Shown one piece after another: positions 1 to 64,000 of a stretch of 64,000 bases of DNA. The position numbers and the translations under genes are program-made. The DNA comes from Moorella sp. E308F. GTDB lineage: Bacteria; Bacillota; DSM-521; Neomoorellales; Neomoorellaceae. Every line of letters starts with the position of its first letter. The stretch's first letter is position 1. The DNA lies in NCBI RefSeq assembly GCF_006538365.1, contig NZ_BJKN01000002.1:820411-884410 (forward strand), given 5' to 3'. Below the pieces are notes generated by a model, which saw nothing but the letters and a program-made list of their open reading frames with translations, was not told the origin of the DNA and searched no databases.

Positions 1-49
1 GTGTGCTCTTCCCGCTGCCGCCCCGGCCGCTAACAATCAATTTAGGCAT
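1..49 (-). CDS. P-loop ATPase, N-terminal fragment
   Basis: The reverse strand opens with ATG at 47-49 and encodes MPKLIVSGRGGSGKST before leaving the window. GRGGSGKS is a Walker A (deviant P-loop) motif sited directly at the N-terminus, as in the MinD/ArsA/CooC family of nucleotide-binding proteins. Only 16 codons are visible, so the subfamily cannot be decided; a CooC/AcsF-type metal-insertion ATPase would suit an acetogen, but that is inference. A purine-rich stretch (GAGGGGG) lies about 12 bases upstream, which is far for a ribosome site. The structured leader at 189-304 lies upstream on the same strand. Confidence 0.6.
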   Translation of the reverse strand, partial: MPKLIVSGRGGSGKST

Positions 50-188
50 CTTTAACCAAACCCCCTCAAATTTTTATTTTTTGAACCAACCAATACGCGC
101 CCCCGAAATACTATCCACATCAGAAGAGTAGGGTTCTTTTAGAAAGTAACCCCACACTGCTGCTCGCCAACTCCCGGACAAAAGTAAG

Positions 189-304
189 AGCCACGGAACC
201 TCCCCTCCTCCATTTTCAAGGGGATTAGGCCTCCGTGGCCCATATACAGAGAAAAGCACCACTTGGATGCTCCTTCGTAAAGACTCAACACCTTCATGGT
301 GCTT
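189..304 (-). other. Two consecutive hairpins in the leader of the left-edge ATPase gene
   Basis: Two inverted repeats lie in tandem. GCCACGGA (about 190) pairs with TCCGTGGC (about 240) and encloses a second C-rich/G-rich pair (CTCCCCT with AGGGGAT). AAGCACCA at 254-261 pairs with TGGTGCTT at 297-304. On the minus strand they fall 140-255 bases upstream of the P-loop ATPase start. I could not match this to a riboswitch class I know. A 62-codon open frame overlaps it but does not look like protein. The rest of 1-420 shows nothing else I recognise. Confidence 0.4.
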
Positions 305-424
305 ATCATTCTTCCTTGCTTCCTTAATTTTGCTTCCCGGCGGCTCCGGCCGCTTTTCTACTCTTGATTATATTCGCTACCTAACCTTAATTTCCTTCTA
401 ACCAAAGTTCGATCTTCCTGAAAG

Positions 425-600
425 ATAGCTGCCGAACAAAAGGCCCGCTCCACCTATGTGTGGCTCATTAATTTGTCTGATGACCCGGACGTTACCGATG
501 TTCTGCGCTTCTTCAGGGAAAGAGAGTCGTCCACTTCCAGCGCTTCGGCGAGACGTTAAACCTGATCCAAGAGTACCTGGAGCGTAAAAAATACTATTAA
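425..600 (+). pseudogene. CotJC-like spore coat protein (manganese-catalase family), broken C-terminal remnant
   Basis: Frame 1 from 425 reads IAAEQKARSTYVWLI followed by NLSDDPDVTDVLRFFRERE. After about 526 the reading continues one frame away as VVHFQRFGETLNLIQEYL and ends at TAA 598-600. Joined, the two pieces match the C-terminal end of CotJC / Mn-catalase-type coat proteins (motif REREVVHFQRFGE). A single missing base near 526 explains the shift, and no N-terminal two-thirds is visible upstream, so this is a truncated, frameshifted relic. A hairpin terminator directly follows, consistent with a former gene end. What I see is the split homology; the family assignment is from memory of the conserved motif. 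Confidence 0.7.
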
Positions 601-604
601 AGCT

Positions 605-630
605 AAAGCCTCGGTAAGGGGCTTTTCTCT
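605..630 (+). terminator. Intrinsic terminator after the CotJC remnant
   Basis: AAAGCC at 605-610 pairs with GGCTTT at 620-625, followed by a T-rich tail. It sits 5 bases after the stop of the coat-protein remnant. Confidence 0.55.
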
Positions 631-752
631 TTATCTCCCACTTTCAATTGGATTGATTATTATTTTTATTGCGTCTTTAGTCATACTGTTGATCTAAGCA
701 GGATTTTAGCGCCTTCTTGTCGTATAATACTATCATATCTTGCTAATAGTCT

Positions 753-846
753 TAGGCGATGGAGTTCGCCTTAAATCTGCGGCAAGCAGTGATGACTCCT
801 ACCAAAAGGCGGGCTAATTTTATGCCCCGAAGGTAGGATTTTTTTG
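753..846 (+). promoter_or_regulatory. Fluoride riboswitch (crcB motif) with terminator
   Basis: GGCGATGGAGTTCGCC at 755-770 and the hallmark TGATGACTCCTAC at 790-802 match the crcB-motif fluoride riboswitch consensus. The last aptamer bases CCTACC (798-803) pair with GGTAGG (832-837) followed by a run of T, so aptamer and terminator share a strand; this is the expected switch, with fluoride favouring read-through. A -10 box TATAAT lies at 723-728. Two CrcB/Fluc genes follow, which confirms the class. Confidence 0.95.
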
Positions 847-879
847 TTAGTTTTGCAACTCCATGTGGAGGTGATTAAG

Positions 880-1296
880 TTGCTCTACATATATATTGGT
901 ATTTTTGGCTTTTTGGGGGCCATAGCCAGGTTTGAACTTGGCCGCTCCATTGCTACCTTATGGCACTCATCCTTTCCTTTAGGGACCCTAATAATAAACA
1001 TTTTGGGATGTTTCGCTATGGGCTTTATTCTTACCTATAGCTTAGAACGCTTTACCTTAAGTCCCGAATTAAGGTTAGGTATAACAACAGGCTTTATGGG
1101 CGCCTTTACGACTTTCTCCACCTTTAGTTGGGAGACGATAACCCTTTTAACTAGCGGTCATATTGCTTATGCCGCCATCTATATTCTGGTATCCACTTTG
1201 GGAGGTTTAATTGCTGCAAGGGCGGGAATAATCCTGGCTAGAATACCAATTTTATTGGCATTCAAAGTACAGCAAACCAGGGCAGAAAACAGGTAG
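880..1296 (+). CDS. crcB: CrcB/Fluc fluoride channel, first copy
   Basis: Small membrane protein of about 138 residues that exports fluoride as a dual-topology dimer. It has four hydrophobic segments and the Fluc signature TTFSTFSWE, plus an N-terminal G-x-x-x-R-F motif. TTG at 880 is preferred over an earlier TTG at 844 because GGAGGTG (867-873) sits at good spacing and because 844 lies inside the riboswitch terminator tail. A second crcB follows 9 bases after the stop; paired crcB genes commonly form heterodimeric channels. The gene is clearly more AT-rich than the genes after 3.3 kb, which hints at a different origin. Expression should be fluoride-induced through the upstream riboswitch. 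Confidence 0.93.
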   Translation: MLYIYIGIFGFLGAIARFELGRSIATLWHSSFPLGTLIINILGCFAMGFILTYSLERFTLSPELRLGITTGFMGAFTTFSTFSWETITLLTSGHIAYAAIYILVSTLGGLIAARAGIILARIPILLAFKVQQTRAENR

Positions 1297-1305
1297 GAGA
1301 TAAGA

Positions 1306-1674
1306 ATGCAGTATTTTTATGTAGGACTAGGCGGGCTTTTGGGTGCTATTACTCGATACGCTTTAGGACAGGCATTATCAGCAAGAAGCAGGGGTAATTT
1401 TCCTACAGGCACTCTAATAATTAACCTAACTGGCGCTTTTCTGTTAGGACTACTTTTAGGCACACCGGCATTTACCCACAGATTTGGTACCAGCTTGACT
1501 TTAGCGTTGACTACGGGGTTTTTAGGGGCCTATACTACCTTCTCTACCTTTTCCTATGAAGTTGTCCGGCTTCTGGAAGATGGGGAAGTTATAAACGCTT
1601 TAACCTATTTACTGGGCAGCATCATCTTAGGTCTTTTGTTCGCCCTGGCAGGGCGTGCTATCAATCTAATCTAA
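1306..1674 (+). CDS. crcB: CrcB/Fluc fluoride channel, second copy
   Basis: Second Fluc subunit of 122 residues, translationally close to the first copy (ribosome site AGGAGAT, ATG start). It carries the same hallmarks: GGLLGAITRY at the N-terminus and TTFSTFSYE in the third membrane segment. The two proteins are similar but not identical, as expected for subunits of a heterodimeric channel. It shares the fluoride riboswitch of the first copy and the same AT-rich composition. The stop is followed by a short CTAAT tandem run, and I see no convincing terminator before the convergent kinase gene. Confidence 0.93.
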   Translation: MQYFYVGLGGLLGAITRYALGQALSARSRGNFPTGTLIINLTGAFLLGLLLGTPAFTHRFGTSLTLALTTGFLGAYTTFSTFSYEVVRLLEDGEVINALTYLLGSIILGLLFALAGRAINLI

Positions 1675-1848
1675 TCTAATCCCTTAAATTTAAATTACAC
1701 TTTACCCACCTCGACCCCATTATTCCCCACTTTCCCACCGCTTTTACTCCGGTTTTGCGTCTATTTTCATAATTAAATATGACTTAACCCTCCCAAACCG
1801 GTAACAGCCAAGCCAGGTATGCCAGTGTTGCTGGCAGCACTCAGGTGT

Positions 1849-3009
1849 CTAAATGCCAGGCCCCTGATCCTGCAAAGGTATCGTGATGCTAATGCAGGTG
1901 CCCTTACCTGGCGCGGTGTTAATCTTCATTTCGCCGTTTAAGAGCTGGACCCTCTCACGCATGCCTACGAGGCCGTAGCCATTACCATTTTTACCGCCCT
2001 GGACAGAGTTTAGATCAAATCCCTTACCCGTATCCCTGATTGAAACCGTAATCTTATCGGGCTGCATCTCCATCTTGACCACGGCGCTTTTGACCCGGGC
2101 ATGTTTTTTAATGTTATTTACGGCCTCTTGAATAATGCGAAAAAGTGCTATCTCAATGGTGCTTTCTAAACGGCGCTCTTGTCCGAAGAAAAGAAACTCA
2201 ATTTCCAACCCGTACTGTTCTTTATAGGAGGCAAAGTAACGCTTCAACGCCGGAGCAAGGCCCAAATCATCGAGAACCATGGGCCGGAGGTCAAAAATAA
2301 TCATACGGACATCCTGCAAACTTAGCATGACTATATTCTGGAGGGCCAGCAATTCCTCTCGGACCTTTTCCGGGTCCCTGTCTAAAAGTTTCAGACAATA
2401 TTCGGCCCGCATTATAATATTGGCCATGGTTTGGGCCGGACCGTCGTGAATTTCCCTGGCAACACGTTTGCGTTCTTCTTCCTGGGCCCGGATAATATCA
2501 AGGGCCATTTGTTGTGTTTGTTGCATTTCACCAATCTTCAAGCTCAAGTCATGGAGCCCGCCGTTCAAATAAGACAGAACCACTCCCACCTGCGAGATCA
2601 GCTTTTCTGCCTTCTGGATGGTCGCTTGTAAACGGCGCAAGCTCATTTCCAGATGATTGCGCCGGTATTGTAGCACTTTTTCTTTTTCCCTAAGTTTAAT
2701 AAGTTCAATTTGCAAATTATAGGCTTTATCGTAGGCGGCTTTGATATCTTGCTCGGTATAGCGGTTAAAGTCTTTGCTTACTTCGGCCAAACGCAACCGG
2801 GCTCTTCTTTCCTCCCGCTCCAGCTTATCTACCTCCGCGATAACAGCATTTAACTCATTTTTGACGCCAGACAATTCACTACTAACCAGGTTCGCCTCAA
2901 CCCGGGTATTTTCAGCGATTTCATAAATCTGTACCTGACTACGCTCAATGGCTTCAATAGTTTCTTTGACGATGCGATCGAGGGCATTGATGTCCAGCAA
3001 CGGGTTCAC
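1849..3009 (-). CDS. DegS-like cytoplasmic sensor histidine kinase
   Basis: 386 residues without membrane segments. Residues 1-165 are mostly charged coiled coil, as in DegS. The HisKA_3 dimerisation box ERKRVAREIHDGPAQ puts the phosphorylated His at about 188. The HATPase_c domain follows with N-box EAVNNIKKHA, G-box DTGKGFD and a final GxG segment (APGKGTC). The family phosphorylates a NarL-type response regulator such as DegU; none lies beside it, so it is an orphan here or its partner is elsewhere. Calling it DegS rather than another NarL-type kinase rests on the N-terminal coiled coil and lack of membrane domain. A promoter candidate lies at 3087-3117. Confidence 0.85.
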   Translation of the reverse strand: MNPLLDINALDRIVKETIEAIERSQVQIYEIAENTRVEANLVSSELSGVKNELNAVIAEVDKLEREERRARLRLAEVSKDFNRYTEQDIKAAYDKAYNLQIELIKLREKEKVLQYRRNHLEMSLRRLQATIQKAEKLISQVGVVLSYLNGGLHDLSLKIGEMQQTQQMALDIIRAQEEERKRVAREIHDGPAQTMANIIMRAEYCLKLLDRDPEKVREELLALQNIVMLSLQDVRMIIFDLRPMVLDDLGLAPALKRYFASYKEQYGLEIEFLFFGQERRLESTIEIALFRIIQEAVNNIKKHARVKSAVVKMEMQPDKITVSIRDTGKGFDLNSVQGGKNGNGYGLVGMRERVQLLNGEMKINTAPGKGTCISITIPLQDQGPGI

Positions 3010-3086
3010 CCCGCACCAAAGGATTCAGGTTTTATACTGCCATGCTAAAGCTTTGAGCCAACACCTTGCTGCTTACATTAGTATTG

Positions 3087-3117
3087 ATTATATAATCTAT
3101 GTTACCATAAGATGCAA
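3087..3117 (-). promoter_or_regulatory. Candidate sigma-A promoter of the DegS-like kinase
   Basis: On the minus strand TTGCAT (-35, 3112-3117) is followed after 17 bases by TATATA (3089-3094), which is itself part of TATATAAT. It lies about 80 bases before the kinase start. The 3010-3343 gap otherwise holds only this and the opposite-strand promoter at 3261. Confidence 0.45.
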
Positions 3118-3260
3118 GCTTGTGAACAAGATCCATTAAAAATCAAGACTTCCAAAATAAATATATTCGGCTTCAAGGAAAATTCAAGCAAACAAGTATT
3201 GATTGCCCGGCTACGGAATCACAGGGATACCTCATATCTTAAGACCTAATAATTTTAAAA

Positions 3261-3289
3261 TTGACTCCGGCCTTTAAATGATCTAAAAT
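3261..3289 (+). promoter_or_regulatory. Sigma-A promoter of the TetR-mqn operon
   Basis: TTGACT (3261-3266), 17 bases, then TAAAAT (3284-3289). It lies about 55 bases before the TetR start, so it would drive tetR, the phosphorylase and mqnE-A-C together. No obvious palindromic operator is visible around it. Confidence 0.6.
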
Positions 3290-3343
3290 GGCGATTGAAG
3301 AATTGAATTGCAGTTCATTGCTTGAAAATTGGGGGAAGGGTTT

Positions 3344-3976
3344 TTGGTTTACCGGCGGACGAAAAAGGTAGATCAAAAGATAGAGGCTCGCCTGCAGGCC
3401 ATTATGCAGGCGGCAAGGGAAGAATTTGCCCGCAACGGGTTTTATGGTACTTCGGTTAAAGATATCGCTCGCCGGGCGGGGGTGGGCATCGGCACGATTT
3501 ACTTGTACCTGCGCAATAAGGAAGCCCTTTTTACCGCCCTGGTCAACGAAGCTTATGAGATGGTCCTGGAACGTATTGCCCGGGCCCGCAAAAAAGCCAC
3601 CGGTGGACGCCAAAAACTACAGGTCTCTATGGAGGCAGCCCTGGCGGTCTTACAGGAGAACCATGACCTGGCCCGGGTAATGCTGGTCCAATCGCCGGCG
3701 GGCCACCCGGCGGTGGCAGAACAACTCTACGACTTGTTACGCCGTCTAACCAAGCTTGTAGAGGAAGACGTGCTGGAGGGTATCCAGAGGAAGGAGCTAC
3801 CACCCCAGGATGCCCATGTTGCAGCTTTAGCTTTTGTAGGTACCTTTTACCAGGTGGTCATTAGCTGGCTGAAAGATGGTATTCCGGCTGATTTAACGGC
3901 GGCGGGGAAAGAGCTGGTAGCCTATAACTTGCGCGGTCTGGGTTATCGCCTGGAAGGAGACTTGGAGAATGATTGA
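3344..3976 (+). CDS. TetR-family regulator leading the menaquinone operon
   Basis: About 210 residues. The N-terminal TetR helix-turn-helix is clear: AREEFARNGFYGTSVKDIA then RAGVGIGTIYLYLRNKEAL. The C-terminal ligand domain is alpha-helical and unassigned. TTG at 3344 is chosen because GGGGGAAGG (3331-3339) is well spaced; a TTG at 3329 would lack a ribosome site. Its stop overlaps the ATG of the phosphorylase by 8 bases, so it is cotranslated with the futalosine-pathway genes. A TetR regulator heading an mqn operon suggests ligand-controlled repression of quinone synthesis, possibly autogenous; that is inference. The family also includes fatty-acyl and drug sensors. Confidence 0.85.
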   Translation: MVYRRTKKVDQKIEARLQAIMQAAREEFARNGFYGTSVKDIARRAGVGIGTIYLYLRNKEALFTALVNEAYEMVLERIARARKKATGGRQKLQVSMEAALAVLQENHDLARVMLVQSPAGHPAVAEQLYDLLRRLTKLVEEDVLEGIQRKELPPQDAHVAALAFVGTFYQVVISWLKDGIPADLTAAGKELVAYNLRGLGYRLEGDLEND

Positions 3977-4838
3977 AGAAAGGGTGCAGGCGGATATTGG
4001 CTTTATCGGTGGCTCGGGCACCTTTAGCCTGGATTTTCCCGAAGCATTAAAGGATCCTGGAACAGAGGTACTGGCCCGGGATATGGTTTTTACCACCCCC
4101 TGGGGTCCCAGTGCACCTCTAACTCTTTTTACAACCGGCGACCCGCCACGGCGCGTGCTGGCGGCCAAAATGCATGGGAGGATTCCCGGCGTCTCCTGGG
4201 GCGAGAGTTCGCAGCGCCTGTTCCATGCCTTTATGCAGGCTAAAGTCCGGAAGATCATTGCTGAGGGCGGGGTGGGAAGCGTAAATCACCTCCTGGATCC
4301 CCGGGATATTGTAGTGGTTACAGATTATATTGATTTTTCCATGCGCCGGGATGTGGGGCTCCAGGAGGGCTTCCTGTCAATAATGCGCCAGCCTATTTGC
4401 CCTTCTCTGCACAAGACTTTGGTAGAAACGGCTAGAGAGACCCCTCTGGGGCGGATCTTTGACCGCGGCGTTTACCTGGTGACAGATGGGCGCCACTTTG
4501 AGAGCGTAGCCGAAGTAAACATGTTTCGCCAGTGGGGGGCGGATGTCGTAGGCCAAACCCTCTGCCCCGAGGTCTACCTGGCGAGGGAAATGGGGGCCTG
4601 TTACGCCGGCATCTACCTGGTAGTAAATTACGGGGAAGGTGTGGTGAAACCCTGGGAACACAGGGAGTTAAGGGAGATCTTTTTTGATGATGCTCCGGCT
4701 TTCGGCCGCATTATCCTGAAGGCCCTGGGACGAGTGACTTTTGATGAGGACTGTGGTTGCGCTACGCTGCGTAAACCCACCCTTTTGCGCCCGGAGAATA
4801 TTGGTAAGTATTATAAACCCCGCATAGAAGGGAGTTGA
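3969..4838 (+). CDS. MTAP/PNP-family nucleoside phosphorylase in the mqn operon
   Basis: 289 residues of the methylthioadenosine/purine nucleoside phosphorylase fold: phosphate loop GFIGGSGTF at the N-terminus, EGGVGSVN, and FESVAEVNMFRQWGADVVG near residue 185. The family's usual GMT motif after WGADVV is GQT here, and the usual DQFID is TDYID, so the active site is not that of a standard MTA phosphorylase. It overlaps tetR and precedes mqnE by 6 bases. In the futalosine pathway a step is needed that releases the base from (amino)futalosine, normally by MqnB or MTAN. The position suggests this enzyme does that by phosphorolysis. Ordinary MTA salvage is the alternative. Confidence 0.7.
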   Translation: MIEERVQADIGFIGGSGTFSLDFPEALKDPGTEVLARDMVFTTPWGPSAPLTLFTTGDPPRRVLAAKMHGRIPGVSWGESSQRLFHAFMQAKVRKIIAEGGVGSVNHLLDPRDIVVVTDYIDFSMRRDVGLQEGFLSIMRQPICPSLHKTLVETARETPLGRIFDRGVYLVTDGRHFESVAEVNMFRQWGADVVGQTLCPEVYLAREMGACYAGIYLVVNYGEGVVKPWEHRELREIFFDDAPAFGRIILKALGRVTFDEDCGCATLRKPTLLRPENIGKYYKPRIEGS

Positions 4839-4844
4839 CAGGTC

Positions 4845-5963
4845 TTGTCAGCCTATATTGACCAAATACGTTCGGAACTCTCCCGGGGAGAATTGGCGGC
4901 CATAGCTGCCAAGGTGTATGCCGGGGAAAGGCTGAGCCGGGAAGACGGTATTCGCCTGTTCGAGAGCCAGGACCTCCTGGGCATCGGGTTCCTCGCCGAC
5001 CTGGCTCGACGGCGGGTGTGCGGGGATGACGTTTACTTTATTAATAATGCCCACATTAATCATACTAATGTTTGTCAAAATCTCTGTGATTTATGTGCTT
5101 TTGGTAAGGAGGCAGGTAGTCCGGAGGCTTACACCCTTACCCTGGCTGAAGTCGAGGCCAAGGCCAGGGCGGCGGCTGCCGCAGGGGTCACCGAGATTCA
5201 CATTGTCGGAGGTTTGAATCCGGAACTGCCTTATGAATACTACCTGGACCTGATCCGTACGGTGCGCCGGGTAGCGCCCCGGGCCTGCATCCAGGCCTTT
5301 GATGCCGTAGAAATTGACTTTATAGCGACCCAGGCCGGCCGGCCTGTAGCCGACGTGCTCCGGGAACTCCGGCAGGCGGGCCTGGATTCCCTACCCGGCG
5401 GCGGGGCCGAGATCTTTGCCCCGGAGGTACGCCGGCGCCTTTGTGCCAGAAAGATTGACGGCCAGCGCTGGCTCCTGATCCACGAAACCGCCCACCGCCT
5501 GGGTATACCCACCAACGCTACCATGCTCTACGGCCACCTGGAGACAGCGGCCGAGCGGGTGGACCACCTCCTGGCCCTCCGGGAACTCCAAGACCGGACG
5601 GGAGGCTTTTTGGCCTTTATACCCCTGGCCTTTCACCCGGCCAACACGGCCTTCAGCAACCTGCCGGGAACCACCGGGGTGGAGGATCTAAAGATGCTGG
5701 CCATCAGCCGCCTGCTCCTGGACAACTTTCGTCACATCAAGGCCTTCTGGATCATGATGGGACCGAAATTAGCCCAGGTGGCCTTGCATTTCGGGGTCAA
5801 CGACCTGGATGGTACCGTACGGGAAGAACGTATTTTTCATGACGCGGGGGCCGCTACGCCCCAGTACCAGCCTGCCGAAAGCTTTTTGCGCAGCATCCGG
5901 GCCGCCGGTAGGATACCGGTGGAACGGGATACTCTGTACCGGGAAATCAGGCGCTATGCCTGA
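4845..5963 (+). CDS. mqnE: Aminofutalosine synthase MqnE (radical SAM)
   Basis: 372 residues. The radical SAM cluster motif is NVCQNLCDLCAF (CxxxCxxC, about residue 77), preceded by NNAHINHTN. The MqnE/MqnC hallmark GLDSLPGGGAEIF follows at about residue 180. MqnE joins 3-[(1-carboxyvinyl)oxy]benzoate to SAM-derived adenosine to give 6-amino-6-deoxyfutalosine, the second step of the futalosine route to menaquinone. The start appears to be TTG at 4845 with GAAGGGAG upstream at a longish spacing. The choice of MqnE over MqnC is by the neighbouring second paralogue with a better MqnC fit, and by the HIVGG motif where MqnC has MQGG. Confidence 0.88.
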   Translation: MSAYIDQIRSELSRGELAAIAAKVYAGERLSREDGIRLFESQDLLGIGFLADLARRRVCGDDVYFINNAHINHTNVCQNLCDLCAFGKEAGSPEAYTLTLAEVEAKARAAAAAGVTEIHIVGGLNPELPYEYYLDLIRTVRRVAPRACIQAFDAVEIDFIATQAGRPVADVLRELRQAGLDSLPGGGAEIFAPEVRRRLCARKIDGQRWLLIHETAHRLGIPTNATMLYGHLETAAERVDHLLALRELQDRTGGFLAFIPLAFHPANTAFSNLPGTTGVEDLKMLAISRLLLDNFRHIKAFWIMMGPKLAQVALHFGVNDLDGTVREERIFHDAGAATPQYQPAESFLRSIRAAGRIPVERDTLYREIRRYA

Positions 5964-5976
5964 AAGGAGGATGGAC

Positions 5977-6837
5977 ATGGAATGGCCACGGCTGGGCCGG
6001 GTGAGTTACCTGAATTGCCTCCCGCTTTTTTACGCTCTGGAGACAGGACAGGTAAAAGTACCGGCCAAAATAATTGCTGACCACCCGGCGGTTTTAAATA
6101 AGGCCTTCCGGCAAGGGGAACTGGAGGTCACGGCCGTCTCTTCCCTGGCTTACGGGCAGTTTGCGGAAGAAGCCCTGGTTCTACCAGGATTATCTATCTC
6201 CTGCTACGGCAAGGTTGGCAGCGTGGTCCTGGTGAGCCGGGTACCGGCAAAGGAACTCGGGGGCCGACCCCTTTCCCTTACACCTTATTCGGCTACCAGC
6301 GTAGTTTTATTGCGTATCCTCCTGCAACGGTTTTATCATGTTGCGCCAGACCTATTTATTCGCCCGGCCGGCACGCCCCCGGATTGGGGCCAGCCGGAAG
6401 CCTTGCTTGCCATCGGGGATGAGGCCCTGCAGATTGTCCGGGCAGGTCGCTACCCCTTTGTTTATGACCTGGGTGAAGAGTGGCGCCAATTAACCGGCAA
6501 GCCAATGGTCTTTGCCCTCTGGGTCGCCAGGAAAGATTTTGCGGCTGCCCACCCGGAAAAGCTGGCCGGAATCTGGCGGTCCTTACAGAAGGCCAAGGCC
6601 TGGGGAAAAAGGCACCCGGGGACCTTGGCGGCAGTAGGGGCCCAGATGCTGAGGGTGGAACCGGAATTCATCGAGGATTATTTTACCCTGTTAAACTATG
6701 ACCTGGATTGGCCGCACCTGGAAGGCCTTTTAACCTTCTACCGCCTGGCCCATGCTGAGGGCTTACTACTACATCCGGTAGCGCTGGAAATCTGGGGAGG
6801 AGAAGATGAAGGAAACTATCGCCTGCAAAGTGCTTGA
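5977..6837 (+). CDS. mqnA: Chorismate dehydratase MqnA
   Basis: About 286 residues. The N-terminus EWPRLGRVSYLNCLPLFYALE is diagnostic of MqnA, a periplasmic-binding-protein-like fold working in the cytoplasm that dehydrates chorismate to 3-[(1-carboxyvinyl)oxy]benzoate, the first step of the futalosine pathway. LVSRVP and LTPYSATSVVLLRILL follow, as do AIGDEAL and DLGEEW. AAAGGAGG at 5963-5970 fixes ATG 5977 as the start; a frame-open extension upstream overlaps mqnE and is not real. The stop lies 32 bases inside mqnC, so the two are translationally coupled. Confidence 0.92.
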   Translation: MEWPRLGRVSYLNCLPLFYALETGQVKVPAKIIADHPAVLNKAFRQGELEVTAVSSLAYGQFAEEALVLPGLSISCYGKVGSVVLVSRVPAKELGGRPLSLTPYSATSVVLLRILLQRFYHVAPDLFIRPAGTPPDWGQPEALLAIGDEALQIVRAGRYPFVYDLGEEWRQLTGKPMVFALWVARKDFAAAHPEKLAGIWRSLQKAKAWGKRHPGTLAAVGAQMLRVEPEFIEDYFTLLNYDLDWPHLEGLLTFYRLAHAEGLLLHPVALEIWGGEDEGNYRLQSA

Positions 6838-7876
6838 CGGTGAGCGTTTGAATTTTCACGAAGCGGAGCACCTTTATCAAGAGGCCGGTTTGCTGGAACT
6901 TGGTTACCTGGCCAACCGGGTTCGCCAGAAGCTGCACCCCGAGGGGACGGTCACCTTTGTCGTGGACCGGAATATCAACTATACCAATATCTGCGTAAAC
7001 GCCTGCCGGTTCTGCGCTTTCTATCGCTTGCCCGGAGATCCGGAAGGGTACCTCCTCAGCCGGGAGGAAATCGGCCGTAAAATCGAAGCGACTTTGGCTG
7101 CAGGTGGGACTCAGATCCTGATGCAGGGGGGCCTGCATCCCGATCTAGACCTGGCCTGGTTTGAGGACCTCTTTTCGTGGATTAAATCCCGCTATCCGGT
7201 CACCCTTCATTCCCTATCCCCCGTAGAAATCGATGACCTGGCCAGGAAGGAAGGGCTGCCGGTGGCAGAGGTTTTGCAGCGGCTGAAGAGAGCGGGTCTC
7301 GATTCCTTGCCTGGCGGAGGGGCAGAGATCCTGGTCGACAGGGTTCGTAACCGGGTCAGCCCTAAAAAGACTTCCACGGCCCGCTGGCTGGAGGTGATGC
7401 GCACCGCCCATGCCCTGGGGATGAAATCAACAGCCACCATGGTTTTCGGATTGGGAGAAACAATGGCTGAGCGGATCGCTCACCTGGAGGCTATCCGGCA
7501 GCTCCAGGATGAAACGGGTGGTTTCACAGCCTTTATTCCCTGGAGTTTCCAACCAGGCAATACCGACCTGGGCGGTGAGGAGGCAGGCGCCTGCGAATAC
7601 CTGCGGATACTCGCCCTTTCCCGGATTTACCTGGACAACTTCCCCAATATCCAGGTGTCCTGGGTAACTCAAGGAACCAAAGTGGCCCAGACGGCCCTTT
7701 TCTTTGGAGCCAACGACTTCGGTTCCACTATGCTGGAGGAAAACGTCGTCCGGGCGGCAGGGGCTTCCTTCCGCGCTGATCAGGAGGAGATCCTCCGCTG
7801 CATCCGGGCGGCCGGTTTCCGACCCGCCCAACGCGATAATGAGTATCACATTTTGCGCTACTACGAGGCAGGGTAG
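6806..7876 (+). CDS. mqnC: Cyclic dehypoxanthine futalosine synthase MqnC (radical SAM)
   Basis: 356 residues. The radical SAM motif is NYTNICVNACRFCAFYR (CxxxCxxC); MQGGLHPDLDL and GLDSLPGGGAEIL follow. MqnC cyclises dehypoxanthine futalosine, the step before MqnD forms 1,4-dihydroxy-6-naphthoate. GGGAGGAGA just before ATG 6806 sets the start. Together with mqnE, mqnA and the phosphorylase this covers most early steps; mqnD and the prenylation genes are not in the window. No terminator is seen before the convergent small membrane gene 10 bases away. Confidence 0.9.
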   Translation: MKETIACKVLDGERLNFHEAEHLYQEAGLLELGYLANRVRQKLHPEGTVTFVVDRNINYTNICVNACRFCAFYRLPGDPEGYLLSREEIGRKIEATLAAGGTQILMQGGLHPDLDLAWFEDLFSWIKSRYPVTLHSLSPVEIDDLARKEGLPVAEVLQRLKRAGLDSLPGGGAEILVDRVRNRVSPKKTSTARWLEVMRTAHALGMKSTATMVFGLGETMAERIAHLEAIRQLQDETGGFTAFIPWSFQPGNTDLGGEEAGACEYLRILALSRIYLDNFPNIQVSWVTQGTKVAQTALFFGANDFGSTMLEENVVRAAGASFRADQEEILRCIRAAGFRPAQRDNEYHILRYYEAG

Positions 7877-7886
7877 CAGCTGCTGC

Positions 7887-8120
7887 TTATTCCTGGGGGC
7901 CCATGACCAACCGGGCCAGCGGCTCAAAAAATTTGATGATTGCCTCCGAAGGAAAGAATATTTTATGCCCCAGGGACCAGGGAACCCCCAGGGCCAGCCC
8001 CATGAGGGAGAGGACGGCAAAAGCGAGTAGTTCCCGCCAGGCCCGGCGCCGGACCAGGGGCGGGACATCCAGGAGAAAAATAATGGTATATACAACCACT
8101 AAAATAAACAAGCCTGCCAT
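7887..8120 (-). CDS. Small membrane protein downstream of the germination genes
   Basis: 77 residues with two hydrophobic segments (about 3-20 and 30-48) separated by a basic loop VRRRAWRE. The ribosome site AAGGAGTG before ATG 8120 is good. It follows the GerC-type gene by 52 bases on the same strand, so it is probably the last gene of the germination transcript. Small two-helix proteins are often found beside germinant receptor operons, and a GerD- or receptor-modulating role is possible, but I recognise no family. Confidence 0.6.
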   Translation of the reverse strand: MAGLFILVVVYTIIFLLDVPPLVRRRAWRELLAFAVLSLMGLALGVPWSLGHKIFFPSEAIIKFFEPLARLVMGPQE

Positions 8121-8172
8121 TAAGGCACTCCTTACATAGCAAGTCTCAGAAGGGAGCCGGCTGCTTTAACTA

Positions 8173-9453
8173 CTAGCGCGCCCCGGGCTGCCAGGGACGA
8201 CCAGTCATACCAGTACGTCTCAATTTAGCTTCGACATTGATGGTAACAGGCAGCTTTTTAAATTCTTCGTTCCAGCGTCCCTGTAACTGGCGCCACAGTT
8301 CAGGTTGTTGGCGATGGAGGGCGCCGCCGAAGCCGAAAACATCAGTTCCCACCATCTTGGCCTGATTGAGGGCACTGCTGATTTCAGCCGTAATCTGAGC
8401 TGCCATGCGGCTTTCTAGCGATTTAATGGCCTCTTCCCTGGTAAATTCCAGGTTGCACTGCTGTTCCAGAAGCTCGCCCTCCACCCTGAGCTTGATCTTA
8501 CCCTGGAGCTGGCTCCCTTGCATGTCGACGCTGACATCGGCGTGGGCTTCAGTTATATCTACGGCAACCTTGGTATTATTTCCCTGGCAACGTAACGCCA
8601 GTACGGCCCGCCGTACTTTATTGCGCACCCAGGCCCAGCCGCGGGCCTGATCTTTATCCAGCCACGCCACCAGTTTGTCGTGGTAAAAAAGGCCGGCGCC
8701 GTTGAGGCGCACCGTCCTTACCGTTTCCGGTTCCTCTACCCGTCCCTCTGTACCCCCGGTTCCCCGGGAACCGCCGCCGCTTGATGTCGCAGCAGTACCA
8801 ATAAGGGGCGGGAACGGCTGGGGACTGAGCTCCAGTACCGGCAGGACAGTGGTTCCCGCTCCATTGGATAAATCAAAAAAAACGTCGTTAACATTAGGAA
8901 TAAAACCGTAGCCACTGCTCTGCACCCACTTGCGGAGACCGCTTATTTCCTTGCCCAAGGTTGTTTCCATGTCCCCCTGCACTTTTATTAATATCTCCCG
9001 TGCCGCTCCCCGGGTAAGCATAATCAAAGTCGTGCGGCGCAATTCCGGGTTCCGGTCAATAAAATCGAGTAACTCTCTCAGGCCCTGGCGGGCCATTTCT
9101 TCTCCTACCAGGACCGCGTTAGTATGGGCAAGATAAACCCGGCGGGGAAGACCGGTGGTAATTTGCCGGCAGGCGGTTATAAGGGTTTCTCCCCTGCCAC
9201 TGCGGAGGGTAGCCTGGCGATGAGGTAAAGTTCCCCCTCCTCCCCTTTCGCCCCCACCGGTAGCACCCGGCCGGACGAATTCATAGGTTAAAAGACGCTG
9301 CTCTCCTGCCAGGTCTACCGCCATGCTGGACAGGAAGGCCAGTTCATTTATCTCCCGGCGATCCCAGCAGCCGCTCAAGAACAAGGCCGTCAAAAGGGCT
9401 ACCAGGCCAAAGGTTACGTATAAAAAATATTTGCTTCCGGCTTTAAAAACCAA
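8173..9453 (-). CDS. Ger(x)C family spore germination lipoprotein
   Basis: 426 residues with an N-terminal signal and lipobox LFLSGCWDRREINELAF, the textbook start of GerAC/GerKC proteins; the Cys at about residue 29 would be lipidated. It is the C subunit of a germinant receptor in the inner spore membrane. An insert rich in Gly/Ser/Thr (about residues 215-240) is unusual in the middle. TTG at 9451 serves as start, inside the signal region. It follows the GerA-type gene by 59 bases on the same strand, while the B subunit is divergent. Confidence 0.93.
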   Translation of the reverse strand: MVFKAGSKYFLYVTFGLVALLTALFLSGCWDRREINELAFLSSMAVDLAGEQRLLTYEFVRPGATGGGERGGGGTLPHRQATLRSGRGETLITACRQITTGLPRRVYLAHTNAVLVGEEMARQGLRELLDFIDRNPELRRTTLIMLTRGAAREILIKVQGDMETTLGKEISGLRKWVQSSGYGFIPNVNDVFFDLSNGAGTTVLPVLELSPQPFPPLIGTAATSSGGGSRGTGGTEGRVEEPETVRTVRLNGAGLFYHDKLVAWLDKDQARGWAWVRNKVRRAVLALRCQGNNTKVAVDITEAHADVSVDMQGSQLQGKIKLRVEGELLEQQCNLEFTREEAIKSLESRMAAQITAEISSALNQAKMVGTDVFGFGGALHRQQPELWRQLQGRWNEEFKKLPVTINVEAKLRRTGMTGRPWQPGAR

Positions 9454-9512
9454 TATACCACTTCCCGGTCGATCTCGCCCATCAACGCCATAAGGCCTCT
9501 CTGGCAGTTAAT

Positions 9513-11189
9513 TTATCTCTTCCTCGCCAGCTTCCTCGTTTTTTTTCTTCTTCCCTTCCTGGTGGTAACGCTTTTCCCTTTGCCTTCACCCAACTGCGTT
9601 TCCAGTTCATCCTGGGCATTTTTATCTCTAGCTGTAATAAAAGGGTGCAGGCCTGGTTTAATACGCCGCAAATCGCGCCAGCCGGTGAGTACAGGCCGCC
9701 AGAGCATGGCCCACCAGGGCACCCTCACCACCAGGTCTTTTTGCGCTTCCCAAATAAATGGTGCCAGGGGGCTGAGATAAGGCTCACCAAAACTCCTCAG
9801 GCTCACCAGGTGGATTAAAATGACCAGCAAGCCGGCAAAAATACCAAGCAGGCCCAGAAAACCGGCTAAAAGAATCATCGGCAGGCGAAGCATCCTCACG
9901 GCCTGGCTCAGGCCAAATGTAGGTATGGTGAACGAAGCGATGGCTGTAGCGGCAATAACAATAACCATTGCCGCCGACATCAGCCCCGCCCGGACGGCTG
10001 CTTCACCGATTACCAGGGCTCCTACGATGCTAATCGCCGGTCCGATGGCCCGGGGTAACCTTATGCCGGCTTCAATGAGAATTTCAAAGAGCACCTGCAT
10101 GATTAAAGCTTCAACAACGGCCGGGTACGGCACCAGTTCACGCTGGGCAGCGATAGAAATTGCCAGGGGGGTAGGAATCATTTCCTGGTGGAAGGTAGTC
10201 AAAGCTACATAAAGGGACGGTAGGAGCAGGGCGATAAATATTCCTAAAAAGCGGAACAGGCGCACCCCTATACTTAAAGGCCAGCGCTCATAATAATCGT
10301 CCGGAGCATGCAACTGGGATACCAGGCTGCCCGGGAGGATCAGGGCAAAGGGTGTACCATCAGTCAAGACGGCTATCCTCCCTTCTAATAAATCGGCAAC
10401 CAGTTTATCCGGCCTTTCCGTGCGGTTAAGCTGGGGAAAAGGAGAATGGGGAGCGTCTTCAATGAGTTCCTCAATATAGCCGCTTTCCAGGATACCGTCA
10501 ATATCAATACGCTGCAACCGGCGGCGGAGTTCTTCCAGAATTCCCTTTAATACCAGTCCTTCCAGGTAACAGATAACCACCTTGGTGTGGGTGCGCCGGC
10601 CCAGGTTCATAGCTTCAAAACGAAGCTCGGGCGCACGCAGCCGCCGCCTGATGAGAGAGATATTCGTTGCTAAATTTTCAGCAAATCCCTCGCGGGGGCC
10701 ACGGATACTAACTTCATTGACAGGTTCTTCGACCGGCCTTTTTTCCCAACCTTCTATACTGAGCAGCAGGCACCGGCTATATCCTTCAACCATTAAAACT
10801 GCCTTACCGTCCAGCAAGCCGGTGATTATCTTTGACCACAGCCTCTCTTCTTGAAGATCGCCGATGGTTAACCTGGCGCGGATCAACCGGCTAAATTTGG
10901 CCTCGTCCCCCGATAGCGGTATTGCCTGCAAGGCTAACAGGGAACGCAGGATATCCCGCTGGACCACATCCCGGTCGATCAGGGTTTCCAGGTAAACCAG
11001 CGCCAGTTTTTTACCTGGCAGTTCTATCTCCCTGATGACCAGGTCCTCACTCTGGCCAAAGGTTTTTTTAAGGTAATTAATGTTAGCATCAAGCCTGGTA
11101 GTTATCGGCAGGGCGTGTTCGTTCGAAGTTTGCTTGCCCGGGGTGGCTTGGCGCCATAAACGGTGCCATATCCAGAGCAAAGCCAGCAC
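9513..11189 (-). CDS. GerA family spore germination protein (A subunit)
   Basis: About 555 residues. The N-terminal cytosolic region contains VREIELPGKKLALVYLE-like GerA sequence (residues 35-290), followed by the membrane domain from about residue 300 with P-rich segments such as ALLLPSLYVALTTFHQEMIPTPL. The C-terminus is very basic. GerA subunits form the germinant-gated channel of the receptor. GTG 11189 is the first start, but a TTG three codons in (11180) has better spacing to AAGGTG. A sigma-G-like promoter lies at 11224-11253. Confidence 0.93.
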   Translation of the reverse strand: MLALLWIWHRLWRQATPGKQTSNEHALPITTRLDANINYLKKTFGQSEDLVIREIELPGKKLALVYLETLIDRDVVQRDILRSLLALQAIPLSGDEAKFSRLIRARLTIGDLQEERLWSKIITGLLDGKAVLMVEGYSRCLLLSIEGWEKRPVEEPVNEVSIRGPREGFAENLATNISLIRRRLRAPELRFEAMNLGRRTHTKVVICYLEGLVLKGILEELRRRLQRIDIDGILESGYIEELIEDAPHSPFPQLNRTERPDKLVADLLEGRIAVLTDGTPFALILPGSLVSQLHAPDDYYERWPLSIGVRLFRFLGIFIALLLPSLYVALTTFHQEMIPTPLAISIAAQRELVPYPAVVEALIMQVLFEILIEAGIRLPRAIGPAISIVGALVIGEAAVRAGLMSAAMVIVIAATAIASFTIPTFGLSQAVRMLRLPMILLAGFLGLLGIFAGLLVILIHLVSLRSFGEPYLSPLAPFIWEAQKDLVVRVPWWAMLWRPVLTGWRDLRRIKPGLHPFITARDKNAQDELETQLGEGKGKSVTTRKGRRKKTRKLARKR

Positions 11190-11223
11190 CTTCTCTAGCC
11201 AAAATTGTGGAACTGGATGGAAC

Positions 11224-11253
11224 TAGTATGAAACCCGGTATGGCTTTATATAC
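11224..11253 (-). promoter_or_regulatory. Sigma-G-like promoter of the gerA-gerC genes
   Basis: On the minus strand GTATA (11249-11253), 18 bases, then CATACTA (11224-11230). The published forespore consensus, as I recall it, is GHATR - 17/18 - CATWHTA; both boxes match fully. The start of transcription would fall near 11216, about 27 bases before the GTG. Confidence 0.6.
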
Positions 11254-11264
11254 CAAAAGCAGCT

Positions 11265-11293
11265 GTATATTTTCCCTTTTAGTGGAAATATTA
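11265..11293 (+). promoter_or_regulatory. Sigma-G-like promoter of the gerB gene
   Basis: GTATA at 11265-11269, 17 bases, then AATATTA at 11287-11293 (6 of 7 against CATWHTA). It lies about 32 bases before the GTG of the B subunit and points away from the gerA promoter, giving a back-to-back pair. Confidence 0.5.
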
Positions 11294-11331
11294 GTTATGA
11301 AATACTGGCTGGTCACCAGGGGGAAGCAATC

Positions 11332-12423
11332 GTGGGTGAAAAAGGCAGGATATCTCTCTGGCAATTTTTTTTGCTGGTTACCGGGTACCTTATTGGTACC
11401 TCTACCCTGATCGTCCCTGTCGGGCCGGCCAAACAGGACGCCTGGATATCTTATCTTCTAGCGGGAACCCTGGGCCTGGGTGCGGCCTATTGCTATACTG
11501 CCCTCGGCCGGCGCTTCCCGCGAGAATCACCGGTGCAATATGCCTCCCGGGTTTTGGGGCGATGGCTGGGAACCTGCTTGAATATTATTTTTCTCTGGTA
11601 CGCCCTGCACCTGGCAGCCCTGGTTTTGCGTAACGTTGTTGATTTATACAAGCTGATCGTTTTGCCCCAAACGCCAATGGAAATCGTTGCCGGGGTTTTT
11701 GCCGGCCTGGCCGCCTACGCCGTTCGGCTGGGGATAGAAGTCCCGGCCCGGATGGGTGAACTCTTACTTCCTCTTGTAATTGTTGCCATCTTAGTTCTTA
11801 CTGCCCTGGCTGAAGCTGTCCCGGGACTGGCTCACTGGGAAGCCCTCCTCCCGGTTATGGAAAGGGGGCCGCTACCTGTTCTGCGTGGGGTCTACCCGGC
11901 CTTTGTCTTTCCCTTTGGCGAGACCGTTTTCTTTTTGGTTCTTTTACCTTTTTTAACCGAACCCAAAAAAAGCTTTGCTCCCTTCGCCCGGGCCGTAATC
12001 ATAGCGTCATTGCTCACTACGCTGGTACTGGTACGTAACATCATCGTCCTGGGCGCTTCCGAAACGGCGCGCATTAATTTCCCCAGCCTTATAGCCATCC
12101 AGATGATTAATATTGGCGACTTTCTGCAACGCCTGGAACCGGTCATCATTTTCGTCTGGAGCTTTACCATTTTATTAAAACTGACTGTTGTCTACTATAC
12201 CTTTACCCTGGGCACGGCCCAGCTTTTAGGCCTGCAAGATTACCGCCCTCTGGTGTTGCCGGCAGGCCTTCTGCTAACCTTTTTAACCATGAGCCTCTAT
12301 GAAAATTTTTCCCAAATGTTAATCTTTGCCGGTCGCGCCTTCCCGTTTTATTTCCTTCCTGCTTACCTGATCTACCCGGCTTCGCTGCTCCTGGTAGCTA
12401 AAATACGCAATATTAAAGGGTAA
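11332..12423 (+). CDS. GerB family spore germination permease (B subunit)
   Basis: 363 residues with about ten membrane segments, of the GerAB/amino-acid-permease type: ISLWQFFLLVTGYLIGTSTL at the N-terminus, then ESPVQYASRVLGRWLG. It binds the germinant in the receptor. GTG at 11332 is preceded by AGGGGGAAG. Unlike the usual gerA-B-C order, it is transcribed away from the A and C genes, from its own promoter in the 142-base divergent gap. A possible benefit is independent control of subunit stoichiometry, which is inference. Confidence 0.92.
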   Translation: MGEKGRISLWQFFLLVTGYLIGTSTLIVPVGPAKQDAWISYLLAGTLGLGAAYCYTALGRRFPRESPVQYASRVLGRWLGTCLNIIFLWYALHLAALVLRNVVDLYKLIVLPQTPMEIVAGVFAGLAAYAVRLGIEVPARMGELLLPLVIVAILVLTALAEAVPGLAHWEALLPVMERGPLPVLRGVYPAFVFPFGETVFFLVLLPFLTEPKKSFAPFARAVIIASLLTTLVLVRNIIVLGASETARINFPSLIAIQMINIGDFLQRLEPVIIFVWSFTILLKLTVVYYTFTLGTAQLLGLQDYRPLVLPAGLLLTFLTMSLYENFSQMLIFAGRAFPFYFLPAYLIYPASLLLVAKIRNIKG

Positions 12424-12440
12424 GACTACTGCCAGCAAGT

Positions 12441-12470
12441 ACATAATTCCCTGCTTGTAACGGCACAATA
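12441..12470 (+). promoter_or_regulatory. Candidate sigma-G promoter of the SASP gene
   Basis: ACATA (12441-12445), 18 bases, CACAATA (12464-12470; 6 of 7 to CATWHTA). SASP genes are classic sigma-G targets. The predicted transcription start falls at the edge of the ribosome site, leaving a very short leader, so the exact box may be wrong. Confidence 0.4.
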
Positions 12471-12487
12471 TTGCGGGGGTGATTAAA

Positions 12488-12730
12488 ATGAGCCACAAAA
12501 AGGATAATGACCGGCTGCGGACGGAAAGACAGCTCGACAAATTGAAGTGGGAAACGGCCAAAGAATTGGGTCTGGATGATGACCTGGCCAACCCGGGGGA
12601 TGAGTTGACCACCGGGGAAGCCGGTAAAATCGGCGGCAATATGGTGCGCAAACTGGTGAAGGCGGGGGAAAAGGCCCTGGCGGAAGAAGGCGAGCGTAAA
12701 GCCCGTTTAAACCTGCAGGATGAGCTGTAG
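12488..12730 (+). CDS. Alpha/beta-type small acid-soluble spore protein
   Basis: 80 residues. KWETAKELGLDD with an EAGKIGGNMVRKLV motif matches the two conserved regions of alpha/beta SASPs, including the ELG cleavage region recognised by the GPR protease and the GGxMVRK DNA-binding helix. These proteins coat spore DNA and are an amino-acid store at germination. ATG 12488 is chosen over GTG 12479 because GGGGGTG (12475-12481) is its ribosome site. The N-terminal extension HKKDNDRLRTERQ is longer and more charged than in Bacillus SASPs. It lies downstream of gerB, in line with late forespore expression. Confidence 0.9.
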   Translation: MSHKKDNDRLRTERQLDKLKWETAKELGLDDDLANPGDELTTGEAGKIGGNMVRKLVKAGEKALAEEGERKARLNLQDEL

Positions 12731-12757
12731 CCGGTCATAAACCGGCTTATTTTTTTG
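12729..12757 (+). terminator. Intrinsic terminator of the SASP gene
   Basis: AGCCGGT (12729-12735) pairs with ACCGGCT (12741-12747), followed by seven T. It includes the end of the stop codon. Confidence 0.85.
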
Positions 12758-12867
12758 GTTTTGTAGCCGCGGTCAGCTAAGCTGTACCATGGCCTTTTAG
12801 TCCGGGCAAAAAACTGTGTCTCCCGGCATAAAGTTTAGCAGGCAAGAAACTTCCGGGAGGGAGAGCC

Positions 12868-13341
12868 ATGTTGACGGAAAGTATGGAAGATTACCTGGAG
12901 ATGATCTACAGGCTAATCCAGGAAAAAGGTTATGTCCGGGCAGTCGACCTGGCTGAAGCCCTGAACGTCCAGCCCTCATCCGTTACCAGGATGATTCAGA
13001 AGCTCCATGAAGAGGGTTTTATCCAGTACGCAAAGTACCGGCATATTGCCCTCACCGATAAAGGGAAACGGCTGGGGTATTTTCTCGTCTGGCGCGATGC
13101 CGTGCTCAAAGAGTTTTTAACCCTCCTCAACGCCCGGGTAGGGGTGGAAGAACAGGTAGAAGGCATCGAGCATTACATCACGCCGCCTACCATGTGCCTG
13201 TTTCGCAACCTGGTCCAGTACTTTCGCACCCATCCCGAATGCCTGGAAGAGGTCCATGCCATGAGTCGGCTCAACAAGTATCCGGAAGGAGAAAAACTGG
13301 AGGACCTCAGGGCCTGGCTGTTCCGCCACAGCAGCGACTAA
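12868..13341 (+). CDS. mntR: MntR-like metalloregulator (DtxR family)
   Basis: 157 residues with the N-terminal winged helix (SMEDYLEMIYRLI, then QPSSVTRMIQKL) and a helical dimerisation/metal domain. Metal ligands of B. subtilis MntR are D8, E11, H77, E99, E102 and H103. Here D8, E11, E98, E101 and H102 are present, but the His at 77 is Asp (VWRDAVL). This may shift metal preference. The protein also runs past the usual 142 residues. It is convergent with the feoAB genes, so iron rather than manganese may be the effector; this is inference. GGGAGGGAG precedes ATG 12868. Confidence 0.82.
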   Translation: MLTESMEDYLEMIYRLIQEKGYVRAVDLAEALNVQPSSVTRMIQKLHEEGFIQYAKYRHIALTDKGKRLGYFLVWRDAVLKEFLTLLNARVGVEEQVEGIEHYITPPTMCLFRNLVQYFRTHPECLEEVHAMSRLNKYPEGEKLEDLRAWLFRHSSD

Positions 13342-13396
13342 GTCCTACTTTCATCCCGCTTTTCCTGGAGGTACTCTTCATGGTGCCGGCAGGAGG

Positions 13397-14797
13397 TCAT
13401 CCTGCCGCGACAATATCCAGCAGGCCTGCCAGCAGCTTTACCAGGAAGCAGGCAGCCAGGCCCAGGGCCGTCGGGATTACAGCCGCCAGGAGGGGCCATT
13501 TCAGGCTTTTCGTTTCTTTATAAATGGTCAGCAGGGTGGTCCCACAGGGCCAGTGCATAAGGGAAAACAGCATGACATTAAGGGCGGTAATCCAGGTCCA
13601 TCCGTGTCGCACCAGGATTTCTCCCAGCGCGGCCAGGCTATTCACCTCTGTGAGCATACCTGTCGAGAGGTAACTCATCAACAGGATGGGGATGACGATC
13701 TCATTAGCCGGCAGGCCCAGGATGAAGGCCAGGAGGATGTAGCCATCCAGGCCAACCACCTTGCCTAAGGGCTGCAGCCAGCCGGCCATGTGGTCGATAA
13801 TACTGAAAGCGCCCAGGTGGACATTGGCCAGGACCCAGGTAAAGGCTCCGGCCGGGGCGGCCACCAGGACAGCCCTGACCAGCACATAGAGGGTCCGGTC
13901 CAGGACGGAGCGGATGATTACCCGTAACACCTGGGGCGGCCGGTAGGGGGGCAATTCCAGGGTAAAGGATGAGGGTACACCTTTCAGGAGGGTCCGGGAG
14001 AGCAACCAGGAAGTAAAAAACATCAGTACAATACCCAGCAAGATAATCCCGACCACGGTGAGAGTTGCTGCCGCTACCCCGGCCGCCGTGGTGAGCAAAC
14101 CGCCCATAAAGATGCCGGCCAGGGTAATTAGCGTGGGAAAACGGCCGTTACAGGGGGAAAAATTGTTGGTCAGGATGGCCAGTAGCCGTTCCCGGGGGGA
14201 ATCGATGATGCGGCAGCCCACGACGCCGGCGGCATTGCAGCCGAAGCCCATGCACATGGTTAAAGCCTGCTTGCCATGAGCGCCGGCCTTTTTAAAGAAA
14301 TTGTCCAGGTTGAAAGCAATGCGCGGCAGGTAACCCAGGTCCTCCAGGAGGGTAAACAGGGGGAAAAAGATGGCCATGGGCGGCAGCATGACGGCAACTA
14401 CCCAGGCCAGGGTGCGGTACATGCCCAGGACCACGATGCCATGTAACCAGGCAGGGGCATCCAGCCGGTGAAATAAGCTGGTAAGTATATCTTGAAAAGC
14501 AAATAGTAAGCTGGCCAGCAGCGCGGAGGGGTAATTGGCCCCCTTAAGGGTCAGCCAGAAGACAACGGCCAGTAAAGCTAGCATGATGGGATATCCCCAG
14601 AGCCTGGAGGTTAAAATGGCATCCAGCCGCCAGTCAAGTTCCCGCCGCGGCGCAGGTGCCTCCTTGACGGCCCGGGAAGCAATGGCTTCCGCCCGGGCGT
14701 AAAGGGCCGCCACAATCCGGTCGCGGTAAGAATCCTCCAGGTCACCGGCCAGGCGCCGGGCCTCAACAAGTACCGGGTCGGTTTTCTGACCAGCCAT
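13397..14797 (-). CDS. feoB: FeoB membrane permease half
   Basis: 466 residues corresponding to the C-terminal part of FeoB. A short linker of about 55 residues precedes the membrane domain. GYLPRIAF and MCMGFGCNAAGVVGCRII (a Cys-containing gate motif of FeoB) are present, and later ILGLPANEIVIPILLM. It transports ferrous iron. The ATG overlaps the stop of the GTPase gene by one base (TAATG), so the two halves are translationally coupled. The G domain and permease total about 728 residues, the size of an intact FeoB. The break may be a real split or a sequence error (see findings). Confidence 0.93.
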   Translation of the reverse strand: MAGQKTDPVLVEARRLAGDLEDSYRDRIVAALYARAEAIASRAVKEAPAPRRELDWRLDAILTSRLWGYPIMLALLAVVFWLTLKGANYPSALLASLLFAFQDILTSLFHRLDAPAWLHGIVVLGMYRTLAWVVAVMLPPMAIFFPLFTLLEDLGYLPRIAFNLDNFFKKAGAHGKQALTMCMGFGCNAAGVVGCRIIDSPRERLLAILTNNFSPCNGRFPTLITLAGIFMGGLLTTAAGVAAATLTVVGIILLGIVLMFFTSWLLSRTLLKGVPSSFTLELPPYRPPQVLRVIIRSVLDRTLYVLVRAVLVAAPAGAFTWVLANVHLGAFSIIDHMAGWLQPLGKVVGLDGYILLAFILGLPANEIVIPILLMSYLSTGMLTEVNSLAALGEILVRHGWTWITALNVMLFSLMHWPCGTTLLTIYKETKSLKWPLLAAVIPTALGLAACFLVKLLAGLLDIVAAG

Positions 14798-15585
14798 TAT
14801 ACCAGCACCTCTTTTACCTGTAACTTTATCCCGGGCTCAGATAAGTCGACGCCTAAAAACTGTTGTATTCCCTGTAACAGAGTTGCGTCGCCTTCCAGCA
14901 GGCGCAGGGCCACCCACCGGGCATTAAGCCGGCCCCTTAAAAGCGGCTGCAATTGCTTTGCCAGCCGGCCGGCGGCCGCTTCAATATCGGCGTCATAAAT
15001 TATGGGTGCGGGGCCCGGGCAGAGGGCGCCTGTTGCCACAGCAGCAATCGTATCTTTTAAATGAGCCAGCCCCTCCCCCCTTCTTGCCGCCGTTGGTACC
15101 ACCGGCACTCCTAATTCCCTGGCCAGGAGGGGGACATCAATAGCTATCCTTTTTCGCCGTGCTTCATCCATTAGATTCAAGCAAACCACCACGGCGTTTG
15201 TCGTTTCTGTTACCTGGAGGACCAGGTTGAGGTTGCGTTCCAGGCAGGTGGCATCGACGACTACCACCGTGACATCGGGCCTGCCGAAGCAGATAAAATC
15301 CCGGGCCACCTGTTCCTCGACGGAATTGGCCAGTAAGGAGTACGTACCCGGGAGGTCTACCAGGGTAAAGGTATGGCCCTGGTGGGTAAATTTGCCCCGG
15401 GCCTGCAAAACAGTCTTACCGGGCCAGTTGCCGGTGTGCTGTTTTAAGCCGGTCAGGGCATTGAAAACCGTGCTTTTGCCGGCATTGGGATTCCCGGCCA
15501 GGGCTACCAGGTAGCCGCCGGTGCTGGCCGGGAGAAAGTTTTCCCGTAAAGTACGAAAGCCTGTTGCCTGGTTTGTTAGCCCCAT
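14797..15585 (-). CDS. feoB: FeoB GTPase half (split from the permease)
   Basis: About 262 residues. G1 GNPNAGKST, G3 DLPGTYSL and G4 NLMD are visible; the helical GDI-like region follows to the stop. There are no membrane segments. This is the regulatory G protein domain that is normally fused to the permease. ATG 15585 is preferred to GTG 15594 because AGGAGGG (15594-15600) lies 8 bases upstream of it. The stop TAA shares its last base with the permease ATG. It follows feoA by 18 bases. Confidence 0.92.
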   Translation of the reverse strand: MGLTNQATGFRTLRENFLPASTGGYLVALAGNPNAGKSTVFNALTGLKQHTGNWPGKTVLQARGKFTHQGHTFTLVDLPGTYSLLANSVEEQVARDFICFGRPDVTVVVVDATCLERNLNLVLQVTETTNAVVVCLNLMDEARRKRIAIDVPLLARELGVPVVPTAARRGEGLAHLKDTIAAVATGALCPGPAPIIYDADIEAAAGRLAKQLQPLLRGRLNARWVALRLLEGDATLLQGIQQFLGVDLSEPGIKLQVKEVLV

Positions 15586-15603
15586 TCCGGCCACCCTCCT
15601 GCC

Positions 15604-15840
15604 TTACACTTGCTGCACCAGGACCTCCCGGCCTTCTTCCCGCCGCAGGGCAATGGTCGCCCCGCGGATAAAAAAGGCCGTAGGGTCACCACTGGGACTG
15701 CGGCGTAAGGCCACCACCCTTGTGCCCGGTACCAGCCCGAGATCCAGGAGGCGGCGCCGGGCCAGGCCCCGGGCCTGTAAGGAAACTACTTCGCCGGAAC
15801 TGCCCGGCCTGAGGTTGCTGAGGCTAGTGATCGTACTCAT
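15604..15840 (-). CDS. feoA: FeoA SH3-like protein
   Basis: 78 residues: TSLSNLRPGSSGEVVSL, then GLARRRLLDLGLVPGTRV, the FeoA/DtxR-SH3 signature. It is thought to bind FeoB and aid Fe(II) uptake. ATG 15840 has GAGGGGAG upstream; an upstream ATG at 15858 overlaps that site. It is the first gene of the feo operon. The 238-base upstream gap holds an inverted repeat (15856-15951) and a 12-base palindrome GTGTAGCTACAC at 16018-16029 that could be regulator sites. Confidence 0.92.
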   Translation of the reverse strand: MSTITSLSNLRPGSSGEVVSLQARGLARRRLLDLGLVPGTRVVALRRSPSGDPTAFFIRGATIALRREEGREVLVQQV

Positions 15841-15855
15841 TGGCACTCCCCTCTT

Positions 15856-15951
15856 CATAGCCTGATAACTGATCGCCCGGCTTCCTTAACCCACATTTTT
15901 GCTTGCCACGCAATCCCTTGCCGGCCGGCAACTTTCTGATATCAGGCTATG
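15856..15951. repeat. 11-base inverted repeat flanking the feoA upstream region
   Basis: CATAGCCTGAT at 15856-15866 and its exact reverse complement ATCAGGCTATG at 15941-15951, 74 bases apart, between the feoA start and the next gene. Further on, GTGTAGCTACAC (16018-16029) is a perfect palindrome, and TGGTATAAATT occurs twice at about 16034 and 16048. None matches a DtxR/MntR or Fur box I know. Confidence 0.45.
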
Positions 15952-16053
15952 CCGCCCGCCGGGCCAGTGTTACCCCTGCCTTTTAAACCGGGAAAGTAAA
16001 ATTTTGGCTTAGAAAAAGTGTAGCTACACCATGGTGGTATAAATTCATGGTAT

Positions 16054-16086
16054 AAATTTAAAAGGTCCTGAGTTCAACTCAGGACC
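16054..16086 (-). terminator. Intrinsic terminator of the DUF3343 gene
   Basis: GGTCCTGAGTT / AACTCAGGACC (16064-16086) forms an 11-bp perfect stem on the minus strand followed by TTTTAAATTT. The stem contains the TGA stop codon of the DUF3343 gene. Confidence 0.85.
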
Positions 16087-16390
16087 CGCTTTCCTCTCTT
16101 TCCCGCAAATCGCCTGCTTCATATTTCTCAATTGCCTCTATTACCCGGATGCGACCGCGGTCTTTGAGCACCTTTACCTTTTTTTCCAGCCTGACGCCTG
16201 CTGCCTCAAGAAGGGCTAAAGCGTGCACGCTTATTTCCGGCTCCAGCTCCAGAGCCAGGCCGCACAAGGAACTCAGCTCCCGGGGCATTGGTATGAGCCG
16301 CCCTTGAAGTCCGGCACCCTGGACGGTCTTTTCCGCCTTTAGGGCATAATGGGTGGAAGGAAAGGTCAGCAATACCAGCTCGTCAGGCAT
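16079..16390 (-). CDS. DUF3343 protein, putative Se/S carrier
   Basis: 103 residues. The N-terminus LVLLTFPSTHYALKAEK and the short motif LIPMPRELSSLCGLAL match the DUF3343 family (small proteins with one conserved Cys near SSLCG). The family often sits beside SelD, YedF or cysteine desulfurase-like genes and is discussed as a sulfur/selenium carrier. The ATG overlaps the stop of the upstream desulfurase-like gene (ATGCCTGA), so the two are coupled. Function in this organism is inferred from that pairing. Confidence 0.72.
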   Translation of the reverse strand: MPDELVLLTFPSTHYALKAEKTVQGAGLQGRLIPMPRELSSLCGLALELEPEISVHALALLEAAGVRLEKKVKVLKDRGRIRVIEAIEKYEAGDLREREESGS

Positions 16391-17534
16391 CCCGCAGCAC
16401 CCCTACCAGTTCCCGCACGGCAGCCAGGGTGGTCTCGATTTCGGCCGAGGTATTAAAGTACCCCGGGCTCAGCCGCAAGGTACCTGTCGCTAGGGTACCG
16501 GTGGTCTGGTGGGCCAGGGGGGCGCAGTGGAGACCTGAACGAGTTGCAATTTCATAATGATCCGCCAGCCAGGCGCTGGCCTCCCCTGCCGAGATACCCC
16601 GGATATTGATTGATATCACCGGTACCCGCCTTTCCGGCTCCGCAGGGCCGTAGACAGTCACTTCCGGGATTTGCTGCAAGCCCTCTAAAAGCTGGCCTGT
16701 CAGCTCCCGGGTATGCCGGCGGATCTTCTCTAACCCGGTTTCCTGGATAAATCTTACCCCCGCCCCCAGGGCGGCAATGGCCGGGGCATTGATAGTGCCG
16801 CTTTCAAATTTGTCGGGCATTATTTCTGGCTGGGTAAACAACTCCGAGCTGCTTCCCGTACCACCATAGATGAGCGGCCTGATAGTATCCGGGTAGCGGA
16901 TATAAAGACCGCCGGTACCGGGAGGACCCATTAATCCCTTATGGCCGGTAAAGGCCAGCAGGGTAATCCCGGCCGTTTCTACATCTACGGAAATTTCCCC
17001 GGCCGTCTGGGCCGTATCTACCAGGTACTGGAGGTGGTGGCGGCGGGCGATCTCTCCCACTTCATGAATAGGCATAATGGTGCCAGTAACATTGGAAGCA
17101 TGGGTGAGGCAGATCAGCCTGGTACGCGACTGGATTGCTTTTTCCACCGCCAGGGGGTCCAGGGTGCCGTCGGCGGCACAGTTAACGATGGTAAATTCCA
17201 CTCCCTTGTTTTTCAGGGCGTATAAGGGCCGAACCACGGCATTATGTTCCATGCTGCTGATAATGACATGGTCCCCGGATTCCAGCAGTCCTTGGAGGGC
17301 CAGGTTCAGGGCTGCGGTAGCATTGACCGTGAAGACTATCTGTTCCGGCTCCCGGATGCCGAAAAGAGCTGCCAGCAATTCTCGCGTTTCCAGCACTACC
17401 CGGCCGGCGTCCAGGGCCCCTTTATTGCCCCCGCGGTTAACGCTGCCGCTCAACTGTCGTAACCTGGCATCAGCCGTCTGGTAGACGACTTCCGGTTTGG
17501 GCCAGGAGGTGGCGGCATTATTCAGGTAAATCAT
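16383..17534 (-). CDS. Cysteine desulfurase / selenocysteine lyase-like enzyme (class V PLP fold)
   Basis: 383 residues. IYLNNAATSWPKPEVV at the N-terminus, the PLP Lys in FTGHKGLMGPPGTGGLYI (about residue 195), and SGLHCAPLAHQTTGTL with the catalytic Cys at about 337. This is the SufS-like subgroup known from EF2568-type loci linked to selenium-dependent Mo hydroxylases. It would deliver S or Se from cysteine/selenocysteine, here perhaps to the DUF3343 protein. No ribosome site is obvious. It is the last-but-one gene of a unit that begins after the cobalamin ECF genes; the intervening 126 bases contain TATATG but no clear promoter. Confidence 0.85.
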   Translation of the reverse strand: MIYLNNAATSWPKPEVVYQTADARLRQLSGSVNRGGNKGALDAGRVVLETRELLAALFGIREPEQIVFTVNATAALNLALQGLLESGDHVIISSMEHNAVVRPLYALKNKGVEFTIVNCAADGTLDPLAVEKAIQSRTRLICLTHASNVTGTIMPIHEVGEIARRHHLQYLVDTAQTAGEISVDVETAGITLLAFTGHKGLMGPPGTGGLYIRYPDTIRPLIYGGTGSSSELFTQPEIMPDKFESGTINAPAIAALGAGVRFIQETGLEKIRRHTRELTGQLLEGLQQIPEVTVYGPAEPERRVPVISINIRGISAGEASAWLADHYEIATRSGLHCAPLAHQTTGTLATGTLRLSPGYFNTSAEIETTLAAVRELVGVLRDA

Positions 17535-17660
17535 GCGCTAATCCCTGACGCTCCCTATCCCGGCTGGAAGAGCCGGGTTATTTTCCGGCAGGACTCTCCT
17601 GCTGTCATATAATATTCTTTTTTTAACCGCGATACCCTGTATACGTGGTATAACTTTTTG

Positions 17661-18380
17661 TTATAAGTCTTTCCTCCCCGGTAAGAAAGTTACTTCCAGC
17701 TTGCGGCGATAGCGCTGCAGTATTTTCACGAAGCTGGAGCCAAAAAGCAGATAAAAGGTAGCGTTGCCTGCGGCATGAAAGGTATCAAGCCAGAAACTGG
17801 CAGCATAAGTGGCCACCAAGGATTGCCAGGTCAGGGGATGAATAAAGCCCGTCCAGGTCCACAGGTTCATTATCCAGCCAAAAAGGTATCCCCACAGAAA
17901 GCTAAATACCGTCATAACCTTTTTGCCCGCCCGGGGGAAGATAATCCCCATCACCCCTGCCGAGGTGCCGGCCAGCCCCCAGGCAAACATCTGCCAGGGC
18001 GTCCACGGGCCCTGGCCCAGGAAAAAGTTGGATACCAGAGCCGCTGTGGAACCGACCATAAACCCGGCCCGCGGTCCGAAGACAAAGCCAGAAATGATTA
18101 CCATAAAGGTGGCCGGCTGGATATTGGGCAAAGCAGCAAAAGGAACCCGGCCAACGGCGGCAATAGTACCCAGCATGGCGATTACGGCTACCTCCCGGGA
18201 AGAAACCCGTCCCTGTTCAAACCCCCAGTACAGCAAAACCAGAGCCATAATAATTATTACCGAAGCCAGCAAACCCCACCCCTGGCCCAAAAGAAGGGCG
18301 TTTATCTTGATACTGGCCAGCAACAAGCCCAGGATAAACACCAGGGCAAGGGGCAACAGCATTCTACGCCAGAAAGCCAC
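17661..18380 (-). CDS. ECF transporter S component, probable corrinoid binder (CbrT-like)
   Basis: About 239 residues with six to seven membrane segments, and the S-component pattern AVIAMLGTIAAVGRVPFAALPNIQPATFMVIISG. GTG 18380 is chosen because GGGAGGT lies 8 bases upstream; the longer reading adds a GC-rich, basic N-terminus with no ribosome site. In an ECF importer the S component binds the vitamin. It follows a fused EcfA and EcfT and all sit downstream of a cobalamin riboswitch, so the substrate is probably a corrinoid. This is context-based; cobalamin S components are divergent in sequence. Confidence 0.82.
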   Translation of the reverse strand: MAFWRRMLLPLALVFILGLLLASIKINALLLGQGWGLLASVIIIMALVLLYWGFEQGRVSSREVAVIAMLGTIAAVGRVPFAALPNIQPATFMVIISGFVFGPRAGFMVGSTAALVSNFFLGQGPWTPWQMFAWGLAGTSAGVMGIIFPRAGKKVMTVFSFLWGYLFGWIMNLWTWTGFIHPLTWQSLVATYAASFWLDTFHAAGNATFYLLFGSSFVKILQRYRRKLEVTFLPGRKDL

Positions 18381-18529
18381 AGGTAATAACCTCCCAAAAC
18401 GCCAGCCGGGTCGTATAAGGCGGCACAGGCAGCCTGGAAAAAATCGCAAAGAACATCCCATGCAATGGGAAAGCCGTACTCGCTAACCGGCCCGCCGGTA
18501 CGGGCCGGGCGGCGGTCCCTCCGGATCCC

Positions 18530-20200
18530 TCACCTTACTTCTGGAACTGCCTGCCTGGCAGGCCATACGGGTTCCAGCCTGTCCAGGGCATCTTGCAGGG
18601 TCAGGACACCGTCAACATAGCCGCGGCACATTTTACCAATCTGGGTGGAATAAAAAACCGACTGGCCCAGGACCTGGTGTTTAGATCCATCGGCTACGAT
18701 CCGGCCGGCAAACAGCAGCAGCACCCGCGTGGCGTAGGCGGCGGCAAATTCTACATCGTGGGTCACCAATACCACACTTACTCCCTCCCTGCTTAAGCCC
18801 GTCAACATTCCTCCCAGCTCGTCTTTCAAACGATAATCCATCCCCCGGGTAGGTTCGTCCAGTACCAGAAGCCGGGGCCGGGTCACCAGTATCGAGGCCA
18901 GGGCTACCCGCTGGCGCTCGCCGCTGCTTAAATCGCGGGGGTTTACCCGCCGGTAGCGCTGTAAGCCGAGCTTCTTCAGGAGTTCGTCAACCACACCGTC
19001 ATCGGTTAGACCGAAATTTTTTAAGGTGAATAGTAATTCCTCTTCCACGGTATCCTGGAAGAGATAATCATTGGGATTCTGGGAAAGGTAGGCAATCCTG
19101 CCGTCCCCGGGCCGGCACTCGTTACTCAGGTCGCGGCCCATTACCAGCACCCGGCCCCGTCCCGGTTTTAACAAGCCGGCCATGGTCTTCAGGAGGGTGG
19201 ATTTACCGGCGCCGTTATTACCCAGGATAGCCACCAGCTCACCGCCGGCAATTTGCAAACTGATGTCCTGCAGGGCTTCTTTACCGTTGGGATAGGTAAA
19301 CCATACCCTGCTCATGGTCAAAACCGGTTCTCCCGGATTTTCATTTACTACCGGCCTTAAAGGAGGAAACTTCCGGTAGTTAAAGTTGGACCGCAGTAAC
19401 CGGCGTCCTTCCTTGACGGTAACGGGAACAGAGGGGAAACCTAGCCGGGCAAAAAAACGAGCCACGGGAGGAATAAAAGGAATTTCCCTTGCTACCGCCC
19501 AGCGGGCCAGTTGTTCCGGTGTACCCTCATATTTGACCTGGCCGTCTTCCATGAGCACTACCCGATCAGCAAGGTGGAAACACCTTTCCAGCCGCTGCTC
19601 GATTAAAATTATGGTCAGGCCCATCTCCTCATTTAACCGTTTAATGAGATTAAAAAATTCCTCGGCCGCTACTGGATCCAGCTGGGAGGTAGGCTCGTCT
19701 AAAACCAGCGCTCTTGGCTGCATGGCCAGGACGGCAGCCAGAGCCAGCTTTTGCTTCTGCCCGCCGGAAAGGTGCGCGGTAAATTCCTGTCTTACCTCTG
19801 CCAGATCCAGAAAGCTCAGGACTTCGGCTACCCGCCGGGACATTTCTGCCTGGGGCAAGCCCAGGTTTTCCAGGCCGAAAGCGATCTCGGCCTCGACACT
19901 GGTCATAACCAGCTGCTTTTCCGGATCCTGGAAGACTATCCCTACTTCCCGGGCCAGTTTTCGCCGGTCCATCTGGCCCATGTCCCGCCCTTGAAAATAA
20001 ACCTTGCCCCCAAACCTGCCGCCGTAAAAGTCCGGGATCAGTCCGGCCAGCGCCCGCGCTAAAGAAGACTTGCCCGATCCCGAACCGCCGGTTATAAGCA
20101 AAAACTCCCCTTCCTCGATACTTAAATCAATGCCTTTTAAGGCCGGTTTTTCCCTATCCGGGTAATAATAGGTCAAATTTTCACATTGAAATAAGGGCAA
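18530..20200 (-). CDS. Fused double ATPase of an ECF transporter (EcfA-EcfA')
   Basis: About 556 residues with two ABC ATPase domains. The first has Walker A GGSGSGKSS, signature LSGGQKQKLALA and Walker B ALVLDEPTSQLD; the second has GNNGAGKST, LSSGERQRVALA and LLVLDEPTRGMD. Both signature regions match energy-coupling ATPases. TTG 20200 is preferred to GTG 20209 because GGGGGTGG lies 5 bases upstream of it. The start overlaps the EcfT gene, giving coupling. It powers corrinoid import with EcfT and the S component. A fused pair in one chain is less common than two separate EcfA subunits. Confidence 0.9.
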   Translation of the reverse strand: MPLFQCENLTYYYPDREKPALKGIDLSIEEGEFLLITGGSGSGKSSLARALAGLIPDFYGGRFGGKVYFQGRDMGQMDRRKLAREVGIVFQDPEKQLVMTSVEAEIAFGLENLGLPQAEMSRRVAEVLSFLDLAEVRQEFTAHLSGGQKQKLALAAVLAMQPRALVLDEPTSQLDPVAAEEFFNLIKRLNEEMGLTIILIEQRLERCFHLADRVVLMEDGQVKYEGTPEQLARWAVAREIPFIPPVARFFARLGFPSVPVTVKEGRRLLRSNFNYRKFPPLRPVVNENPGEPVLTMSRVWFTYPNGKEALQDISLQIAGGELVAILGNNGAGKSTLLKTMAGLLKPGRGRVLVMGRDLSNECRPGDGRIAYLSQNPNDYLFQDTVEEELLFTLKNFGLTDDGVVDELLKKLGLQRYRRVNPRDLSSGERQRVALASILVTRPRLLVLDEPTRGMDYRLKDELGGMLTGLSREGVSVVLVTHDVEFAAAYATRVLLLFAGRIVADGSKHQVLGQSVFYSTQIGKMCRGYVDGVLTLQDALDRLEPVWPARQAVPEVR

Positions 20201-21102
20201 CGCTGCCACCCCCAGCTCAATACCATCGGAACGGATAAAGAAAGAATGATAATGATTAAAATAATTATGGTCATAGGGCCTTTAATCAAGTAGTCCAACT
20301 GCGGGTAAAAAATGAAGGTGCTGAATCCTTTGGCCTGACCATAAACGGCCGTTGCTAAAGCCAAGAGGGCCCCTCCAAGGCAAAGGCTGTCCCGCGGCCG
20401 CCAGGTATCCCGCCGGTAACAGGAGCGCCGGCCGCTGCCAAAGGCCCGCGCCTGCATAGCCTCGGCTATTTCCAGGGAATCTTCTAGGGAAGAGAGGAGC
20501 AGGATATTCATCAGAGCAGCATATCTGTGCAGCCTTTCTTTTAACGTTCCAGTATGAAAATCAACGCCCCTTATCATTTGCACTTCCTGGATGTTTGCCA
20601 TTTGCCTGACCATGGTCGGAAACAATCTGGTAGCCAGGGACAGCACCAGAGCCGATCTGGAGGCAAAGCGTGCCAGCAAACTTAAAACTTTATCCGGGTG
20701 AACTATAAGATTATAGAGGCAAAAGATGCTGATGATGGCTAAAAGCCGCACGCTCATAGCCGCTCCGTAACAAATGGCTTCCAACGAGACGGTTAAGCGG
20801 CCGAAAACCGGCAGGCGCGGTCCCCACCAGATTATCGTCTTCCCGGCATGGGTCAACAGGGCGTTGACAATAATCACCGGCAACAGCAAGCCCAGGCTGA
20901 GCCGCAAATAAATTTCCCAGACCGCAAGACCCCGGGCAGCGCTAATGGCCAGGACAACGACCAGTAATAACCCCAGCAGGTAAAGGGGGTTGGTGAACAC
21001 CAGGGCCAGCACAAATAAAATGCCCAAGTAAGTCAGGGCTGCCGCCGGATGCAGGCTCTGTAAAAAGAGACCTTTGTCCTGGTAAAAAAATTGATTGAAC
21101 AT
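20173..21102 (-). CDS. ecfT: EcfT transmembrane coupling subunit
   Basis: 309 residues, about five to seven membrane helices. The EcfT coupling motif is visible as EAMQARAFGSGRR at about residue 215 (the family has two such Ala-Arg motifs, the other being MIRGVDF-like near residue 178). It links ATPases to the S component. GGAGGG before ATG 21102. The C-terminus is longer than average and ends in hydrophobic helices. It overlaps the EcfA start and follows the alpha/alpha-barrel protein by 117 bases. Confidence 0.88.
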   Translation of the reverse strand: MFNQFFYQDKGLFLQSLHPAAALTYLGILFVLALVFTNPLYLLGLLLVVVLAISAARGLAVWEIYLRLSLGLLLPVIIVNALLTHAGKTIIWWGPRLPVFGRLTVSLEAICYGAAMSVRLLAIISIFCLYNLIVHPDKVLSLLARFASRSALVLSLATRLFPTMVRQMANIQEVQMIRGVDFHTGTLKERLHRYAALMNILLLSSLEDSLEIAEAMQARAFGSGRRSCYRRDTWRPRDSLCLGGALLALATAVYGQAKGFSTFIFYPQLDYLIKGPMTIIILIIIILSLSVPMVLSWGWQRCPYFNVKI

Positions 21103-21219
21103 CTTCAGTGAAGCCCTCCAAAATGTGCTCCTGCGGAAACTGAAATACTATTTTTCGCCCGTTGGATGTTCCTTGCGGAGCTGACGATTGCCGGCATCGG
21201 CTGTTGCCATAAAGGTGGT

Positions 21220-22590
21220 TTAGTTTGAATTTTTTATGCTCACCGTTTGGGAAATTGCATCCCAGTCTACCTGGTAGCCAAAGGCTTCCGCTACAAACCG
21301 GGCCGGGAGATAGGTACGACCTTCTCGCAGCAGGGGAGCGACGCCGATGCTCCTGGGCTGGCCATTGATGTAGCCGGTCTCTTCGCCAATAACAAGGGTT
21401 ACTGTAACGCCATCCTTGCTCAGTTTAACAGCAGAAGATTTCTCATCCCAGCTAACACCATCACCAGGCACGTCCAGGGCATAAGCCAGGTAACGCACGG
21501 GTACATACGTCCGATCGTTGTCAATGAAAGGGGCTGCATCCATCGCCTTTACATCTTCTTTCCCCTCGGCCACAACTGTATAGCTCCTGTCGCCAACAAT
21601 AAAACGTGCTTTATACCGGTTAGCAGCAGGCGGCGTGGCTAATCGAGCATAAAACGGCTGACCAAAATAGAGGCTGGCCAGGGCCATTAAGGCCTGACTG
21701 GTAGCCATTTCATTACTTCCCGCCCCAGTGATGTGTTCAAAGGAACCGTCAGGCAACTGGAAGCGAAGGAGGGCAGTTAAAATATTTCCTCCTGCTTTGT
21801 TAAAATTGCCTTGAAGTGGATCAATGCCAACTGCAGTCAGCCCTTCAATGACCATGCAGGAGCTTTCTGGATTTTCCGCCCCCCAGGACTCAAAACCGCC
21901 ATTTTCTTTTTGGGCCTTAGCCAGGTAAGCCACTGCCTTTTGGACAACCGGACTATCTTTTTTTTCACCTAAAGCCCCCAGGGCCATTAACGCCATACCG
22001 GTAGAATCCACATCGGACGTTTCTTTATCTGTAGCGTCCCAGTAAAAGGAACCGTCGGCGTGCTGCCTGGCCACCAGCCAGCTTAGGGCCTTGCTCTTAT
22101 CGGGAATATCAGCGCCGGCAGCATGCAGGGCCAATACCGCCCAGATATGGGCATTAACTAGCTGTTCACCGCCATGAGCTATATTGTCAGCAAACTTACC
22201 ACTGGCGAGCTGGGCATCCTGGATCTTTTTTATAAGGTTCTGGCCCTGGTAATTATAGGGGTTCCCTCCAGCAGCCAGAACGGCCAGGACCAGGGTGGCA
22301 TAATCATTCATTTCCCCGGATGCGGTAGCAGCAGCCAGCATTTTTTCACAGGCCTGGCCGGCCAGCGTACCTTTTAAATCCCTTCCTGACGCCGCCAGGG
22401 CAATATAGCTCCAGGGAGACAAAATACCTCTGGCCTTCTCTCTTGTTAACAAATAAGCGGCAGCGTTATTTAATGATTTTCCGGCGCTATCCAACCCGGC
22501 AAGGGCCCAGGCTGGCGTGGCGGCGCCAGCGATAAGTAAGAATAAAATTAAAAAAGCCAGTGCCAAATCTGAAATCCTCTGTTTTAACAT
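21220..22590 (-). CDS. Secreted alpha/alpha-barrel (prenyltransferase-repeat) protein with copper-amine-oxidase-like C-terminus
   Basis: 456 residues. Signal peptide at 1-30 (LALAFLILFLLIAGAATPAWA). Residues 35-315 are squalene-cyclase/prenyltransferase-type repeats (DGSFYWDATDKETSDVDSTGMA, ENGGFESWGAENPESSC, DGSFEHITGAGSNEMATS). Residues 328-456 form two copper-amine-oxidase N-like modules (DNDRTYVPVRYLAYAL, REGRTYLPARFVAEAFG), which are cell-wall modules in Firmicutes. The alpha/alpha barrel corresponds to the N-terminal domain of animal transcobalamin. It is in the B12-riboswitch operon and could bind corrinoid with the next protein; that is inference. Confidence 0.8.
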   Translation of the reverse strand: MLKQRISDLALAFLILFLLIAGAATPAWALAGLDSAGKSLNNAAAYLLTREKARGILSPWSYIALAASGRDLKGTLAGQACEKMLAAATASGEMNDYATLVLAVLAAGGNPYNYQGQNLIKKIQDAQLASGKFADNIAHGGEQLVNAHIWAVLALHAAGADIPDKSKALSWLVARQHADGSFYWDATDKETSDVDSTGMALMALGALGEKKDSPVVQKAVAYLAKAQKENGGFESWGAENPESSCMVIEGLTAVGIDPLQGNFNKAGGNILTALLRFQLPDGSFEHITGAGSNEMATSQALMALASLYFGQPFYARLATPPAANRYKARFIVGDRSYTVVAEGKEDVKAMDAAPFIDNDRTYVPVRYLAYALDVPGDGVSWDEKSSAVKLSKDGVTVTLVIGEETGYINGQPRSIGVAPLLREGRTYLPARFVAEAFGYQVDWDAISQTVSIKNSN

Positions 22591-22615
22591 GCCTGTGTAC
22601 CCCTTTCCTGATAAA

Positions 22616-23377
22616 TCAAGGTGAAGCCGCCTTCAACTCTTCCCAGGTGGGCCCGGTACTGTTCAGGGTTTCGCTATACCACCAGATAATCTTATCACCT
22701 GACCGAATCCCTTTCTCGCTGGCCGCCACCATGGGGATCTCCTCGTTAACCTTATACATCCAGCCGGCCATACCTTTATTGTCTTGCCCGGCTATACCCA
22801 GGACAAAATTGCCGTATACAGGGCTCATGCTGTATTTCAGGCCGCTGGCATCCAGGGCCCCGAGGGCCGTCAACCCCCATTTGTTGTTTTTAGCAACCGT
22901 CACCGTAGCAGGACCATAAAGGAGTTGCCCTTTCATGCCAACTACGGCAATATCCACCCGACACCCGGAGGCGGCAGGAGAATCCTGGTTATAACTGCTG
23001 TTGCCGTCTTTCTTAGCTGCTGGTAGAGGGGCGCTGCTGCCGGCATCACTCTGGCTGCCAGCACTCTGCGCCAGCTGTGTCGCCTGGGGAGTACCGGCAG
23101 GTCCCGAGGCTTTCCCCCCGCCGGTTATAGCGCTGTCACCTGACTTCTCCCCCGCCGTTTTTTCCGGCGGCTTGAGGGTCTCAGGCGCTTTTTGATTGCC
23201 GGCACTTTCCGGAACGCTGCCGGCAACAGCATTCTCCGCTGGTAAGGGAGCCCCGGTGGGTGGTGTCCGGACATTATCAGCCCCGCGTGGCCCGGTATAG
23301 AAATTGGAGATTGCCGGCCCTATTAAGGCCAGTAAGACGATCAGGGCCGCTACCAGGTAAATAAATTTTTTTTGCAT
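22616..23377 (-). CDS. Membrane-anchored DUF4430 (transcobalamin beta-domain-like) protein
   Basis: 253 residues. One N-terminal membrane segment (residues 5-22) without a convincing cleavage site, then an Ala/Pro/Gly/Ser-rich linker of about 110 residues, then a DUF4430 domain from about 137 to the end: CRVDIAVVGMKGQLLYGP, KWGLTALGALDASGLKY, GMAGWMYKVN, DKIIWWY. DUF4430 is related to the C-terminal beta domain of transcobalamin and intrinsic factor. The paired alpha/alpha-barrel gene follows 25 bases on. Ribosome site GAGGAAT. Together they would rebuild a two-domain B12 carrier from two chains. Confidence 0.8.
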   Translation of the reverse strand: MQKKFIYLVAALIVLLALIGPAISNFYTGPRGADNVRTPPTGAPLPAENAVAGSVPESAGNQKAPETLKPPEKTAGEKSGDSAITGGGKASGPAGTPQATQLAQSAGSQSDAGSSAPLPAAKKDGNSSYNQDSPAASGCRVDIAVVGMKGQLLYGPATVTVAKNNKWGLTALGALDASGLKYSMSPVYGNFVLGIAGQDNKGMAGWMYKVNEEIPMVAASEKGIRSGDKIIWWYSETLNSTGPTWEELKAASP

Positions 23378-23512
23378 TTACGATTCCTCGCTATGCCTGT
23401 ATTATCAGTCCCGTTAAGGCCACCTTGTCTGGGCCCGTAAGATCTCTAGCAATGATGAGGAGCACCGCTGGACTCGCCGGCGCTCCCCACCGTTTTAATC
23501 ATTCTTTTCTAT

Positions 23513-26500
23513 CTACTCTGCTACTAGCATCCTGTAGACCATCACTGCACATTCTGCCCGGCTGGCCGCCTCTCCGGGCCGGAAAGTCCCATCTTCAAAG
23601 CCTTTAACCAGCCCGTGGGCGGCAGCTGCACCCACGCTCTTTCTGGCCCAGGCAGAGACTTTGTCGTTATCTTTAAAGGATAGTTTCTCCTCGCCCTCAG
23701 GCAAGTTCATGGCCCGTACCAGCATAACCGCCACTTCTTCGCGGGTAATGGTCTTTTCCGGGCGGAAGGTGCCGTCCTCATAGCCCTTGACCAGGCCGTT
23801 GCCGGCGGCGGCAGTTACTGCCCCGGCGTACCAGGCGTCACCTTTTACGTCCTTAAAGGGGTTCTTCGTCCCTTCTTTCACCTCCAGGCCCAGGGCCTTG
23901 ACCAGGAGGCTGGCAAATTCCGCTCTGGTCACCGCCCGGCCCGGCTCGAAGCGGCTGCTGTCCACCCCAGCCACAATGCCAGCCCCGGCCAGGGTTTCAA
24001 TGGTATCCTTCGCCCAGGCAAACGAATTATTAGTTACATCCTCAAAAGATTTCCTGGCTTCCTTTGCAAACACGGCATAGTCGGAGAAGTGGTTTATCCG
24101 GGCCAAGATTAAGCCTTTAGACATGTCGACCACGGCCGGTATAGCTACCCACTGGCCTTTTGTCTTATCGTACCAGGCCAGGGCCAGGTTTTCCGGTTTG
24201 GCCAGGGGCGGCAAGGCAATTTTTAAGTTTAAGGTCACCGGTATGTTGAAGGTAGTTCCGTCGGGTCCAAAATTGTAAATTGCCGATATTTGCTGGTAGC
24301 CTGCCGGCGGAGGAGCCTGGGCGGCATTACCCCCGTTATTTCCAGCGCTCGCAACAACAGTATTCTTCTTAATGGTAATCTCTAAATCGTTTTGTAATGC
24401 CTCGGCTGGTATGGACAGGGCTATTTCTTCTTTAGCATCAGTTATGATTGCTCCCGCTGAAGCGGTGACCTTCTGGGCCAGATCAATTTGGTTTTGGGCC
24501 AGTTCTTTTCTCAGGGCGGCAATTTCAGCACGGCTCATGGCTTTTTCGCCGCCAGTGACTACCACGGCTTTTTTAACTTCGCTTAAAGGAGCGATCTGGA
24601 AGGTACCCTCTGTTAATTCCAGCAACTGGTTAATTTTCGCTAATGCATCCACGGCAACTTGGGGGGCCTGTAGGGCTACTGGGAGTTTTTTATTTTGCTC
24701 CTTTAGATCGGCCGGTACAGACATAGCCGTCGAGGCAGATGTGCTGCTTTTTACCAGACTTTCCCACACTGGTCCCGAAGAGCTCCAGTCCGTACTGTAC
24801 CACCAGATGATCTGGTCGCCCTCCTGGATCGCTTTCTGGGAAGCGCCCACTATGGGTACGCTGCCGTTGACTTTGTACATCCACCCGTTCATACCACTGT
24901 TGGCCTGGCCGGCGATGCTTTTAACAAAGCCGTTATCGTCGACGTAGGAAAGACCGGTGGCGTCCAGGGCTCCCAGGGCCGTCAGGCCCCACCTGCCGTT
25001 TTTGCTCACCATGACCGAGCCGGGCCCATAAAGGAGCTCGCCGTTCATGCCTACTACGGCAATGTCGACGATGCAGTAATCACGATCCGGAGTGGATGAG
25101 GTGGGTAAGGTAATATTGAGAATGGCCGTCGCCGTCAGGCCGTTATAAATAGCCTTTACCACCGTCTGGCCGGTATTGAGGGCAGTGACCAGGCCGTAGT
25201 CGCTGTCAGAAACACTAGCGATGCTGGTATCGCCCACCGACCAGACGGCCTCGTTGGTCACGTCGCTCCTCGTGCCGTCAAAATAAGCCAGTACGGCCTT
25301 AAACTGCTGCTTGCCGTTGAGATTGAGGCTGGCAGCAGCAGGTTGAACAAGAAGGCCCAGGGAAGTTCTGGGGTCGATTGTTCCAGCCAGGATAAGATAA
25401 GTATAAAGGGCCTCGCTGGCGTCCAAAACATTTCTATATGCACCAAAGCTACCATCATCGTTCAAGGCTTTGAGCATCATGTAGGATACCGGCGATAACC
25501 CCGTAGGGCTTCGCCAGCTCAAAAGATCATGTCCCAGCCTTTTCAGGGTAATAATCACTTCGGTGGTATCTACTACCGGATCTTCGGCCCAAGACTCGGT
25601 GCGATAATACACGCTGCCGTCAGGCTGCAGCCACTTCTTTAAATAGGCCAGGCCCTTATCGATGGCGCTCTGGATTTGCGGGTCATTTTGTTGATAACCT
25701 GGCAGATAAGTCAAGGCCCGGATCGCCTGGGCGGTAGACATAAAGTCGGGGTAAAAAGTGTTACCCACCGCCTCTCCCCAGGCGCCATAAGTGGCCTCGG
25801 CCACGCTTTGCTTGCCCAGGATGTAATCGTGGGCATAAACATCATTGATTAAGGTTATCTGGCCCGCTTCCCCCAGAGCAATATAGGCCCACATGTCGCT
25901 GTAAACGCTGTTGTCAAAACCGTTAGGAGAATGCCGTTCCTTTAAAAGATTTGCCAGCTTATTTACCCGTACTGTATCACCCCATCTATTTAAGGCCAAC
26001 AAGCATTGGGCTATAGTTTTCGTTCTTGATCTTTTCACCCATGGAGAACTGCTGCCGGCATAATCATTATACGTTTTACCTAAAGATTTTAAGGCAATCA
26101 GGGTTTCGGCCGTAGAAAAGGTACTATCCCACTGGGCCGGGATAGCGCCAGTGTCTACGTCCTGGATATCTTTAAGGTAAGCCAGGCCCTCCTGGATGGT
26201 TTTATAAACGTCGCTACCTTCTACCTTCGCCCCGTCAAAGTAGCTGAGGGCCGTAAGCACCTGGGCCGTTAAATCCGGTTCCTCCGCGGTATAACCGCTC
26301 CATGCCGCTCCGGCTGGCTGCCCCCAGGCGTTTTTATGTTCATGTTTAAACCCATTAAGGTAGTTCAAGGCATACACCTGGTCAATGACACTAAGCCTGC
26401 CTGCTTTGCCAAGGGCGGTTAAAACTGTAACATCGTCATAAATGCTGTTGCCAAAATAAATCGTTCCATTAGTAGTCTTTTGTTTAGCAATAATGGCGTC

Positions 26501-27271
26501 GGCTAGCATATTAATGTAACTTGAAGTCGGATCTACGGCATAAAGGGCGGTTAATTCTTTCGCCAGATAGACGGCATCCAGTACGGAGGGATTGCTGGCA
26601 GCAGCCTCGGCAGAGGCAATAACGACATTTTTCAAAGATTTACCATTATAGACCCACCCGCCTCCAGAAAGGTCTTCACCGGCGTTGACCAGAGCTTCTA
26701 CGCAGCGATAATCAAAGTTCCAACCGTTGACCTCATAAGTTAAACTGCCATTCTGGTAACGATTTTTAAAATAAGAAACTGCCTTGCTAATGCTGTCCTG
26801 GACCTGGTTATAAACAGGATCATTAACCGGCAAATCAGGTTTTACCAGCGCCAGGGCCTGCAGCGGTGCCTTGGTGCCATAATCATTGGCCAAAGGGCCA
26901 AAGCTACCGTCGGCATTCTGGGTCGCCATAATGTAAGTAATTAAACTATTATTATTGCCAAGTAAGTCGGCCAGTTTTTCGATGCTGCTTTTTAACGTTT
27001 CCTCATTCTTGGTCCATTTTACTTTATCTTCTAGATTTTCTCCCGCCAGGGTAAGTATGTAGGCCGTGTAGCCGTCAATCTTCTCCCCGGCCTGGTAGCG
27101 GTCGTTAATAAATTTTATGGCTTTGGCGGCCAGTTCTTGGGCAGTATAGGCAACGGCCTGATCCGCGGCCATAGCCTTGTCCGGGACAACAAAAGGTACA
27201 AGAAAGCTGAAAAGAAGGCAAACCGTTGTTGCCAGGGATATAAAACGCCTGTTGAACCTCTTATAGGACAT
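23513..27271 (-). CDS. S-layer-anchored transcobalamin-like multi-domain protein
   Basis: About 1252 residues. Signal peptide (1-34, ending near DKAMAADQA); two alpha/alpha-barrel halves of prenyltransferase-type repeats (40-640); a Big_2-like Ig fold (645-725); a DUF4430 domain (730-837, with CIVDIAVVGMNGELLYGP, GMNGWMYKVN and DQIIWWYS); a Thr/Ala linker and a beta-rich module (840-1070); three SLH domains (1072-1252: FEDVTNNSFAWAKDTIETL, FKDVKGDAWYAGAV, FKDNDKVSAWARKSV). ATG 27271 is chosen for AAGGTGG at 5-base spacing and because the extension before it spoils the signal peptide. The barrel and DUF4430 match both transcobalamin domains; SLH holds it on the cell wall. First protein gene after the B12 riboswitch. 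Confidence 0.85.
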   Translation of the reverse strand: MSYKRFNRRFISLATTVCLLFSFLVPFVVPDKAMAADQAVAYTAQELAAKAIKFINDRYQAGEKIDGYTAYILTLAGENLEDKVKWTKNEETLKSSIEKLADLLGNNNSLITYIMATQNADGSFGPLANDYGTKAPLQALALVKPDLPVNDPVYNQVQDSISKAVSYFKNRYQNGSLTYEVNGWNFDYRCVEALVNAGEDLSGGGWVYNGKSLKNVVIASAEAAASNPSVLDAVYLAKELTALYAVDPTSSYINMLADAIIAKQKTTNGTIYFGNSIYDDVTVLTALGKAGRLSVIDQVYALNYLNGFKHEHKNAWGQPAGAAWSGYTAEEPDLTAQVLTALSYFDGAKVEGSDVYKTIQEGLAYLKDIQDVDTGAIPAQWDSTFSTAETLIALKSLGKTYNDYAGSSSPWVKRSRTKTIAQCLLALNRWGDTVRVNKLANLLKERHSPNGFDNSVYSDMWAYIALGEAGQITLINDVYAHDYILGKQSVAEATYGAWGEAVGNTFYPDFMSTAQAIRALTYLPGYQQNDPQIQSAIDKGLAYLKKWLQPDGSVYYRTESWAEDPVVDTTEVIITLKRLGHDLLSWRSPTGLSPVSYMMLKALNDDGSFGAYRNVLDASEALYTYLILAGTIDPRTSLGLLVQPAAASLNLNGKQQFKAVLAYFDGTRSDVTNEAVWSVGDTSIASVSDSDYGLVTALNTGQTVVKAIYNGLTATAILNITLPTSSTPDRDYCIVDIAVVGMNGELLYGPGSVMVSKNGRWGLTALGALDATGLSYVDDNGFVKSIAGQANSGMNGWMYKVNGSVPIVGASQKAIQEGDQIIWWYSTDWSSSGPVWESLVKSSTSASTAMSVPADLKEQNKKLPVALQAPQVAVDALAKINQLLELTEGTFQIAPLSEVKKAVVVTGGEKAMSRAEIAALRKELAQNQIDLAQKVTASAGAIITDAKEEIALSIPAEALQNDLEITIKKNTVVASAGNNGGNAAQAPPPAGYQQISAIYNFGPDGTTFNIPVTLNLKIALPPLAKPENLALAWYDKTKGQWVAIPAVVDMSKGLILARINHFSDYAVFAKEARKSFEDVTNNSFAWAKDTIETLAGAGIVAGVDSSRFEPGRAVTRAEFASLLVKALGLEVKEGTKNPFKDVKGDAWYAGAVTAAAGNGLVKGYEDGTFRPEKTITREEVAVMLVRAMNLPEGEEKLSFKDNDKVSAWARKSVGAAAAHGLVKGFEDGTFRPGEAASRAECAVMVYRMLVAE

Positions 27272-27338
27272 TCCTGCCACCTTGCCTTTCATAAAATTTA
27301 GCCAGAGAATCAAAAGGGTCTTAACGGGTGTCACACCT

Positions 27339-27398
27339 TTACGACGTGCTCCAGACCCAGCACCTGTCTGCTTGCAAAAATGAAAAAGACGGCCTCAT
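27339..27398 (-). CDS. Candidate 19-residue leader peptide between B12 riboswitch and SLH protein
   Basis: ATG 27398 is preceded by a strong ribosome site GGGAGGTG and reads MRPSFSFLQADRCWVWSTS to TAA 27339. It is embedded in a terminator-like hairpin (27373-27446) whose stem includes its start codon. It has no similarity I know. Peptides of this kind act in attenuation or mark a translated leader; no run of one amino acid suggests a specific codon sensor (two Trp and one Cys near the end). Real translation is unproven. Confidence 0.35.
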   Translation of the reverse strand: MRPSFSFLQADRCWVWSTS

Positions 27399-27446
27399 GC
27401 TAACACCTCCCTGCAATACTCCCCGGGTGGGTTAGAATAGGCCGTC
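27373..27446 (-). terminator. Terminator-like hairpin overlapping the leader peptide start
   Basis: GACGGCCT / AGGCCGTC (27388-27395 and 27439-27446) with an inner CTAAC/GTTAG pair, followed on the minus strand by TTTTTCATTTTT. It lies after the first riboswitch terminator and would form a second attenuation point. Confidence 0.5.
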
Positions 27447-27560
27447 CATCTACCGTTCCCGGCGCATCGTGAACATCCAGTTGTTGTCCCTTGTTGGAAG
27501 CTCCTTGCCGGGCCGGCTGGCAGCATTTAAGCCGGCCCCTCGGGGCCAGGCGCCTACCCT

Positions 27561-27599
27561 GATAAAATTAAAACCCCTGCTCCAAAGAAATCAGGGGTT
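27561..27599 (-). terminator. Terminator of the cobalamin riboswitch
   Basis: AACCCCTG / CAGGGGTT (27572-27579 with 27592-27599) then TTTTAATTTTATC on the minus strand. It lies directly after the aptamer and is the expected OFF structure when B12 is bound. Confidence 0.85.
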
Positions 27600-27635
27600 A
27601 TGCCGTTTCCCCATCCTGCGTAGGGAGCACCAGCT

Positions 27636-27833
27636 ACTTCGGCAAGCACCAGGTCTCCTGGCTCGGGTTCACCGTTCCCCCACGCCTTCCCAGCCCGCAC
27701 TCAGCCTAAAGAAGTTAACCCGTTACAAAAACGTACTGAGTAGCGGTCCAGTGGCCTGATGCGGGGTCACTCCCCCTTACAGTGGCGCGACCGCGCCGGA
27801 TTTGCACCGGCTTCCCTTGATGCCTGCACCGTT
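27636..27833 (-). promoter_or_regulatory. Cobalamin riboswitch
   Basis: Reading minus strand from about 27833: GGGAAGCCGGTGCAAATCCGGC, then GCGCCACTGTAAG, then GCCACTGG, and the B12 box GAGCCAGGAGACCTG near 27650-27665. All four are in the correct order for the adenosylcobalamin-class aptamer. Two hairpins with U tracts follow before the SLH-anchored gene, so B12 should shut off the whole corrinoid uptake operon (SLH protein, DUF4430 protein, barrel protein, EcfT, EcfA, S component). Just upstream, TATGGGGCAAATAAA occurs twice (about 27898-27930). Confidence 0.95.
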
Positions 27834-27936
27834 ATTCATTTTTCTTTATATAACCATTCTACAGATACTACCAGAATCCTCCCGGCAAGAACTTTTTTAT
27901 TTGCCCCATATTTATTTGCCCCATAAAGTCCTCTTA

Positions 27937-28833
27937 CTACTTTCCTATCCTTGCCAATTGTACCATCAAGCTATCCCACATGGCTTTGACGGCATTTGCT
28001 GCCGCCCCGTGGGAACAGGCCGTAAGCGGCACGGCATTTACCAAGGCCCTGGCCACGTCGGCATCGAAAGGTATTTTACCGGCTATGGTAAGGCCCTGCT
28101 CATAACAATAAGCTTCAATCTCCCGGCTTTTCTCAGGGGCCAGGTCATATTTGTTAATACAAACGGCCACCGGTACTTTAAAGTGGCCGGCCAGCTTCAC
28201 CACCCGTTCCAGGTCGTGCCAGCCGGCTACCGTCGGTTCCGTCACCACCAGGGCCAGGGTTACCCCGCTCAGGGAGGATATGACCGGGCAGCCGATGCCG
28301 GGCGGGCCGTCGGTAATGATCAGCCGGGCCTTATTTTCCTCCGCCAGCCGCCGCGCTTCCTGGCGTACCTTCGTCACCAGCTTGCCGGAATTGTCCTCGG
28401 CCAGGCCTAGCTGGGCATGTACAAGAGGGCCGTGAGGTGTTTCTGAAATATACCAGTACCCGGCTAGGTTGGGTTTCATGGTAATGGCCCCTGCCGGGCA
28501 CGTCAAGGTGCAGACCCCGCAGCCTTCACATGATAGAGAATCCACCTGAAAAACGGAGCCCCTTGACCCGTTATCTGCCTTCGTGATAGCGCCAAACCGG
28601 CAAACTTCGATACAGCGGCCGCACCCGGTGCAACGCCCGGCATCAGTAACCGCTTTGTTGGAGCCGTAAAATTCATTGACGCTCTCCACCTCCGGCCGCA
28701 GGAGCAGGTGCAGGTCGGCAGCGTCAACGTCACAGTCGGCCAGGACTTTATCCTCCGCCAGGGCTGCCAGGGCAGCAACGATAGAAGTTTTACCGGTACC
28801 GCCCTTACCGCTAATTACCAGCAGCTCTTGCAT
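27937..28833 (-). CDS. MinD/Mrp-type ATPase with inserted ferredoxin domain (second of pair)
   Basis: 298 residues. Deviant Walker A SGKGGTGKTS at the start, a two-cluster ferredoxin insert at about 65-120 (CTGCGRCIEVC and CEGCGVCTLTC), then DGPPGIGCPVIS and LVVTEPTVAGWHDLERV. This is the family of DVU2103/2104-type proteins of the orange protein (ORP) loci and of archaeal/clostridial nucleotide-binding Fe-S proteins. It overlaps the upstream paralogue by 23 bases. The likely job is ATP-dependent Fe-S or Mo/Cu-cluster handling with the NifX-like proteins upstream; inferred from context. Confidence 0.85.
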   Translation of the reverse strand: MQELLVISGKGGTGKTSIVAALAALAEDKVLADCDVDAADLHLLLRPEVESVNEFYGSNKAVTDAGRCTGCGRCIEVCRFGAITKADNGSRGSVFQVDSLSCEGCGVCTLTCPAGAITMKPNLAGYWYISETPHGPLVHAQLGLAEDNSGKLVTKVRQEARRLAEENKARLIITDGPPGIGCPVISSLSGVTLALVVTEPTVAGWHDLERVVKLAGHFKVPVAVCINKYDLAPEKSREIEAYCYEQGLTIAGKIPFDADVARALVNAVPLTACSHGAAANAVKAMWDSLMVQLARIGK

Positions 28834-29689
28834 GTTGTGACACCAGCCTCTCTATCTCCTGCCAGAGGCCGACAAAAGGCGGTACCCAGTCGGGATAATC
28901 TTCCACCAGGCATCTCCCTCTGGCATAGGTGGCAGCATATCTTTTGTCAAAGGGGATTTTCAGAAGGACCGGAATCTTTTCCTGGCGGCAATAACGCTCC
29001 ACCCGCAGGTCACCCAGGGTGGAACGATTGATAACCACCGCAAAAGGAATACCCAGTTCTCGCACCATGCCGACTGCGAGCTTGAGATCATTAAGGCCGA
29101 AAGGAGTGGGCTCCGTAACCAGCAGGCAAAAATCGCTGCCCTTCAAGGCAGCTACTACCGGGCAGGAAGTACCCGGCGGGGCGTCTATAAGGGTGAGCCC
29201 TTCTTTGTGGGCGAGCCTTTTGACCGCTCTGATCACCGGGGGTGCCAGGGGCACGCCCACATCAATCTTGCCGTGGACAAAATCAATCTTGCCGGCCTGG
29301 CCCCTGGCTACCGCCCCGATACGATAAGGTTTCTCTGTAATTGCACCCTGGGGACACACAATGGCGCAGCCGCCGCAGCCGTGGCACATTTCCGGAAAAG
29401 TAATAACCTTACCCCCGGCGACGGCCAGGGCGTGAAAAGCGCAAACTTCGCTGCACTTGCCGCAGCCGTTACATTTGGTATTGTCCACTTCCGGGACCGG
29501 CAGGGTCACTTCCTCTTCTTCCTGGAATACCGGATGCAGGAAGAGATGGGCATTGGGCTCTTCTACATCGCAGTCGAGTACCTGCACCGGTATTTTCCTG
29601 GCCAGGGCCAGGGCCAGGTTGGTAACAATGGTCGTTTTCCCCGTGCCCCCTTTGCCGCTGGCCACAGTGACAAGCATTCCCTTCACCAC
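28811..29689 (-). CDS. MinD/Mrp-type ATPase with inserted ferredoxin domain (first of pair)
   Basis: 292 residues, the same architecture as its neighbour: Walker A ASGKGGTGKTT, ferredoxin insert CNGCGKCSEVC and CHGCGGCAIVC, then DAPPGTSCPVVAAL and LVTEPTPFGLNDLKLAV. The two differ in sequence enough to be a heterodimer rather than a recent duplication. The start is unclear: GTG 29689 lacks a ribosome site, and ATG 29677 has AAGGGA too close. It follows the small ferredoxin by only a few bases, so translation may be coupled. It belongs to one operon with the NifX-like genes. Confidence 0.82.
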   Translation of the reverse strand: MVKGMLVTVASGKGGTGKTTIVTNLALALARKIPVQVLDCDVEEPNAHLFLHPVFQEEEEVTLPVPEVDNTKCNGCGKCSEVCAFHALAVAGGKVITFPEMCHGCGGCAIVCPQGAITEKPYRIGAVARGQAGKIDFVHGKIDVGVPLAPPVIRAVKRLAHKEGLTLIDAPPGTSCPVVAALKGSDFCLLVTEPTPFGLNDLKLAVGMVRELGIPFAVVINRSTLGDLRVERYCRQEKIPVLLKIPFDKRYAATYARGRCLVEDYPDWVPPFVGLWQEIERLVSQHARAAGN

Positions 29690-29692
29690 ACT

Positions 29693-29863
29693 TTAATCAA
29701 GACTGAGAGCATTATTCGGGCACTCATCAACGCAGGCGCCGCACTCCAGGCACTCGTCGGCATTAATAGTCGCTACTTCTTCAACGGTAATGGCTTCTAC
29801 CGGACAAACCTCGACGCAGCTGCCACAGCCGGTGCACTTATCTTCATCAACCCTGGCTGCCAT
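29693..29863 (-). CDS. 2[4Fe-4S] ferredoxin
   Basis: 56 residues. Two motifs, CTGCGSCVEVCPVEAI and CLECGACVDECPNNAL, each bind one [4Fe-4S] cluster. ATG 29863 follows a GGAGGAGAG-like region. A typical clostridial electron carrier, here inside the MinD/NifX-like operon, where it may feed electrons or clusters to the ATPases. It is too short to be seen in many gene calls but the motif match is complete. Confidence 0.92.
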   Translation of the reverse strand: MAARVDEDKCTGCGSCVEVCPVEAITVEEVATINADECLECGACVDECPNNALSLD

Positions 29864-29883
29864 GTTACTCTCCTCCGTTTATT

Positions 29884-30237
29884 TTAATGATTGCAGCCAT
29901 CATGGTCATGGCTGCAGGTACTGCCGGTACTCTTGAGATTACCGCTCAGGTAAGCATTCACTGCCGCCTCTACGGGGCCGGAAGCACCGCTTATTACTTC
30001 AATGCCCCGCTCACCGAACAATTCCACGGCGCGGGCGCCGATGCCGCCGACAATAACGCAGTGAACACCTAAATTTGCCAGATAACCCGGTAAGAAGCCA
30101 GGCTGATGCCCGGGATTGGCAATAACTTCTTTACTTATTACTTTCCCGTCTTCAACGGTAAACAGGCTGTACTGGGAACAATGGCCAAAATGCTCGGCTA
30201 CCATTTTTCCCTCGGTTGCTACGGCGATCTTCACCAT
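29884..30237 (-). CDS. NifX/NifB-type dinitrogenase cofactor-binding-like protein with His/Cys tail
   Basis: 117 residues of the dinitrogenase iron-molybdenum cofactor family (NifX/NafY fold): VKIAVATEGKMVAEHFGHCSQY at the N-terminus, then HCVIVGGIGARAVELF and GASGPVEAAVNAYLSG. The end STCSHDHDGCNH is a Cys/His-rich tail that could bind metal. Members include the Mo/Cu orange protein. It follows the second NifX-like gene with a 7-base overlap and precedes the ferredoxin by 20 bases. No nitrogenase genes lie in the window, so cluster storage or delivery in another pathway is more likely. Confidence 0.85.
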   Translation of the reverse strand: MVKIAVATEGKMVAEHFGHCSQYSLFTVEDGKVISKEVIANPGHQPGFLPGYLANLGVHCVIVGGIGARAVELFGERGIEVISGASGPVEAAVNAYLSGNLKSTGSTCSHDHDGCNH

Positions 30238-30614
30238 CTGTTACCTCCCCGACCCATACCAAAATGAGACCCTACGTTAGCCTGGGAAAATAGCGTGGCC
30301 TCTCCGGCCTGCCACTGCTGCAACGCCGCCTGGACCGTCGGTGCTGTAGTTGAGTAAACCTTAACTCCGGCACCCTGCAAAACCCGCAGGGCATTGGGCC
30401 CAACATTTCCGGTAAGGACAACCTCCACACCCCGGTTGACCATGGCCTGGGCTGTAGCCACTCCCGCCCCGCCGCCGGCGGCCATGTTATCGTTGGCTAC
30501 GGCCTCAAAGGTATTCCTTGCTGTATCGGCAATAACAAAATACTGGCAGCGACCGAAACGGGGGTCCACCGCTGCCGCCGCATCTTTACCCTGGGCCGTA
30601 ATAGCCACTTTCAT
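30231..30614 (-). CDS. NifX/Orp-like protein
   Basis: 127 residues of the same NifX family: KVAITAQGKDAAAAVDPRFGRCQYFVIAD, then MAAGGGAGVATAQAMVNRGVEVVLTGNVGPNA, matching the MoFe-cofactor-binding fold. First gene of the operon from the promoter at 30655-30683. The C-terminus SHFGMGRGGNRW is glycine-rich. In ORP loci a protein of this type carries a Mo-Cu cluster next to paired MinD-like ATPases; that layout is reproduced here. Metal content is inferred. Confidence 0.85.
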   Translation of the reverse strand: MKVAITAQGKDAAAAVDPRFGRCQYFVIADTARNTFEAVANDNMAAGGGAGVATAQAMVNRGVEVVLTGNVGPNALRVLQGAGVKVYSTTAPTVQAALQQWQAGEATLFSQANVGSHFGMGRGGNRW

Positions 30615-30634
30615 TAATTTCGCCCCCTTCTATA

Positions 30635-30683
30635 ATGGTCATTTGTCCAATAGCATTATATAGTTATTTTGACCTTATGTCAA
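30635..30683 (-). promoter_or_regulatory. Sigma-A promoter and putative operator of the NifX/MinD operon
   Basis: Minus strand TTGACA (30678-30683), 17 bases, TATAAT (30655-30660). Just downstream is GACAAATGACCAT (30635-30647), nearly identical to a site in the DUF5320 promoter (31204-31216). A site after the -10 box suits a repressor. Confidence 0.75.
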
Positions 30684-30689
30684 TAAAAT

Positions 30690-30729
30690 ATTAAACAAAA
30701 AGAGCCGGGATGTAAATTTATGACCCGGC
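30690..30729 (-). terminator. Terminator of the DUF5320 gene
   Basis: GCCGGG / CCCGGC (30704-30709, 30724-30729) then TCTTTTTGTTT on the minus strand, 19 bases after the DUF5320 stop. It separates this gene from the NifX operon. Confidence 0.75.
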
Positions 30730-30747
30730 CCCGCATTTTGGGTTTAC

Positions 30748-31155
30748 CTACAGGTCCTCATTTTCCGGATCGCGGGCCTTATCTTGCCGCTCTTCCTGCT
30801 GTAAAGCCTTCAGCTGTTCTTTGACCGCTTTGAGCTGGCCTTCAAGCACGGCCGCCTGCTGCTTTAAAAATTCCACATCAGGCGCCGCGCCCTGGGGCGG
30901 TAAGGCACCGGGAAAGGGTGCGCCCCACCAGCCACCGGGAAACCAGCCATAAGACGGCGGGGAAAAACCCCAGGCCCACCTGCGGCCCAGGCCCAGGCCT
31001 AAGCCCCGGCCGCGACCCAGCCCAAAACCCAGGCCCCGTCCAAAGCCGAAAGCAGGATTCATAAAGCCCGGTACGGGGAAACCGTTACAAAAGCCGGCTC
31101 CGCGGCCGGTGCGTGGCCCGAGACCCCACGGACCGGTCCTGTCACCACGTGGCAT
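30748..31155 (-). CDS. DUF5320 family Gly/Arg/Trp-rich protein
   Basis: About 135 residues. N-terminus MPRGDRTGPWGLGPRTGRGAGFC is the DUF5320 start. Residues 40-80 are a Gly/Leu/Arg repeat (GRGLGFGLGRGRGLGLGLG). The last 50 residues form a coiled coil (EFLKQQAAVLEGQLKAVKEQL). ATG 31155 has AAGGGGGTG upstream; a longer reading is hydrophobic and lacks a ribosome site. The family is common beside NifX- and MinD-like genes in anaerobes; function unknown. It has its own promoter. Confidence 0.8.
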   Translation of the reverse strand: MPRGDRTGPWGLGPRTGRGAGFCNGFPVPGFMNPAFGFGRGLGFGLGRGRGLGLGLGRRWAWGFSPPSYGWFPGGWWGAPFPGALPPQGAAPDVEFLKQQAAVLEGQLKAVKEQLKALQQEERQDKARDPENEDL

Positions 31156-31189
31156 TTTTACACCCCCTTTCGGTCTTATGTTCATTATT

Positions 31190-31218
31190 AGTATAAGTCT
31201 ATTATGGCCATTTGTCAA
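31190..31218 (-). promoter_or_regulatory. Sigma-A promoter with shared operator for DUF5320
   Basis: TTGACA (31213-31218), 17 bases, TATACT (31190-31195) on the minus strand. GACAAATGGCCAT (31204-31216) overlaps the -35 box and spacer, and matches the 13-base motif of the NifX promoter except for one base. Confidence 0.75.
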
Positions 31219-31276
31219 TAATAATATGCCATAAATAAAAAACCCGGAGGCCATCTCCAGGGTGCGATGATTACAG

Positions 31277-31429
31277 TTAACCCAGCGGTATGATTACCGG
31301 GATGTTTCTCATTTTTGCCATCACCACCGGTACGCCGTAAACATGGGCGATGTTATGCGGCGTCATCTTTTCCATTCCACTACAGGCGAAAACCTTACAG
31401 TATTTCAGTAAAATGAATGCTAAACTTGA
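31277..31429 (-). pseudogene. Possible gene remnant, C-terminal-like peptide of unknown family
   Basis: An open frame of 50 codons without a proper start contains KVFACSGMEKMTPHNIAH, VYGVPVVMAKMRN and ends IPVIIPLG-stop. The sequence looks protein-like (balanced codons, hydrophobic strand at the end) but has no start codon before Met 19 and an in-frame stop just upstream. It may be the tail of a deleted gene from the NifX/MinD family neighbourhood. I do not recognise it. Confidence 0.4.
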
Positions 31430-31514
31430 CTAATATTGTTATTAACCCCATGGGCAAATTTAGTAATAAAGGGTATAATATAAATATATGTCTTGGGGAA
31501 GGAAGGGAGATATT

Positions 31515-31880
31515 TTGACGCTCCAGGAAACGTCCCGCTCACCGGAACCACAACGCAAAGCCGACATCAGCATAAAATTATCGGAATTTGAGATCCCTCC
31601 CATGCAGGACATTTTACTCGTTGGTAAAAGAGCCCCTATTGGTCCCGAAGCCGTCAGGCGGATGGTTGATGCAGTCTCGCCGGAACAATATGAGATTGTT
31701 CGCCTCAATCACGAAGTTTTTGAAGCTGTAGTAGTTAAAAAATCTCTTTTAAGGCTCCTACCCAAAGAAAAACTTTTGCCAGTTGTAATCGACGAAGGAA
31801 ACCGCATCGCCAGCGAGAATATGGTAATTAAGGCACAGGTAAATATTACTATTCAGATCAGCAGGACGGTGGATTTGTAG
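31515..31880 (+). CDS. Uncharacterised protein cotranslated with the CBS-GGDEF gene
   Basis: About 121 residues, no membrane segment or motif I recognise. A segment ISIKLSEFEIPPMQDILLVG is followed by a mixed alpha/beta pattern with KEKLLPVVIDEGNRI. TTG 31515 is chosen because GAAGGGAG lies 5 bases upstream; an ATG at 31488 lies within a TATAAT box (31474-31479) region and lacks a ribosome site. Its TAG stop overlaps the GTG of the next gene (TAGTG), so it probably works with the cyclase, perhaps as a partner or input protein. Confidence 0.6.
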   Translation: MTLQETSRSPEPQRKADISIKLSEFEIPPMQDILLVGKRAPIGPEAVRRMVDAVSPEQYEIVRLNHEVFEAVVVKKSLLRLLPKEKLLPVVIDEGNRIASENMVIKAQVNITIQISRTVDL

Positions 31881-32752
31881 TGCCCACGGTAGAAGGCCTG
31901 ATAAGCGAGAAGCTTTATACCATCGACCCTGTGGCCAGTGTCGGCCGGGCGGCACTAATCATGGAGCGTTATGGTATAGGTAGTCTACCGGTAGTTGAAG
32001 AAGGAAAACTGGTAGGCATCATTACTTCAAGGGATATAAAAAGATCTCACCCCAACCGGCTGGTTGCCGATGCTATGACTCGCAAAGTGATTACTATACC
32101 GCCAACGGCTTGCCTCACTGAAGCGCAAAAATTAATGGCCAAACATAAAATTGAGCATCTGGTAGTTACCAGAGAAAGTGATATTATTGGTGTCGTTACT
32201 CACACTCAAATTATGTCAGAATTGGGTAAATATACCGATGGCCTTACCGGGTTAAATAAAGCCGAAATCTTTTACGAAAAAGCCCTGGAGTTATTAAAAA
32301 AAGGCCAGGAGATTACGGTAATCTTCCTGGATTTAGATAACTTTGGCTTTATTAATAAAGAGTACGGCCACATCTACGGCGACAATGTCCTGCGCCAGAC
32401 TGCTCTAATCTTAAATAGCTTAATCGACAGCAATAAGGAAACTCTATGTCGCTATGCGGGCGACGAATTTGCAGCCGTAACTAACCGGCCCCTGCCCGAA
32501 GCCGAAAAACTTGCCCGGCAAATGGTCCTGGCCCATGCTAATGAAAACTGGCCCGGGAAAATAAAGGTCGCCATTTCTGCCGGCGTAGCCGGAGGCCGCT
32601 GTTCAGAACTACACAATTCTGGTGAAGACAGTAGTTACATAGTCAAATACCTGGTCAATACGGCCAGCCTGGCTTCAACCAGAGCCAAAAAACTGAAAAA
32701 ACCGGTAGTAGCTGTGAAGGCAATTGAGTTTAATAAAACTGTAGGTATGTAG
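31880..32752 (+). CDS. CBS-domain diguanylate cyclase (GGDEF)
   Basis: 290 residues. Residues 1-120 are two CBS domains (LISEKLYTIDPVASVGRAAL, then DAMTRKVITIPPTACLTEA), which bind adenyl nucleotides. Residues 125-285 are a GGDEF domain with the active-site variant YAGDEFAAV and DLDNFGFINKEYGHIYGD as metal/substrate strand. No inhibitory RxxD I-site is visible before AGDEF, so feedback inhibition may be weak. The enzyme should make c-di-GMP in response to nucleotide level. It converges with an MCP gene that is under a c-di-GMP riboswitch. Confidence 0.88.
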   Translation: MPTVEGLISEKLYTIDPVASVGRAALIMERYGIGSLPVVEEGKLVGIITSRDIKRSHPNRLVADAMTRKVITIPPTACLTEAQKLMAKHKIEHLVVTRESDIIGVVTHTQIMSELGKYTDGLTGLNKAEIFYEKALELLKKGQEITVIFLDLDNFGFINKEYGHIYGDNVLRQTALILNSLIDSNKETLCRYAGDEFAAVTNRPLPEAEKLARQMVLAHANENWPGKIKVAISAGVAGGRCSELHNSGEDSSYIVKYLVNTASLASTRAKKLKKPVVAVKAIEFNKTVGM

Positions 32753-32826
32753 GTATATTGGCCGTGACCTGGCGACAGGTTTGCTCCCTGCACGGTTGTC
32801 TTTAGCGCCGTAAGACAGGTTGCCAT

Positions 32827-34863
32827 TCATACCTTGAAGCGCCCCACTTGTTCTTCTAATCGCCTGGCTACCCTGAGGACCTCCTGGGCTGTTGAGGCTA
32901 TCTCCTGGGTTGATGCTGACAGTTCCTCAGCCGAGGCCGAAATCTCTTGTGCCGAAGCTGAAGTTTCTTCCGACACAGCACTTATGCTCTGAACCCGTTC
33001 CAGCATCACGTCCTTGGCCTTCACAGTGTTGTCTACCTGACGGTACGTCTCATCGATCGTGGGTGCTATAGCGGCTACCGAATGGAGTATGTCGTCAAAG
33101 GATTTGACCGTTTTTTCTACATTTTCCAGTTGCGCAACTACCTGCCTCCTGACTTCCTCCGAAGTGTTCACAACTTCATTGGTCCCCGCGGCTATAGTGT
33201 CCAACAGCGCCCTGATCTTATCCGAAGAAGCACGGGACTGCTCAGCCAGCTTGCGGACCTCATCCGCCACCACTGCAAAACCGCGGCCGGCCTCGCCTGC
33301 GCGCGCCGCCTCAATGGCCGCGTTCAAGGCCAAAAGGTTCGTCTGGTCTGCTATCCCGTTGATCACTTCCAGGATCTCGCCTACTTGATTCACAGAGCTG
33401 CTTAAATCAGTTAATTTCTCCACGACCACCTTGAAGGCCTCGCGCACATCCTTGATGGAAGCAATCAGGATGTCCAGCTCTTTCTTGCCTACACCTGCCA
33501 GCCTGGAGGTCTCTTCGGTGTTAGCCTTAACGTAACCAAGTTCGGTGTACACCTTCTCCAGGTTGGAGGTTATATTTTCAACGAGGCCCAGTATTTCCTG
33601 CAGGTGACCCGCTTGTTCCGAGGCTCCCGAGGCCACCTGTTGGATGGCCTTGGCAACTTCGCCGGAAGAAGAGGCGATCTCTTCTGAAGCAGCGCTTAAG
33701 GCCTCCGAGTTGCCGGCCAGCGTTTTAGCGTCTTCTTTGAGTCCTGAAAGCAACGGTTTGAGGTCGGCCTGCAGGCGGTGCACCGCCCGGACGAGCCGGC
33801 CTATCTCATCCTTCATGCGGAGGAATTTTTCAGAAACGGGTCGGGTGAAGTCGCCACCGGCTATAAGCCCCAGGTCGTCGACAGCCAGGGCCAGAGGAGT
33901 GGTAATAGTTCTTGCCATTACAAGAGTCAGTACCAAGGCAACCAGGATTATGATCAGGGAGACAAACAGCACGGACCATTTAAGGCCGGCGATCTTCTCC
34001 AGCACCTCGACTTCGGGGGCGGCAACTCCCAAAGACCAGCCGGTGCTCTCAACAGGTGCGTAGGCTATAATTTCCTTTTGGCCCTGGAAGATGTAATTGC
34101 CGACTCCCCTTTCTCCTTGAATCATCCTGGACATTACTGCCGCCAGGGAATCCAGGGAAGGGTCAGACTTAACCGCCTCCACGACATTCTCCTCATTTGT
34201 GACCCTCTCCGCGTCCTTGTGAGCTATGGTCTTACCGGTACTGTCTACTGCAAACGCATACCCAGTACGTCCATATGTAATGTCCGCCACCAGCTCGCTG
34301 AACTTTGTCGCGTCCACTATACCAATCAGCACGCCGATTATTTCATCGGTGGCATAGTTGCGTATAGGTGTGGTATAAGCAAATATAACCGACTTGTCGA
34401 TCTTGCTGACAATAGTGCTGGAGACGAAAGTCTTACCCTCCAGGGCAGCCCGGAAGTGTTCCCGGTCTGCGATGTTAGCTTTACTGCCGTCGGAATATAC
34501 TGCGTTCCCTTCCTTATCAGCAATGCCAAACCGCCTGAAGCCCAGACTTCCCGCTTTTTTTTGCTCTTCCCGGAGAACATCCAACTTTTCTTCTAGCGTG
34601 GCTTCGCGGTCGCCCCATCGCCCACGGATGACGGTGTTATTGGCCAGGGTTTCCATAACGTACATCCGCGCCTGGATGCGGCTTTCCAAAGTTTCGGCGG
34701 CCTGCTGGGCCATCTTCAACATGGCCTCTTTAGCTTCGCTCTCCAGAGCGTTCCTGGCACGGTCGTAGCTTACAAATACCAGCACCAGGCATCCAACTAG
34801 AACGATCAGCCCGAAGAGCGCGGTCATCTTGCCTCGCAGACTTCCTGTAAGTTTTCCCATCAT
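32827..34863 (-). CDS. Methyl-accepting chemotaxis protein (dCache-HAMP-MA)
   Basis: 678 residues. Signal-anchor helix (about 11-30), extracytoplasmic dCache sensor (35-280), second membrane helix (285-310), HAMP (310-365), and a long MA signalling coiled coil with the tip [23 protein letters not shown] (about 510). The C-terminus lacks the CheR-tethering pentapeptide. It reports ligand binding to CheA/CheW. Two ATGs open the gene and the ribosome site is weak. A c-di-GMP-I riboswitch and terminator lie in its leader, so synthesis of the receptor is tied to c-di-GMP. Confidence 0.93.
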
Positions 34864-35011
34864 ACTGCTGCCGGTCGCTCCCGCTCCTGGCGAACTTCGG
34901 TCTGCGGGGCGACCTATACCTCCTTCATTACATTTGTCTTGCTAGAACGACAATAGCTTTGCCTCAGCCTCACCCATTAAGGAACTAACCTAACGTTTTA
35001 CCCCATTTTGC

Positions 35012-35046
35012 GTTTAAATTTAAACGGCCGCTTTCACGGCGGCCGT
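35012..35046 (-). terminator. Terminator of the c-di-GMP riboswitch
   Basis: ACGGCCGC / GCGGCCGT (35024-35031 with 35039-35046), then TTTAAATTTAAAC on the minus strand, between the aptamer and the MCP gene. Confidence 0.75.
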
Positions 35047-35082
35047 AGAGAACCTGTATTTAATTTCAACTTACTTACTCCC

Positions 35083-35172
35083 CCGGCAGCCTGGCTACCA
35101 TATCCTTAAAACGGACTTAGGTCCGCGGCTTTGCGCCCCCGCCTTTCGACGAGTTTGCCTTTAGCGGTACTG
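35083..35172 (-). promoter_or_regulatory. c-di-GMP-I (GEMM-I) riboswitch
   Basis: Minus strand reads GGCAAACTCGTCGAAAGGCGGGGGCGCAAAGCC then GGACCTAAGTCC and GGTAGCCAGGCTGCC. The GGCAAAC...CGAAAG, GCGCAAAGCC, CCTAA and GGTAGCCAGGYTRCC elements are all in consensus order for the c-di-GMP-I aptamer. A terminator hairpin follows about 37 bases later and the MCP starts about 220 bases after the aptamer. The rest of the 34864-35469 gap holds a promoter (35207-35236) and a terminator (35414-35450). Confidence 0.92.
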
Positions 35173-35206
35173 GCTGTATTATGCAATGTGACGTGACACA
35201 ATCACT

Positions 35207-35236
35207 ACTTTACTACATTTGGTCGACATTTGTCAA
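35207..35236 (-). promoter_or_regulatory. Candidate promoter upstream of the c-di-GMP riboswitch
   Basis: Minus strand TTGACA (35231-35236), 18 bases, TAAAGT (35207-35212). Transcription would start about 30 bases before the aptamer. Confidence 0.5.
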
Positions 35237-35413
35237 CAGAAACCCCGAGGTGTGTCATCGGATTGTGATGTTGTCACGAGCTTGCTTGCCACAAGGGGCG
35301 ACACCATCGCCGTTGCTGCCCTTCCTCCGGTTTAAGGACCAGAGAAGCCACCGGAGATATAATTTTAAATAAAAGACTAGAAGCCAGGATTGCGGACCCC
35401 AGTCCCTCGAGGA

Positions 35414-35450
35414 GTAAAAAGAAAAAAGCCGGTGAAGATTTATCACCGGC
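35414..35450 (-). terminator. Terminator of the NEW3-ABC operon
   Basis: GCCGGTGA / TCACCGGC (35428-35435, 35443-35450) followed by TTTTTTCTTTTT on the minus strand, 20 bases after the permease stop. Confidence 0.85.
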
Positions 35451-35469
35451 AGAGGAAAGATATTTCAGC

Positions 35470-36474
35470 CTAGCCGGCCCGTATTTCCTGGCGCATAAAG
35501 AAGTAATAGGCCAGGGCAAAAATCAGCATGGTGGCTGCGATAAGCCCTACCAGGTGCGGCCAGATGAGAAGCAGGCTCTGGTCCAGTGGCAGGCTTCCGG
35601 GTATAGCCCCTTCTAACTGTTCCACCAGTACAGGTCCTAGGGTCCTTACCCCTGGGTTCAAGAGAGTTACTGTAGCTTCATCGTAAAGAGTCGTCGTCGA
35701 AAGGCGGCTAAGATTTTGTTTCAAAGTCGCATTGTGCAGGACCCGGGCCGGCGCGGCATCTTCACTTACCGGAAGGAGACCGTCGGCAATGAGCCCCGCC
35801 AGCATCCCGGCAAAGAGGGCGAAAAACAGCCATACGGCTATCCCGGCCAGGGCCGAGGTGGCCGTCTGGCGGAACAACAAAGAAAATAGGAGGGAGACAC
35901 TCAACCAGAAGGCTACATAAATAATGGTGACCAGGAGGTAAATAAACAACCGCCCGATTTCCTCGCCCGTGGGAGGAACGCCAATTAGCAGCAGCCCCAA
36001 CCCAGCCACTAAGAGCCCCAGGGCCATGATGACCAAGGCCAGAACTACCAGACCGGCCAGGAACTTGCCGTTGATGACATCGTCCCGATAGATAGGCTGG
36101 GCGAGCAACCGGCTCAAGGTACGTTTATTATGCTCACCGTTAATGGCATCAAAACCAAGGGCCAGGCCCAGCAGGGGCCCCAAAAAAGAAATAAAAGTGA
36201 TGAAGGGTGGTAAGGACCCGCCGCTGGTGGTAAAAAGGCGCAGGAAGACAAATTGAGGATCACCATCCCCTGCTGTCTGGCGGATGCTCTGGGCTGCTAC
36301 GTAAAAGGCACCAATGCCGGCCACGGCCACCAGGAAAACCAGGATCGTAAAGCGGGTGCTGCTCAGGTTGTCCGCCAGTTCCTTCTGAAAAACAGTTTTC
36401 AGGCCACCGCTGAACCACTCCTGTTGCCGGAACCAGTCCAGCCAATCTTTTAGTTTAGCCTGCCATCGTGCCAT
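35470..36474 (-). CDS. ABC-2 type permease
   Basis: About 334 residues, six membrane segments, with the ABC-2 landmark [30 protein letters not shown] (about residue 110). ATG 36474 is chosen because GGGGAGGG lies just upstream (within the ATPase gene's end), and a longer reading reaches into it. It overlaps the ATPase gene by 20 bases. It is the transport half of an exporter whose third gene is a NEW3 protein; the substrate is unknown but such trios often handle cell-surface material or peptides. Confidence 0.85.
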
Positions 36475-37426
36475 GGTAACCCTCCCCCTGGAAGTACTCC
36501 CTGTATATATCGTCCAGGTCATAGCCCCGGGCGCGCAAATAGAGCAGGGTAAATCCTTTACCGGCCAGGTAAGGCGTAAGCTCGGGGCGGATATCGCGGC
36601 CCGCGGCGCAGCGGACCCGGATAAAGGCTCCGTGACGCTCGACAGCGGTCACGCCCTGAAGGGACCGGAGGGCAGAAAACAAATTGTCATTGTCCGGCTC
36701 GGCCTGCAGTTCAATCTCCAGGGGCTTGCCCGCCATGACTTGATGCCCGAGTAAAGCCACCGGCCCCGCGGCCAGGAGTCTGCCACCGACAAAAATTCCC
36801 ACCCGGTCGCAGATTTGCTGCACCTGGTGCAGGAGATGGGAGGAGAGGAGAACTGTTTTTCCGCCTTCCCGTGCCAGCCGGACAATCAGGGCCAGCATCT
36901 CCCGTACGCCCTCGGGATCAATGCCCAGGGTAGGTTCATCGAGGATAATAATCGCCGGGTCCTTTACCATGACATCGGCAATGCCCAACCGCTGGCGCAT
37001 CCCGCGAGAAAACTCCTTCACCTTGCGGTGGGCGTAATTGCTTAAGCCCACCTGGTCCAGGCTTAAAGCCACGCGCTTTTCAGCTTCCGCCGGGGGGATC
37101 AGGTTCAGACCGGCGGTATAGAGAAGGTTCTCCCGTGCCGTAAGGTCGTCGTAGAAGCCGACATTATCGGGTAAATAGCCCACTATCCTCTTAACCTCCA
37201 GGGGGTGACGGGTGGCATCTAAGCCCTTTACCAGGGCCTGGCCGGACGTCGGCTCAGTCAACCCCAGAAGCATTAAAATCGTCGTCGTCTTGCCGGCACC
37301 ATTGGGCCCCAGCAGGCCGAAAATCTCTCCCTCTCTGATTTCCAGGTTGAGGTCCTGGACGGCAGTTATGGAGCCATAATGCTTGGTAAGGTTCCGGGTG
37401 ACAATGACTGCTTCCTGTCCTGCCAT
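36455..37426 (-). CDS. ABC transporter ATP-binding protein
   Basis: About 323 residues. Walker [11 protein letters not shown], signature FSRGMRQRL, Walker [14 protein letters not shown] and a H-loop SSHLLHQV. The C-terminal extension (about 230-323) is typical of ABC-2 exporters. ATG 37426 follows the NEW3 stop by two bases; a longer frame-open extension is not credible. No clear ribosome site, so it may depend on coupling to the NEW3 gene. Partner of the ABC-2 permease. Confidence 0.9.
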
Positions 37427-37428
37427 GG

Positions 37429-38598
37429 CTATCGCCGTCCGTACTTCCGGAAAGTTCGCCCAACAGCACCAATTACACCAAGAACCAGGATTACCCCCAC
37501 CAAACCCCATAGGGTAGAGGTCCGCACACTGACCCGCAAATCGGCGCTGCCACTAGTTTCCTGGGTACTGGCCGTAAGGCGCACCACGTAGTCACCGGCT
37601 ATGGCCTTGGGCGAGGGTTTGATAAAAGCCGTTACCTGCTGGCTGGCGCCAGCCGGCAGCATGTCAATCTTCTCCGGTTTAAAGGTGACCGCCCAGCCGC
37701 TGGCTGCATTGGCGGCAAAGGTAATGTTGGCCAGGTCGGCGCTGCCAGTATTTCTCACCACCATGGTTACCGGGCTCTCTTTGCCGGCAATGGCGTCAGC
37801 GTTCAGGCGTCCAGACGGGGTAGTCAGTTCCAGGCTATAGGTGCCGGTAATGTTAACTTTGAGAACAACGCCTGCTTTACTGCTCCCCGAAATGGCTTGG
37901 ATAGGAATATTATAAGTGCCTTCCTTGACGTTCTGGGGCGGCTTGACGGTCACATCCAGGTCCTGGCTCTTACCAGGCTTTAGACTTAAACTAGCAATCT
38001 GCTTGCTGTCATAAGCCGGGCTAAAGGTTACCTGCCAACCTGGGGGCGCCTGAGCGCCCAGGCTGTAGGAACGCTCCTGGGCGCCATTATTGGTCAGGCT
38101 AACCCGGAACTGGAAGCTTGTGCTACTGGTTCCGCTCAATACCGGGTAGTCGGTGGTCATCTTGTCACTGCCGGAAGCCACCTCTTTAATGAGCACCTGC
38201 AGGTCAAGGCGGGAAGAGGCGCTGCGCCCACTGGCCTGGACCACAAAGCTGTAGTTCCCGGGTTTAACATCGGCCGGCACTTCTACCTGGAAATCAACGC
38301 TGGCCGGATTATCAGTATCGGCAAAAGCCTGGCTGACAACCATGCCGCCGCCTTTAAACAGGGCCTGCCACCCTTTGGGGGCGGAAACAACTTTCAGATC
38401 AACTTTTTGAGGTACACCGCTATTGCGTAACTCCAGGGGAAAGGTAATCGTTTCCCCGGGTTGGGCCTCAATGCCCGGGAAGGCCGTGGATAGAAGCAGG
38501 CCGTTATCCGCCCTGGCTGTCTCTACAAAGGGACTGAAGGCCAGGGCCAGGAAAAATAAAAGAGTAGTCAGGACTAAACATGAGCGCTGGCGAAGCAA
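37429..38598 (-). CDS. Secreted membrane-anchored NEW3-domain protein
   Basis: 389 residues. Signal peptide (1-30), then three Ig-like NEW3/NPCBM-associated repeats from 40 to 350 ([40 protein letters not shown]), then a C-terminal membrane helix ([18 protein letters not shown]) and a short basic tail. COG1470-type proteins of this kind sit in front of ABC-2 transporters and may act outside the cell as an accessory. An ECF-type promoter lies at 38645-38672, so the trio is a likely target of the ECF sigma factor upstream. Confidence 0.8.
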
Positions 38599-38644
38599 AA
38601 TAATTCCCCCCTATCGCAGATATCAATAAATAAATTCTATACTA

Positions 38645-38672
38645 TAGACGTCCGGTTAGGCCGGGAGGTTAC
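38645..38672 (-). promoter_or_regulatory. ECF-type promoter of the NEW3-ABC operon
   Basis: Minus strand GTAACC (38667-38672), 16 bases, CGTCTA (38645-38650). The AAC-containing -35 and CGTC -10 elements and the spacing are of the ECF type (compare TGAAAC-N16-CGTATA of sigma-W). It lies about 45 bases before the NEW3 start, right after the sigma/anti-sigma terminator. Confidence 0.5.
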
Positions 38673-38680
38673 AGCTTGGA

Positions 38681-38707
38681 CAAAAAATTAGGGCGTTTTT
38701 AGCGCCC
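38681..38707 (-). terminator. Terminator between the anti-sigma and NEW3 genes
   Basis: GGGCG / CGCCC stem (38691-38695, 38703-38707) followed by TAATTTTTTG on the minus strand; the anti-sigma stop lies inside the stem. Confidence 0.65.
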
Positions 38708-39310
38708 AGTCCCCGTAATCTTATCCTCCTCCCGATAGGGTATTACCTTGTCGCCGTCGAACTCCAAAATCAGGTAGTGGTATTCCGGCCCCCATTGCTC
38801 CTGGTAGGTAATCAGGATCAAGGCGCTCCTGCTGGTATCTGAACGTATCACCTGCACGGGTAAGACCAGGTAGGCATCGAGGGGTTGCGTATAGATAAGT
38901 TGCCAACCTACGGGCTGCCGGCGCTTGCTGATGGAAGCCAGGAGCTGGTTGGAACCCTCTACCTGACCGATGCTTACCAGGGCTTCGGGCTCCGGGCCGT
39001 TTAAGCTAACCATGCGGTATTGGAGTGGTGTAACTTTAAATCCTGCTGGCGGCTCAGGTGCAGTAGCCGACCATTGCCACCAAACCAGGAATAAAAAGAC
39101 CAGCACCAGGGCCGCTGCCCCGGCCAGGGACCACTTCACCTTCCGCTGCCGGGTAGATACGGTAGGTACCTCTGTCATTGGTAAGGAAGCCACCCTATTT
39201 TGTACCCGCCGCCGCATGGCGGCTGTAAAATGCCAGCCAGCAAGGGGCGGCGGGACTTTCCCCGGTAATCCGGCCAGTAGTTTATCCAGGCGGTCCCGGC
39301 GTTTAGGCAT
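38699..39310 (-). CDS. Probable anti-sigma factor (membrane protein paired with ECF sigma)
   Basis: About 203 residues. A cytoplasmic N-terminus of about 65 residues, one membrane helix (WSLAGAAALVLVFLFLVWW), then an external domain with no family I recognise. There is no zinc-binding HxxxC motif of ZAS anti-sigmas. ATG 39310 overlaps the sigma stop by 8 bases, so the pair is cotranslated, the classic sigma/anti-sigma layout. The assignment as anti-sigma is by topology and context. Confidence 0.6.
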   Translation of the reverse strand: MPKRRDRLDKLLAGLPGKVPPPLAGWHFTAAMRRRVQNRVASLPMTEVPTVSTRQRKVKWSLAGAAALVLVFLFLVWWQWSATAPEPPAGFKVTPLQYRMVSLNGPEPEALVSIGQVEGSNQLLASISKRRQPVGWQLIYTQPLDAYLVLPVQVIRSDTSRSALILITYQEQWGPEYHYLILEFDGDKVIPYREEDKITGTGR

Positions 39311-39860
39311 CACCCTCACCTACCTTAAAAACTTGCTGCAGGCGCTGGCGGGCCCGGTAAAGACGGATCTTTACAGATGGCAGGGATATACCCAGGATTT
39401 TAGCAATATCCTTAAGGCTTAACTGCTCGTAATAATGGAGCCAGATTACCTCCCGGTAGATAACCGGCAAATTTAAAATAGCGCGCCATAATTCCTGCTG
39501 TTGCAGGTTTTCCAGCACCCGGTCCTCCACACCGGCAAAGGTATGCTCTGGCGGCTTAACGAGTTCTACGTCGCGACGACGGGTCCGGGCCCGCAGCTGG
39601 TCGCGGCAAAGGTTGACAGTTATATGGTATATCCAGGTATAAATGGAACTACGACCCTGGAATTTATCCAGGTTGGTGTATATACGGATAAAAACCTCCT
39701 GGGCTACATCTTCGGCCCAGTGGAGGTCATGGAGATAGGAATAGGCCAGGTAAAGGACTTTATCGCCGAAGCGCCGCATCAAGTATTCCAGTTGTTGCTG
39801 GCGGTTCTCTAGTTCCAGGGGGGCCGCTTGCGGCTGGATAGAGGGTTCATACATACCCAT
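39303..39860 (-). CDS. ECF-type RNA polymerase sigma factor
   Basis: About 185 residues. Region 2 (YLAYSYLHDLHWAEDVAQEVFIRIY, then GRSSIYTWIYHITVNLCRD) and region 4 (LPVIYREVIWLHYYEQLSLKDIAKIL, ISLPSVKIRLYRARQRL) are complete. ATG 39860 is preferred over 39866 because GGGGAGGG is then 8 bases upstream. It probably directs transcription of the NEW3-ABC operon and maybe itself, but I see no ECF-type promoter in front of its own gene. Confidence 0.9.
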   Translation of the reverse strand: MGMYEPSIQPQAAPLELENRQQQLEYLMRRFGDKVLYLAYSYLHDLHWAEDVAQEVFIRIYTNLDKFQGRSSIYTWIYHITVNLCRDQLRARTRRRDVELVKPPEHTFAGVEDRVLENLQQQELWRAILNLPVIYREVIWLHYYEQLSLKDIAKILGISLPSVKIRLYRARQRLQQVFKVGEGDA

Positions 39861-39933
39861 CTCCATTTCCCTCCCCTGAGGTGCTGTTATTAATATATTT
39901 TAGCGTTTTGTTATAAGGTTTAAAAGACCACTT

Positions 39934-39964
39934 AAAAAAGCGGCCGAGATATTAATCGGCCGCT
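39934..39964. terminator. Terminator after the OsmC-like gene
   Basis: AGCGGCCGA / TCGGCCGCT (39939-39947, 39956-39964). On the minus strand it is followed by five T, ending the OsmC gene 11 bases after its stop. Confidence 0.8.
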
Positions 39965-39974
39965 GGTTGAAGTA

Positions 39975-40418
39975 TTATGGTGCTGGGATTACTGGACTGC
40001 GGTTACCGTTAATTTCGTAACAGTAACTGATAGGCATGGCTTTTTTCAAGGTATTGACCATACCACAGTACTTGCTTAAAGATAACTCGATGGCGTGCTT
40101 GACCTGATCTTCAGGGAGTTCGGGCCCGGCCAAGCGGTAAACCAGAGTAGCAGCAGTAAAGATTTTAGGATGCTCTGGAGCCCGTTCAGCCTCGACGTCA
40201 ATGGCAAAGGAAGCCAGGGACAGGCGTTTTTTCTTGAGGATGCTCAGGACATCCATAGCCGTGCACCCGGCCATACCCATGAGCAGGACCTCTGAAGGCC
40301 TGGCCCCCAGGTTCTGGCCACCATGCTCAGGGGCGGCGTCCATGGTTACCGGCTGGCCGGAAGCCCCCAGCCCCTTTAAGCGCATATGTTCCCCTTCCCA
40401 GGTTACGGTTACTTTCAT
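39975..40418 (-). CDS. OsmC/YhfA-family protein
   Basis: 147 residues. GGQNLGARPSEVLLMGMAGCTAMDVLSIL holds the first peroxidatic Cys with the family's Arg/Glu surroundings, and LSLSKYCGMVNTL the second. OsmC-like proteins reduce organic hydroperoxides with thiols; the YhfA subgroup is less understood. Between the SWIM gene and an unrelated sigma operon, with its own terminator. No clear promoter was assigned. Confidence 0.85.
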   Translation of the reverse strand: MKVTVTWEGEHMRLKGLGASGQPVTMDAAPEHGGQNLGARPSEVLLMGMAGCTAMDVLSILKKKRLSLASFAIDVEAERAPEHPKIFTAATLVYRLAGPELPEDQVKHAIELSLSKYCGMVNTLKKAMPISYCYEINGNRSPVIPAP

Positions 40419-40489
40419 CTTTATCCCTCCTGGTACTATTTTTGTTATTATACATCAGGAGCCGTATAGAAGCAATTTTGGGAAACCTG

Positions 40490-41332
40490 TCACACCTGAC
40501 TACCGTCTTCTCCCGCATCATAAGCCAGCTCATAAGCCTTACGGGAGATTTCCTGGTAATAGCTATTTAAAAGCTGATAAAAATCCCGGGCATAGCGCCC
40601 AAAGGGAGGAGGACCCAGGCGTTTTAAAACAACCCCGGGAACGGCAGGTGGGTGCATATTAACCTGGAAGGCATCCAGCCCTTCCCCGGACTGCCAAAAA
40701 TCAACCGGGTCGACAGGTAACTCCGGTGGGGAGCTACTTTCTTCTGGGACCGGCTCCATCTCTTCTTCTTTTTTAACTGGTAGGGAGGGGCCGCCGGCAA
40801 GGGCTGCACGCTTCTCTCTGAGAGCCTTGATTATCGCTTCTTTTTCCCGTCCGCGCAAGAGGAAAAGTAAAAAAGGGTCGCTATCAAACTTTTCACCCAG
40901 CAAATAATAGACGGCGGCGATATGCTTGCAGGGGTTGGCCCAGTCAGGACAGGTGCAGCTGGTCACGATATCTCCTGCAGCATGGGGGAAGAGGGACAGG
41001 CTCACCCCGGTAAAGGCCTCCTCAATATCATCAGGCATTTCGCCAGCCAGCAAGCGAGCAGCAAAAGCTGCCTGACTGGCGAGGGCCTCTATTACCCGTG
41101 TCCATTCTCCGTCTGACAGGGGCTTAATTTTAATTTTTACATCGTAGGGTCTGGGTCTGCTCCCCTGTACTTTAGCCTTGACCAGCCCTGGGGCGAGGTC
41201 TATACTTAAGACGTTACCCCGCCGCGCATAGGCCCGGCCACGCTGCAGGCGGCTGGCCCAGCCAAAGGACTCCAGGACATCCAGCCAGCGTCTGGCCCAC
41301 CAGTTGTTACCGAAATTTCGCCGGGAAGTCAT
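40490..41332 (-). CDS. SWIM zinc-finger protein
   Basis: 280 residues. The SWIM motif CTCPDWANPCKHIAAVYY (CxCx8CxH, about residue 128) binds zinc and is seen in proteins that work beside bacterial SNF2 helicases. N-terminal WWARRWLDVLESFGWASRLQRGR is typical. It follows the SNF2 gene by 44 bases on the same strand and is very probably its partner. Confidence 0.88.
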   Translation of the reverse strand: MTSRRNFGNNWWARRWLDVLESFGWASRLQRGRAYARRGNVLSIDLAPGLVKAKVQGSRPRPYDVKIKIKPLSDGEWTRVIEALASQAAFAARLLAGEMPDDIEEAFTGVSLSLFPHAAGDIVTSCTCPDWANPCKHIAAVYYLLGEKFDSDPFLLFLLRGREKEAIIKALREKRAALAGGPSLPVKKEEEMEPVPEESSSPPELPVDPVDFWQSGEGLDAFQVNMHPPAVPGVVLKRLGPPPFGRYARDFYQLLNSYYQEISRKAYELAYDAGEDGSQV

Positions 41333-41376
41333 TCTTTAACCTCCAAAAAGCTTTTAATCGAATTTGTTTTTTACGG

Positions 41377-44300
41377 TTAAAGTTCTATTCCCTCGCTCCG
41401 TAAAGCCAGCAGTTCCCGTAAGTCTCCAATTGACAATTCCGTAAGCCAGCCTTCACCGGTACCGATAATTTGCTGCGCCAGGGAACGTTTTTCCTCGATC
41501 AGGGCGTCAATTCTTTCTTCAAGCGTCCCGGCGCAGATAAATTTATAAACCTGTACATTTTTCTTCTGGCCGATGCGGAAGGCGCGATCGGTAGCCTGGT
41601 CTTCTACGGCCGGGTTCCACCAGCGGTCAAAGTGAAACACATGGTTGGCCCGGGTGAGGTTTAGTCCCACCCCGCCAGCCTTGAGGGAAAGGATGAAAAA
41701 GGGCGGCCCATTGTTTTCCTCCTGGAAGCGGCGGATTAGCTCCTCCCGTTTGGCCCTTGCCAGCCCCCCGTGGAGGAAAAGGACTTCCCGGTCAAAAGCC
41801 GCCTCTAAATATTCTTGCAGCATTTGCCCCATGACGGTAAACTGGGTAAAGATGAGGGCTCGTTCCCTGGCTGCCAGGACCTCTTCTAGCATCTCCTGGA
41901 GCCGGGTAAGTTTCCCGGAGCGCCCGTCCAGGTGGCTACCGTCACCCAGGAACTGGGCCGGGTGGTTGCAGATTTGTTTTAATTTGGCCAGGGTAGCCAG
42001 GACCAGCCCTTTACGCTCGATGCCGGTGGCGGCTTCTATCTTTTGGAGCATGTCCTGGACAACAGCTTCGTAGAGGGTAGCCTGTTCCCGGGTCAAATGG
42101 CAAAAGACCTTGATCTCCTGCTTTTCCGGCAGGTCCTGAATGATTGCCGGGTCAGTCTTGATCCGGCGTAGGATAAAAGGTTGGACCAAGCGCTGCAGCC
42201 GTTCCGCCCGCTCCCGGTCCCGGTAACGTTCTATGGGGATCATAAAACGGTTGCGAAAATCGGCCAGGCTGCCCAGGTAGCCGGGGTTTAGAAATTCCAT
42301 TATGGACCAGAGTTCGCTTAAGTTGTTTTCCACCGGTGTACCGGTAAGGGCGATTCTGAAACCGGCCTTTAAGCGTCGGATGCTCCGGGTCTGTTTGGCT
42401 TCCGCATTTTTAATATTCTGGGCCTCGTCGAGAACCACCCCATCCCATTCTACGGCTGCCAGTTCCCTTTCATCCCGGTGAACAAGGGTATAGGTGCTGA
42501 TTATCAGGTCCCGTCGGGCTGCCTCCCGGATAAATTCGTCGCCTGAGAGGCGCTCACTGCCGTGGTGGAGAAGGACTCGCAGTGAGGGGGCAAAACGCGC
42601 TACTTCCCGCTGCCAGTTGCCGGCCACTGAAGTGGGACAGATAAGGAGAACCGGGCCGCTGGCCATTCCCTGTTCCTTGCGGTAAAGCAGTAAAGCCAGG
42701 AGCTGGATGGTCTTGCCCAGGCCCATATCGTCGGCCAGGCAGGCACCCAGGCCCAGTTCAGTAATAAACTTCAGCCAGGAAAAACCCCGCACCTGGTAAG
42801 GGCGAAGGCTACCCCGGAATCCGGAGGGCTGGGGCAGGAGGGCAATTTTTTGGTTGTCGTGCACCTTTTCTAGAATGGAATTAAGCTGACCCTCTGATTC
42901 AATACCCAGTAGCGGGAGACTGGCGAGGGCTACTTCGCCTTCAGGTTGCTCTTTACCTGAATCTGGAACTACCCCGCCCAGCAGGCTGAGACGTAAAGCC
43001 TCACCCAGGCTCATGGTCCCCTGGATGGCTTGCTTTTTCCAAAACCTGTCCAGGGCCGCCAGTTCCTCCGGCCGGAGCTCCACCCACTGGCCCCGTACCC
43101 GGACCAGGGGCACCTTTAAAGCAGCCAGCCTGGCAAATTCCTTCCTGTCGATGACGGTATCCCCCAGGGCCACTTCCCATTCATAATCGACCAGGGCGGA
43201 CAGGCCCAGGCCCCCGTATGCAGCCGGCCTAATCATCCGGGAAGCGTTTTTGCCCCGCTCACTGGTCTTCAGCTTTAAGCGCAGCCCCAGGCGGGATTTA
43301 TGCTGCCCCCACCAGGAAGGCACCAGTACGCCAAAGCCGCTTTCGGCCAGGAGGCCGGCCGCTTCCCGCAAGAAGGTATAGGCTTCTTCAGTAGTAAGGA
43401 GACAGCCTTCCGGTGAAGGGTCTTTCAGGCTCTTTTCCAGGGGCGGGAATAACCTTGCCGCCCGGCCCAGGTCGGCCAGGAGCCTTTCCTGGGGATTGGC
43501 GAAGCGCCGGTTCAGGAACTCCAGCACGCTGCCCTTTTCGCGCCAGACCTCCCCGGCTGGCACCAGGAGGCTGGGATCATCGCTGGCCTGGAGTAAAAAT
43601 TGCAACTGCCAGGAAGGCTGGCCTTCTTCTCCCGTTCTTTCCGGTGGTTCCAGGCGGAAACAGGTGCGAAAGGCTACGGTCCCCGGCTGGCTGAACAGGG
43701 TCTTCGTCCAGCCATTGATTTGCTCCTTCAGGTCTTTCATTTCCAGCAACGGCCCGCTAAAGGTGGCTTTTTCTGCCGTCAGGGCCATAGCCCACTTAGC
43801 CGGGGTATTATCGTCCCCGAGCCCCTTGGTCCTCCCCTCGAGAGGCGAAATCATAAGCCAGTACCGGGCCATGGCATCGACGGTGCCGTGCAGGAAATCT
43901 TCCACCAGGAGGCGAGGATGCGGGAGCGGAGTACTCGCCACGGCCCGGCAGGCGGGCGGCATACCGGCCGCCAGTAAGTCCACCCGGCGGGCATCTTCAG
44001 GTTGGTCTAAGAGGGCTCGCCAGGAAGCCCTTAATTCCTGCCTCAGCGGAGTTTTTGCCCCGGCCCTCTTCCCCGCCGGTGCTTTTACCTCCTCCAGTAC
44101 CACCGGGATAAAGCGTTCCCGGACCAGGAGTTCCAGGGCCAGCTTGGCTGCCAGGCTCCAGAACAGGAAATCGGGTGCTAAAATATTACCTTTAATTTGC
44201 CCGGCACTTCCTTCCCCCAGCCGGGTCAGGACATTGATAACCCATACCGGTGATACTGCCAGGCCTTTGACCTCCCAGGGGGTTAAGACCAGGTTGCTTT

Positions 44301-44652
44301 CCCGTAAAGATTGACCCCTCCGGGCAATCTCGCCGCTACCGGGCAGATGCCTTAGCTGCGGCGAAGGCAGGGGTCCAAGATTGGTTGAGGGGAGTAACAA
44401 CTGGATTTTATCCAGGCCCGGCGGAATAAGGGGTATGCTTTTATAAAGGCCCGCGCTTAAATTAAGGAGGACGGTGATAAGTTCCTGGTCGGAAGCCTGA
44501 AAAGGATGAAGGGGCACTTTATTTTTAGCTGGCCTGGGCAGGTAGAGTTCCTTTTGCTGACGAGCGGCGGCCAGGGATTCCCCCCAGACAAAAAAGCGGC
44601 CATTTACTTCTTTATTGCTATCTTTAACCCAGGTCCCATGGACGACAATCAT
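41377..44652 (-). CDS. SNF2-family DNA-dependent ATPase
   Basis: 1091 residues. The N-terminal half (1-600) is the bacterial SNF2_N-assoc region; the ATPase core follows with motif I DDMGLGKTIQ, motif II LDEAQNIKN, motif III LTGTPVENN, motif IV/V GGVGLNLTRANHVFHFDRWWNP and motif VI DRAFRIGQ. Ribosome site GCAGGAG before ATG 44652. Paired with a SWIM protein, it may remodel nucleoprotein or act in repair or defence against phage; no other defence genes are beside it, so a housekeeping role is equally possible. Confidence 0.93.
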   Translation of the reverse strand: MIVVHGTWVKDSNKEVNGRFFVWGESLAAARQQKELYLPRPAKNKVPLHPFQASDQELITVLLNLSAGLYKSIPLIPPGLDKIQLLLPSTNLGPLPSPQLRHLPGSGEIARRGQSLRESNLVLTPWEVKGLAVSPVWVINVLTRLGEGSAGQIKGNILAPDFLFWSLAAKLALELLVRERFIPVVLEEVKAPAGKRAGAKTPLRQELRASWRALLDQPEDARRVDLLAAGMPPACRAVASTPLPHPRLLVEDFLHGTVDAMARYWLMISPLEGRTKGLGDDNTPAKWAMALTAEKATFSGPLLEMKDLKEQINGWTKTLFSQPGTVAFRTCFRLEPPERTGEEGQPSWQLQFLLQASDDPSLLVPAGEVWREKGSVLEFLNRRFANPQERLLADLGRAARLFPPLEKSLKDPSPEGCLLTTEEAYTFLREAAGLLAESGFGVLVPSWWGQHKSRLGLRLKLKTSERGKNASRMIRPAAYGGLGLSALVDYEWEVALGDTVIDRKEFARLAALKVPLVRVRGQWVELRPEELAALDRFWKKQAIQGTMSLGEALRLSLLGGVVPDSGKEQPEGEVALASLPLLGIESEGQLNSILEKVHDNQKIALLPQPSGFRGSLRPYQVRGFSWLKFITELGLGACLADDMGLGKTIQLLALLLYRKEQGMASGPVLLICPTSVAGNWQREVARFAPSLRVLLHHGSERLSGDEFIREAARRDLIISTYTLVHRDERELAAVEWDGVVLDEAQNIKNAEAKQTRSIRRLKAGFRIALTGTPVENNLSELWSIMEFLNPGYLGSLADFRNRFMIPIERYRDRERAERLQRLVQPFILRRIKTDPAIIQDLPEKQEIKVFCHLTREQATLYEAVVQDMLQKIEAATGIERKGLVLATLAKLKQICNHPAQFLGDGSHLDGRSGKLTRLQEMLEEVLAARERALIFTQFTVMGQMLQEYLEAAFDREVLFLHGGLARAKREELIRRFQEENNGPPFFILSLKAGGVGLNLTRANHVFHFDRWWNPAVEDQATDRAFRIGQKKNVQVYKFICAGTLEERIDALIEEKRSLAQQIIGTGEGWLTELSIGDLRELLALRSEGIEL

Positions 44653-44733
44653 TGCCAGTATGCTCCTGCTGAAATATATCTTGCAATTATTCGCCGCGAG
44701 GATTAATTTTTCCTGCCGTTCCTCCCTTTAACC

Positions 44734-44777
44734 TTGACTTTCAATGCAACATTTGTTACATTGTAACGAATGTTACA
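44734..44777 (+). promoter_or_regulatory. Promoter and repeated TGTAAC operator of the ChrB-like/ATPase operon
   Basis: TTGACT (44734-44739), 17 bases, TACATT (44757-44762). Over and after the -10 lie three half-sites: GTTACA (44755-44760), TGTAAC (44762-44767) and GTTACA (44772-44777). They form two overlapping perfect palindromes, as expected for a repressor dimer binding twice. Confidence 0.65.
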
Positions 44778-44792
44778 TCATGGGTGAGAATA

Positions 44793-45359
44793 ATGAACCA
44801 GGACATTACCGGCCGCGGCAACAAATGGCACCTGTTCATCTATAAAGTACCCGGCGAACCATCGAGCAAGCGCATTTACCTCTGGCGGGAACTCAACAGG
44901 CTGGGAGCCCTCTACCTGCAGCAGGCCGCCTGCCTCCTCCCGGCACGCCCCGGACTACTGGAAAAACTGGAACAACTAAAGTCACGGGTAGAAGAATTCG
45001 AAGGCACTGCCTATCTCTTCCCCAATCTCAACCTTGATCCCGGGCAAGAAGCTCAGATAATAGAGCAATTCAAGGAAATGCGCAATAAAGAATACCAGGA
45101 AATAATTAAAGAGATTAACAAATACCTGGCAGAACTGGAAAAGGAAGTGCGTATTCAGAACTTTTCTCCGGCGGAAATAGAAGAGGAGGAAGCCGAACTG
45201 GAAAAAATCGAACGCTGGTACCAGCGGGCCCGGGAGCGCGACTGGTATAATGCCCCCCTGGGTGAACAGGTCGCCTCCCTTATAGACGAAGCCCGGGTAG
45301 CCCTGGCGAGGTTTACCACTCTTACCTATGGAGCCTTAAAAGAAAGGGAGATTAATTGA
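44793..45359 (+). CDS. ChrB N-terminal-domain-like protein
   Basis: About 188 residues. KWHLFIYKVPGEPSSKRIYLWRELNRLGALYLQQA is the ChrB_N signature; residues 60-160 are coiled-coil rich (EFKEMRNKEYQEIIKEINKYL). ChrB_N resembles the PaaX-type regulatory fold and is known from chromate-resistance regulators, but the C-terminal ChrB part and a chrA gene are absent. ATG 44793 has GGGTGAG upstream; the stop overlaps the ATPase ATG (TGATG). It likely regulates this operon through the TGTAAC sites. Confidence 0.75.
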   Translation: MNQDITGRGNKWHLFIYKVPGEPSSKRIYLWRELNRLGALYLQQAACLLPARPGLLEKLEQLKSRVEEFEGTAYLFPNLNLDPGQEAQIIEQFKEMRNKEYQEIIKEINKYLAELEKEVRIQNFSPAEIEEEEAELEKIERWYQRARERDWYNAPLGEQVASLIDEARVALARFTTLTYGALKEREIN

Positions 45360-47920
45360 TGCCGGCCCCTTGCCCCTGGAGCCAGGCGCCGGAAGATGTT
45401 CTGGCCTGGCAGCAGGTAGATCCGGAGGAGGGTCTAAGTGCCGCTGAAGCCCAGAGGCGCCTGAAAATTTACGGTCCCAACCGCACGCTGGTCCGTCCCG
45501 TCCTATCCTTCTGGCATATCTTTGCCGAAGAAATCCGCGAGCCCATGATCCTTTTACTCCTGGCGGTAGCTGCCGCCTATTTCCTCCTGGGAGAACTGGG
45601 GGAAGCCCTGGCCGCAACGTCCATTATCCTGGGTATCGTCTTCATTGAGGTAGGCACCGAGTTTCGCGCCAAGAAGGCCATTGCCGCCCTCCAGGACCTG
45701 AACGCCCCCACTACCCCGGTCCTGCGCCAGGGCAAAGTAAAGGCCATTAATACTGAAGACGTTGTCCCCGGCGACATTCTGGTGCTCCAGCCCGGCAACC
45801 GCGTGCCGGCCGACGCCCGCCTCCTGGTGAGCGCCGGCCTGGCCGTCGATGAGTCCCCCCTTACCGGGGAATCCCTGCCGGTGGAAAAACACACCCGGCC
45901 CCTGGACCCGGAAACCCCTCTATCCGACCGTCACAATATGGTTTATCAGGGTACGGTAATATCCCGGGGTGAAGGCCTGGCCTGCGTGGTAGCCACAGGT
46001 CTGGAGACCGAACTGGGGCGGATTGTTGGCCTTACGCGCCGGGCCCGTGAGCCCCGCACCCCCCTGCAGCAGTTTATGCGGGAACTGAGCCGGGTCCTGG
46101 CGCTAGTTGCCCTGGGTTTTGCCGTGCTTATCCCTTTCCTCCAGTTCCTGGTGGCCAGGGAACCCTGGCCCCGGGCGGTCCTCACCGGCCTGAGCCTGGC
46201 CTTTGCTACAATACCCGAAGAACTCCCCATCCTGGTGACCATGGTCCTGGGCCTGGGGTCTCTAAAGCTCGCCCGGGAAAAGGCCCTGGTCCGGCGCCTG
46301 CGAGCCGCTGAAACCCTGGGATACATCACCACCGTGGTCACCGACAAGACGGGTACCCTGACGGCCAACCGCCTCACCCTGGAAGCCATCTGGCTGCCGG
46401 GGAAAGGAAAACTCCTGTCCCCTACCCTGGCCCGGCAGGATAACGCGGCCGGGGAATTACTCCTGGCCGCCCTCCTGACCCAGAGCCCGGTTACTGCCTT
46501 GGAAGCCTGTGACCCCCTGGAAAAGGCCCTGGCCGAAGGGGGAGGACACCTGGACCTGCCCCGGGAAGAGTTGCTGGCTTTTTACCCTTTAAACCAGGAT
46601 CAACGCTGGGTAGGGGCCCTGCGCGCTAACCAGGCCGGGGCTACCCTATACGTCAAGGGAGCGGCGGAAGAAGTGCTGGCCATGTGTACCGATCCTTCCA
46701 CCCAGGAGGCTACCGCCGCCACCCTGGCGCAACTTGCCGGCGAAGGCAAGCGAGTCCTGGCAGTAGCCAGGCGCTTTTTCTCCAGCCAGGACCTGCCGGC
46801 AGAGGCTGCTGCAGCCGGCCAGGACCTCACTTTCCTGGGATTTTTAATCTTTGCCGACTCCTTACGCCCTGAGGCTGCCGCGGCAGTGGGCGCCGTGCAG
46901 CAGGCCGGGATCAAGGTCTACCTGGCCACCGGCGACCACCCCGAGGCAGCCCGCCGTATTGCCCGCCAGGTAGGTATCCCGGCAGAGAAATTGCTGGCCG
47001 GCGCCGAACTGGAGCAATTAAGCCCTAAGGATTGGGATCCCTTTCTCCAGGAAACCCGTGTCCTGGCACGCATAACGCCGGAACAGAAACTCCAGTTAGT
47101 CCAGGCCCTGCAGGCTAAAGGGGAAATAGTCGCCATGATCGGCGATGGTATTAATGATGCCCCGGCCCTGGCCGTAGCCCACGTAGGCCTGGCCATGGGC
47201 CGCCAGGGTACCGATGTCGCCCGGGAGGCCGCCGGCGTGGTTTTAAGCGACGACTGCTTTTCTACCCTGGCCACGGCCATCCGCCAGGGGCGGGGCCTCC
47301 TGGCGAACCTGCAAAAGTCGGTGCGCTATTACCTGGCAGTGAAGGTAGCCCTCATCGCTACTATGCTGGTACCTGCCGCCCTGGGGCAACCGGCTCCCTT
47401 TTCGCCCCTGATGATTATTCTCCTAGAACTGTTCATGGACCTGGCGGCCTCAACTGCCTTTGTCATCGAGCCCCCGGAGGAGCCTCTCATGGAACGCCCC
47501 CCGCGCCGGCCCGACCGGCCCTTCCTGGACCGGCCCATGGTCCAGGTGATCTTTGCCGGAGGCCTGCTCCTGGCCCTGGCAGTAGGGCTGGCCTACCAGG
47601 GCCTCGAACTCTGGTGGGGACCGGCCCCTGTACCTATAAGGCAAACTGCCGCCTTTGCTACCTGGATGCTGGGGCATGTCCTGCTGGCCTACGCCTTAAG
47701 GACCCAGAGCCTGCCCCCTTACCGCCAGGGGTTCTTTAGCAACAGTGTCCTTAATCTCTGGGCCCTGGGAGCGGCAGCAGTAACCCTGATGGCTGTCTAC
47801 CTGACACCCCTGCAGGCTGTCCTGGGTACCGGCACCCTACCCACCGGGGCTTGGGGGCTGGTGGCCGGGGCCGCCCTGCTGCCCGGCCTGGTGATGCTGT
47901 TCTACTGTCCCGGACAATGA
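45359..47920 (+). CDS. P-type cation ATPase (Ca2+/P2-type)
   Basis: About 853 residues with a cation ATPase N-terminal domain (AWQQVDPEEGLSAAEAQRRL), TGE loop GESLPVEK, phosphorylation site DKTGTLT, hinge MIGDGINDAPALA and a M4 motif PEELP (PEGLP in SERCA). Ten membrane helices, six C-terminal. No heavy-metal-binding domain. It exports a cation such as Ca2+ or Mn2+, but the substrate cannot be told. ATG 45359 is chosen over TTG 45356, with GGGAG upstream. Coupled to the ChrB-like gene, a rare partner, which suggests a metal-responsive operon. Confidence 0.88.
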   Translation: MPAPCPWSQAPEDVLAWQQVDPEEGLSAAEAQRRLKIYGPNRTLVRPVLSFWHIFAEEIREPMILLLLAVAAAYFLLGELGEALAATSIILGIVFIEVGTEFRAKKAIAALQDLNAPTTPVLRQGKVKAINTEDVVPGDILVLQPGNRVPADARLLVSAGLAVDESPLTGESLPVEKHTRPLDPETPLSDRHNMVYQGTVISRGEGLACVVATGLETELGRIVGLTRRAREPRTPLQQFMRELSRVLALVALGFAVLIPFLQFLVAREPWPRAVLTGLSLAFATIPEELPILVTMVLGLGSLKLAREKALVRRLRAAETLGYITTVVTDKTGTLTANRLTLEAIWLPGKGKLLSPTLARQDNAAGELLLAALLTQSPVTALEACDPLEKALAEGGGHLDLPREELLAFYPLNQDQRWVGALRANQAGATLYVKGAAEEVLAMCTDPSTQEATAATLAQLAGEGKRVLAVARRFFSSQDLPAEAAAAGQDLTFLGFLIFADSLRPEAAAAVGAVQQAGIKVYLATGDHPEAARRIARQVGIPAEKLLAGAELEQLSPKDWDPFLQETRVLARITPEQKLQLVQALQAKGEIVAMIGDGINDAPALAVAHVGLAMGRQGTDVAREAAGVVLSDDCFSTLATAIRQGRGLLANLQKSVRYYLAVKVALIATMLVPAALGQPAPFSPLMIILLELFMDLAASTAFVIEPPEEPLMERPPRRPDRPFLDRPMVQVIFAGGLLLALAVGLAYQGLELWWGPAPVPIRQTAAFATWMLGHVLLAYALRTQSLPPYRQGFFSNSVLNLWALGAAAVTLMAVYLTPLQAVLGTGTLPTGAWGLVAGAALLPGLVMLFYCPGQ

Positions 47921-47998
47921 GGGGAGGTTTGCAGTAATAAGAACTGCTATTGCCCGTCCCGGGAGATAATGGTACAATTGTATCAGGGAGGGAAAAAT

Positions 47999-48490
47999 AT
48001 GCCTGAAGAAGCCAGGAAAGAAATAGCTGCCGGGACAGATGAAATATTCTACCCCAGAGGTTTTGACCCGTTTAATTACCTGGTCCAGCAGCTTAATAAC
48101 ATGGATGCACGCTGGGAAACCAGGTTTAGTAAGGTGGAAACCCAGTTTACCGAGTTAGAGAAAAAATTCGAAAGTCGGTTTGCCGAGTTAGAGAAAAAGT
48201 TTGAAGGTAGGTTTGCCGAGTTAGAGAAAAAGTTTGAAGGTAGGTTTGCCGAGTTAGAAAAAAAGTTTGAAGGTAGGTTTAACGAACTAGATAATAAATA
48301 CGAAAACCGGTTTACCAGAATAGAAACAGAAATGGGGACGTTACGGCAAGCGATTGGTATTCTGCGGGAGGAAATGCTACGCGAATTCCGCAGTGTTCAG
48401 CGCTGGTCTTTTGGTACTATCGCAGCAGTAATAGTCGGATTTGTCGGTATTATCGCTTCCCTGCTCGCTATCCTGGCCAGGTTACCATAA
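47999..48490 (+). CDS. Coiled-coil membrane protein with 11-residue repeats
   Basis: About 163 residues. Residues 40-125 are a coiled coil of 11-residue repeats, FAELEKKFEGR, then a C-terminal membrane helix (FGTIAAVIVGFVGIIASLLAIL). ATG 47999 has GGGAGGG just before it. Similar 'DUF1640-like' or hypothetical proteins are common near uncharacterised surface genes; function unknown. A tail-anchored topology is likely. It follows the ATPase by 78 bases; a direct operon link is uncertain. Confidence 0.65.
   Translation: MPEEARKEIAAGTDEIFYPRGFDPFNYLVQQLNNMDARWETRFSKVETQFTELEKKFESRFAELEKKFEGRFAELEKKFEGRFAELEKKFEGRFNELDNKYENRFTRIETEMGTLRQAIGILREEMLREFRSVQRWSFGTIAAVIVGFVGIIASLLAILARLP
48146..48310 (+). 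repeat. Five 33-bp tandem repeats in the coiled-coil gene
   Basis: Units start at 48146, 48179, 48212, 48245 and 48278; the three central copies are nearly identical at the DNA level, the outer ones diverged. 33 bp is a multiple of three, so copy number changes keep the frame. Confidence 0.9.
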
Positions 48491-48518
48491 AACCAGCTCT
48501 GGTAATTGAGCATTATCT

Positions 48519-48549
48519 GCCTGGAATATATTTCCAGGCGATCGTTTTT
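48519..48549 (+). terminator. Terminator of the coiled-coil gene
   Basis: GCCTGGAA / TTTCCAGGC, then GATCGTTTTT, 29 bases after the stop. Confidence 0.75.
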
Positions 48550-48556
48550 GTAGCTT

Positions 48557-48585
48557 ATATACAAAAGCCCGGGACACCCCGGGCT
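48557..48585 (-). terminator. Terminator of the aminotransferase gene
   Basis: AGCCCGGG / CCCGGGCT (48566-48585) followed by TTGTATATA on the minus strand; back to back with the previous terminator. Confidence 0.75.
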
Positions 48586-48600
48586 CAGGAGTTGATAGTT

Positions 48601-49794
48601 TTATTGTAATTCGACGATAAAAGCCTTTAGCCGCTCCAGGCCGGCTTCGATCTGGGTCATCGAGGTGGCATAGGATAGGCGTAAGAATGGGTCGGCGCCA
48701 AAGGCAATGCCAGGTACCACGGCTAACTGGTATTCATTAAGGAGAACCGTAGCCACGTCGGTAGAACTGGCCAGCACCTGGCCGCGGAAGCGGCGGCCAA
48801 ATAGCTTGCCGATGTACGGGAAAACATAGAAGGCTCCACCGGGCTGGTTGCATTCTACTTCCGGCAGTTCCCTTAATCCTGCCAGGATGCGGTTGCGGCG
48901 CTTTTCAAATTCGCAGCGCATTGCCTCCACCGGTTCCTGGCTGCCGGTCAGGGCAGCCACCGCCGCCTTCTGGGCTATAGAAGTAGGGTTGGAAGTCGAG
49001 TGGCTCTGCAGGTCGGTCATGGCCTTGGCAATAGGCCGGGGAGCGGCGGCATAGCCAATCCGCCAGCCGGTCATGGCATAGGTTTTGGACACGCCGTCGA
49101 TGACGATGGTGCGCTCTTTTATTTCCGGCCCCAGGGCGGCGATGCTGGTATGGTTGAGACCATCGTAGAGCAGGGCGGCGTATATTTCATCGGAAATAAC
49201 CATCAGCCCATGGGCCAGGACTACTTCCGCTAGGGCTTCTAATTCGTTCCGGCTGTAGACCACCCCGGTGGGATTGCAGGGCGAATTAAGGATTAAGAGT
49301 TTGGTCCGGGGAGTCAGGGCTGCCTTCAGGGCCGCCGGGGTTAACTTGAAATCCGTAGTAGCATCGGTATTTACTACCACCGGTACTCCACCGGCCAGTT
49401 TAATTTGCTCGTAATAACTTACCCAGTAGGGAGCACTGATGATTACTTCATCCCCATCATTAAGTAAGACCTGCATGGCGTTGTAAAGGGAGTGTTTGGC
49501 GCCGCACGATACCACTATATCGGCAGGCTCATAGCTCAAACCCCGGTTTTTCAGGTTGTCACAGACTGCCTGGCGCAGTTCCGGGATCCCGGCCACGGGC
49601 GTGTAACGGGTAAAGCCGGCCTTCAAGGCGTCAATGGCTGCCTGCTTGATATGTTCGGGCGTGTCGAAATCAGGCTCACCGGCACTAAAGTTGATTACCT
49701 GAATACCTTTAGCCTTCATGGCTTTGGCCTGGGCATCTATAGCCAGGGTAGGAGATGGGCTGATGCCGGCAGCCCGCCGGGCAAGTTCCACCAT
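48601..49794 (-). CDS. Aspartate aminotransferase (class I PLP)
   Basis: About 397 residues: AKGIQVINFSAGEPDFDTPEHI, NSPCNPTGVVYSR, and SKTYAMTGWRIGYA with the PLP Lys at about residue 235. ATG 49794 has GGAGGGA 5 bases upstream; a longer frame from 49938 overlaps the MATE gene and is not used. The enzyme interconverts aspartate/oxaloacetate and glutamate/2-oxoglutarate. A subgroup 1-gamma (Thermus-type) enzyme. Confidence 0.93.
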   Translation of the reverse strand: MVELARRAAGISPSPTLAIDAQAKAMKAKGIQVINFSAGEPDFDTPEHIKQAAIDALKAGFTRYTPVAGIPELRQAVCDNLKNRGLSYEPADIVVSCGAKHSLYNAMQVLLNDGDEVIISAPYWVSYYEQIKLAGGVPVVVNTDATTDFKLTPAALKAALTPRTKLLILNSPCNPTGVVYSRNELEALAEVVLAHGLMVISDEIYAALLYDGLNHTSIAALGPEIKERTIVIDGVSKTYAMTGWRIGYAAAPRPIAKAMTDLQSHSTSNPTSIAQKAAVAALTGSQEPVEAMRCEFEKRRNRILAGLRELPEVECNQPGGAFYVFPYIGKLFGRRFRGQVLASSTDVATVLLNEYQLAVVPGIAFGADPFLRLSYATSMTQIEAGLERLKAFIVELQ

Positions 49795-49913
49795 AAATCC
49801 CTCCAGCGTCGATGATATTTTTATTATTTCTCTTACCGTTGAATTTGTAAAGGCTTTTTTACCTCTGGCCAGGACGGATTCTGTCGCCGGAACCGGACAC
49901 CCTTCCCGCCTGG

Positions 49914-51293
49914 TTATCCCTTCCTGCCGGTGCTGCATGGTTCTAATCCTGCCAGAGGTGCATTCCTGGCTCTAAACTCATAATAAAGGCACCCGGCAGT
50001 TATCAGGGTTGCGCCTGCATCGGCAATAGGAGCGGCCCACCAGATACCTTCCAGCCCCCAAAACCGCGGCAGGATTAGCAGTAGAGGTATAAAGAGCAGT
50101 ACCTGCCTCGACAGAGAAAGAATCGTAGCCTGCACCGGTTTTCCTACCGCCTGGAAATATCCTGCACCGACAATTTGAAATCCGATCACGGGGAGGACAA
50201 GAAAAAGTCTTTGCATGGCATGGCTGCCCAACTCTATTAACTGGACATCCCCACGGCTGAATAGCGCTATCAGATGTTCCGGCCAGATTCTAGTGAAAAT
50301 ATAGCCGGACCCCACAATTACCGTCGCCCAAAAGCTGGCCAGCTTTAAAGTGGCCTTAACCCGGTCAAATTGCCGGGCTCCGTAGTTAAAGCCGATGATC
50401 GGTTGCGCGGCCTGGGAGATTCCTATCACAGGCATGAACATAAAGGTCCCCAGGCTAAAAACAACGCCGACAGCAGCTACGGCCAGGTCTCCTCCATAAA
50501 AAGTAAGGCTCTTGTTGAAAAGCACCTGCTGCACGCTGTGTACCAATTGCAGGGCGAAGGGGGGAAAACCCACCGCAAAAATATTAAGACACACAATCGG
50601 TTGCAGAGTAAAATTCTTCGAGCGCAACTTGATCAGGCTTTTCCCGGACAGGTAATAATAAAGGACCCAGCTGGCGGAGACCCCCTGGGAAATAACTGTA
50701 GCTAGAGCCGCGCCTTTAATCCCCATTTCCAGTAGGAAGATAGCTATATAATCGAGAAGAATATTGGTAATCCCGCCAATTAATATTGTGTACATGGCAA
50801 TTACCGGCTGGCCCTCAGCCCGAATCATATTGCTCATGCCGAAGCCGATGGACATTAAAACATTACCTGTTAAAATTACTCGCAAATAATCCGCTGCATA
50901 AGGCATTACAACTTCGCTGGCTCCAAAGGCGGATAAAACGGGTTCTAAGAATCCCAGGAACAGAAGCGATAAAACTGCTGCAATTAAAACCAGCAATACC
51001 AGGCCGTTCCCGGCTATCTGTTCGGCCTCTTCCTTCCTGCGCTCACCAAGGCGGATGGATATTAATGAAGTAGACCCCATGCCGATAAGCATGGAAAAGG
51101 CCATCAGCACAATCATTACGGGAAAACTTATGGTTATCCCCGCGAGGGCCATGGAGCCTACTCCCCGTCCGACAAATATCCTGTCCACCACGTTATAAAG
51201 AGCATTTACCAGCATGCCTGTTATGGCGGGCAACGAAAATTTCCACAGCAGCTGACCGATGTTGCTTTCACCAAGCTGCTTCGAACTATCCAT
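49914..51293 (-). CDS. MATE family efflux transporter
   Basis: 459 residues, twelve membrane segments in two halves. QLLWKFSLPAITGMLVNALYNVVDRIFVG and MSIGFGMSNMIRAEGQPVIAM are NorM/MepA-type MATE motifs. It exports drugs or metabolites with Na+ or H+. Somewhat AT-rich compared with neighbours. Promoter candidate at 51373-51400. Confidence 0.92.
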   Translation of the reverse strand: MDSSKQLGESNIGQLLWKFSLPAITGMLVNALYNVVDRIFVGRGVGSMALAGITISFPVMIVLMAFSMLIGMGSTSLISIRLGERRKEEAEQIAGNGLVLLVLIAAVLSLLFLGFLEPVLSAFGASEVVMPYAADYLRVILTGNVLMSIGFGMSNMIRAEGQPVIAMYTILIGGITNILLDYIAIFLLEMGIKGAALATVISQGVSASWVLYYYLSGKSLIKLRSKNFTLQPIVCLNIFAVGFPPFALQLVHSVQQVLFNKSLTFYGGDLAVAAVGVVFSLGTFMFMPVIGISQAAQPIIGFNYGARQFDRVKATLKLASFWATVIVGSGYIFTRIWPEHLIALFSRGDVQLIELGSHAMQRLFLVLPVIGFQIVGAGYFQAVGKPVQATILSLSRQVLLFIPLLLILPRFWGLEGIWWAAPIADAGATLITAGCLYYEFRARNAPLAGLEPCSTGRKG

Positions 51294-51372
51294 ATTTTCT
51301 CAAACCCCTTTATAAATGCTTTATGTAGTGTTTTGAAATTGCATCTTCTATGTTACGCTTCCCCTTTGGGGA

Positions 51373-51400
51373 ATTCTATCATAACTGCGGCTCAAGTCAA
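51373..51400 (-). promoter_or_regulatory. Candidate promoter of the MATE gene
   Basis: Minus strand TTGACT (51395-51400), 16 bases, TAGAAT (51373-51378), about 75 bases before the start. The remaining 51294-51567 gap is AT-rich with no further signal. Confidence 0.5.
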
Positions 51401-51567
51401 TGTAGAATGCAAATTGTTTTTGATGAAAAATGAAATTTATGATATAAAATGAATATATGAGTAGACAGGTTTGCATGCACTTTATTGCTTGCATATTGTT
51501 GACCGCTTAAAAAATCTTAGCGGGATGGCCATGGGCTAAAGTTTTTTGTAAGTAACGTTAGTGATAA

Positions 51568-52338
51568 TTACCGAGCAATGATCCTGTTAACCAGGCTCCC
51601 TATCTTTTCCACCCTAATTTCAATGGTATCGCCCACCTGCATGGGACCCACCCCTTCCGGCGTGCCGGTCATGATTACATCTCCGGGTAATAAGGTCATT
51701 ACCTGAGAGATAAAACTCACCAGAAAAGGTATAGAAAAGATGAGCTGGGAAGTACGGCCGTCCTGCTTTAGTTCGCCGTTTAAAAAAGACTGGACGCGAA
51801 GGTCGGAAACGTCAATACCCCGCACAATATAGGGTCCAAGGGGTAAAAATGTATCGAAGCTCTTAGCCCTGGTCCACTGGCCGTCTTTCTGCTGCAAATC
51901 CCTGGCTGTAACGTCGTTTCCAACGGTATAGCCGAAAATATACTCCCAGGCTTCTTCTTCTTTTACATTATGGGCCTCACGGCCGATAACCACGGCCAAC
52001 TCTGCTTCATAATCAAGGCGTTTAACCACGGGCCAGTAAATTATATTTTCATTAGGGCCAATTACACAGGTTGACGGCTTGATAAAGATGACCGGCTCTT
52101 CCGGCACTTTCTCGGCCATTTCTTTAATATGATTGCTATAATTCAGCCCTACACATACAGCCTTACTGGGCCGGCAGGGAGCCAATAGACGCACTTCGTT
52201 TAAACTGAAGCACCGGCCATTTTCCCAGTGCTCCCCGAAAATATCACCTTCAAAGGCGACAATCGTCTCTCCCTCCAGGCGGCCGTAAAAGATATCTTTC
52301 CCGGCAGCAAAGCGAACCAATTTCTCGACTTTCACCAT
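51568..52338 (-). CDS. Fumarylacetoacetate hydrolase family protein
   Basis: About 256 residues. CVGLNYSNHIKEM, EAELAVVIGREAHNV and TGTPEGVGPMQVGDTIE are the FAH-fold motifs with acidic metal ligands (E and D). Members act as hydrolases, decarboxylases or isomerases on 2-oxo-acids (e.g. fumarylpyruvate, acylpyruvate, oxaloacetate). AAGGAGG precedes ATG 52338. A single gene; no pathway partner adjacent. Confidence 0.9.
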   Translation of the reverse strand: MVKVEKLVRFAAGKDIFYGRLEGETIVAFEGDIFGEHWENGRCFSLNEVRLLAPCRPSKAVCVGLNYSNHIKEMAEKVPEEPVIFIKPSTCVIGPNENIIYWPVVKRLDYEAELAVVIGREAHNVKEEEAWEYIFGYTVGNDVTARDLQQKDGQWTRAKSFDTFLPLGPYIVRGIDVSDLRVQSFLNGELKQDGRTSQLIFSIPFLVSFISQVMTLLPGDVIMTGTPEGVGPMQVGDTIEIRVEKIGSLVNRIIAR

Positions 52339-52490
52339 TACTTTTGCCTCCTTCTGCCCTTTTATTATCACAATAATATGTTTCAGGACCCCAGTTTATT
52401 TAGTTCAAACTCCGAGGATAAAATCCTCCTCATTGTTAAAAATAAAATTACCAGGGGTATTTAAAAAGCCTCCTCACGGGAGGCAGGAGG

Positions 52491-53324
52491 CTAAAATAGT
52501 TCCAAACTCAGGTCCAGGGCGGCAACGCTATGGGTCAGGGAGCCAACGGAAATATAGTCGACGCCGGTAGCCGCTACTTCCGCTACCCGGTCCAGGGTGA
52601 TGCCGCCGGAAGCCTCTACTAAGGCCCGGCCGCCAATCACTTCTACGGCCCGGCGCATCTCCGGGGGAGACATGTTGTCCAGCATAATCAGCTCCACCCC
52701 AGCGGCCAGGGCCTCTTCGACCTGAGCCAGGTTTTCAACTTCCACTTCAATTTTCGTCGTCAGGGGAATAGCCCGGCGGACCCTGGCTACCGCCGCGGTA
52801 ATACTCCCGGCCGCTTTAATATGGTTATCCTTAAGCAGGACGGCATCGCCCAGGTTCAAGCGGTGGTTTACCCCGCCCCCCATGCGGACAGCGTATTTAT
52901 CCAGGAGGCGCAGGCCGGGAACGGTCTTGCGGGTATCGCAAATTTTTGCTTTATAGGGCTTAACCAGCTCTACATAACGGGCCGTCAGGGTAGCGATGCC
53001 CGAGAGGCGCTGGAGAAAATTTAAAGCCACCCTTTCGGCCCCGAGGATGGCCACCAGAGACCCCTCTACCAAGGCTACCCTTTGCCCGGCGGCAACCTGG
53101 CTCCCATCGGTTACCAGGGGTGTAAAGGTACAGCCCGGGGGTAGCAGCTGGAAGGCCAGTCCGGCTACCGGCAGGCCGGCAATAATGCCCTCCTGGCGGG
53201 CGATGATTTCCCCCCGGCCGCGGTCGGCAGGGGTAAAAAGGGCGCTGCTGGTCAGGTCTCCCGCGCCCAGGTCTTCTTCCAGGGCTCTTTTGACTATTTC
53301 TGTAACTGCGAGCATATTGAGCAT
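52491..53324 (-). CDS. nadC: Quinolinate phosphoribosyltransferase NadC
   Basis: 277 residues. LNFLQRLSGIATLTARYVE, DTRKTVPGLRLLDKYAVRMGGG and EVEVENLAQVEEAL are the NadC signatures with quinolinate-binding Arg/Lys/His. It makes nicotinate mononucleotide from quinolinate and PRPP. Third gene of nadA-B-C; ATG 53324 with AGGGGGA upstream and 18 bases after the nadB stop. Confidence 0.95.
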   Translation of the reverse strand: MLNMLAVTEIVKRALEEDLGAGDLTSSALFTPADRGRGEIIARQEGIIAGLPVAGLAFQLLPPGCTFTPLVTDGSQVAAGQRVALVEGSLVAILGAERVALNFLQRLSGIATLTARYVELVKPYKAKICDTRKTVPGLRLLDKYAVRMGGGVNHRLNLGDAVLLKDNHIKAAGSITAAVARVRRAIPLTTKIEVEVENLAQVEEALAAGVELIMLDNMSPPEMRRAVEVIGGRALVEASGGITLDRVAEVAATGVDYISVGSLTHSVAALDLSLELF

Positions 53325-53342
53325 GATTTAGCAATCCCCCTT

Positions 53343-54956
53343 CTACAGGACCGGGACTTCCCTGGCTTCCTTCTCCCTGGCCAGCACCAGCCGTTTCCGG
53401 TAGGCGGGATCGGTTTCCGGGAAGTCCTCGCGGTAATGAGCGCCCCGGCTTTCCCGGCGCCAGGTGGCGGCAGTAATAATTAAATGGGCCACAGTCAGCA
53501 TATTGCGGATCTCTACCGCCAGTCGATCCCTGGCTGGATAACCCAGTAACGGCCACCAAGATTCCAGGGTGCTGGCAGCCTCTTGTAAGCCCTCCCTATT
53601 GCGGATTAAACCTGCCCGCTGCTGCATAATTTCCTGGACGGCCAGCCAGTTGCCGGTATCCTCCTGGCCGCCATCTTTTAGCGTGTTGTATTTTAGCCGT
53701 GGACAGGGGGATGGCTTGAGTTCCTGGTTTAAAAGTTCGGCGGCTATCCGTCCGCCAAAAACCAGGCCTTCTAGCAGGGAATTGCTGGCCAGGCGATTGG
53801 CGCCGTGGACCCCGGTACAGGCCACTTCGCCGCCGGCATAAAGGCCGGTAATATTAGTCCGCCCGTTTAAGTCCGTTCGTACCCCGCCCATAAAGTAATG
53901 GGCCGCCGGGGCCACGGGCAACCATTCCTTTAGCGGGTCTAATCCCAGCTCCCGGCAGGTGGAGGTGATGGTGGGAAAACGGCGTTGCACCAGTTCGCCC
54001 TCGAGGTGGGTCAGGTCCAGATAAACGTGGCCGGACCCGTGCCGGGCCATCTCGCTGGCTACCGCCCGGGCGACGACATCCCGGGGGGCTAGCTCCCCCA
54101 AGGGGTGGTAGGCAGGCATAAACCTTTCGCCGGCCTGATTGCGTAAAATCGCCCCTTCACCACGGACGGCCTCGGAAATCAAGAAACCGGGTGCGCCGGG
54201 GTGCACCAGGACGGTAGGGTGAAACTGGTAAAACTCCACGTCCATGACCTCAGCCCCGGCGCGGTAGGCCATGGCCACGCCGTCGCCGGTAGCTACTGCC
54301 GGGTTGGTCGTAACGGGGTAAATTCGGCCGGCGCCGCCGCAGGCCAGGACAACAGCTTGAGCCAGGATAGCCTTCAGGGTTCCCGCTCCGGTTAACACCA
54401 GGGCGCCGCAGCAGCGGCCTTCAACAACCAGCAGGTCCAGGGCCATGGTCCCCGGCCACAGCTGAATGTTTGTGGCTCCTGCCGCCCTAGCTGCCAGGCC
54501 CTGCCAGATGATAGCCCCGGTGGCGTCGCCGCCGGCGTGAAGGATGCGCCGCCGGCTATGGGCTCCTTCCTTACCCAGAGCTACCTTATCGCCTTCACGA
54601 TCGAAGGGTATACCCCATTCAATCAGCTCCTGGACCCGTCCGGGCCCTTCTGTTACCAGCACCCTGGCGGCAGCAGGGTCCCCCAGGCCGGCAGCCGCCG
54701 TTAAAGTATCTTCCAGGTGTAATGCGGCGGAATCTTCCTCATTAATGGCAGCGGCAATTCCCCCCTGGGCCAGGTCGGTAGCGCATTCCGCCGGGTTATC
54801 TTTAGTTACCAGGACCACCCGGTAGCGTCCGGCTACCTTTAAAGCTGTATAAAGGCCGGCAATGCCGCTGCCGATAATCAAAATATCAGTCTCTTCCCGG
54901 GGTAAACCAGTAAGATTAAAATTGACGAGATAACGGGGAACCCTTTCCCAGTCCAT
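53343..54956 (-). CDS. nadB: L-aspartate oxidase NadB
   Basis: 537 residues. FAD motif IIGSGIAGLYTALKVA, TDLAQGGIAAAINEEDS, then VDFYQFHPT-like MDVEFYQFHPT and ASNSLLEGLVFG. It oxidises aspartate to iminosuccinate for quinolinate synthesis; in anaerobes fumarate is the usual electron acceptor. GAGGAGAG precedes ATG 54956. Middle gene of the nad operon; the 146-base gap after nadA contains no separate gene. Confidence 0.95.
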   Translation of the reverse strand: MDWERVPRYLVNFNLTGLPREETDILIIGSGIAGLYTALKVAGRYRVVLVTKDNPAECATDLAQGGIAAAINEEDSAALHLEDTLTAAAGLGDPAAARVLVTEGPGRVQELIEWGIPFDREGDKVALGKEGAHSRRRILHAGGDATGAIIWQGLAARAAGATNIQLWPGTMALDLLVVEGRCCGALVLTGAGTLKAILAQAVVLACGGAGRIYPVTTNPAVATGDGVAMAYRAGAEVMDVEFYQFHPTVLVHPGAPGFLISEAVRGEGAILRNQAGERFMPAYHPLGELAPRDVVARAVASEMARHGSGHVYLDLTHLEGELVQRRFPTITSTCRELGLDPLKEWLPVAPAAHYFMGGVRTDLNGRTNITGLYAGGEVACTGVHGANRLASNSLLEGLVFGGRIAAELLNQELKPSPCPRLKYNTLKDGGQEDTGNWLAVQEIMQQRAGLIRNREGLQEAASTLESWWPLLGYPARDRLAVEIRNMLTVAHLIITAATWRRESRGAHYREDFPETDPAYRKRLVLAREKEAREVPVL

Positions 54957-55102
54957 ACTTCAAATAATCTCTCCTCAAAGTAGACATTCATGCCGCCTGG
55001 ACGGCACCAGCAGAGGATGAAAAAGGCAGCCGTAACAACTTGTTCCCCAAACCAGTAACTGCTCCTCATTTTGACCGGGCTTAGCTTTATCCTTAAAGCC
55101 AA

Positions 55103-56002
55103 TTACACGGCCAGCATGCGCTCCAGGGCGCGGTAGGCCCGGCTGCGGATGGTTTCCGGCACCTGGACTACCGGCTGCATCTCCCGTAAGCAGCGGGCTA
55201 TTTTCTCCAGGGTGGTAAGCTTCATATTAGGGCAAACCAGCCCCGGGGACAGGAGATAAAATTTTTTCTCCGGATTATCTAGCTGCAGGCGGTGGAGAAT
55301 GCCCATCTCCGTACCGATTAGAAACTCTTTAGCCCTGCTTTCCCGGGCATATTTGATAATGGCCCCGGTACTGCCGACAAAGTCGGCCGCCCGGGCGACT
55401 TCCGGCCGGCACTCGGGATGGACCAGGATTTCGGCCTCCGGGTGGGCCGCCCTGGCCCTATCTAGCTCGTCGAGGGTTACCCGGTAATGGGTAAGGCAGC
55501 CGCCATCCCAGGGGATTATCTCTTTGTCGGTAAACCGGGCGACAAAACTGGCGAGATTCCGGTCCGGGACAAAAAGTATTCTTCGCCGGGTCAGGGACTG
55601 AACGACCGCCACGGCATTGCTGGAGGTACAGCAAATATCGCTTTCGGCTTTAACATCTGCTGAGGTATTAACATAACAGACTACCGCGGCATCCGGGTAT
55701 CTAGCTTTAGCTTCCCGCAGGGCCTCGACATCAATGCTATCGGCCAGGGGACAGCCGGCCTGGCTGTCCGGCAGGAGGATTATTTTTTCTGGTGCCAGGA
55801 TGCTGGCACTTTCCGCCATAAAGCGTACCCCGGCTAAAACTACCACCTTGGCCCTGGTAGTGGCAGCATAACGGCTGAGGGCCAGGGAATCGCCCACAAA
55901 ATCCGCTATATCCTGGACGGCATCCTGCTGGTAATTATGGGCCAGGACTACCGCCTGGCGTTCTTTTTTTAGTTTTTCTATTTCTTGAACCAGTTCCGAC
56001 AT
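55103..56002 (-). CDS. nadA: Quinolinate synthase NadA
   Basis: 299 residues. AHNYQQDAVQDIADFVGDSL at the start, CYVNTSADVKAES, HPECRPEV and GLVCPNMKLTTLEKIA give the three Cys ligands of the [4Fe-4S] cluster in the NadA arrangement. It condenses iminosuccinate with DHAP to quinolinate. First gene of the operon, under the promoter/operator at 56115-56173. Confidence 0.95.
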   Translation of the reverse strand: MSELVQEIEKLKKERQAVVLAHNYQQDAVQDIADFVGDSLALSRYAATTRAKVVVLAGVRFMAESASILAPEKIILLPDSQAGCPLADSIDVEALREAKARYPDAAVVCYVNTSADVKAESDICCTSSNAVAVVQSLTRRRILFVPDRNLASFVARFTDKEIIPWDGGCLTHYRVTLDELDRARAAHPEAEILVHPECRPEVARAADFVGSTGAIIKYARESRAKEFLIGTEMGILHRLQLDNPEKKFYLLSPGLVCPNMKLTTLEKIARCLREMQPVVQVPETIRSRAYRALERMLAV

Positions 56003-56114
56003 AAGTTCTCCCCTTCCAAAAGTGCTCAGGACCGTACGGACATCCCCGGTGTAATCTCCAATCCTAAAGATAGCCGCCAGACCAGTCCTGCTAGAGGTTA
56101 AATTTATTGGTTCT

Positions 56115-56173
56115 GTCTTATCAGCTGTCTTGTCACTTAAGGTTATTATAAATCCCGTTTATTACTCCGTCAA
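56115..56173 (-). promoter_or_regulatory. nadABC promoter with direct-repeat operator (NiaR-like candidate)
   Basis: Minus strand TTGACG (56168-56173), 16 bases, TATAAT (56146-56151). On the plus strand TGTCTTATCA (56115-56124) and TGTCTTGTCA (56127-56136) lie just downstream of the -10 as a 10-base direct repeat at 12-base spacing. NiaR represses nad genes in many Firmicutes; the fit to its site is not confirmed. Confidence 0.55.
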
Positions 56174-56252
56174 GAAAGGGGATTATTCTACCTGGCCGGG
56201 GAATAATAAAACCAACAGTAAATATGATTTTTGAAGGAAGGGAGGTTTTCTT

Positions 56253-56462
56253 TTGCACGTTAAAGTAGTAGAACTGGTGGGCGAATCGCCCCATAACTGG
56301 AAGGATGCCGTCCAGCAGGCAGTGGCTGAAGCTAGCCGGGAGGTAAAAAACATCTCTGGCGTAGAGGTTTATAACCTGACTGCCAATGTTAGAGACGGCA
56401 AACTAACCGAATTCAAGGCCAATGTGAAAATCGCTTATGCCGATCATAGCGCCGATCTATAA
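56253..56462 (+). CDS. Dodecin
   Basis: 69 residues; VKVVELVGESPHNWKDAVQQAVAEASREVKNI is the dodecin fold, a flavin- or CoA-binding dodecamer that stores or buffers flavins. TTG start at 56253 with GGAAGGGAGG upstream. Divergent from nadA. Confidence 0.93.
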   Translation: MHVKVVELVGESPHNWKDAVQQAVAEASREVKNISGVEVYNLTANVRDGKLTEFKANVKIAYADHSADL

Positions 56463-56466
56463 ATGT

Positions 56467-56493
56467 AAGCCCCGGGAATCGCCGGGGCTTTAT
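56467..56493. terminator. Terminator between dodecin and hepT
   Basis: AAGCCCCG / CGGGGCTT with a T-rich flank on the plus strand, 4 bases after the dodecin stop. It sits between the convergent dodecin and hepT genes and may serve both. Confidence 0.7.
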
Positions 56494-56498
56494 AGCAG

Positions 56499-56921
56499 CT
56501 AAAAACTCCAACCCAGGTACTTAACAATATAGCGGGCAAACTGACGAAAATCATCAAGGTGGTGGTTCATGATATCGGCCACTTTTTCCATATCTACCTT
56601 GCCATATTCATGGACCAGAATATTTCTAAATCCTGACATGCCGGAAATATCCCGGGCAAATTTTTCAGGTAAAACCCCTAGTTCGGCAAGTTCACCAAAA
56701 ATATTGCTATATTCATCTACAATAATTCCTTCTTCAGCCAGGATATGCGTACCTATATCCAGTACAACCTGGATGCTTAGTTGCAAACCATGTTCTACGA
56801 TCCAGGCTAGTTCCATATTTTTTTCCAGGTCAGGGGCCTTAACATGTTTATGCTTCTCCAGTTGAGCTAGATAACTTTCCAGCTGTTGCAATTTTCGATT
56901 GATAACGGCCGCATCAACCAT
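56499..56921 (-). CDS. hepT: HepT-like toxin (HEPN RNase)
   Basis: About 140 residues of the HEPN fold with the catalytic RX4HXY motif RNILVHEY at about residue 112. ATG 56921 overlaps the mntA stop (ATGGTTGA), so the toxin is translated with its antitoxin; a longer reading is not credible. HepT cleaves RNA and is neutralised by polyAMPylation by MntA. Confidence 0.9.
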   Translation of the reverse strand: MVDAAVINRKLQQLESYLAQLEKHKHVKAPDLEKNMELAWIVEHGLQLSIQVVLDIGTHILAEEGIIVDEYSNIFGELAELGVLPEKFARDISGMSGFRNILVHEYGKVDMEKVADIMNHHLDDFRQFARYIVKYLGWSF

Positions 56922-57360
56922 CCCTTGCACCCCCAAAGCGTCCTTCGGCCATTCTCTTGTGCAGGTACTCCACTTGAATCTTCTGCATGGGCCGGAAATC
57001 AAGGTAATCCCGCATGGTTTTTTCGTGGAAAGTTATCCGAACCCGGGTATCGCGGCAGAATAGGAGTTTTCCATCCCGCAGGACACGAAAACGCAGGGGT
57101 AAAGGTGCTTCATTAAGGATAACAAAATCCAACGGTTCCCGCAGCTCCTGTCTCATGGCAACAAGCAACTCACTTTTATAACCATAGTGACCCACCGGCG
57201 GTAAACGGAGTTCATCCAGAAAAACGGCCACGTCTACATCACTCAGTTTATTCGCCGTTCCCCGGGCGTGGGAACCAAAGAGATAAGCAAACATAATTTC
57301 TTTTCTCGTTATCAAGGCCTCCCGCAAGCGTTCTTCCAGCGAAAGGGAAGTATTCTCCAT
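56914..57360 (-). CDS. mntA: MntA-like antitoxin nucleotidyltransferase
   Basis: 148 residues. FGSHARGTANKLSDVDVAV gives GSX10DXD, the minimal nucleotidyltransferase motif. It AMPylates HepT at the HXY Tyr. First of the pair. Canonical MntA-HepT toxin-antitoxin gene order (antitoxin, then toxin). Confidence 0.9.
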   Translation of the reverse strand: MENTSLSLEERLREALITRKEIMFAYLFGSHARGTANKLSDVDVAVFLDELRLPPVGHYGYKSELLVAMRQELREPLDFVILNEAPLPLRFRVLRDGKLLFCRDTRVRITFHEKTMRDYLDFRPMQKIQVEYLHKRMAEGRFGGARDG

Positions 57361-57447
57361 TTAGCTCACCGCTTCGTTCCTACTATTATCTTGCGTTACA
57401 GGTATATTATACCATCGGCCTTCCGAAATGTCGAGCAGTCTTTATCG

Positions 57448-57843
57448 CTATCCCTGCCATACCTTGATATGCACCTTGCGCCGGCGGGGACCGTCGAATT
57501 CGCAGAAATAAATGCCCTGCCAGGTACCGAGCACCAGGTTGCCGTTATGGACAATCACCATCTGGCTGCTGCCCATGAGGGAGGTTTTGATGTGAGCCGG
57601 CGAGTTGCCTTCGCCGTGGCGGTAACCTCCCGCCGGAACAATTCTGGCCAGAGCCGCCAGGATATCGGCCGCCACATCCGGGTCGGCATTTTCATTTATA
57701 GTAACGCCTGCCGTCGTGTGGGGGACGTAGACCAGGCAAAGGCCTTCCTTTACACCCGCCTCCTGTACTGCTCTAGCTGCCAGGTGGGTAATATCAACCA
57801 TGGCCTCTTTGCTTGGCGTCTGGAGATCAAAGGTAAAAAGCAT
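57448..57843 (-). CDS. YjbQ family protein (secondary thiamine-phosphate synthase-like)
   Basis: About 131 residues. VPHTTAGVTINENADPDV, YRHGEGNSPAHIKTSLMG and GTWQGIYFCEFDGPRRRKVHI are the UPF0047/YjbQ signature. Some members have weak thiamine phosphate synthase activity. ATG 57843 with GGGAGG upstream. Confidence 0.92.
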   Translation of the reverse strand: MLFTFDLQTPSKEAMVDITHLAARAVQEAGVKEGLCLVYVPHTTAGVTINENADPDVAADILAALARIVPAGGYRHGEGNSPAHIKTSLMGSSQMVIVHNGNLVLGTWQGIYFCEFDGPRRRKVHIKVWQG

Positions 57844-57934
57844 CCTGTCCTGCCTCCCCAAAATTGCCGCCAACTTTGTCCGGCTTTTTCTTAAGGGCCA
57901 AGTTTCCAGCCTGCTCCCCTATCTTCTGATAACT

Positions 57935-58615
57935 CTATAGTACGGCCCTCCGGTTGCCTTTAAGGGCCCGGGCTTCCTCCAGGTAATTATAAATGGTATA
58001 TTTTGAAACTGCCAGGGCCTGGGCTACCACATCCACCGCCCCCTTGACCAGGAAAATACCCCGGTCATCAAGCATTTCCACGGCCTTAACCTTTTCTTCC
58101 TTGGTCATGACCGGTACCGGTTTGCCCAGTTCCTGCAGGACGTTTTCCACTACGTTGTCAACCACTTCGTTAATGTCCCGGGCAAACTGCTCCTGGGTAC
58201 GTTCAAAACCTGCTTCCGCCAGGTCCTTTAGCTGGCAAAAGTCTTCTAAAATATTTTTTGCCAGCTGGAACTCAGTAAGATCAAAGTTAATACACAGGCA
58301 ACCAATGATCTTGCCGCTGTTATCACGGATAAAAATGGTGGAGGATTTCAAGACCTTACCGTCCTTGGTCCGGTTAAGATAGCCGATTAAATCCTCGGTG
58401 GCGTCACCGTAACGTTGCAGAGCTTCTAACACCAGATTGGTAACCGGGGCGCCGATTTCTCTATTAGTCACCGATCCGGCTTTGAAAATAAGGGAACTGG
58501 ACGGCTCGCTGAGATCATGAAGAACAACTTCACAATTTTTACCGAAGGTTGCTGCTATGCCCCTGGCTACGGGCTTCATCGCCTCCAGGGCCGGGTGAAT
58601 TTGGTCGCTTGCCAT
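57935..58615 (-). CDS. YheO/DauR-type PAS transcriptional regulator
   Basis: 226 residues. PAS-like YheO domain (VVLHDLSEPSSSLIFKAGSVTNREIGAPVTNLVLE, then IFIRDNSGKIIGCLCINFDLT) and C-terminal DauR helix-turn-helix (FLVKGAVDVVAQALAVSKYTIYNYLEEAR). DauR represses D-arginine catabolism in Pseudomonas; relatives often sit with amino acid racemase, transporter and RidA genes, as here. It probably binds the GGTTA/TAACC sites just upstream of its own gene. Confidence 0.85.
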   Translation of the reverse strand: MASDQIHPALEAMKPVARGIAATFGKNCEVVLHDLSEPSSSLIFKAGSVTNREIGAPVTNLVLEALQRYGDATEDLIGYLNRTKDGKVLKSSTIFIRDNSGKIIGCLCINFDLTEFQLAKNILEDFCQLKDLAEAGFERTQEQFARDINEVVDNVVENVLQELGKPVPVMTKEEKVKAVEMLDDRGIFLVKGAVDVVAQALAVSKYTIYNYLEEARALKGNRRAVL

Positions 58616-58653
58616 GGTTAACCCCCTTGTTAACCTTTATGGTTAGTATTATA
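58616..58653 (-). promoter_or_regulatory. Promoter and GGTTA/TAACC operator of the YheO-type regulator
   Basis: TATAAT (58648-58653, minus strand). Between it and the ATG lie GGTTAAC...GTTAACC (58616-58622 and 58629-58635) and TAACC...GGTTA (58631-58645), overlapping inverted repeats in the transcribed leader that also cover the ribosome site. Confidence 0.5.
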
Positions 58654-58773
58654 CAAAAAAATACCTTATTTGTTGAGCTGTTCAAGGAAAATGACTAAGA
58701 AACGATTTAAAGCAGGTGTATTAGTCCTTTACCCTTCAGAAAGCAGAATTAACAGTTCAACTAACCCGGTGTT

Positions 58774-58800
58774 TAAAAAGAAAGGCCAGCTTAGCCGGCC
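58774..58800 (-). terminator. Terminator of the DAACS transporter gene
   Basis: GGCCGGC/GCTGGCC stem (58784-58790, 58794-58800) followed by TTTCTTTTT on the minus strand, 51 bases after the stop. Confidence 0.7.
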
Positions 58801-58850
58801 CTAACAAATAAAACAAATAAATTATTCGTGTAAAAATTATTTTACTATTT

Positions 58851-60065
58851 CTACATTGATACCTTTGTTTCCGGTTTTACCAGTTCTCCTTCGGATTGAG
58901 CTACTACTAAGGCACCGGTTGCATCCCCTAAAATATTTAATGGCGTCCTGGCCATGTCTAAAATACGGTCAACGCCTGCTACCAGGGCAATACCTTCAAT
59001 AGGCAAACCTACAGACTGAAAGACCATGGTCATGACAATCAGAGCAGCGCCAGGCACTCCTACGGAACCAACGGAAGCTAGAATAGCCATGAGGATTATA
59101 GTTAGCTGCTGGTTGAGGCCCAGGTGCATGCCAAACACTTCTGAGATAAAGATGGAAGCAATTCCCAGGTAAATACTTGCTCCATCCATATTAATGGTAT
59201 TTCCTAGCGGGATAGTAAAACTACTGATTGACTTAGGTACACCTAATCTTTCTACCGCTCGCATATTCAGAGGTAAAGCAGCAGCACTTGAACAGGTTGT
59301 AAATGCCACAAGAAGTGGTTCAGCTACACCCCGGAAGAAAGTCACTGGCCGCAATTTGCCGACTATAGTAATAAACGGTGTATAGACAATCACAATATGG
59401 AGCAGGGCTACCAGGTACATTACGATTATCAATTTTAGCAGTGGTAATAAGACGCCTATGCCGTGTACGCCAACGGTTACAGCAATCAAAGCAAAGACAC
59501 CAAAAGGAGCATATTCCATAACATAGCCAGTTACTTTTATCATGGTGTTCATAACAATATCAAAGAAATTAAGTACTGGCTGGCCGACCTCACCAAGTGA
59601 ACTTAAAGCGAAGCCAAATATAATGGCAAAAAAGATCATTGGAAGCAATTCACCTTTGGCCATGGCCTCAATGGGGTTAATCGGAACAATATTGAGCAAG
59701 GTTTGGACCATCGAAGGTGGAGTTACTTCTTTAACTTTTAATCCCTCTGTACTTAAGGTAACACCCAGGCCCGGGTGTACCACATTAGCCACGATTAAGC
59801 CAAGTGTTACAGCAACGGCAGTAGTAAAAAAATAATATCCTATGATTTTAATTGCCACCCGGCCAAATTTGGCGGCATCGCTCATCCCCGCTGCCCCGGC
59901 AATTAAAGATGATACTACCAGGGGGACAACAACCATCCGGATTAAACGAATAAAAAGGTCACCAAAGGGCTGTAACACCTTGGCATTCCACCCGGTAAAC
60001 TGGAATATTAATCCGGCTACAATACCAAGGATAAAGCCAATAGCTAGCTTTTGCGGTAGTTTCAC
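58851..60065 (-). CDS. DAACS-family dicarboxylate/amino acid:cation symporter
   Basis: 404 residues, eight membrane segments with two re-entrant hairpins. TTCSSAAALPLN (first hairpin) and PLGNTINMDGASIYLG (the NMDGT motif, here NMDGA) are the substrate and Na+ sites. The family takes up glutamate, aspartate or C4-dicarboxylates. Downstream of a degraded racemase and a threonine-synthase-like gene, so an amino acid substrate is likely. Confidence 0.92.
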   Translation of the reverse strand: MKLPQKLAIGFILGIVAGLIFQFTGWNAKVLQPFGDLFIRLIRMVVVPLVVSSLIAGAAGMSDAAKFGRVAIKIIGYYFFTTAVAVTLGLIVANVVHPGLGVTLSTEGLKVKEVTPPSMVQTLLNIVPINPIEAMAKGELLPMIFFAIIFGFALSSLGEVGQPVLNFFDIVMNTMIKVTGYVMEYAPFGVFALIAVTVGVHGIGVLLPLLKLIIVMYLVALLHIVIVYTPFITIVGKLRPVTFFRGVAEPLLVAFTTCSSAAALPLNMRAVERLGVPKSISSFTIPLGNTINMDGASIYLGIASIFISEVFGMHLGLNQQLTIILMAILASVGSVGVPGAALIVMTMVFQSVGLPIEGIALVAGVDRILDMARTPLNILGDATGALVVAQSEGELVKPETKVSM

Positions 60066-60143
60066 AACACTCTCCCCTTGTCTTTTTTTAATTTTTGCTG
60101 GTGTGGTTTTAAAAGCTTAACATGAGATAACAATCGCGTTTGT

Positions 60144-60310
60144 CTATAATTCACCACCTCTTCTCTCAATATTGCACCAGATTAAAGCTTGAAGGTTTTT
60201 AACCGCCAATATGTGAATACGATCACTATTAACGCTAGCAAGAGTTGTTTAGATAATTCTATCATAGCTTCAGGTCCCATACCGCCAAATATACCCAGGA
60301 TTTTCGCCAT
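60144..60310 (-). pseudogene. Aspartate/glutamate racemase family, broken N-terminal remnant
   Basis: From ATG 60310 the minus strand encodes MAKILGIFGGMGPEAMIEL and the frame runs to a stop at 60184. Near 60237 homology shifts one frame to SDRIHILAVKN, resembling the DQDHIRI segment of Asp/Glu racemases, and ends at TAG 60144. The GGMGPEA motif is the racemase N-terminal phosphate/substrate loop. About 50 residues remain and at least one frameshift is present. It lies in the 311-base gap between the threonine-synthase-like gene and the DAACS transporter. Confidence 0.7.
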
Positions 60311-60376
60311 GTTCAGACATCTTCCTGAAAAATTTAGTGTTGGATTCTATATAAATAGAATCCAACCACCCTTTAC

Positions 60377-61576
60377 CTAAATTTCCGCCTCTTTCTCCAG
60401 TACCGGCAGGTCTAGCTCTACCATCTCCGGGTATTTCAGACCGCTACCGGTGTTTAGAACGACCACCTTTTCATCGGGCTTCAGGAAACCGCTTGTCAGC
60501 AATTTTTGCGCCCCGGCGACGGCAGCGGCGCCCTCGGGGCAAATAAACATGCCCTCTGTCCTGGCGACAAGTTTTACCGCTGCCAGAATCTCGTCGTCAC
60601 TAACACTTACCGCCGTACCGCCGCTTTCGTAAACCGCCTCTAGTACCAAAAAATCACCTAAAGCCTTGGGCACCCGGATCCCGCCGGCAATAGTCTGCGC
60701 ACCATGGAAAAACTCCGATTCTTTTTTGCCTTCCTGGAAAGCCTTAACAATGGGAGAACACCCTTCGGCCTGGACGGAAATCATCTTGGGTAAGGGCCCT
60801 TTAATCCAGCCAATATCCTGGAGTTCTTGCAGGGCTTTCCAGATGCCGATGATACCCACCCCGCCGCCGGTAGGATAGAGGACGGCATCGGGTAGCTCCC
60901 AGTTAAATTGCTCGGCAATTTCCAGGCCCATGGTCTTCTTGCCTTCAATGCGGTAGGGCTCTTTTAGAGTTGAAGCATCAAACCAGCCGTATTTTTTCAC
61001 CCCCTGTGCGATGATTTTCCCGGCATCGGAGATTAAACCTTTAACCAAATAAGTCCGGGCACCGCTGACCACACACTCTTTTTTAGCCAGATCAGGAGCA
61101 TCAACAGGCATGGCAATAATCATTTCCATCCCCGCCTTGGCCCCATAGGAAGACCAGGCACCACCGGCATTGCCGGCTGTAGGCATGGCAATGGCTTTAA
61201 TTCCTAATTCCTTAGCTTTAGAAACGCCTAGGGCTGCACCCCGGGCCTTAAAAGTCCCGGTTGGATTTAAGCCCTCATCTTTGATATAAAGGTGCTTAAA
61301 TCCAAGCTCCCTTCCCAGGTTGTTGGCAGTAAAGATAGGAGTAAAACCTTCTCCCAGGGAAACGATATTTTCTTCCCGCTCCAAAGGCAAAAACTCCCAG
61401 TAACGCCAGAGATCGGCCCGCCGGCTTTTTAAGTCCTCTTTTTTAACAGCCTGCCCCAGGCGTTCCAGATCATAACGCACCAGCAGTGGAGAACCACACT
61501 GGCAGAGATTATGAATCTCTGTTGCTGTATAAGTACTGTGGCACCTCGGACACTCCAAGCAACGGACAAAACTCAT
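60377..61576 (-). CDS. Threonine-synthase-like PLP enzyme (fold type II)
   Basis: 399 residues. N-terminal zinc ribbon (CLECPRCHSTYTATEIHNLCQCG), PLP Lys in LNPTGTFKARGAALG (about residue 110), PTGGGVG phosphate loop (about 236). GAGGAGG before ATG 61576. Sequence type is threonine synthase; related enzymes are cysteate synthase and dehydratases. RidA, a detoxifier of 2-aminoacrylate made by such PLP dehydratases, is the upstream gene on the same strand, which favours a lyase-like activity. True substrate unknown. Confidence 0.8.
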   Translation of the reverse strand: MSFVRCLECPRCHSTYTATEIHNLCQCGSPLLVRYDLERLGQAVKKEDLKSRRADLWRYWEFLPLEREENIVSLGEGFTPIFTANNLGRELGFKHLYIKDEGLNPTGTFKARGAALGVSKAKELGIKAIAMPTAGNAGGAWSSYGAKAGMEMIIAMPVDAPDLAKKECVVSGARTYLVKGLISDAGKIIAQGVKKYGWFDASTLKEPYRIEGKKTMGLEIAEQFNWELPDAVLYPTGGGVGIIGIWKALQELQDIGWIKGPLPKMISVQAEGCSPIVKAFQEGKKESEFFHGAQTIAGGIRVPKALGDFLVLEAVYESGGTAVSVSDDEILAAVKLVARTEGMFICPEGAAAVAGAQKLLTSGFLKPDEKVVVLNTGSGLKYPEMVELDLPVLEKEAEI

Positions 61577-61654
61577 CCTCTCTTCCTCCTCGAACGTCGC
61601 CTTGAGCTAAATGTACCTATAGCTAAATAATATTCCTCCTAGCGCTATTCTTGT

Positions 61655-62062
61655 TTACTCTAGTGTTTGCTTATCTCCGGCAACAACCGCGACTGCCTCA
61701 ATCTCCACAAGTACATTTTTGGGTAACCGAGCCACTTCCACGCAGGAACGCGCCGGGGGTTCTTTGGCAAAATAACGGCTGTAAACTTCATTGATGACAC
61801 CAAAATCATTCATATCCTTAATGTACAGTGTTATTTTAACAACGTCATCCAGGCTGGCTCCTGCAGCAGACAGCACGGCCTGCAAATTGGCCATCACCCT
61901 GGCCGTCTGCTCGGCCACCCCACCTTCCACAACCTGGCCGTTGGCCGGGTCAATGGGAATTTGACCGGAAGTAAAAATAATATTGCCAACTTTAATAGCC
62001 TGGGAATAAGGACCAATAGCTGCCGGTGCCCCATCAGTTGCAATAACATTTTTGAGCGACAA
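61655..62062 (-). CDS. ridA: RidA family enamine/imine deaminase
   Basis: 135 residues: GPYSQAIKVGNIIFTSGQIPIDP, VVKITLYIKDMNDFG and PPARSCVEVARLPKNVLVEIEAVAV with the conserved Arg and Glu of RidA. TTG start at 62062 with AAAGGATG upstream. First gene of the leftward half of the cluster, behind the promoter at 62126-62154. Confidence 0.93.
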   Translation of the reverse strand: MSLKNVIATDGAPAAIGPYSQAIKVGNIIFTSGQIPIDPANGQVVEGGVAEQTARVMANLQAVLSAAGASLDDVVKITLYIKDMNDFGVINEVYSRYFAKEPPARSCVEVARLPKNVLVEIEAVAVVAGDKQTLE

Positions 62063-62125
62063 CTAAACATCATCCTTTCAAGTTTGCCTAATATATCCTT
62101 TGGTTGGTAATTATTATTCGCCATT

Positions 62126-62154
62126 ACTATAAATTTTCCTGCTGCATCTTACAA
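62126..62154 (-). promoter_or_regulatory. Sigma-A promoter of the ridA transcript
   Basis: Minus strand TTGTAA (62149-62154), 17 bases, TATAGT (62126-62131). Confidence 0.5.
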
Positions 62155-62207
62155 TTTTTTTGTAATACTTGCTTGTTTTTTATGGGGATCTACTATTAAA
62201 TTTTGCC

Positions 62208-62236
62208 TTGACACTATTAACAGAAGGTTGTACAAT
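62208..62236 (+). promoter_or_regulatory. Sigma-A promoter of the UxaA-type genes
   Basis: TTGACA (62208-62213), 17 bases, TACAAT (62231-62236). Diverges from the ridA promoter 54 bases away. Confidence 0.75.
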
Positions 62237-62319
62237 AAATGTGGTCCTACCACAGACCTCATACTTTATGCCTTCCAGATGAGTCCTTTTCTTACATTTC
62301 CGGAGAGGGGGAACCTGAA

Positions 62320-62598
62320 GTGGAAAAATTTTTTGTCCATGACAAGCGGGATACCGTTGGTGTGGCCGTGGCCGATATCCAGGCCGGCGAGACGGTTAGC
62401 GGATGGGTGATGGAAGACAACTCCATCATTACCGTAAAGGCCTTGAGCGACATCAAACTCGGCCACAAGATTGCCCTTAAGGACATCGCCAATGGTGAAA
62501 CGGTAATCAAGTACGGCGAACCAATCGGCAAAACCGTAGCCCCCATTGCCAAAGGCGAACATGTCCACGTCCATAATTTAAAAACTGCGAGGTGGTAA
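62320..62598 (+). CDS. UxaA-type SAF domain subunit (small)
   Basis: 92 residues of the SAF domain: [23 protein letters not shown], then [21 protein letters not shown]. It matches the small subunit of altronate/galactarate dehydratases and of (R)-sulfolactate sulfo-lyase SuyA. GTG 62320 has GAGGGGGAA upstream. It precedes the large subunit with a 2-base gap. Confidence 0.85.
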
Positions 62599-62600
62599 AA

Positions 62601-63761
62601 ATGACCGGGACCAAATTCATGGGCTACCGCCGGGAAAACGGTAGCGTCGGCGTCCGCAACCGGGTAGTTATTCTTCCCTTAGATGACCTTTCCAATGCTG
62701 CCGCCGAAGGTGTAGCCAAACTCATTGACGGCACCATCGCCCTGCCCCACCCCTATGGCCGCCTCCAATTCGGCGAAGACCTGGAACTCTTCTTCCGCAC
62801 CTTAATCGGCACCGGCTCCAACCCCAATGTGGCGGCCTGCATCGTCATCGGAATTGAACCCAACTGGACCAACCGCGTGGTGGAAGGCATCGCCAAAACC
62901 GGGAAACCCGTGGCCGGCTTTGCCATTGAGCGCTACGGCGACCTGAAGGTCATTGAAATGGCTTCCCGCAAGGCTATCGAATTTGTCCAGTATGCTACCG
63001 AATTGCAAAAAGAGGAATGCGATATCTCCGAACTGGTCGTCAGCATCAAGTGCGGCGAGTCCGACACCACCTCTGGATTAGCCTCCAATCCTTCCATAGG
63101 TAACGCTGTCGATCGCCTGATCGATATGGGTGCCACCGTCCTCTTCGGCGAGACTTCCGAGCTTACCGGTGGCGAGCACCTGGTAGCCGCCCGTTGCGCC
63201 ACCCCGGAGATCCGGGAACAGTTCATGCAGAGCTTTAAATCCTACAGCGACTTTATTATTTCCCAGGGCGTCGATCTCTGCGGCTCCCAGCCTACAGAAG
63301 GCAATATCGCCGGCGGCCTGACTACCATCGAAGAAAAGGCCCTCGGTAACATCCAGAAAATCGGCAAGCGGGCCCTGATCCAGGGTGTCCTCCAGCCCGC
63401 CGAAGCCCCCAAAGGTAAGGGTTTGTGGTACATGGAGACCTCTTCTGCCGGCGCTGAAGCCGTGACCCTTTTTGCTGCCGGCGGCTCGGTCCTGCACTTC
63501 TTCACCACCGGCCAAGGCAACATTGTCGGCAATCCCATCATCCCGGTAATCAAGATATCGGCCAACCCGGTAACGGTCAGTACCATGAGCGAGCACATTG
63601 ACGTCGACCTGACAGGCCTGCTGCGCCGGGAAATGGACCTGGACGGTGCCGGCACCGCCATCCTGGATATGTTTATCCGTACCCTGAACGGCCGTTATAC
63701 CTGCGCCGAGGCCCTGAACCACAAGGAATTTATCCTCACCAAACTTTACCGCAGCGCTTAA
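62601..63761 (+). CDS. UxaA/SuyB-type lyase large subunit
   Basis: 386 residues of the galactarate/altronate dehydratase C-terminal family: [76 protein letters not shown] 62601 has GAGGTGG at 5-base spacing. The family eliminates water, or sulfite in SuyB, from 2-hydroxy acids. Split SAF plus large subunit is the SuyAB and GarD/UxaA pattern. Substrate is open; the amino acid genes around it hint at a hydroxyacid derived from an amino acid. Confidence 0.85.
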
Positions 63762-63820
63762 TATTATAGTATCCTTACCTGACGGCCGATGGCCGGCGGT
63801 ATCATGGTAAAAATAATAAT

Positions 63821-63867
63821 TGGGAGACGAAAAGCGATTGGCATTCGCTCCAGTCTCCCACTTTTTT
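63821..63867 (+). terminator. Terminator of the UxaA-type genes
   Basis: TGGGAGAC / GTCTCCCA (63821-63828, 63853-63860) with an inner AGCGA/TCGCT pair (63833-63837, 63845-63849), then CTTTTTT. Confidence 0.85.
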
Positions 63868-63872
63868 ATGTT

Positions 63873-64000
63873 TCACCCATTTTCTTTATCTGCCGGCGAC
63901 GCCCCTTTGTTTCCCTCCGCCTGCAACAGTTCCCTGACTTTTTGCAAGGCCTGGCGCTCGATGCGGGAAATCTGCACTTGCGACAATCCCATACGGGCTG
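63873..64000 (-). CDS. Sporulation sigma factor, C-terminal fragment (sigma-F/G type)
   Basis: The minus strand from the right edge reads ARMGLSQVQISRIERQALQKVRELLQAEG to TGA 63873-63875. This is the region 4.2 helix-turn-helix of sigma-70 family members, and SQVQISRIERQAL is typical of the sigma-F/sigma-G/sigma-B group. A charged tail of about 15 residues follows. The rest lies outside the window. Which of SigF or SigG is not decidable here. Confidence 0.8.
   Translation of the reverse strand, partial: ARMGLSQVQISRIERQALQKVRELLQAEGNKGASPADKENG

Follow-up and report, generated by a model that had tools for sequence, protein, structure and literature searches.

A probable B12-repressed corrinoid salvage locus with predicted transcobalamin-like surface proteins in a Gram-positive anaerobe

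We analysed a locus in the window, a 64-kb stretch of DNA from a Moorella-type bacterium, where six co-directional genes follow a cobalamin riboswitch and a terminator on the minus strand, running from 27817 to 17661. The genes encode, in order, a toroid-Ig-DUF4430-SLH protein, an anchored DUF4430 protein, a toroid protein with a copper-amine-oxidase-N domain, EcfT, a fused EcfA-EcfA' and an S component, with gaps of 135, 25, 117, −37 and 68 nt between neighbours. A sequence-only reading had placed these features correctly to within a few bases, and the single operon it described, joining a cobalamin riboswitch to EcfT, a fused EcfA pair and an S component, was borne out by cmscan and Pfam.

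27651..27817, minus strand: cobalamin riboswitch aptamer RF00174 (cmscan, 87.9 bits, E 2.4e-20)
about 27562..27599, minus strand: terminator-like hairpin (AACCCCUG...CAGGGGUU) with U-rich tail, directly 3' of the aptamer (sequence, RNA fold)
23513..27334, minus strand: exported 1273-aa surface protein with nested double toroid, Ig (Big_2), DUF4430 and three SLH repeats (Pfam, own profiles, AlphaFold)
25376..27151, minus strand: its toroid region, residues about 62-653 (AlphaFold model, structural alignments)
24770..25072, minus strand: its DUF4430 (transcobalamin C-terminal-like) domain, residues 755-855 (Pfam PF14478 3.8e-14, own profile)
23528..24046, minus strand: its three SLH repeats, a cell-wall anchor (Pfam SLH 2.2e-41)
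22616..23377, minus strand: 253-aa stand-alone DUF4430 protein (Pfam DUF4430 1.8e-14)
21220..22590, minus strand: 456-aa exported toroid protein with C-terminal Cu_amine_oxidN1 (SQHop_cyclase_C 1.3e-11, Cu_amine_oxidN1 1.8e-33)
20173..21102, minus strand: EcfT transmembrane component, CbiQ family (Pfam CbiQ 8.4e-15)
18530..20209, minus strand: fused EcfA-EcfA' ATPase, two ABC_tran domains per chain (TIGR04520 4.3e-120, two stretches)
17661..18461, minus strand: CbrT-like ECF S component (Pfam ECF_trnsprt 5e-12)

The aptamer, one of five cobalamin riboswitches in this genome, scored above the curated RF00174 cut-off (31.5 bits) and matched model positions 45-169 of 189. The terminator was called because a hairpin is followed by a run of U, with a fold z-score of only −1.43 for the whole region. 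Since a terminator is present, the element is probably an OFF switch acting through transcription termination, which would let transcription proceed when B12 is scarce.

The 1273-aa protein may start instead at an ATG at 27271. Its toroid had been described as a single barrel, and in the AlphaFold model of residues 57-868 (pLDDT 88.7) the toroid assignment held while the region resolved into two toroids, one nested in the other: the outer comprises residues about 62-126 and 426-653, and the second (about 129-419) is inserted into it, with structural alignments spanning model residues 6..597 and 73..363 (add 56 for protein numbering). Pfam made no toroid call in this protein, which our own profiles and the model did detect. 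The 253-aa protein has an N-terminal hydrophobic segment at residue 5, a long Pro/Ala/Gly-rich linker and a C-terminal DUF4430 domain 60% identical to that of the 1273-aa protein, and the Cu_amine_oxidN1 domain of the 456-aa protein is probably a surface-attachment module. The fused and split toroid/DUF4430 forms reported earlier are both real, and a split-only locus (L125) was also found.

We compared AlphaFold models with the PDB using Foldseek. For the toroid-DUF4430 protein of a relative, the first 15 matches all belonged to the B12 carriers transcobalamin, intrinsic factor and haptocorrin, with E from 1.8e-10 to 2.6e-8 and both domains covered, and its DUF4430 domain superposed at 2.8 Å on the beta domain of apo human transcobalamin (5no0). 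The window protein also matched, with B12 carriers appearing from rank 8 (E 5.5e-6) and a family alignment (Z about 18) that extends across model residues 6-794. This comparison with human transcobalamin, proposed in the sequence-only reading, agrees with its view of toroid and DUF4430 as a two-domain unit like the animal carriers, and profiles and model place the toroid before the DUF4430-like beta domain, which is the domain order of that family. Unlike the animal carriers, to which identity is about 13-15%, the window proteins have a cell-wall anchor, an extra nested toroid, an Ig domain, a split version and no known receptor. The likeness was detected solely by structure comparison: no transcobalamin was found in the PDB by phmmer with the 1273-aa protein or by a profile of the relatives' toroid-DUF4430 pair. 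In these ligand-free models the inter-domain orientation differs from that of cobalamin-bound transcobalamin (rmsd 20-25 Å over both domains together), and the linker in the relative's model has pLDDT < 50.

Taken alone, the toroid fold scored slightly higher against terpene cyclases and sugar epimerases than against B12 carriers, with squalene-hopene cyclases and drimenyl diphosphate synthases on top (Z about 22), and Pfam also names the separate toroid SQHop_cyclase/Prenyltrans. This would be expected if the toroid proteins were not binders but enzymes, either resembling terpene cyclases or acting on corrinoids or wall sugars. We regard an enzymatic role as very improbable given that the proteins are exported and wall-anchored, that B12 carriers rank first once DUF4430 is included in the relative's model, and that neither window toroid protein carries the DxDD catalytic motif of class II terpene cyclases, which is also missing from 58 of the 64 toroid proteins surveyed. 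A terpene-cyclase role was set aside on the absence of DxDD.

CbrT (6fnp_A, E 1.8e-14) was the sole PDB match of the S component, whose actual start probably lies downstream of the annotated ATG, and the two share the motifs N-QP-T, SN-FLG-G-WT--Q-FA and D--HAAGN--FY. Together with the CbiQ-family EcfT and the two ABC domains, this makes the transporter one of CbrT type, as had been claimed. CbrT, first predicted by Rodionov 2009 as cited in PMC5997447, is a proven B12/cobinamide ECF subunit of Lactobacillus delbrueckii (6FNP, PMC5997447). The locus resembles ECF-CbrT, and the CbrUVT annotation (PMC6593275), in joining a CbrT-like S component to EcfT and EcfA. It differs from ECF-CbrT in that its ECF module is a dedicated one encoded within the operon, its two ATPases form a single chain, and the genes are linked to surface DUF4430 proteins. 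By homology to ECF-CbrT, for which this is established, EcfT and the fused EcfA pair would power corrinoid import with ATP. The importer might also act unaided, with the surface proteins binding something else or serving as general wall-structure proteins that share the regulon. Domains of the SLH, Ig and Cu_amine_oxidN1 types that they carry are widespread in wall proteins, in keeping with such a role. L. delbrueckii CbrT functions in E. coli with its ECF module alone (PMC5997447).

Locus features were found again in about 40 relatives, and the observed set is real and well beyond chance. The proposed operon search showed the set recurring under cobalamin riboswitches, with one ≤8 kb upstream of 33 of 43 DUF4430 clusters phylum-wide (about 0.24 expected); of the 10 without a cobalamin riboswitch, the only class scanned for, several lie at contig ends. 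Every locus holding EcfT, fused EcfA and an S component also encoded a separate DUF4430 protein (37/37), and 31 of them a toroid-DUF4430 fusion. Two loci (L141, L142) pair DUF4430 with an S component and no toroid (CbrT match E 5e-21), while in L113, from the one genome of its genus in the dataset, S component, toroid and SLH are fused in one chain; two further DUF4430 clusters (L144, L145) had no recognisable S component. The constant separate DUF4430 protein, the frequent fusion, the carrier match over both domains and the L113 chain make unaided import improbable. In a tree of DUF4430 domains taken from both kinds of protein, fused and stand-alone (78 rows, 110 columns), the fused/separate label changed 7 times, compared with 26 when shuffled, so that the kinds cluster without forming one clade each. 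Support in the tree was too weak to demonstrate a single ancient duplication.

The genome encodes B12 synthesis, and a different riboswitch precedes its cbiD, cbiE, cbiL, cobyric acid synthase and cbiB genes; uptake would therefore not be obligatory, pointing to salvage. We consider the locus likely to be a B12-repressed salvage importer for corrinoids (the B12 family) with surface transcobalamin-like capture proteins, because of the homology of the S component to CbrT, the structural likeness to B12 carriers across toroid and DUF4430, the riboswitch linkage, the invariant separate DUF4430 protein, and the toroid-less DUF4430-S pairs and S-toroid-SLH fusion. Counted against this explanation were the models' lack of a closed cobalamin-bound arrangement, the slightly closer likeness of the toroid alone to enzymes, the host synthesis genes, and the clusters without riboswitch or S component. 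Import mainly of a precursor or incomplete corrinoid (e.g. cobinamide), or of a lower-ligand variant, complementing the cell's own synthesis, is a variant of this explanation compatible with the same capture mechanism. It fits the de novo synthesis steps and the acceptance of cobinamide as well as cobalamin by CbrT (PMC5997447). Against it, CbrT is promiscuous and the sequence does not discriminate between the ligands, and we rate it as possible and rather doubtful.

For salvage with surface capture, the SLH-anchored protein would act at the cell wall, capturing corrinoid between its toroid and DUF4430 domains in the manner of transcobalamin; AlphaFold models show the fold. The separate DUF4430 protein, held at the membrane by its N-terminus, would receive the corrinoid, either by itself or together with the 456-aa toroid protein as a 'split transcobalamin', and present it to the CbrT-like S component, handing it to the ECF complex. 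We tentatively propose, at somewhat below an even chance, that this forms a two-station relay, in which the wall-anchored transcobalamin-like protein passes its cargo to the tethered DUF4430 protein, and the latter, with or without its toroid partner, docks on and loads the S component. Such a relay would serve an ECF importer, a class generally described as having no extracytoplasmic binding proteins.

Surface B12 capture is an idea already known from Burroughs et al. 2007 (PMC1796856), whose account of these operons includes a Moorella protein among its examples, and the locus is a well-preserved example of the system proposed there from sequence. In that account, surface toroid-SLBB proteins, accompanied by another exported SLBB protein and by CbiO/CbiQ genes, are proposed to scavenge B12, and the animal pair is proposed to have been acquired from Gram-positive bacteria; this locus likewise combines an exported toroid-DUF4430 protein, a second exported paralogue and CbiO/CbiQ genes in one operon. 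Hosts there usually lack key B12 synthesis enzymes, a tendency and not a defining rule, whereas this host has synthesis genes. The riboswitch, CbrT-type S component, separate toroid protein, SLH anchor and split form go unmentioned in that part of the 2007 paper. Added here are the CbrT identity, riboswitch linkage, structural match, invariant separate DUF4430 protein, split-only locus and S-toroid-SLH fusion. We found no bench test of the 2007 proposal in the literature. The Bacteroides proteins BtuG and BtuH, whose folds are unrelated to those of the window's surface proteins, are comparable to the role proposed here. They capture B12 at the surface ahead of an importer, in a B12-riboswitch context, but are Gram-negative outer membrane lipoproteins working with BtuB/BtuFCD, whereas the window system uses ECF (PMC6143338, PMC8941943).

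Little is known of how Gram-positive bacteria, with their thick wall, take up scarce corrinoids through it, and a descent of the animal B12 carriers from such bacterial proteins has been proposed. With its B12 riboswitch and CbrT-like S component, the locus offers a compact set for testing capture, ECF hand-off and transcobalamin ancestry.

A cobalamin riboswitch heads six co-directional genes, spaced by 135, 25, 117, −37 and 68 nt, and the surface-protein and ECF operon proposed in the sequence-only reading was confirmed by the riboswitch hit and by domain calls in all six genes.

27817-17661, minus strand: operon region, headed by cobalamin riboswitch RF00174 (87.9 bits against a cut-off of 31.5)
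Directly 3' of the riboswitch, minus strand: terminator-like hairpin with a U-rich tail
Gene 1, minus strand: exported protein of 1273 aa with a toroid (alpha/alpha barrel) region, a Big_2 Ig domain, DUF4430 and three SLH domains
Gene 2, minus strand: 253 aa; hydrophobic N-terminal segment, long low-complexity linker and DUF4430
Gene 3, minus strand: exported protein of 456 aa; toroid and Cu_amine_oxidN1 domain
Gene 4, minus strand: EcfT, CbiQ family
Gene 5, minus strand: two EcfA-type ABC ATPase domains in one chain
Gene 6, minus strand: ECF S component

The host genome is assigned to Moorella on the basis of named relatives with identities of up to 91%. It holds no DUF4430 domains beyond those of genes 1 and 2, which are 60% identical to each other. 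Directly downstream of the operon (16079-17534, minus strand), a class V aminotransferase gene (cysteine-desulfurase-like) overlaps one for a small Se/S-carrier-like protein. Searched against all PDB chains with E values up to 10, the S component had a single match, CbrT of Lactobacillus delbrueckii (6fnp_A, E = 1.8 × 10−14), in line with the predicted B12-type importer. ECF-CbrT has been shown to import both cobalamin and cobinamide at the expense of ATP (PMC5997447), and the annotation CbrUVT is established for ECF importers dedicated to B12 (PMC6593275). By homology to CbrT, and given the riboswitch, the same two corrinoids would be substrates here.

We compared predicted structures of the surface proteins with known folds. 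One model covers the toroid and DUF4430 of L046, a relative that has just one toroid and whose linker is short (431 aa, pLDDT 85.8, alignment of seven sequences). Its top 15 Foldseek matches in the PDB were without exception transcobalamin, haptocorrin or intrinsic factor (E = 1.8 × 10−10 to 2.6 × 10−8); every one of them spanned both domains, with identities of ~13-15%. The DUF4430 of this model superposed at 2.8 Å on the apo beta domain of human transcobalamin (5no0). In the model of the gene 1 product (residues 57-868, pLDDT 88.7), an outer toroid (residues ~62-126 and 426-653) holds an inserted second toroid (129-419), with the Ig domain and then DUF4430 C-terminal to both. Animal carriers aligned over the outer toroid and DUF4430 (model residues 6-794, Z ~18) and appeared from Foldseek rank 8 on (E = 5.5 × 10−6); for the toroid by itself, squalene-hopene cyclases matched slightly better (Z ~22). 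The surface proteins are thus modeled as built like transcobalamin. The anticipated two-domain fold was recovered, but placement of toroid and DUF4430 differed from cobalamin-bound structures (rmsd 20-25 Å for both domains together), so that the models did not display the closed pocket asked for in the sequence-only reading; this could reflect an open ligand-free form or a loosely predicted linker position.

DUF4430 occurred in 38 of 119 genomes drawn evenly from the phylum. Excluding three genomes of the window's own genus left 35 genomes with 43 DUF4430 clusters, of which 33 had a cobalamin riboswitch within 8 kb upstream on the same strand (~0.24 expected by chance), such that the tie between this protein set and B12 riboswitches extends to relatives; a CbiQ-type gene lay within 8 kb of 24. 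Using profiles made from the window, we annotated 40 excised loci and took counts over the 37 (window included) that had EcfT, fused ATPase and S component. A separate DUF4430 protein was present in all 37, where selection of loci for DUF4430 guaranteed some such domain by construction and not a constant separate copy. Toroid-DUF4430 fusions occurred in 31 loci and toroid chains lacking DUF4430 in 27, a few of these chains being damaged or cut by contig ends. Separate DUF4430 proteins are likely membrane-attached, since most have a strongly hydrophobic N-terminal segment and about one third a lipobox. In Moorella mulderi DSM 14980 (L121:2788-3968, plus strand; L048), the large surface protein gene is apparently broken, with toroid and SLH pieces kept, the DUF4430 part gone and the remaining operon intact. 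A complete Moorella genome without DUF4430 retains a cobalamin riboswitch (L128, ~11130-11250, minus strand); no ECF operon follows this riboswitch, which may be what remains of a lost operon.

Variant arrangements bear on the proposed hand-off to the importer. One locus (L125) has the split form only: toroid-SLH and anchored DUF4430 accompany the ECF genes, and the locus lacks a toroid-DUF4430 fusion. In two others (L141, L142), anchored DUF4430 immediately precedes a CbrT-like S component, neither toroid nor ECF module adjoins the pair, and no cobalamin riboswitch was found in either genome. In a single genome, S component, toroid and SLH repeats share one open frame of 737 aa (L113:4613-6826, minus strand). 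Together these loci suggest that DUF4430 and toroid both act beside the S component. The L113 frame could also stem from a lost stop codon. The DUF4430/S pairs adjoin biotin-type carboxylase/decarboxylase genes with a PYC_OADA domain (L141:4701-9500, L142:4695-9654). Elsewhere (L145:5648-6509, plus strand), a lipoprotein DUF4430 neighbors a small membrane protein that matched nothing in Pfam or the PDB and is possibly an S component with a different ligand. A Cu_amine_oxidN1-like domain replaces the C-terminal SLH in L051-L054, which points to a role for this domain in attaching the gene 3 product to the surface.

This kind of system was already described in 2007: Burroughs et al. report Gram-positive exported proteins with toroid and transcobalamin-type domains, second paralogues that are likewise exported, operons that include CbiO and CbiQ, a likely role in B12 scavenging, transfer of the fusion to animals, and a Moorella protein with Ig domains (PMC1796856). 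A literature search that left out most subscription journals turned up no experimental test of these surface proteins. Our analysis adds the assignment of this operon's S component to CbrT, statistics on the riboswitch linkage, the structural resemblance to B12 carriers, a separate DUF4430 protein in every counted locus, a locus with the split form alone, the fusion of S component and toroid, and the double toroid with one nested in the other.

Other riboswitches in the window include a fluoride riboswitch before two tandem CrcB/Fluc-like small membrane proteins (746-1674, plus strand), an ordinary arrangement, and a c-di-GMP-I riboswitch upstream of a methyl-accepting chemotaxis protein (32827-35169, minus strand). 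Elsewhere in the genome, another cobalamin riboswitch precedes cbiD, cbiE, cbiL, cobyric acid synthase and cbiB, and a third riboswitch locus holds a CbiM/CbiQ cobalt importer. A cobalamin riboswitch other than the operon's own also lies ahead of an anaerobic (class III) ribonucleotide reductase (L139:6475-8589, minus strand). Whereas the hosts of Burroughs et al. tended to lack B12 synthesis, this Moorella genome carries these synthesis genes. The locus is probably a genuine operon for corrinoid import, well conserved and equipped with transcobalamin-like surface proteins; the relay itself, surface capture followed by hand-off to the ECF importer, is advanced tentatively, at a little under even probability. 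Because the host genome encodes B12 synthesis, the operon most likely serves salvage in a B12 maker.
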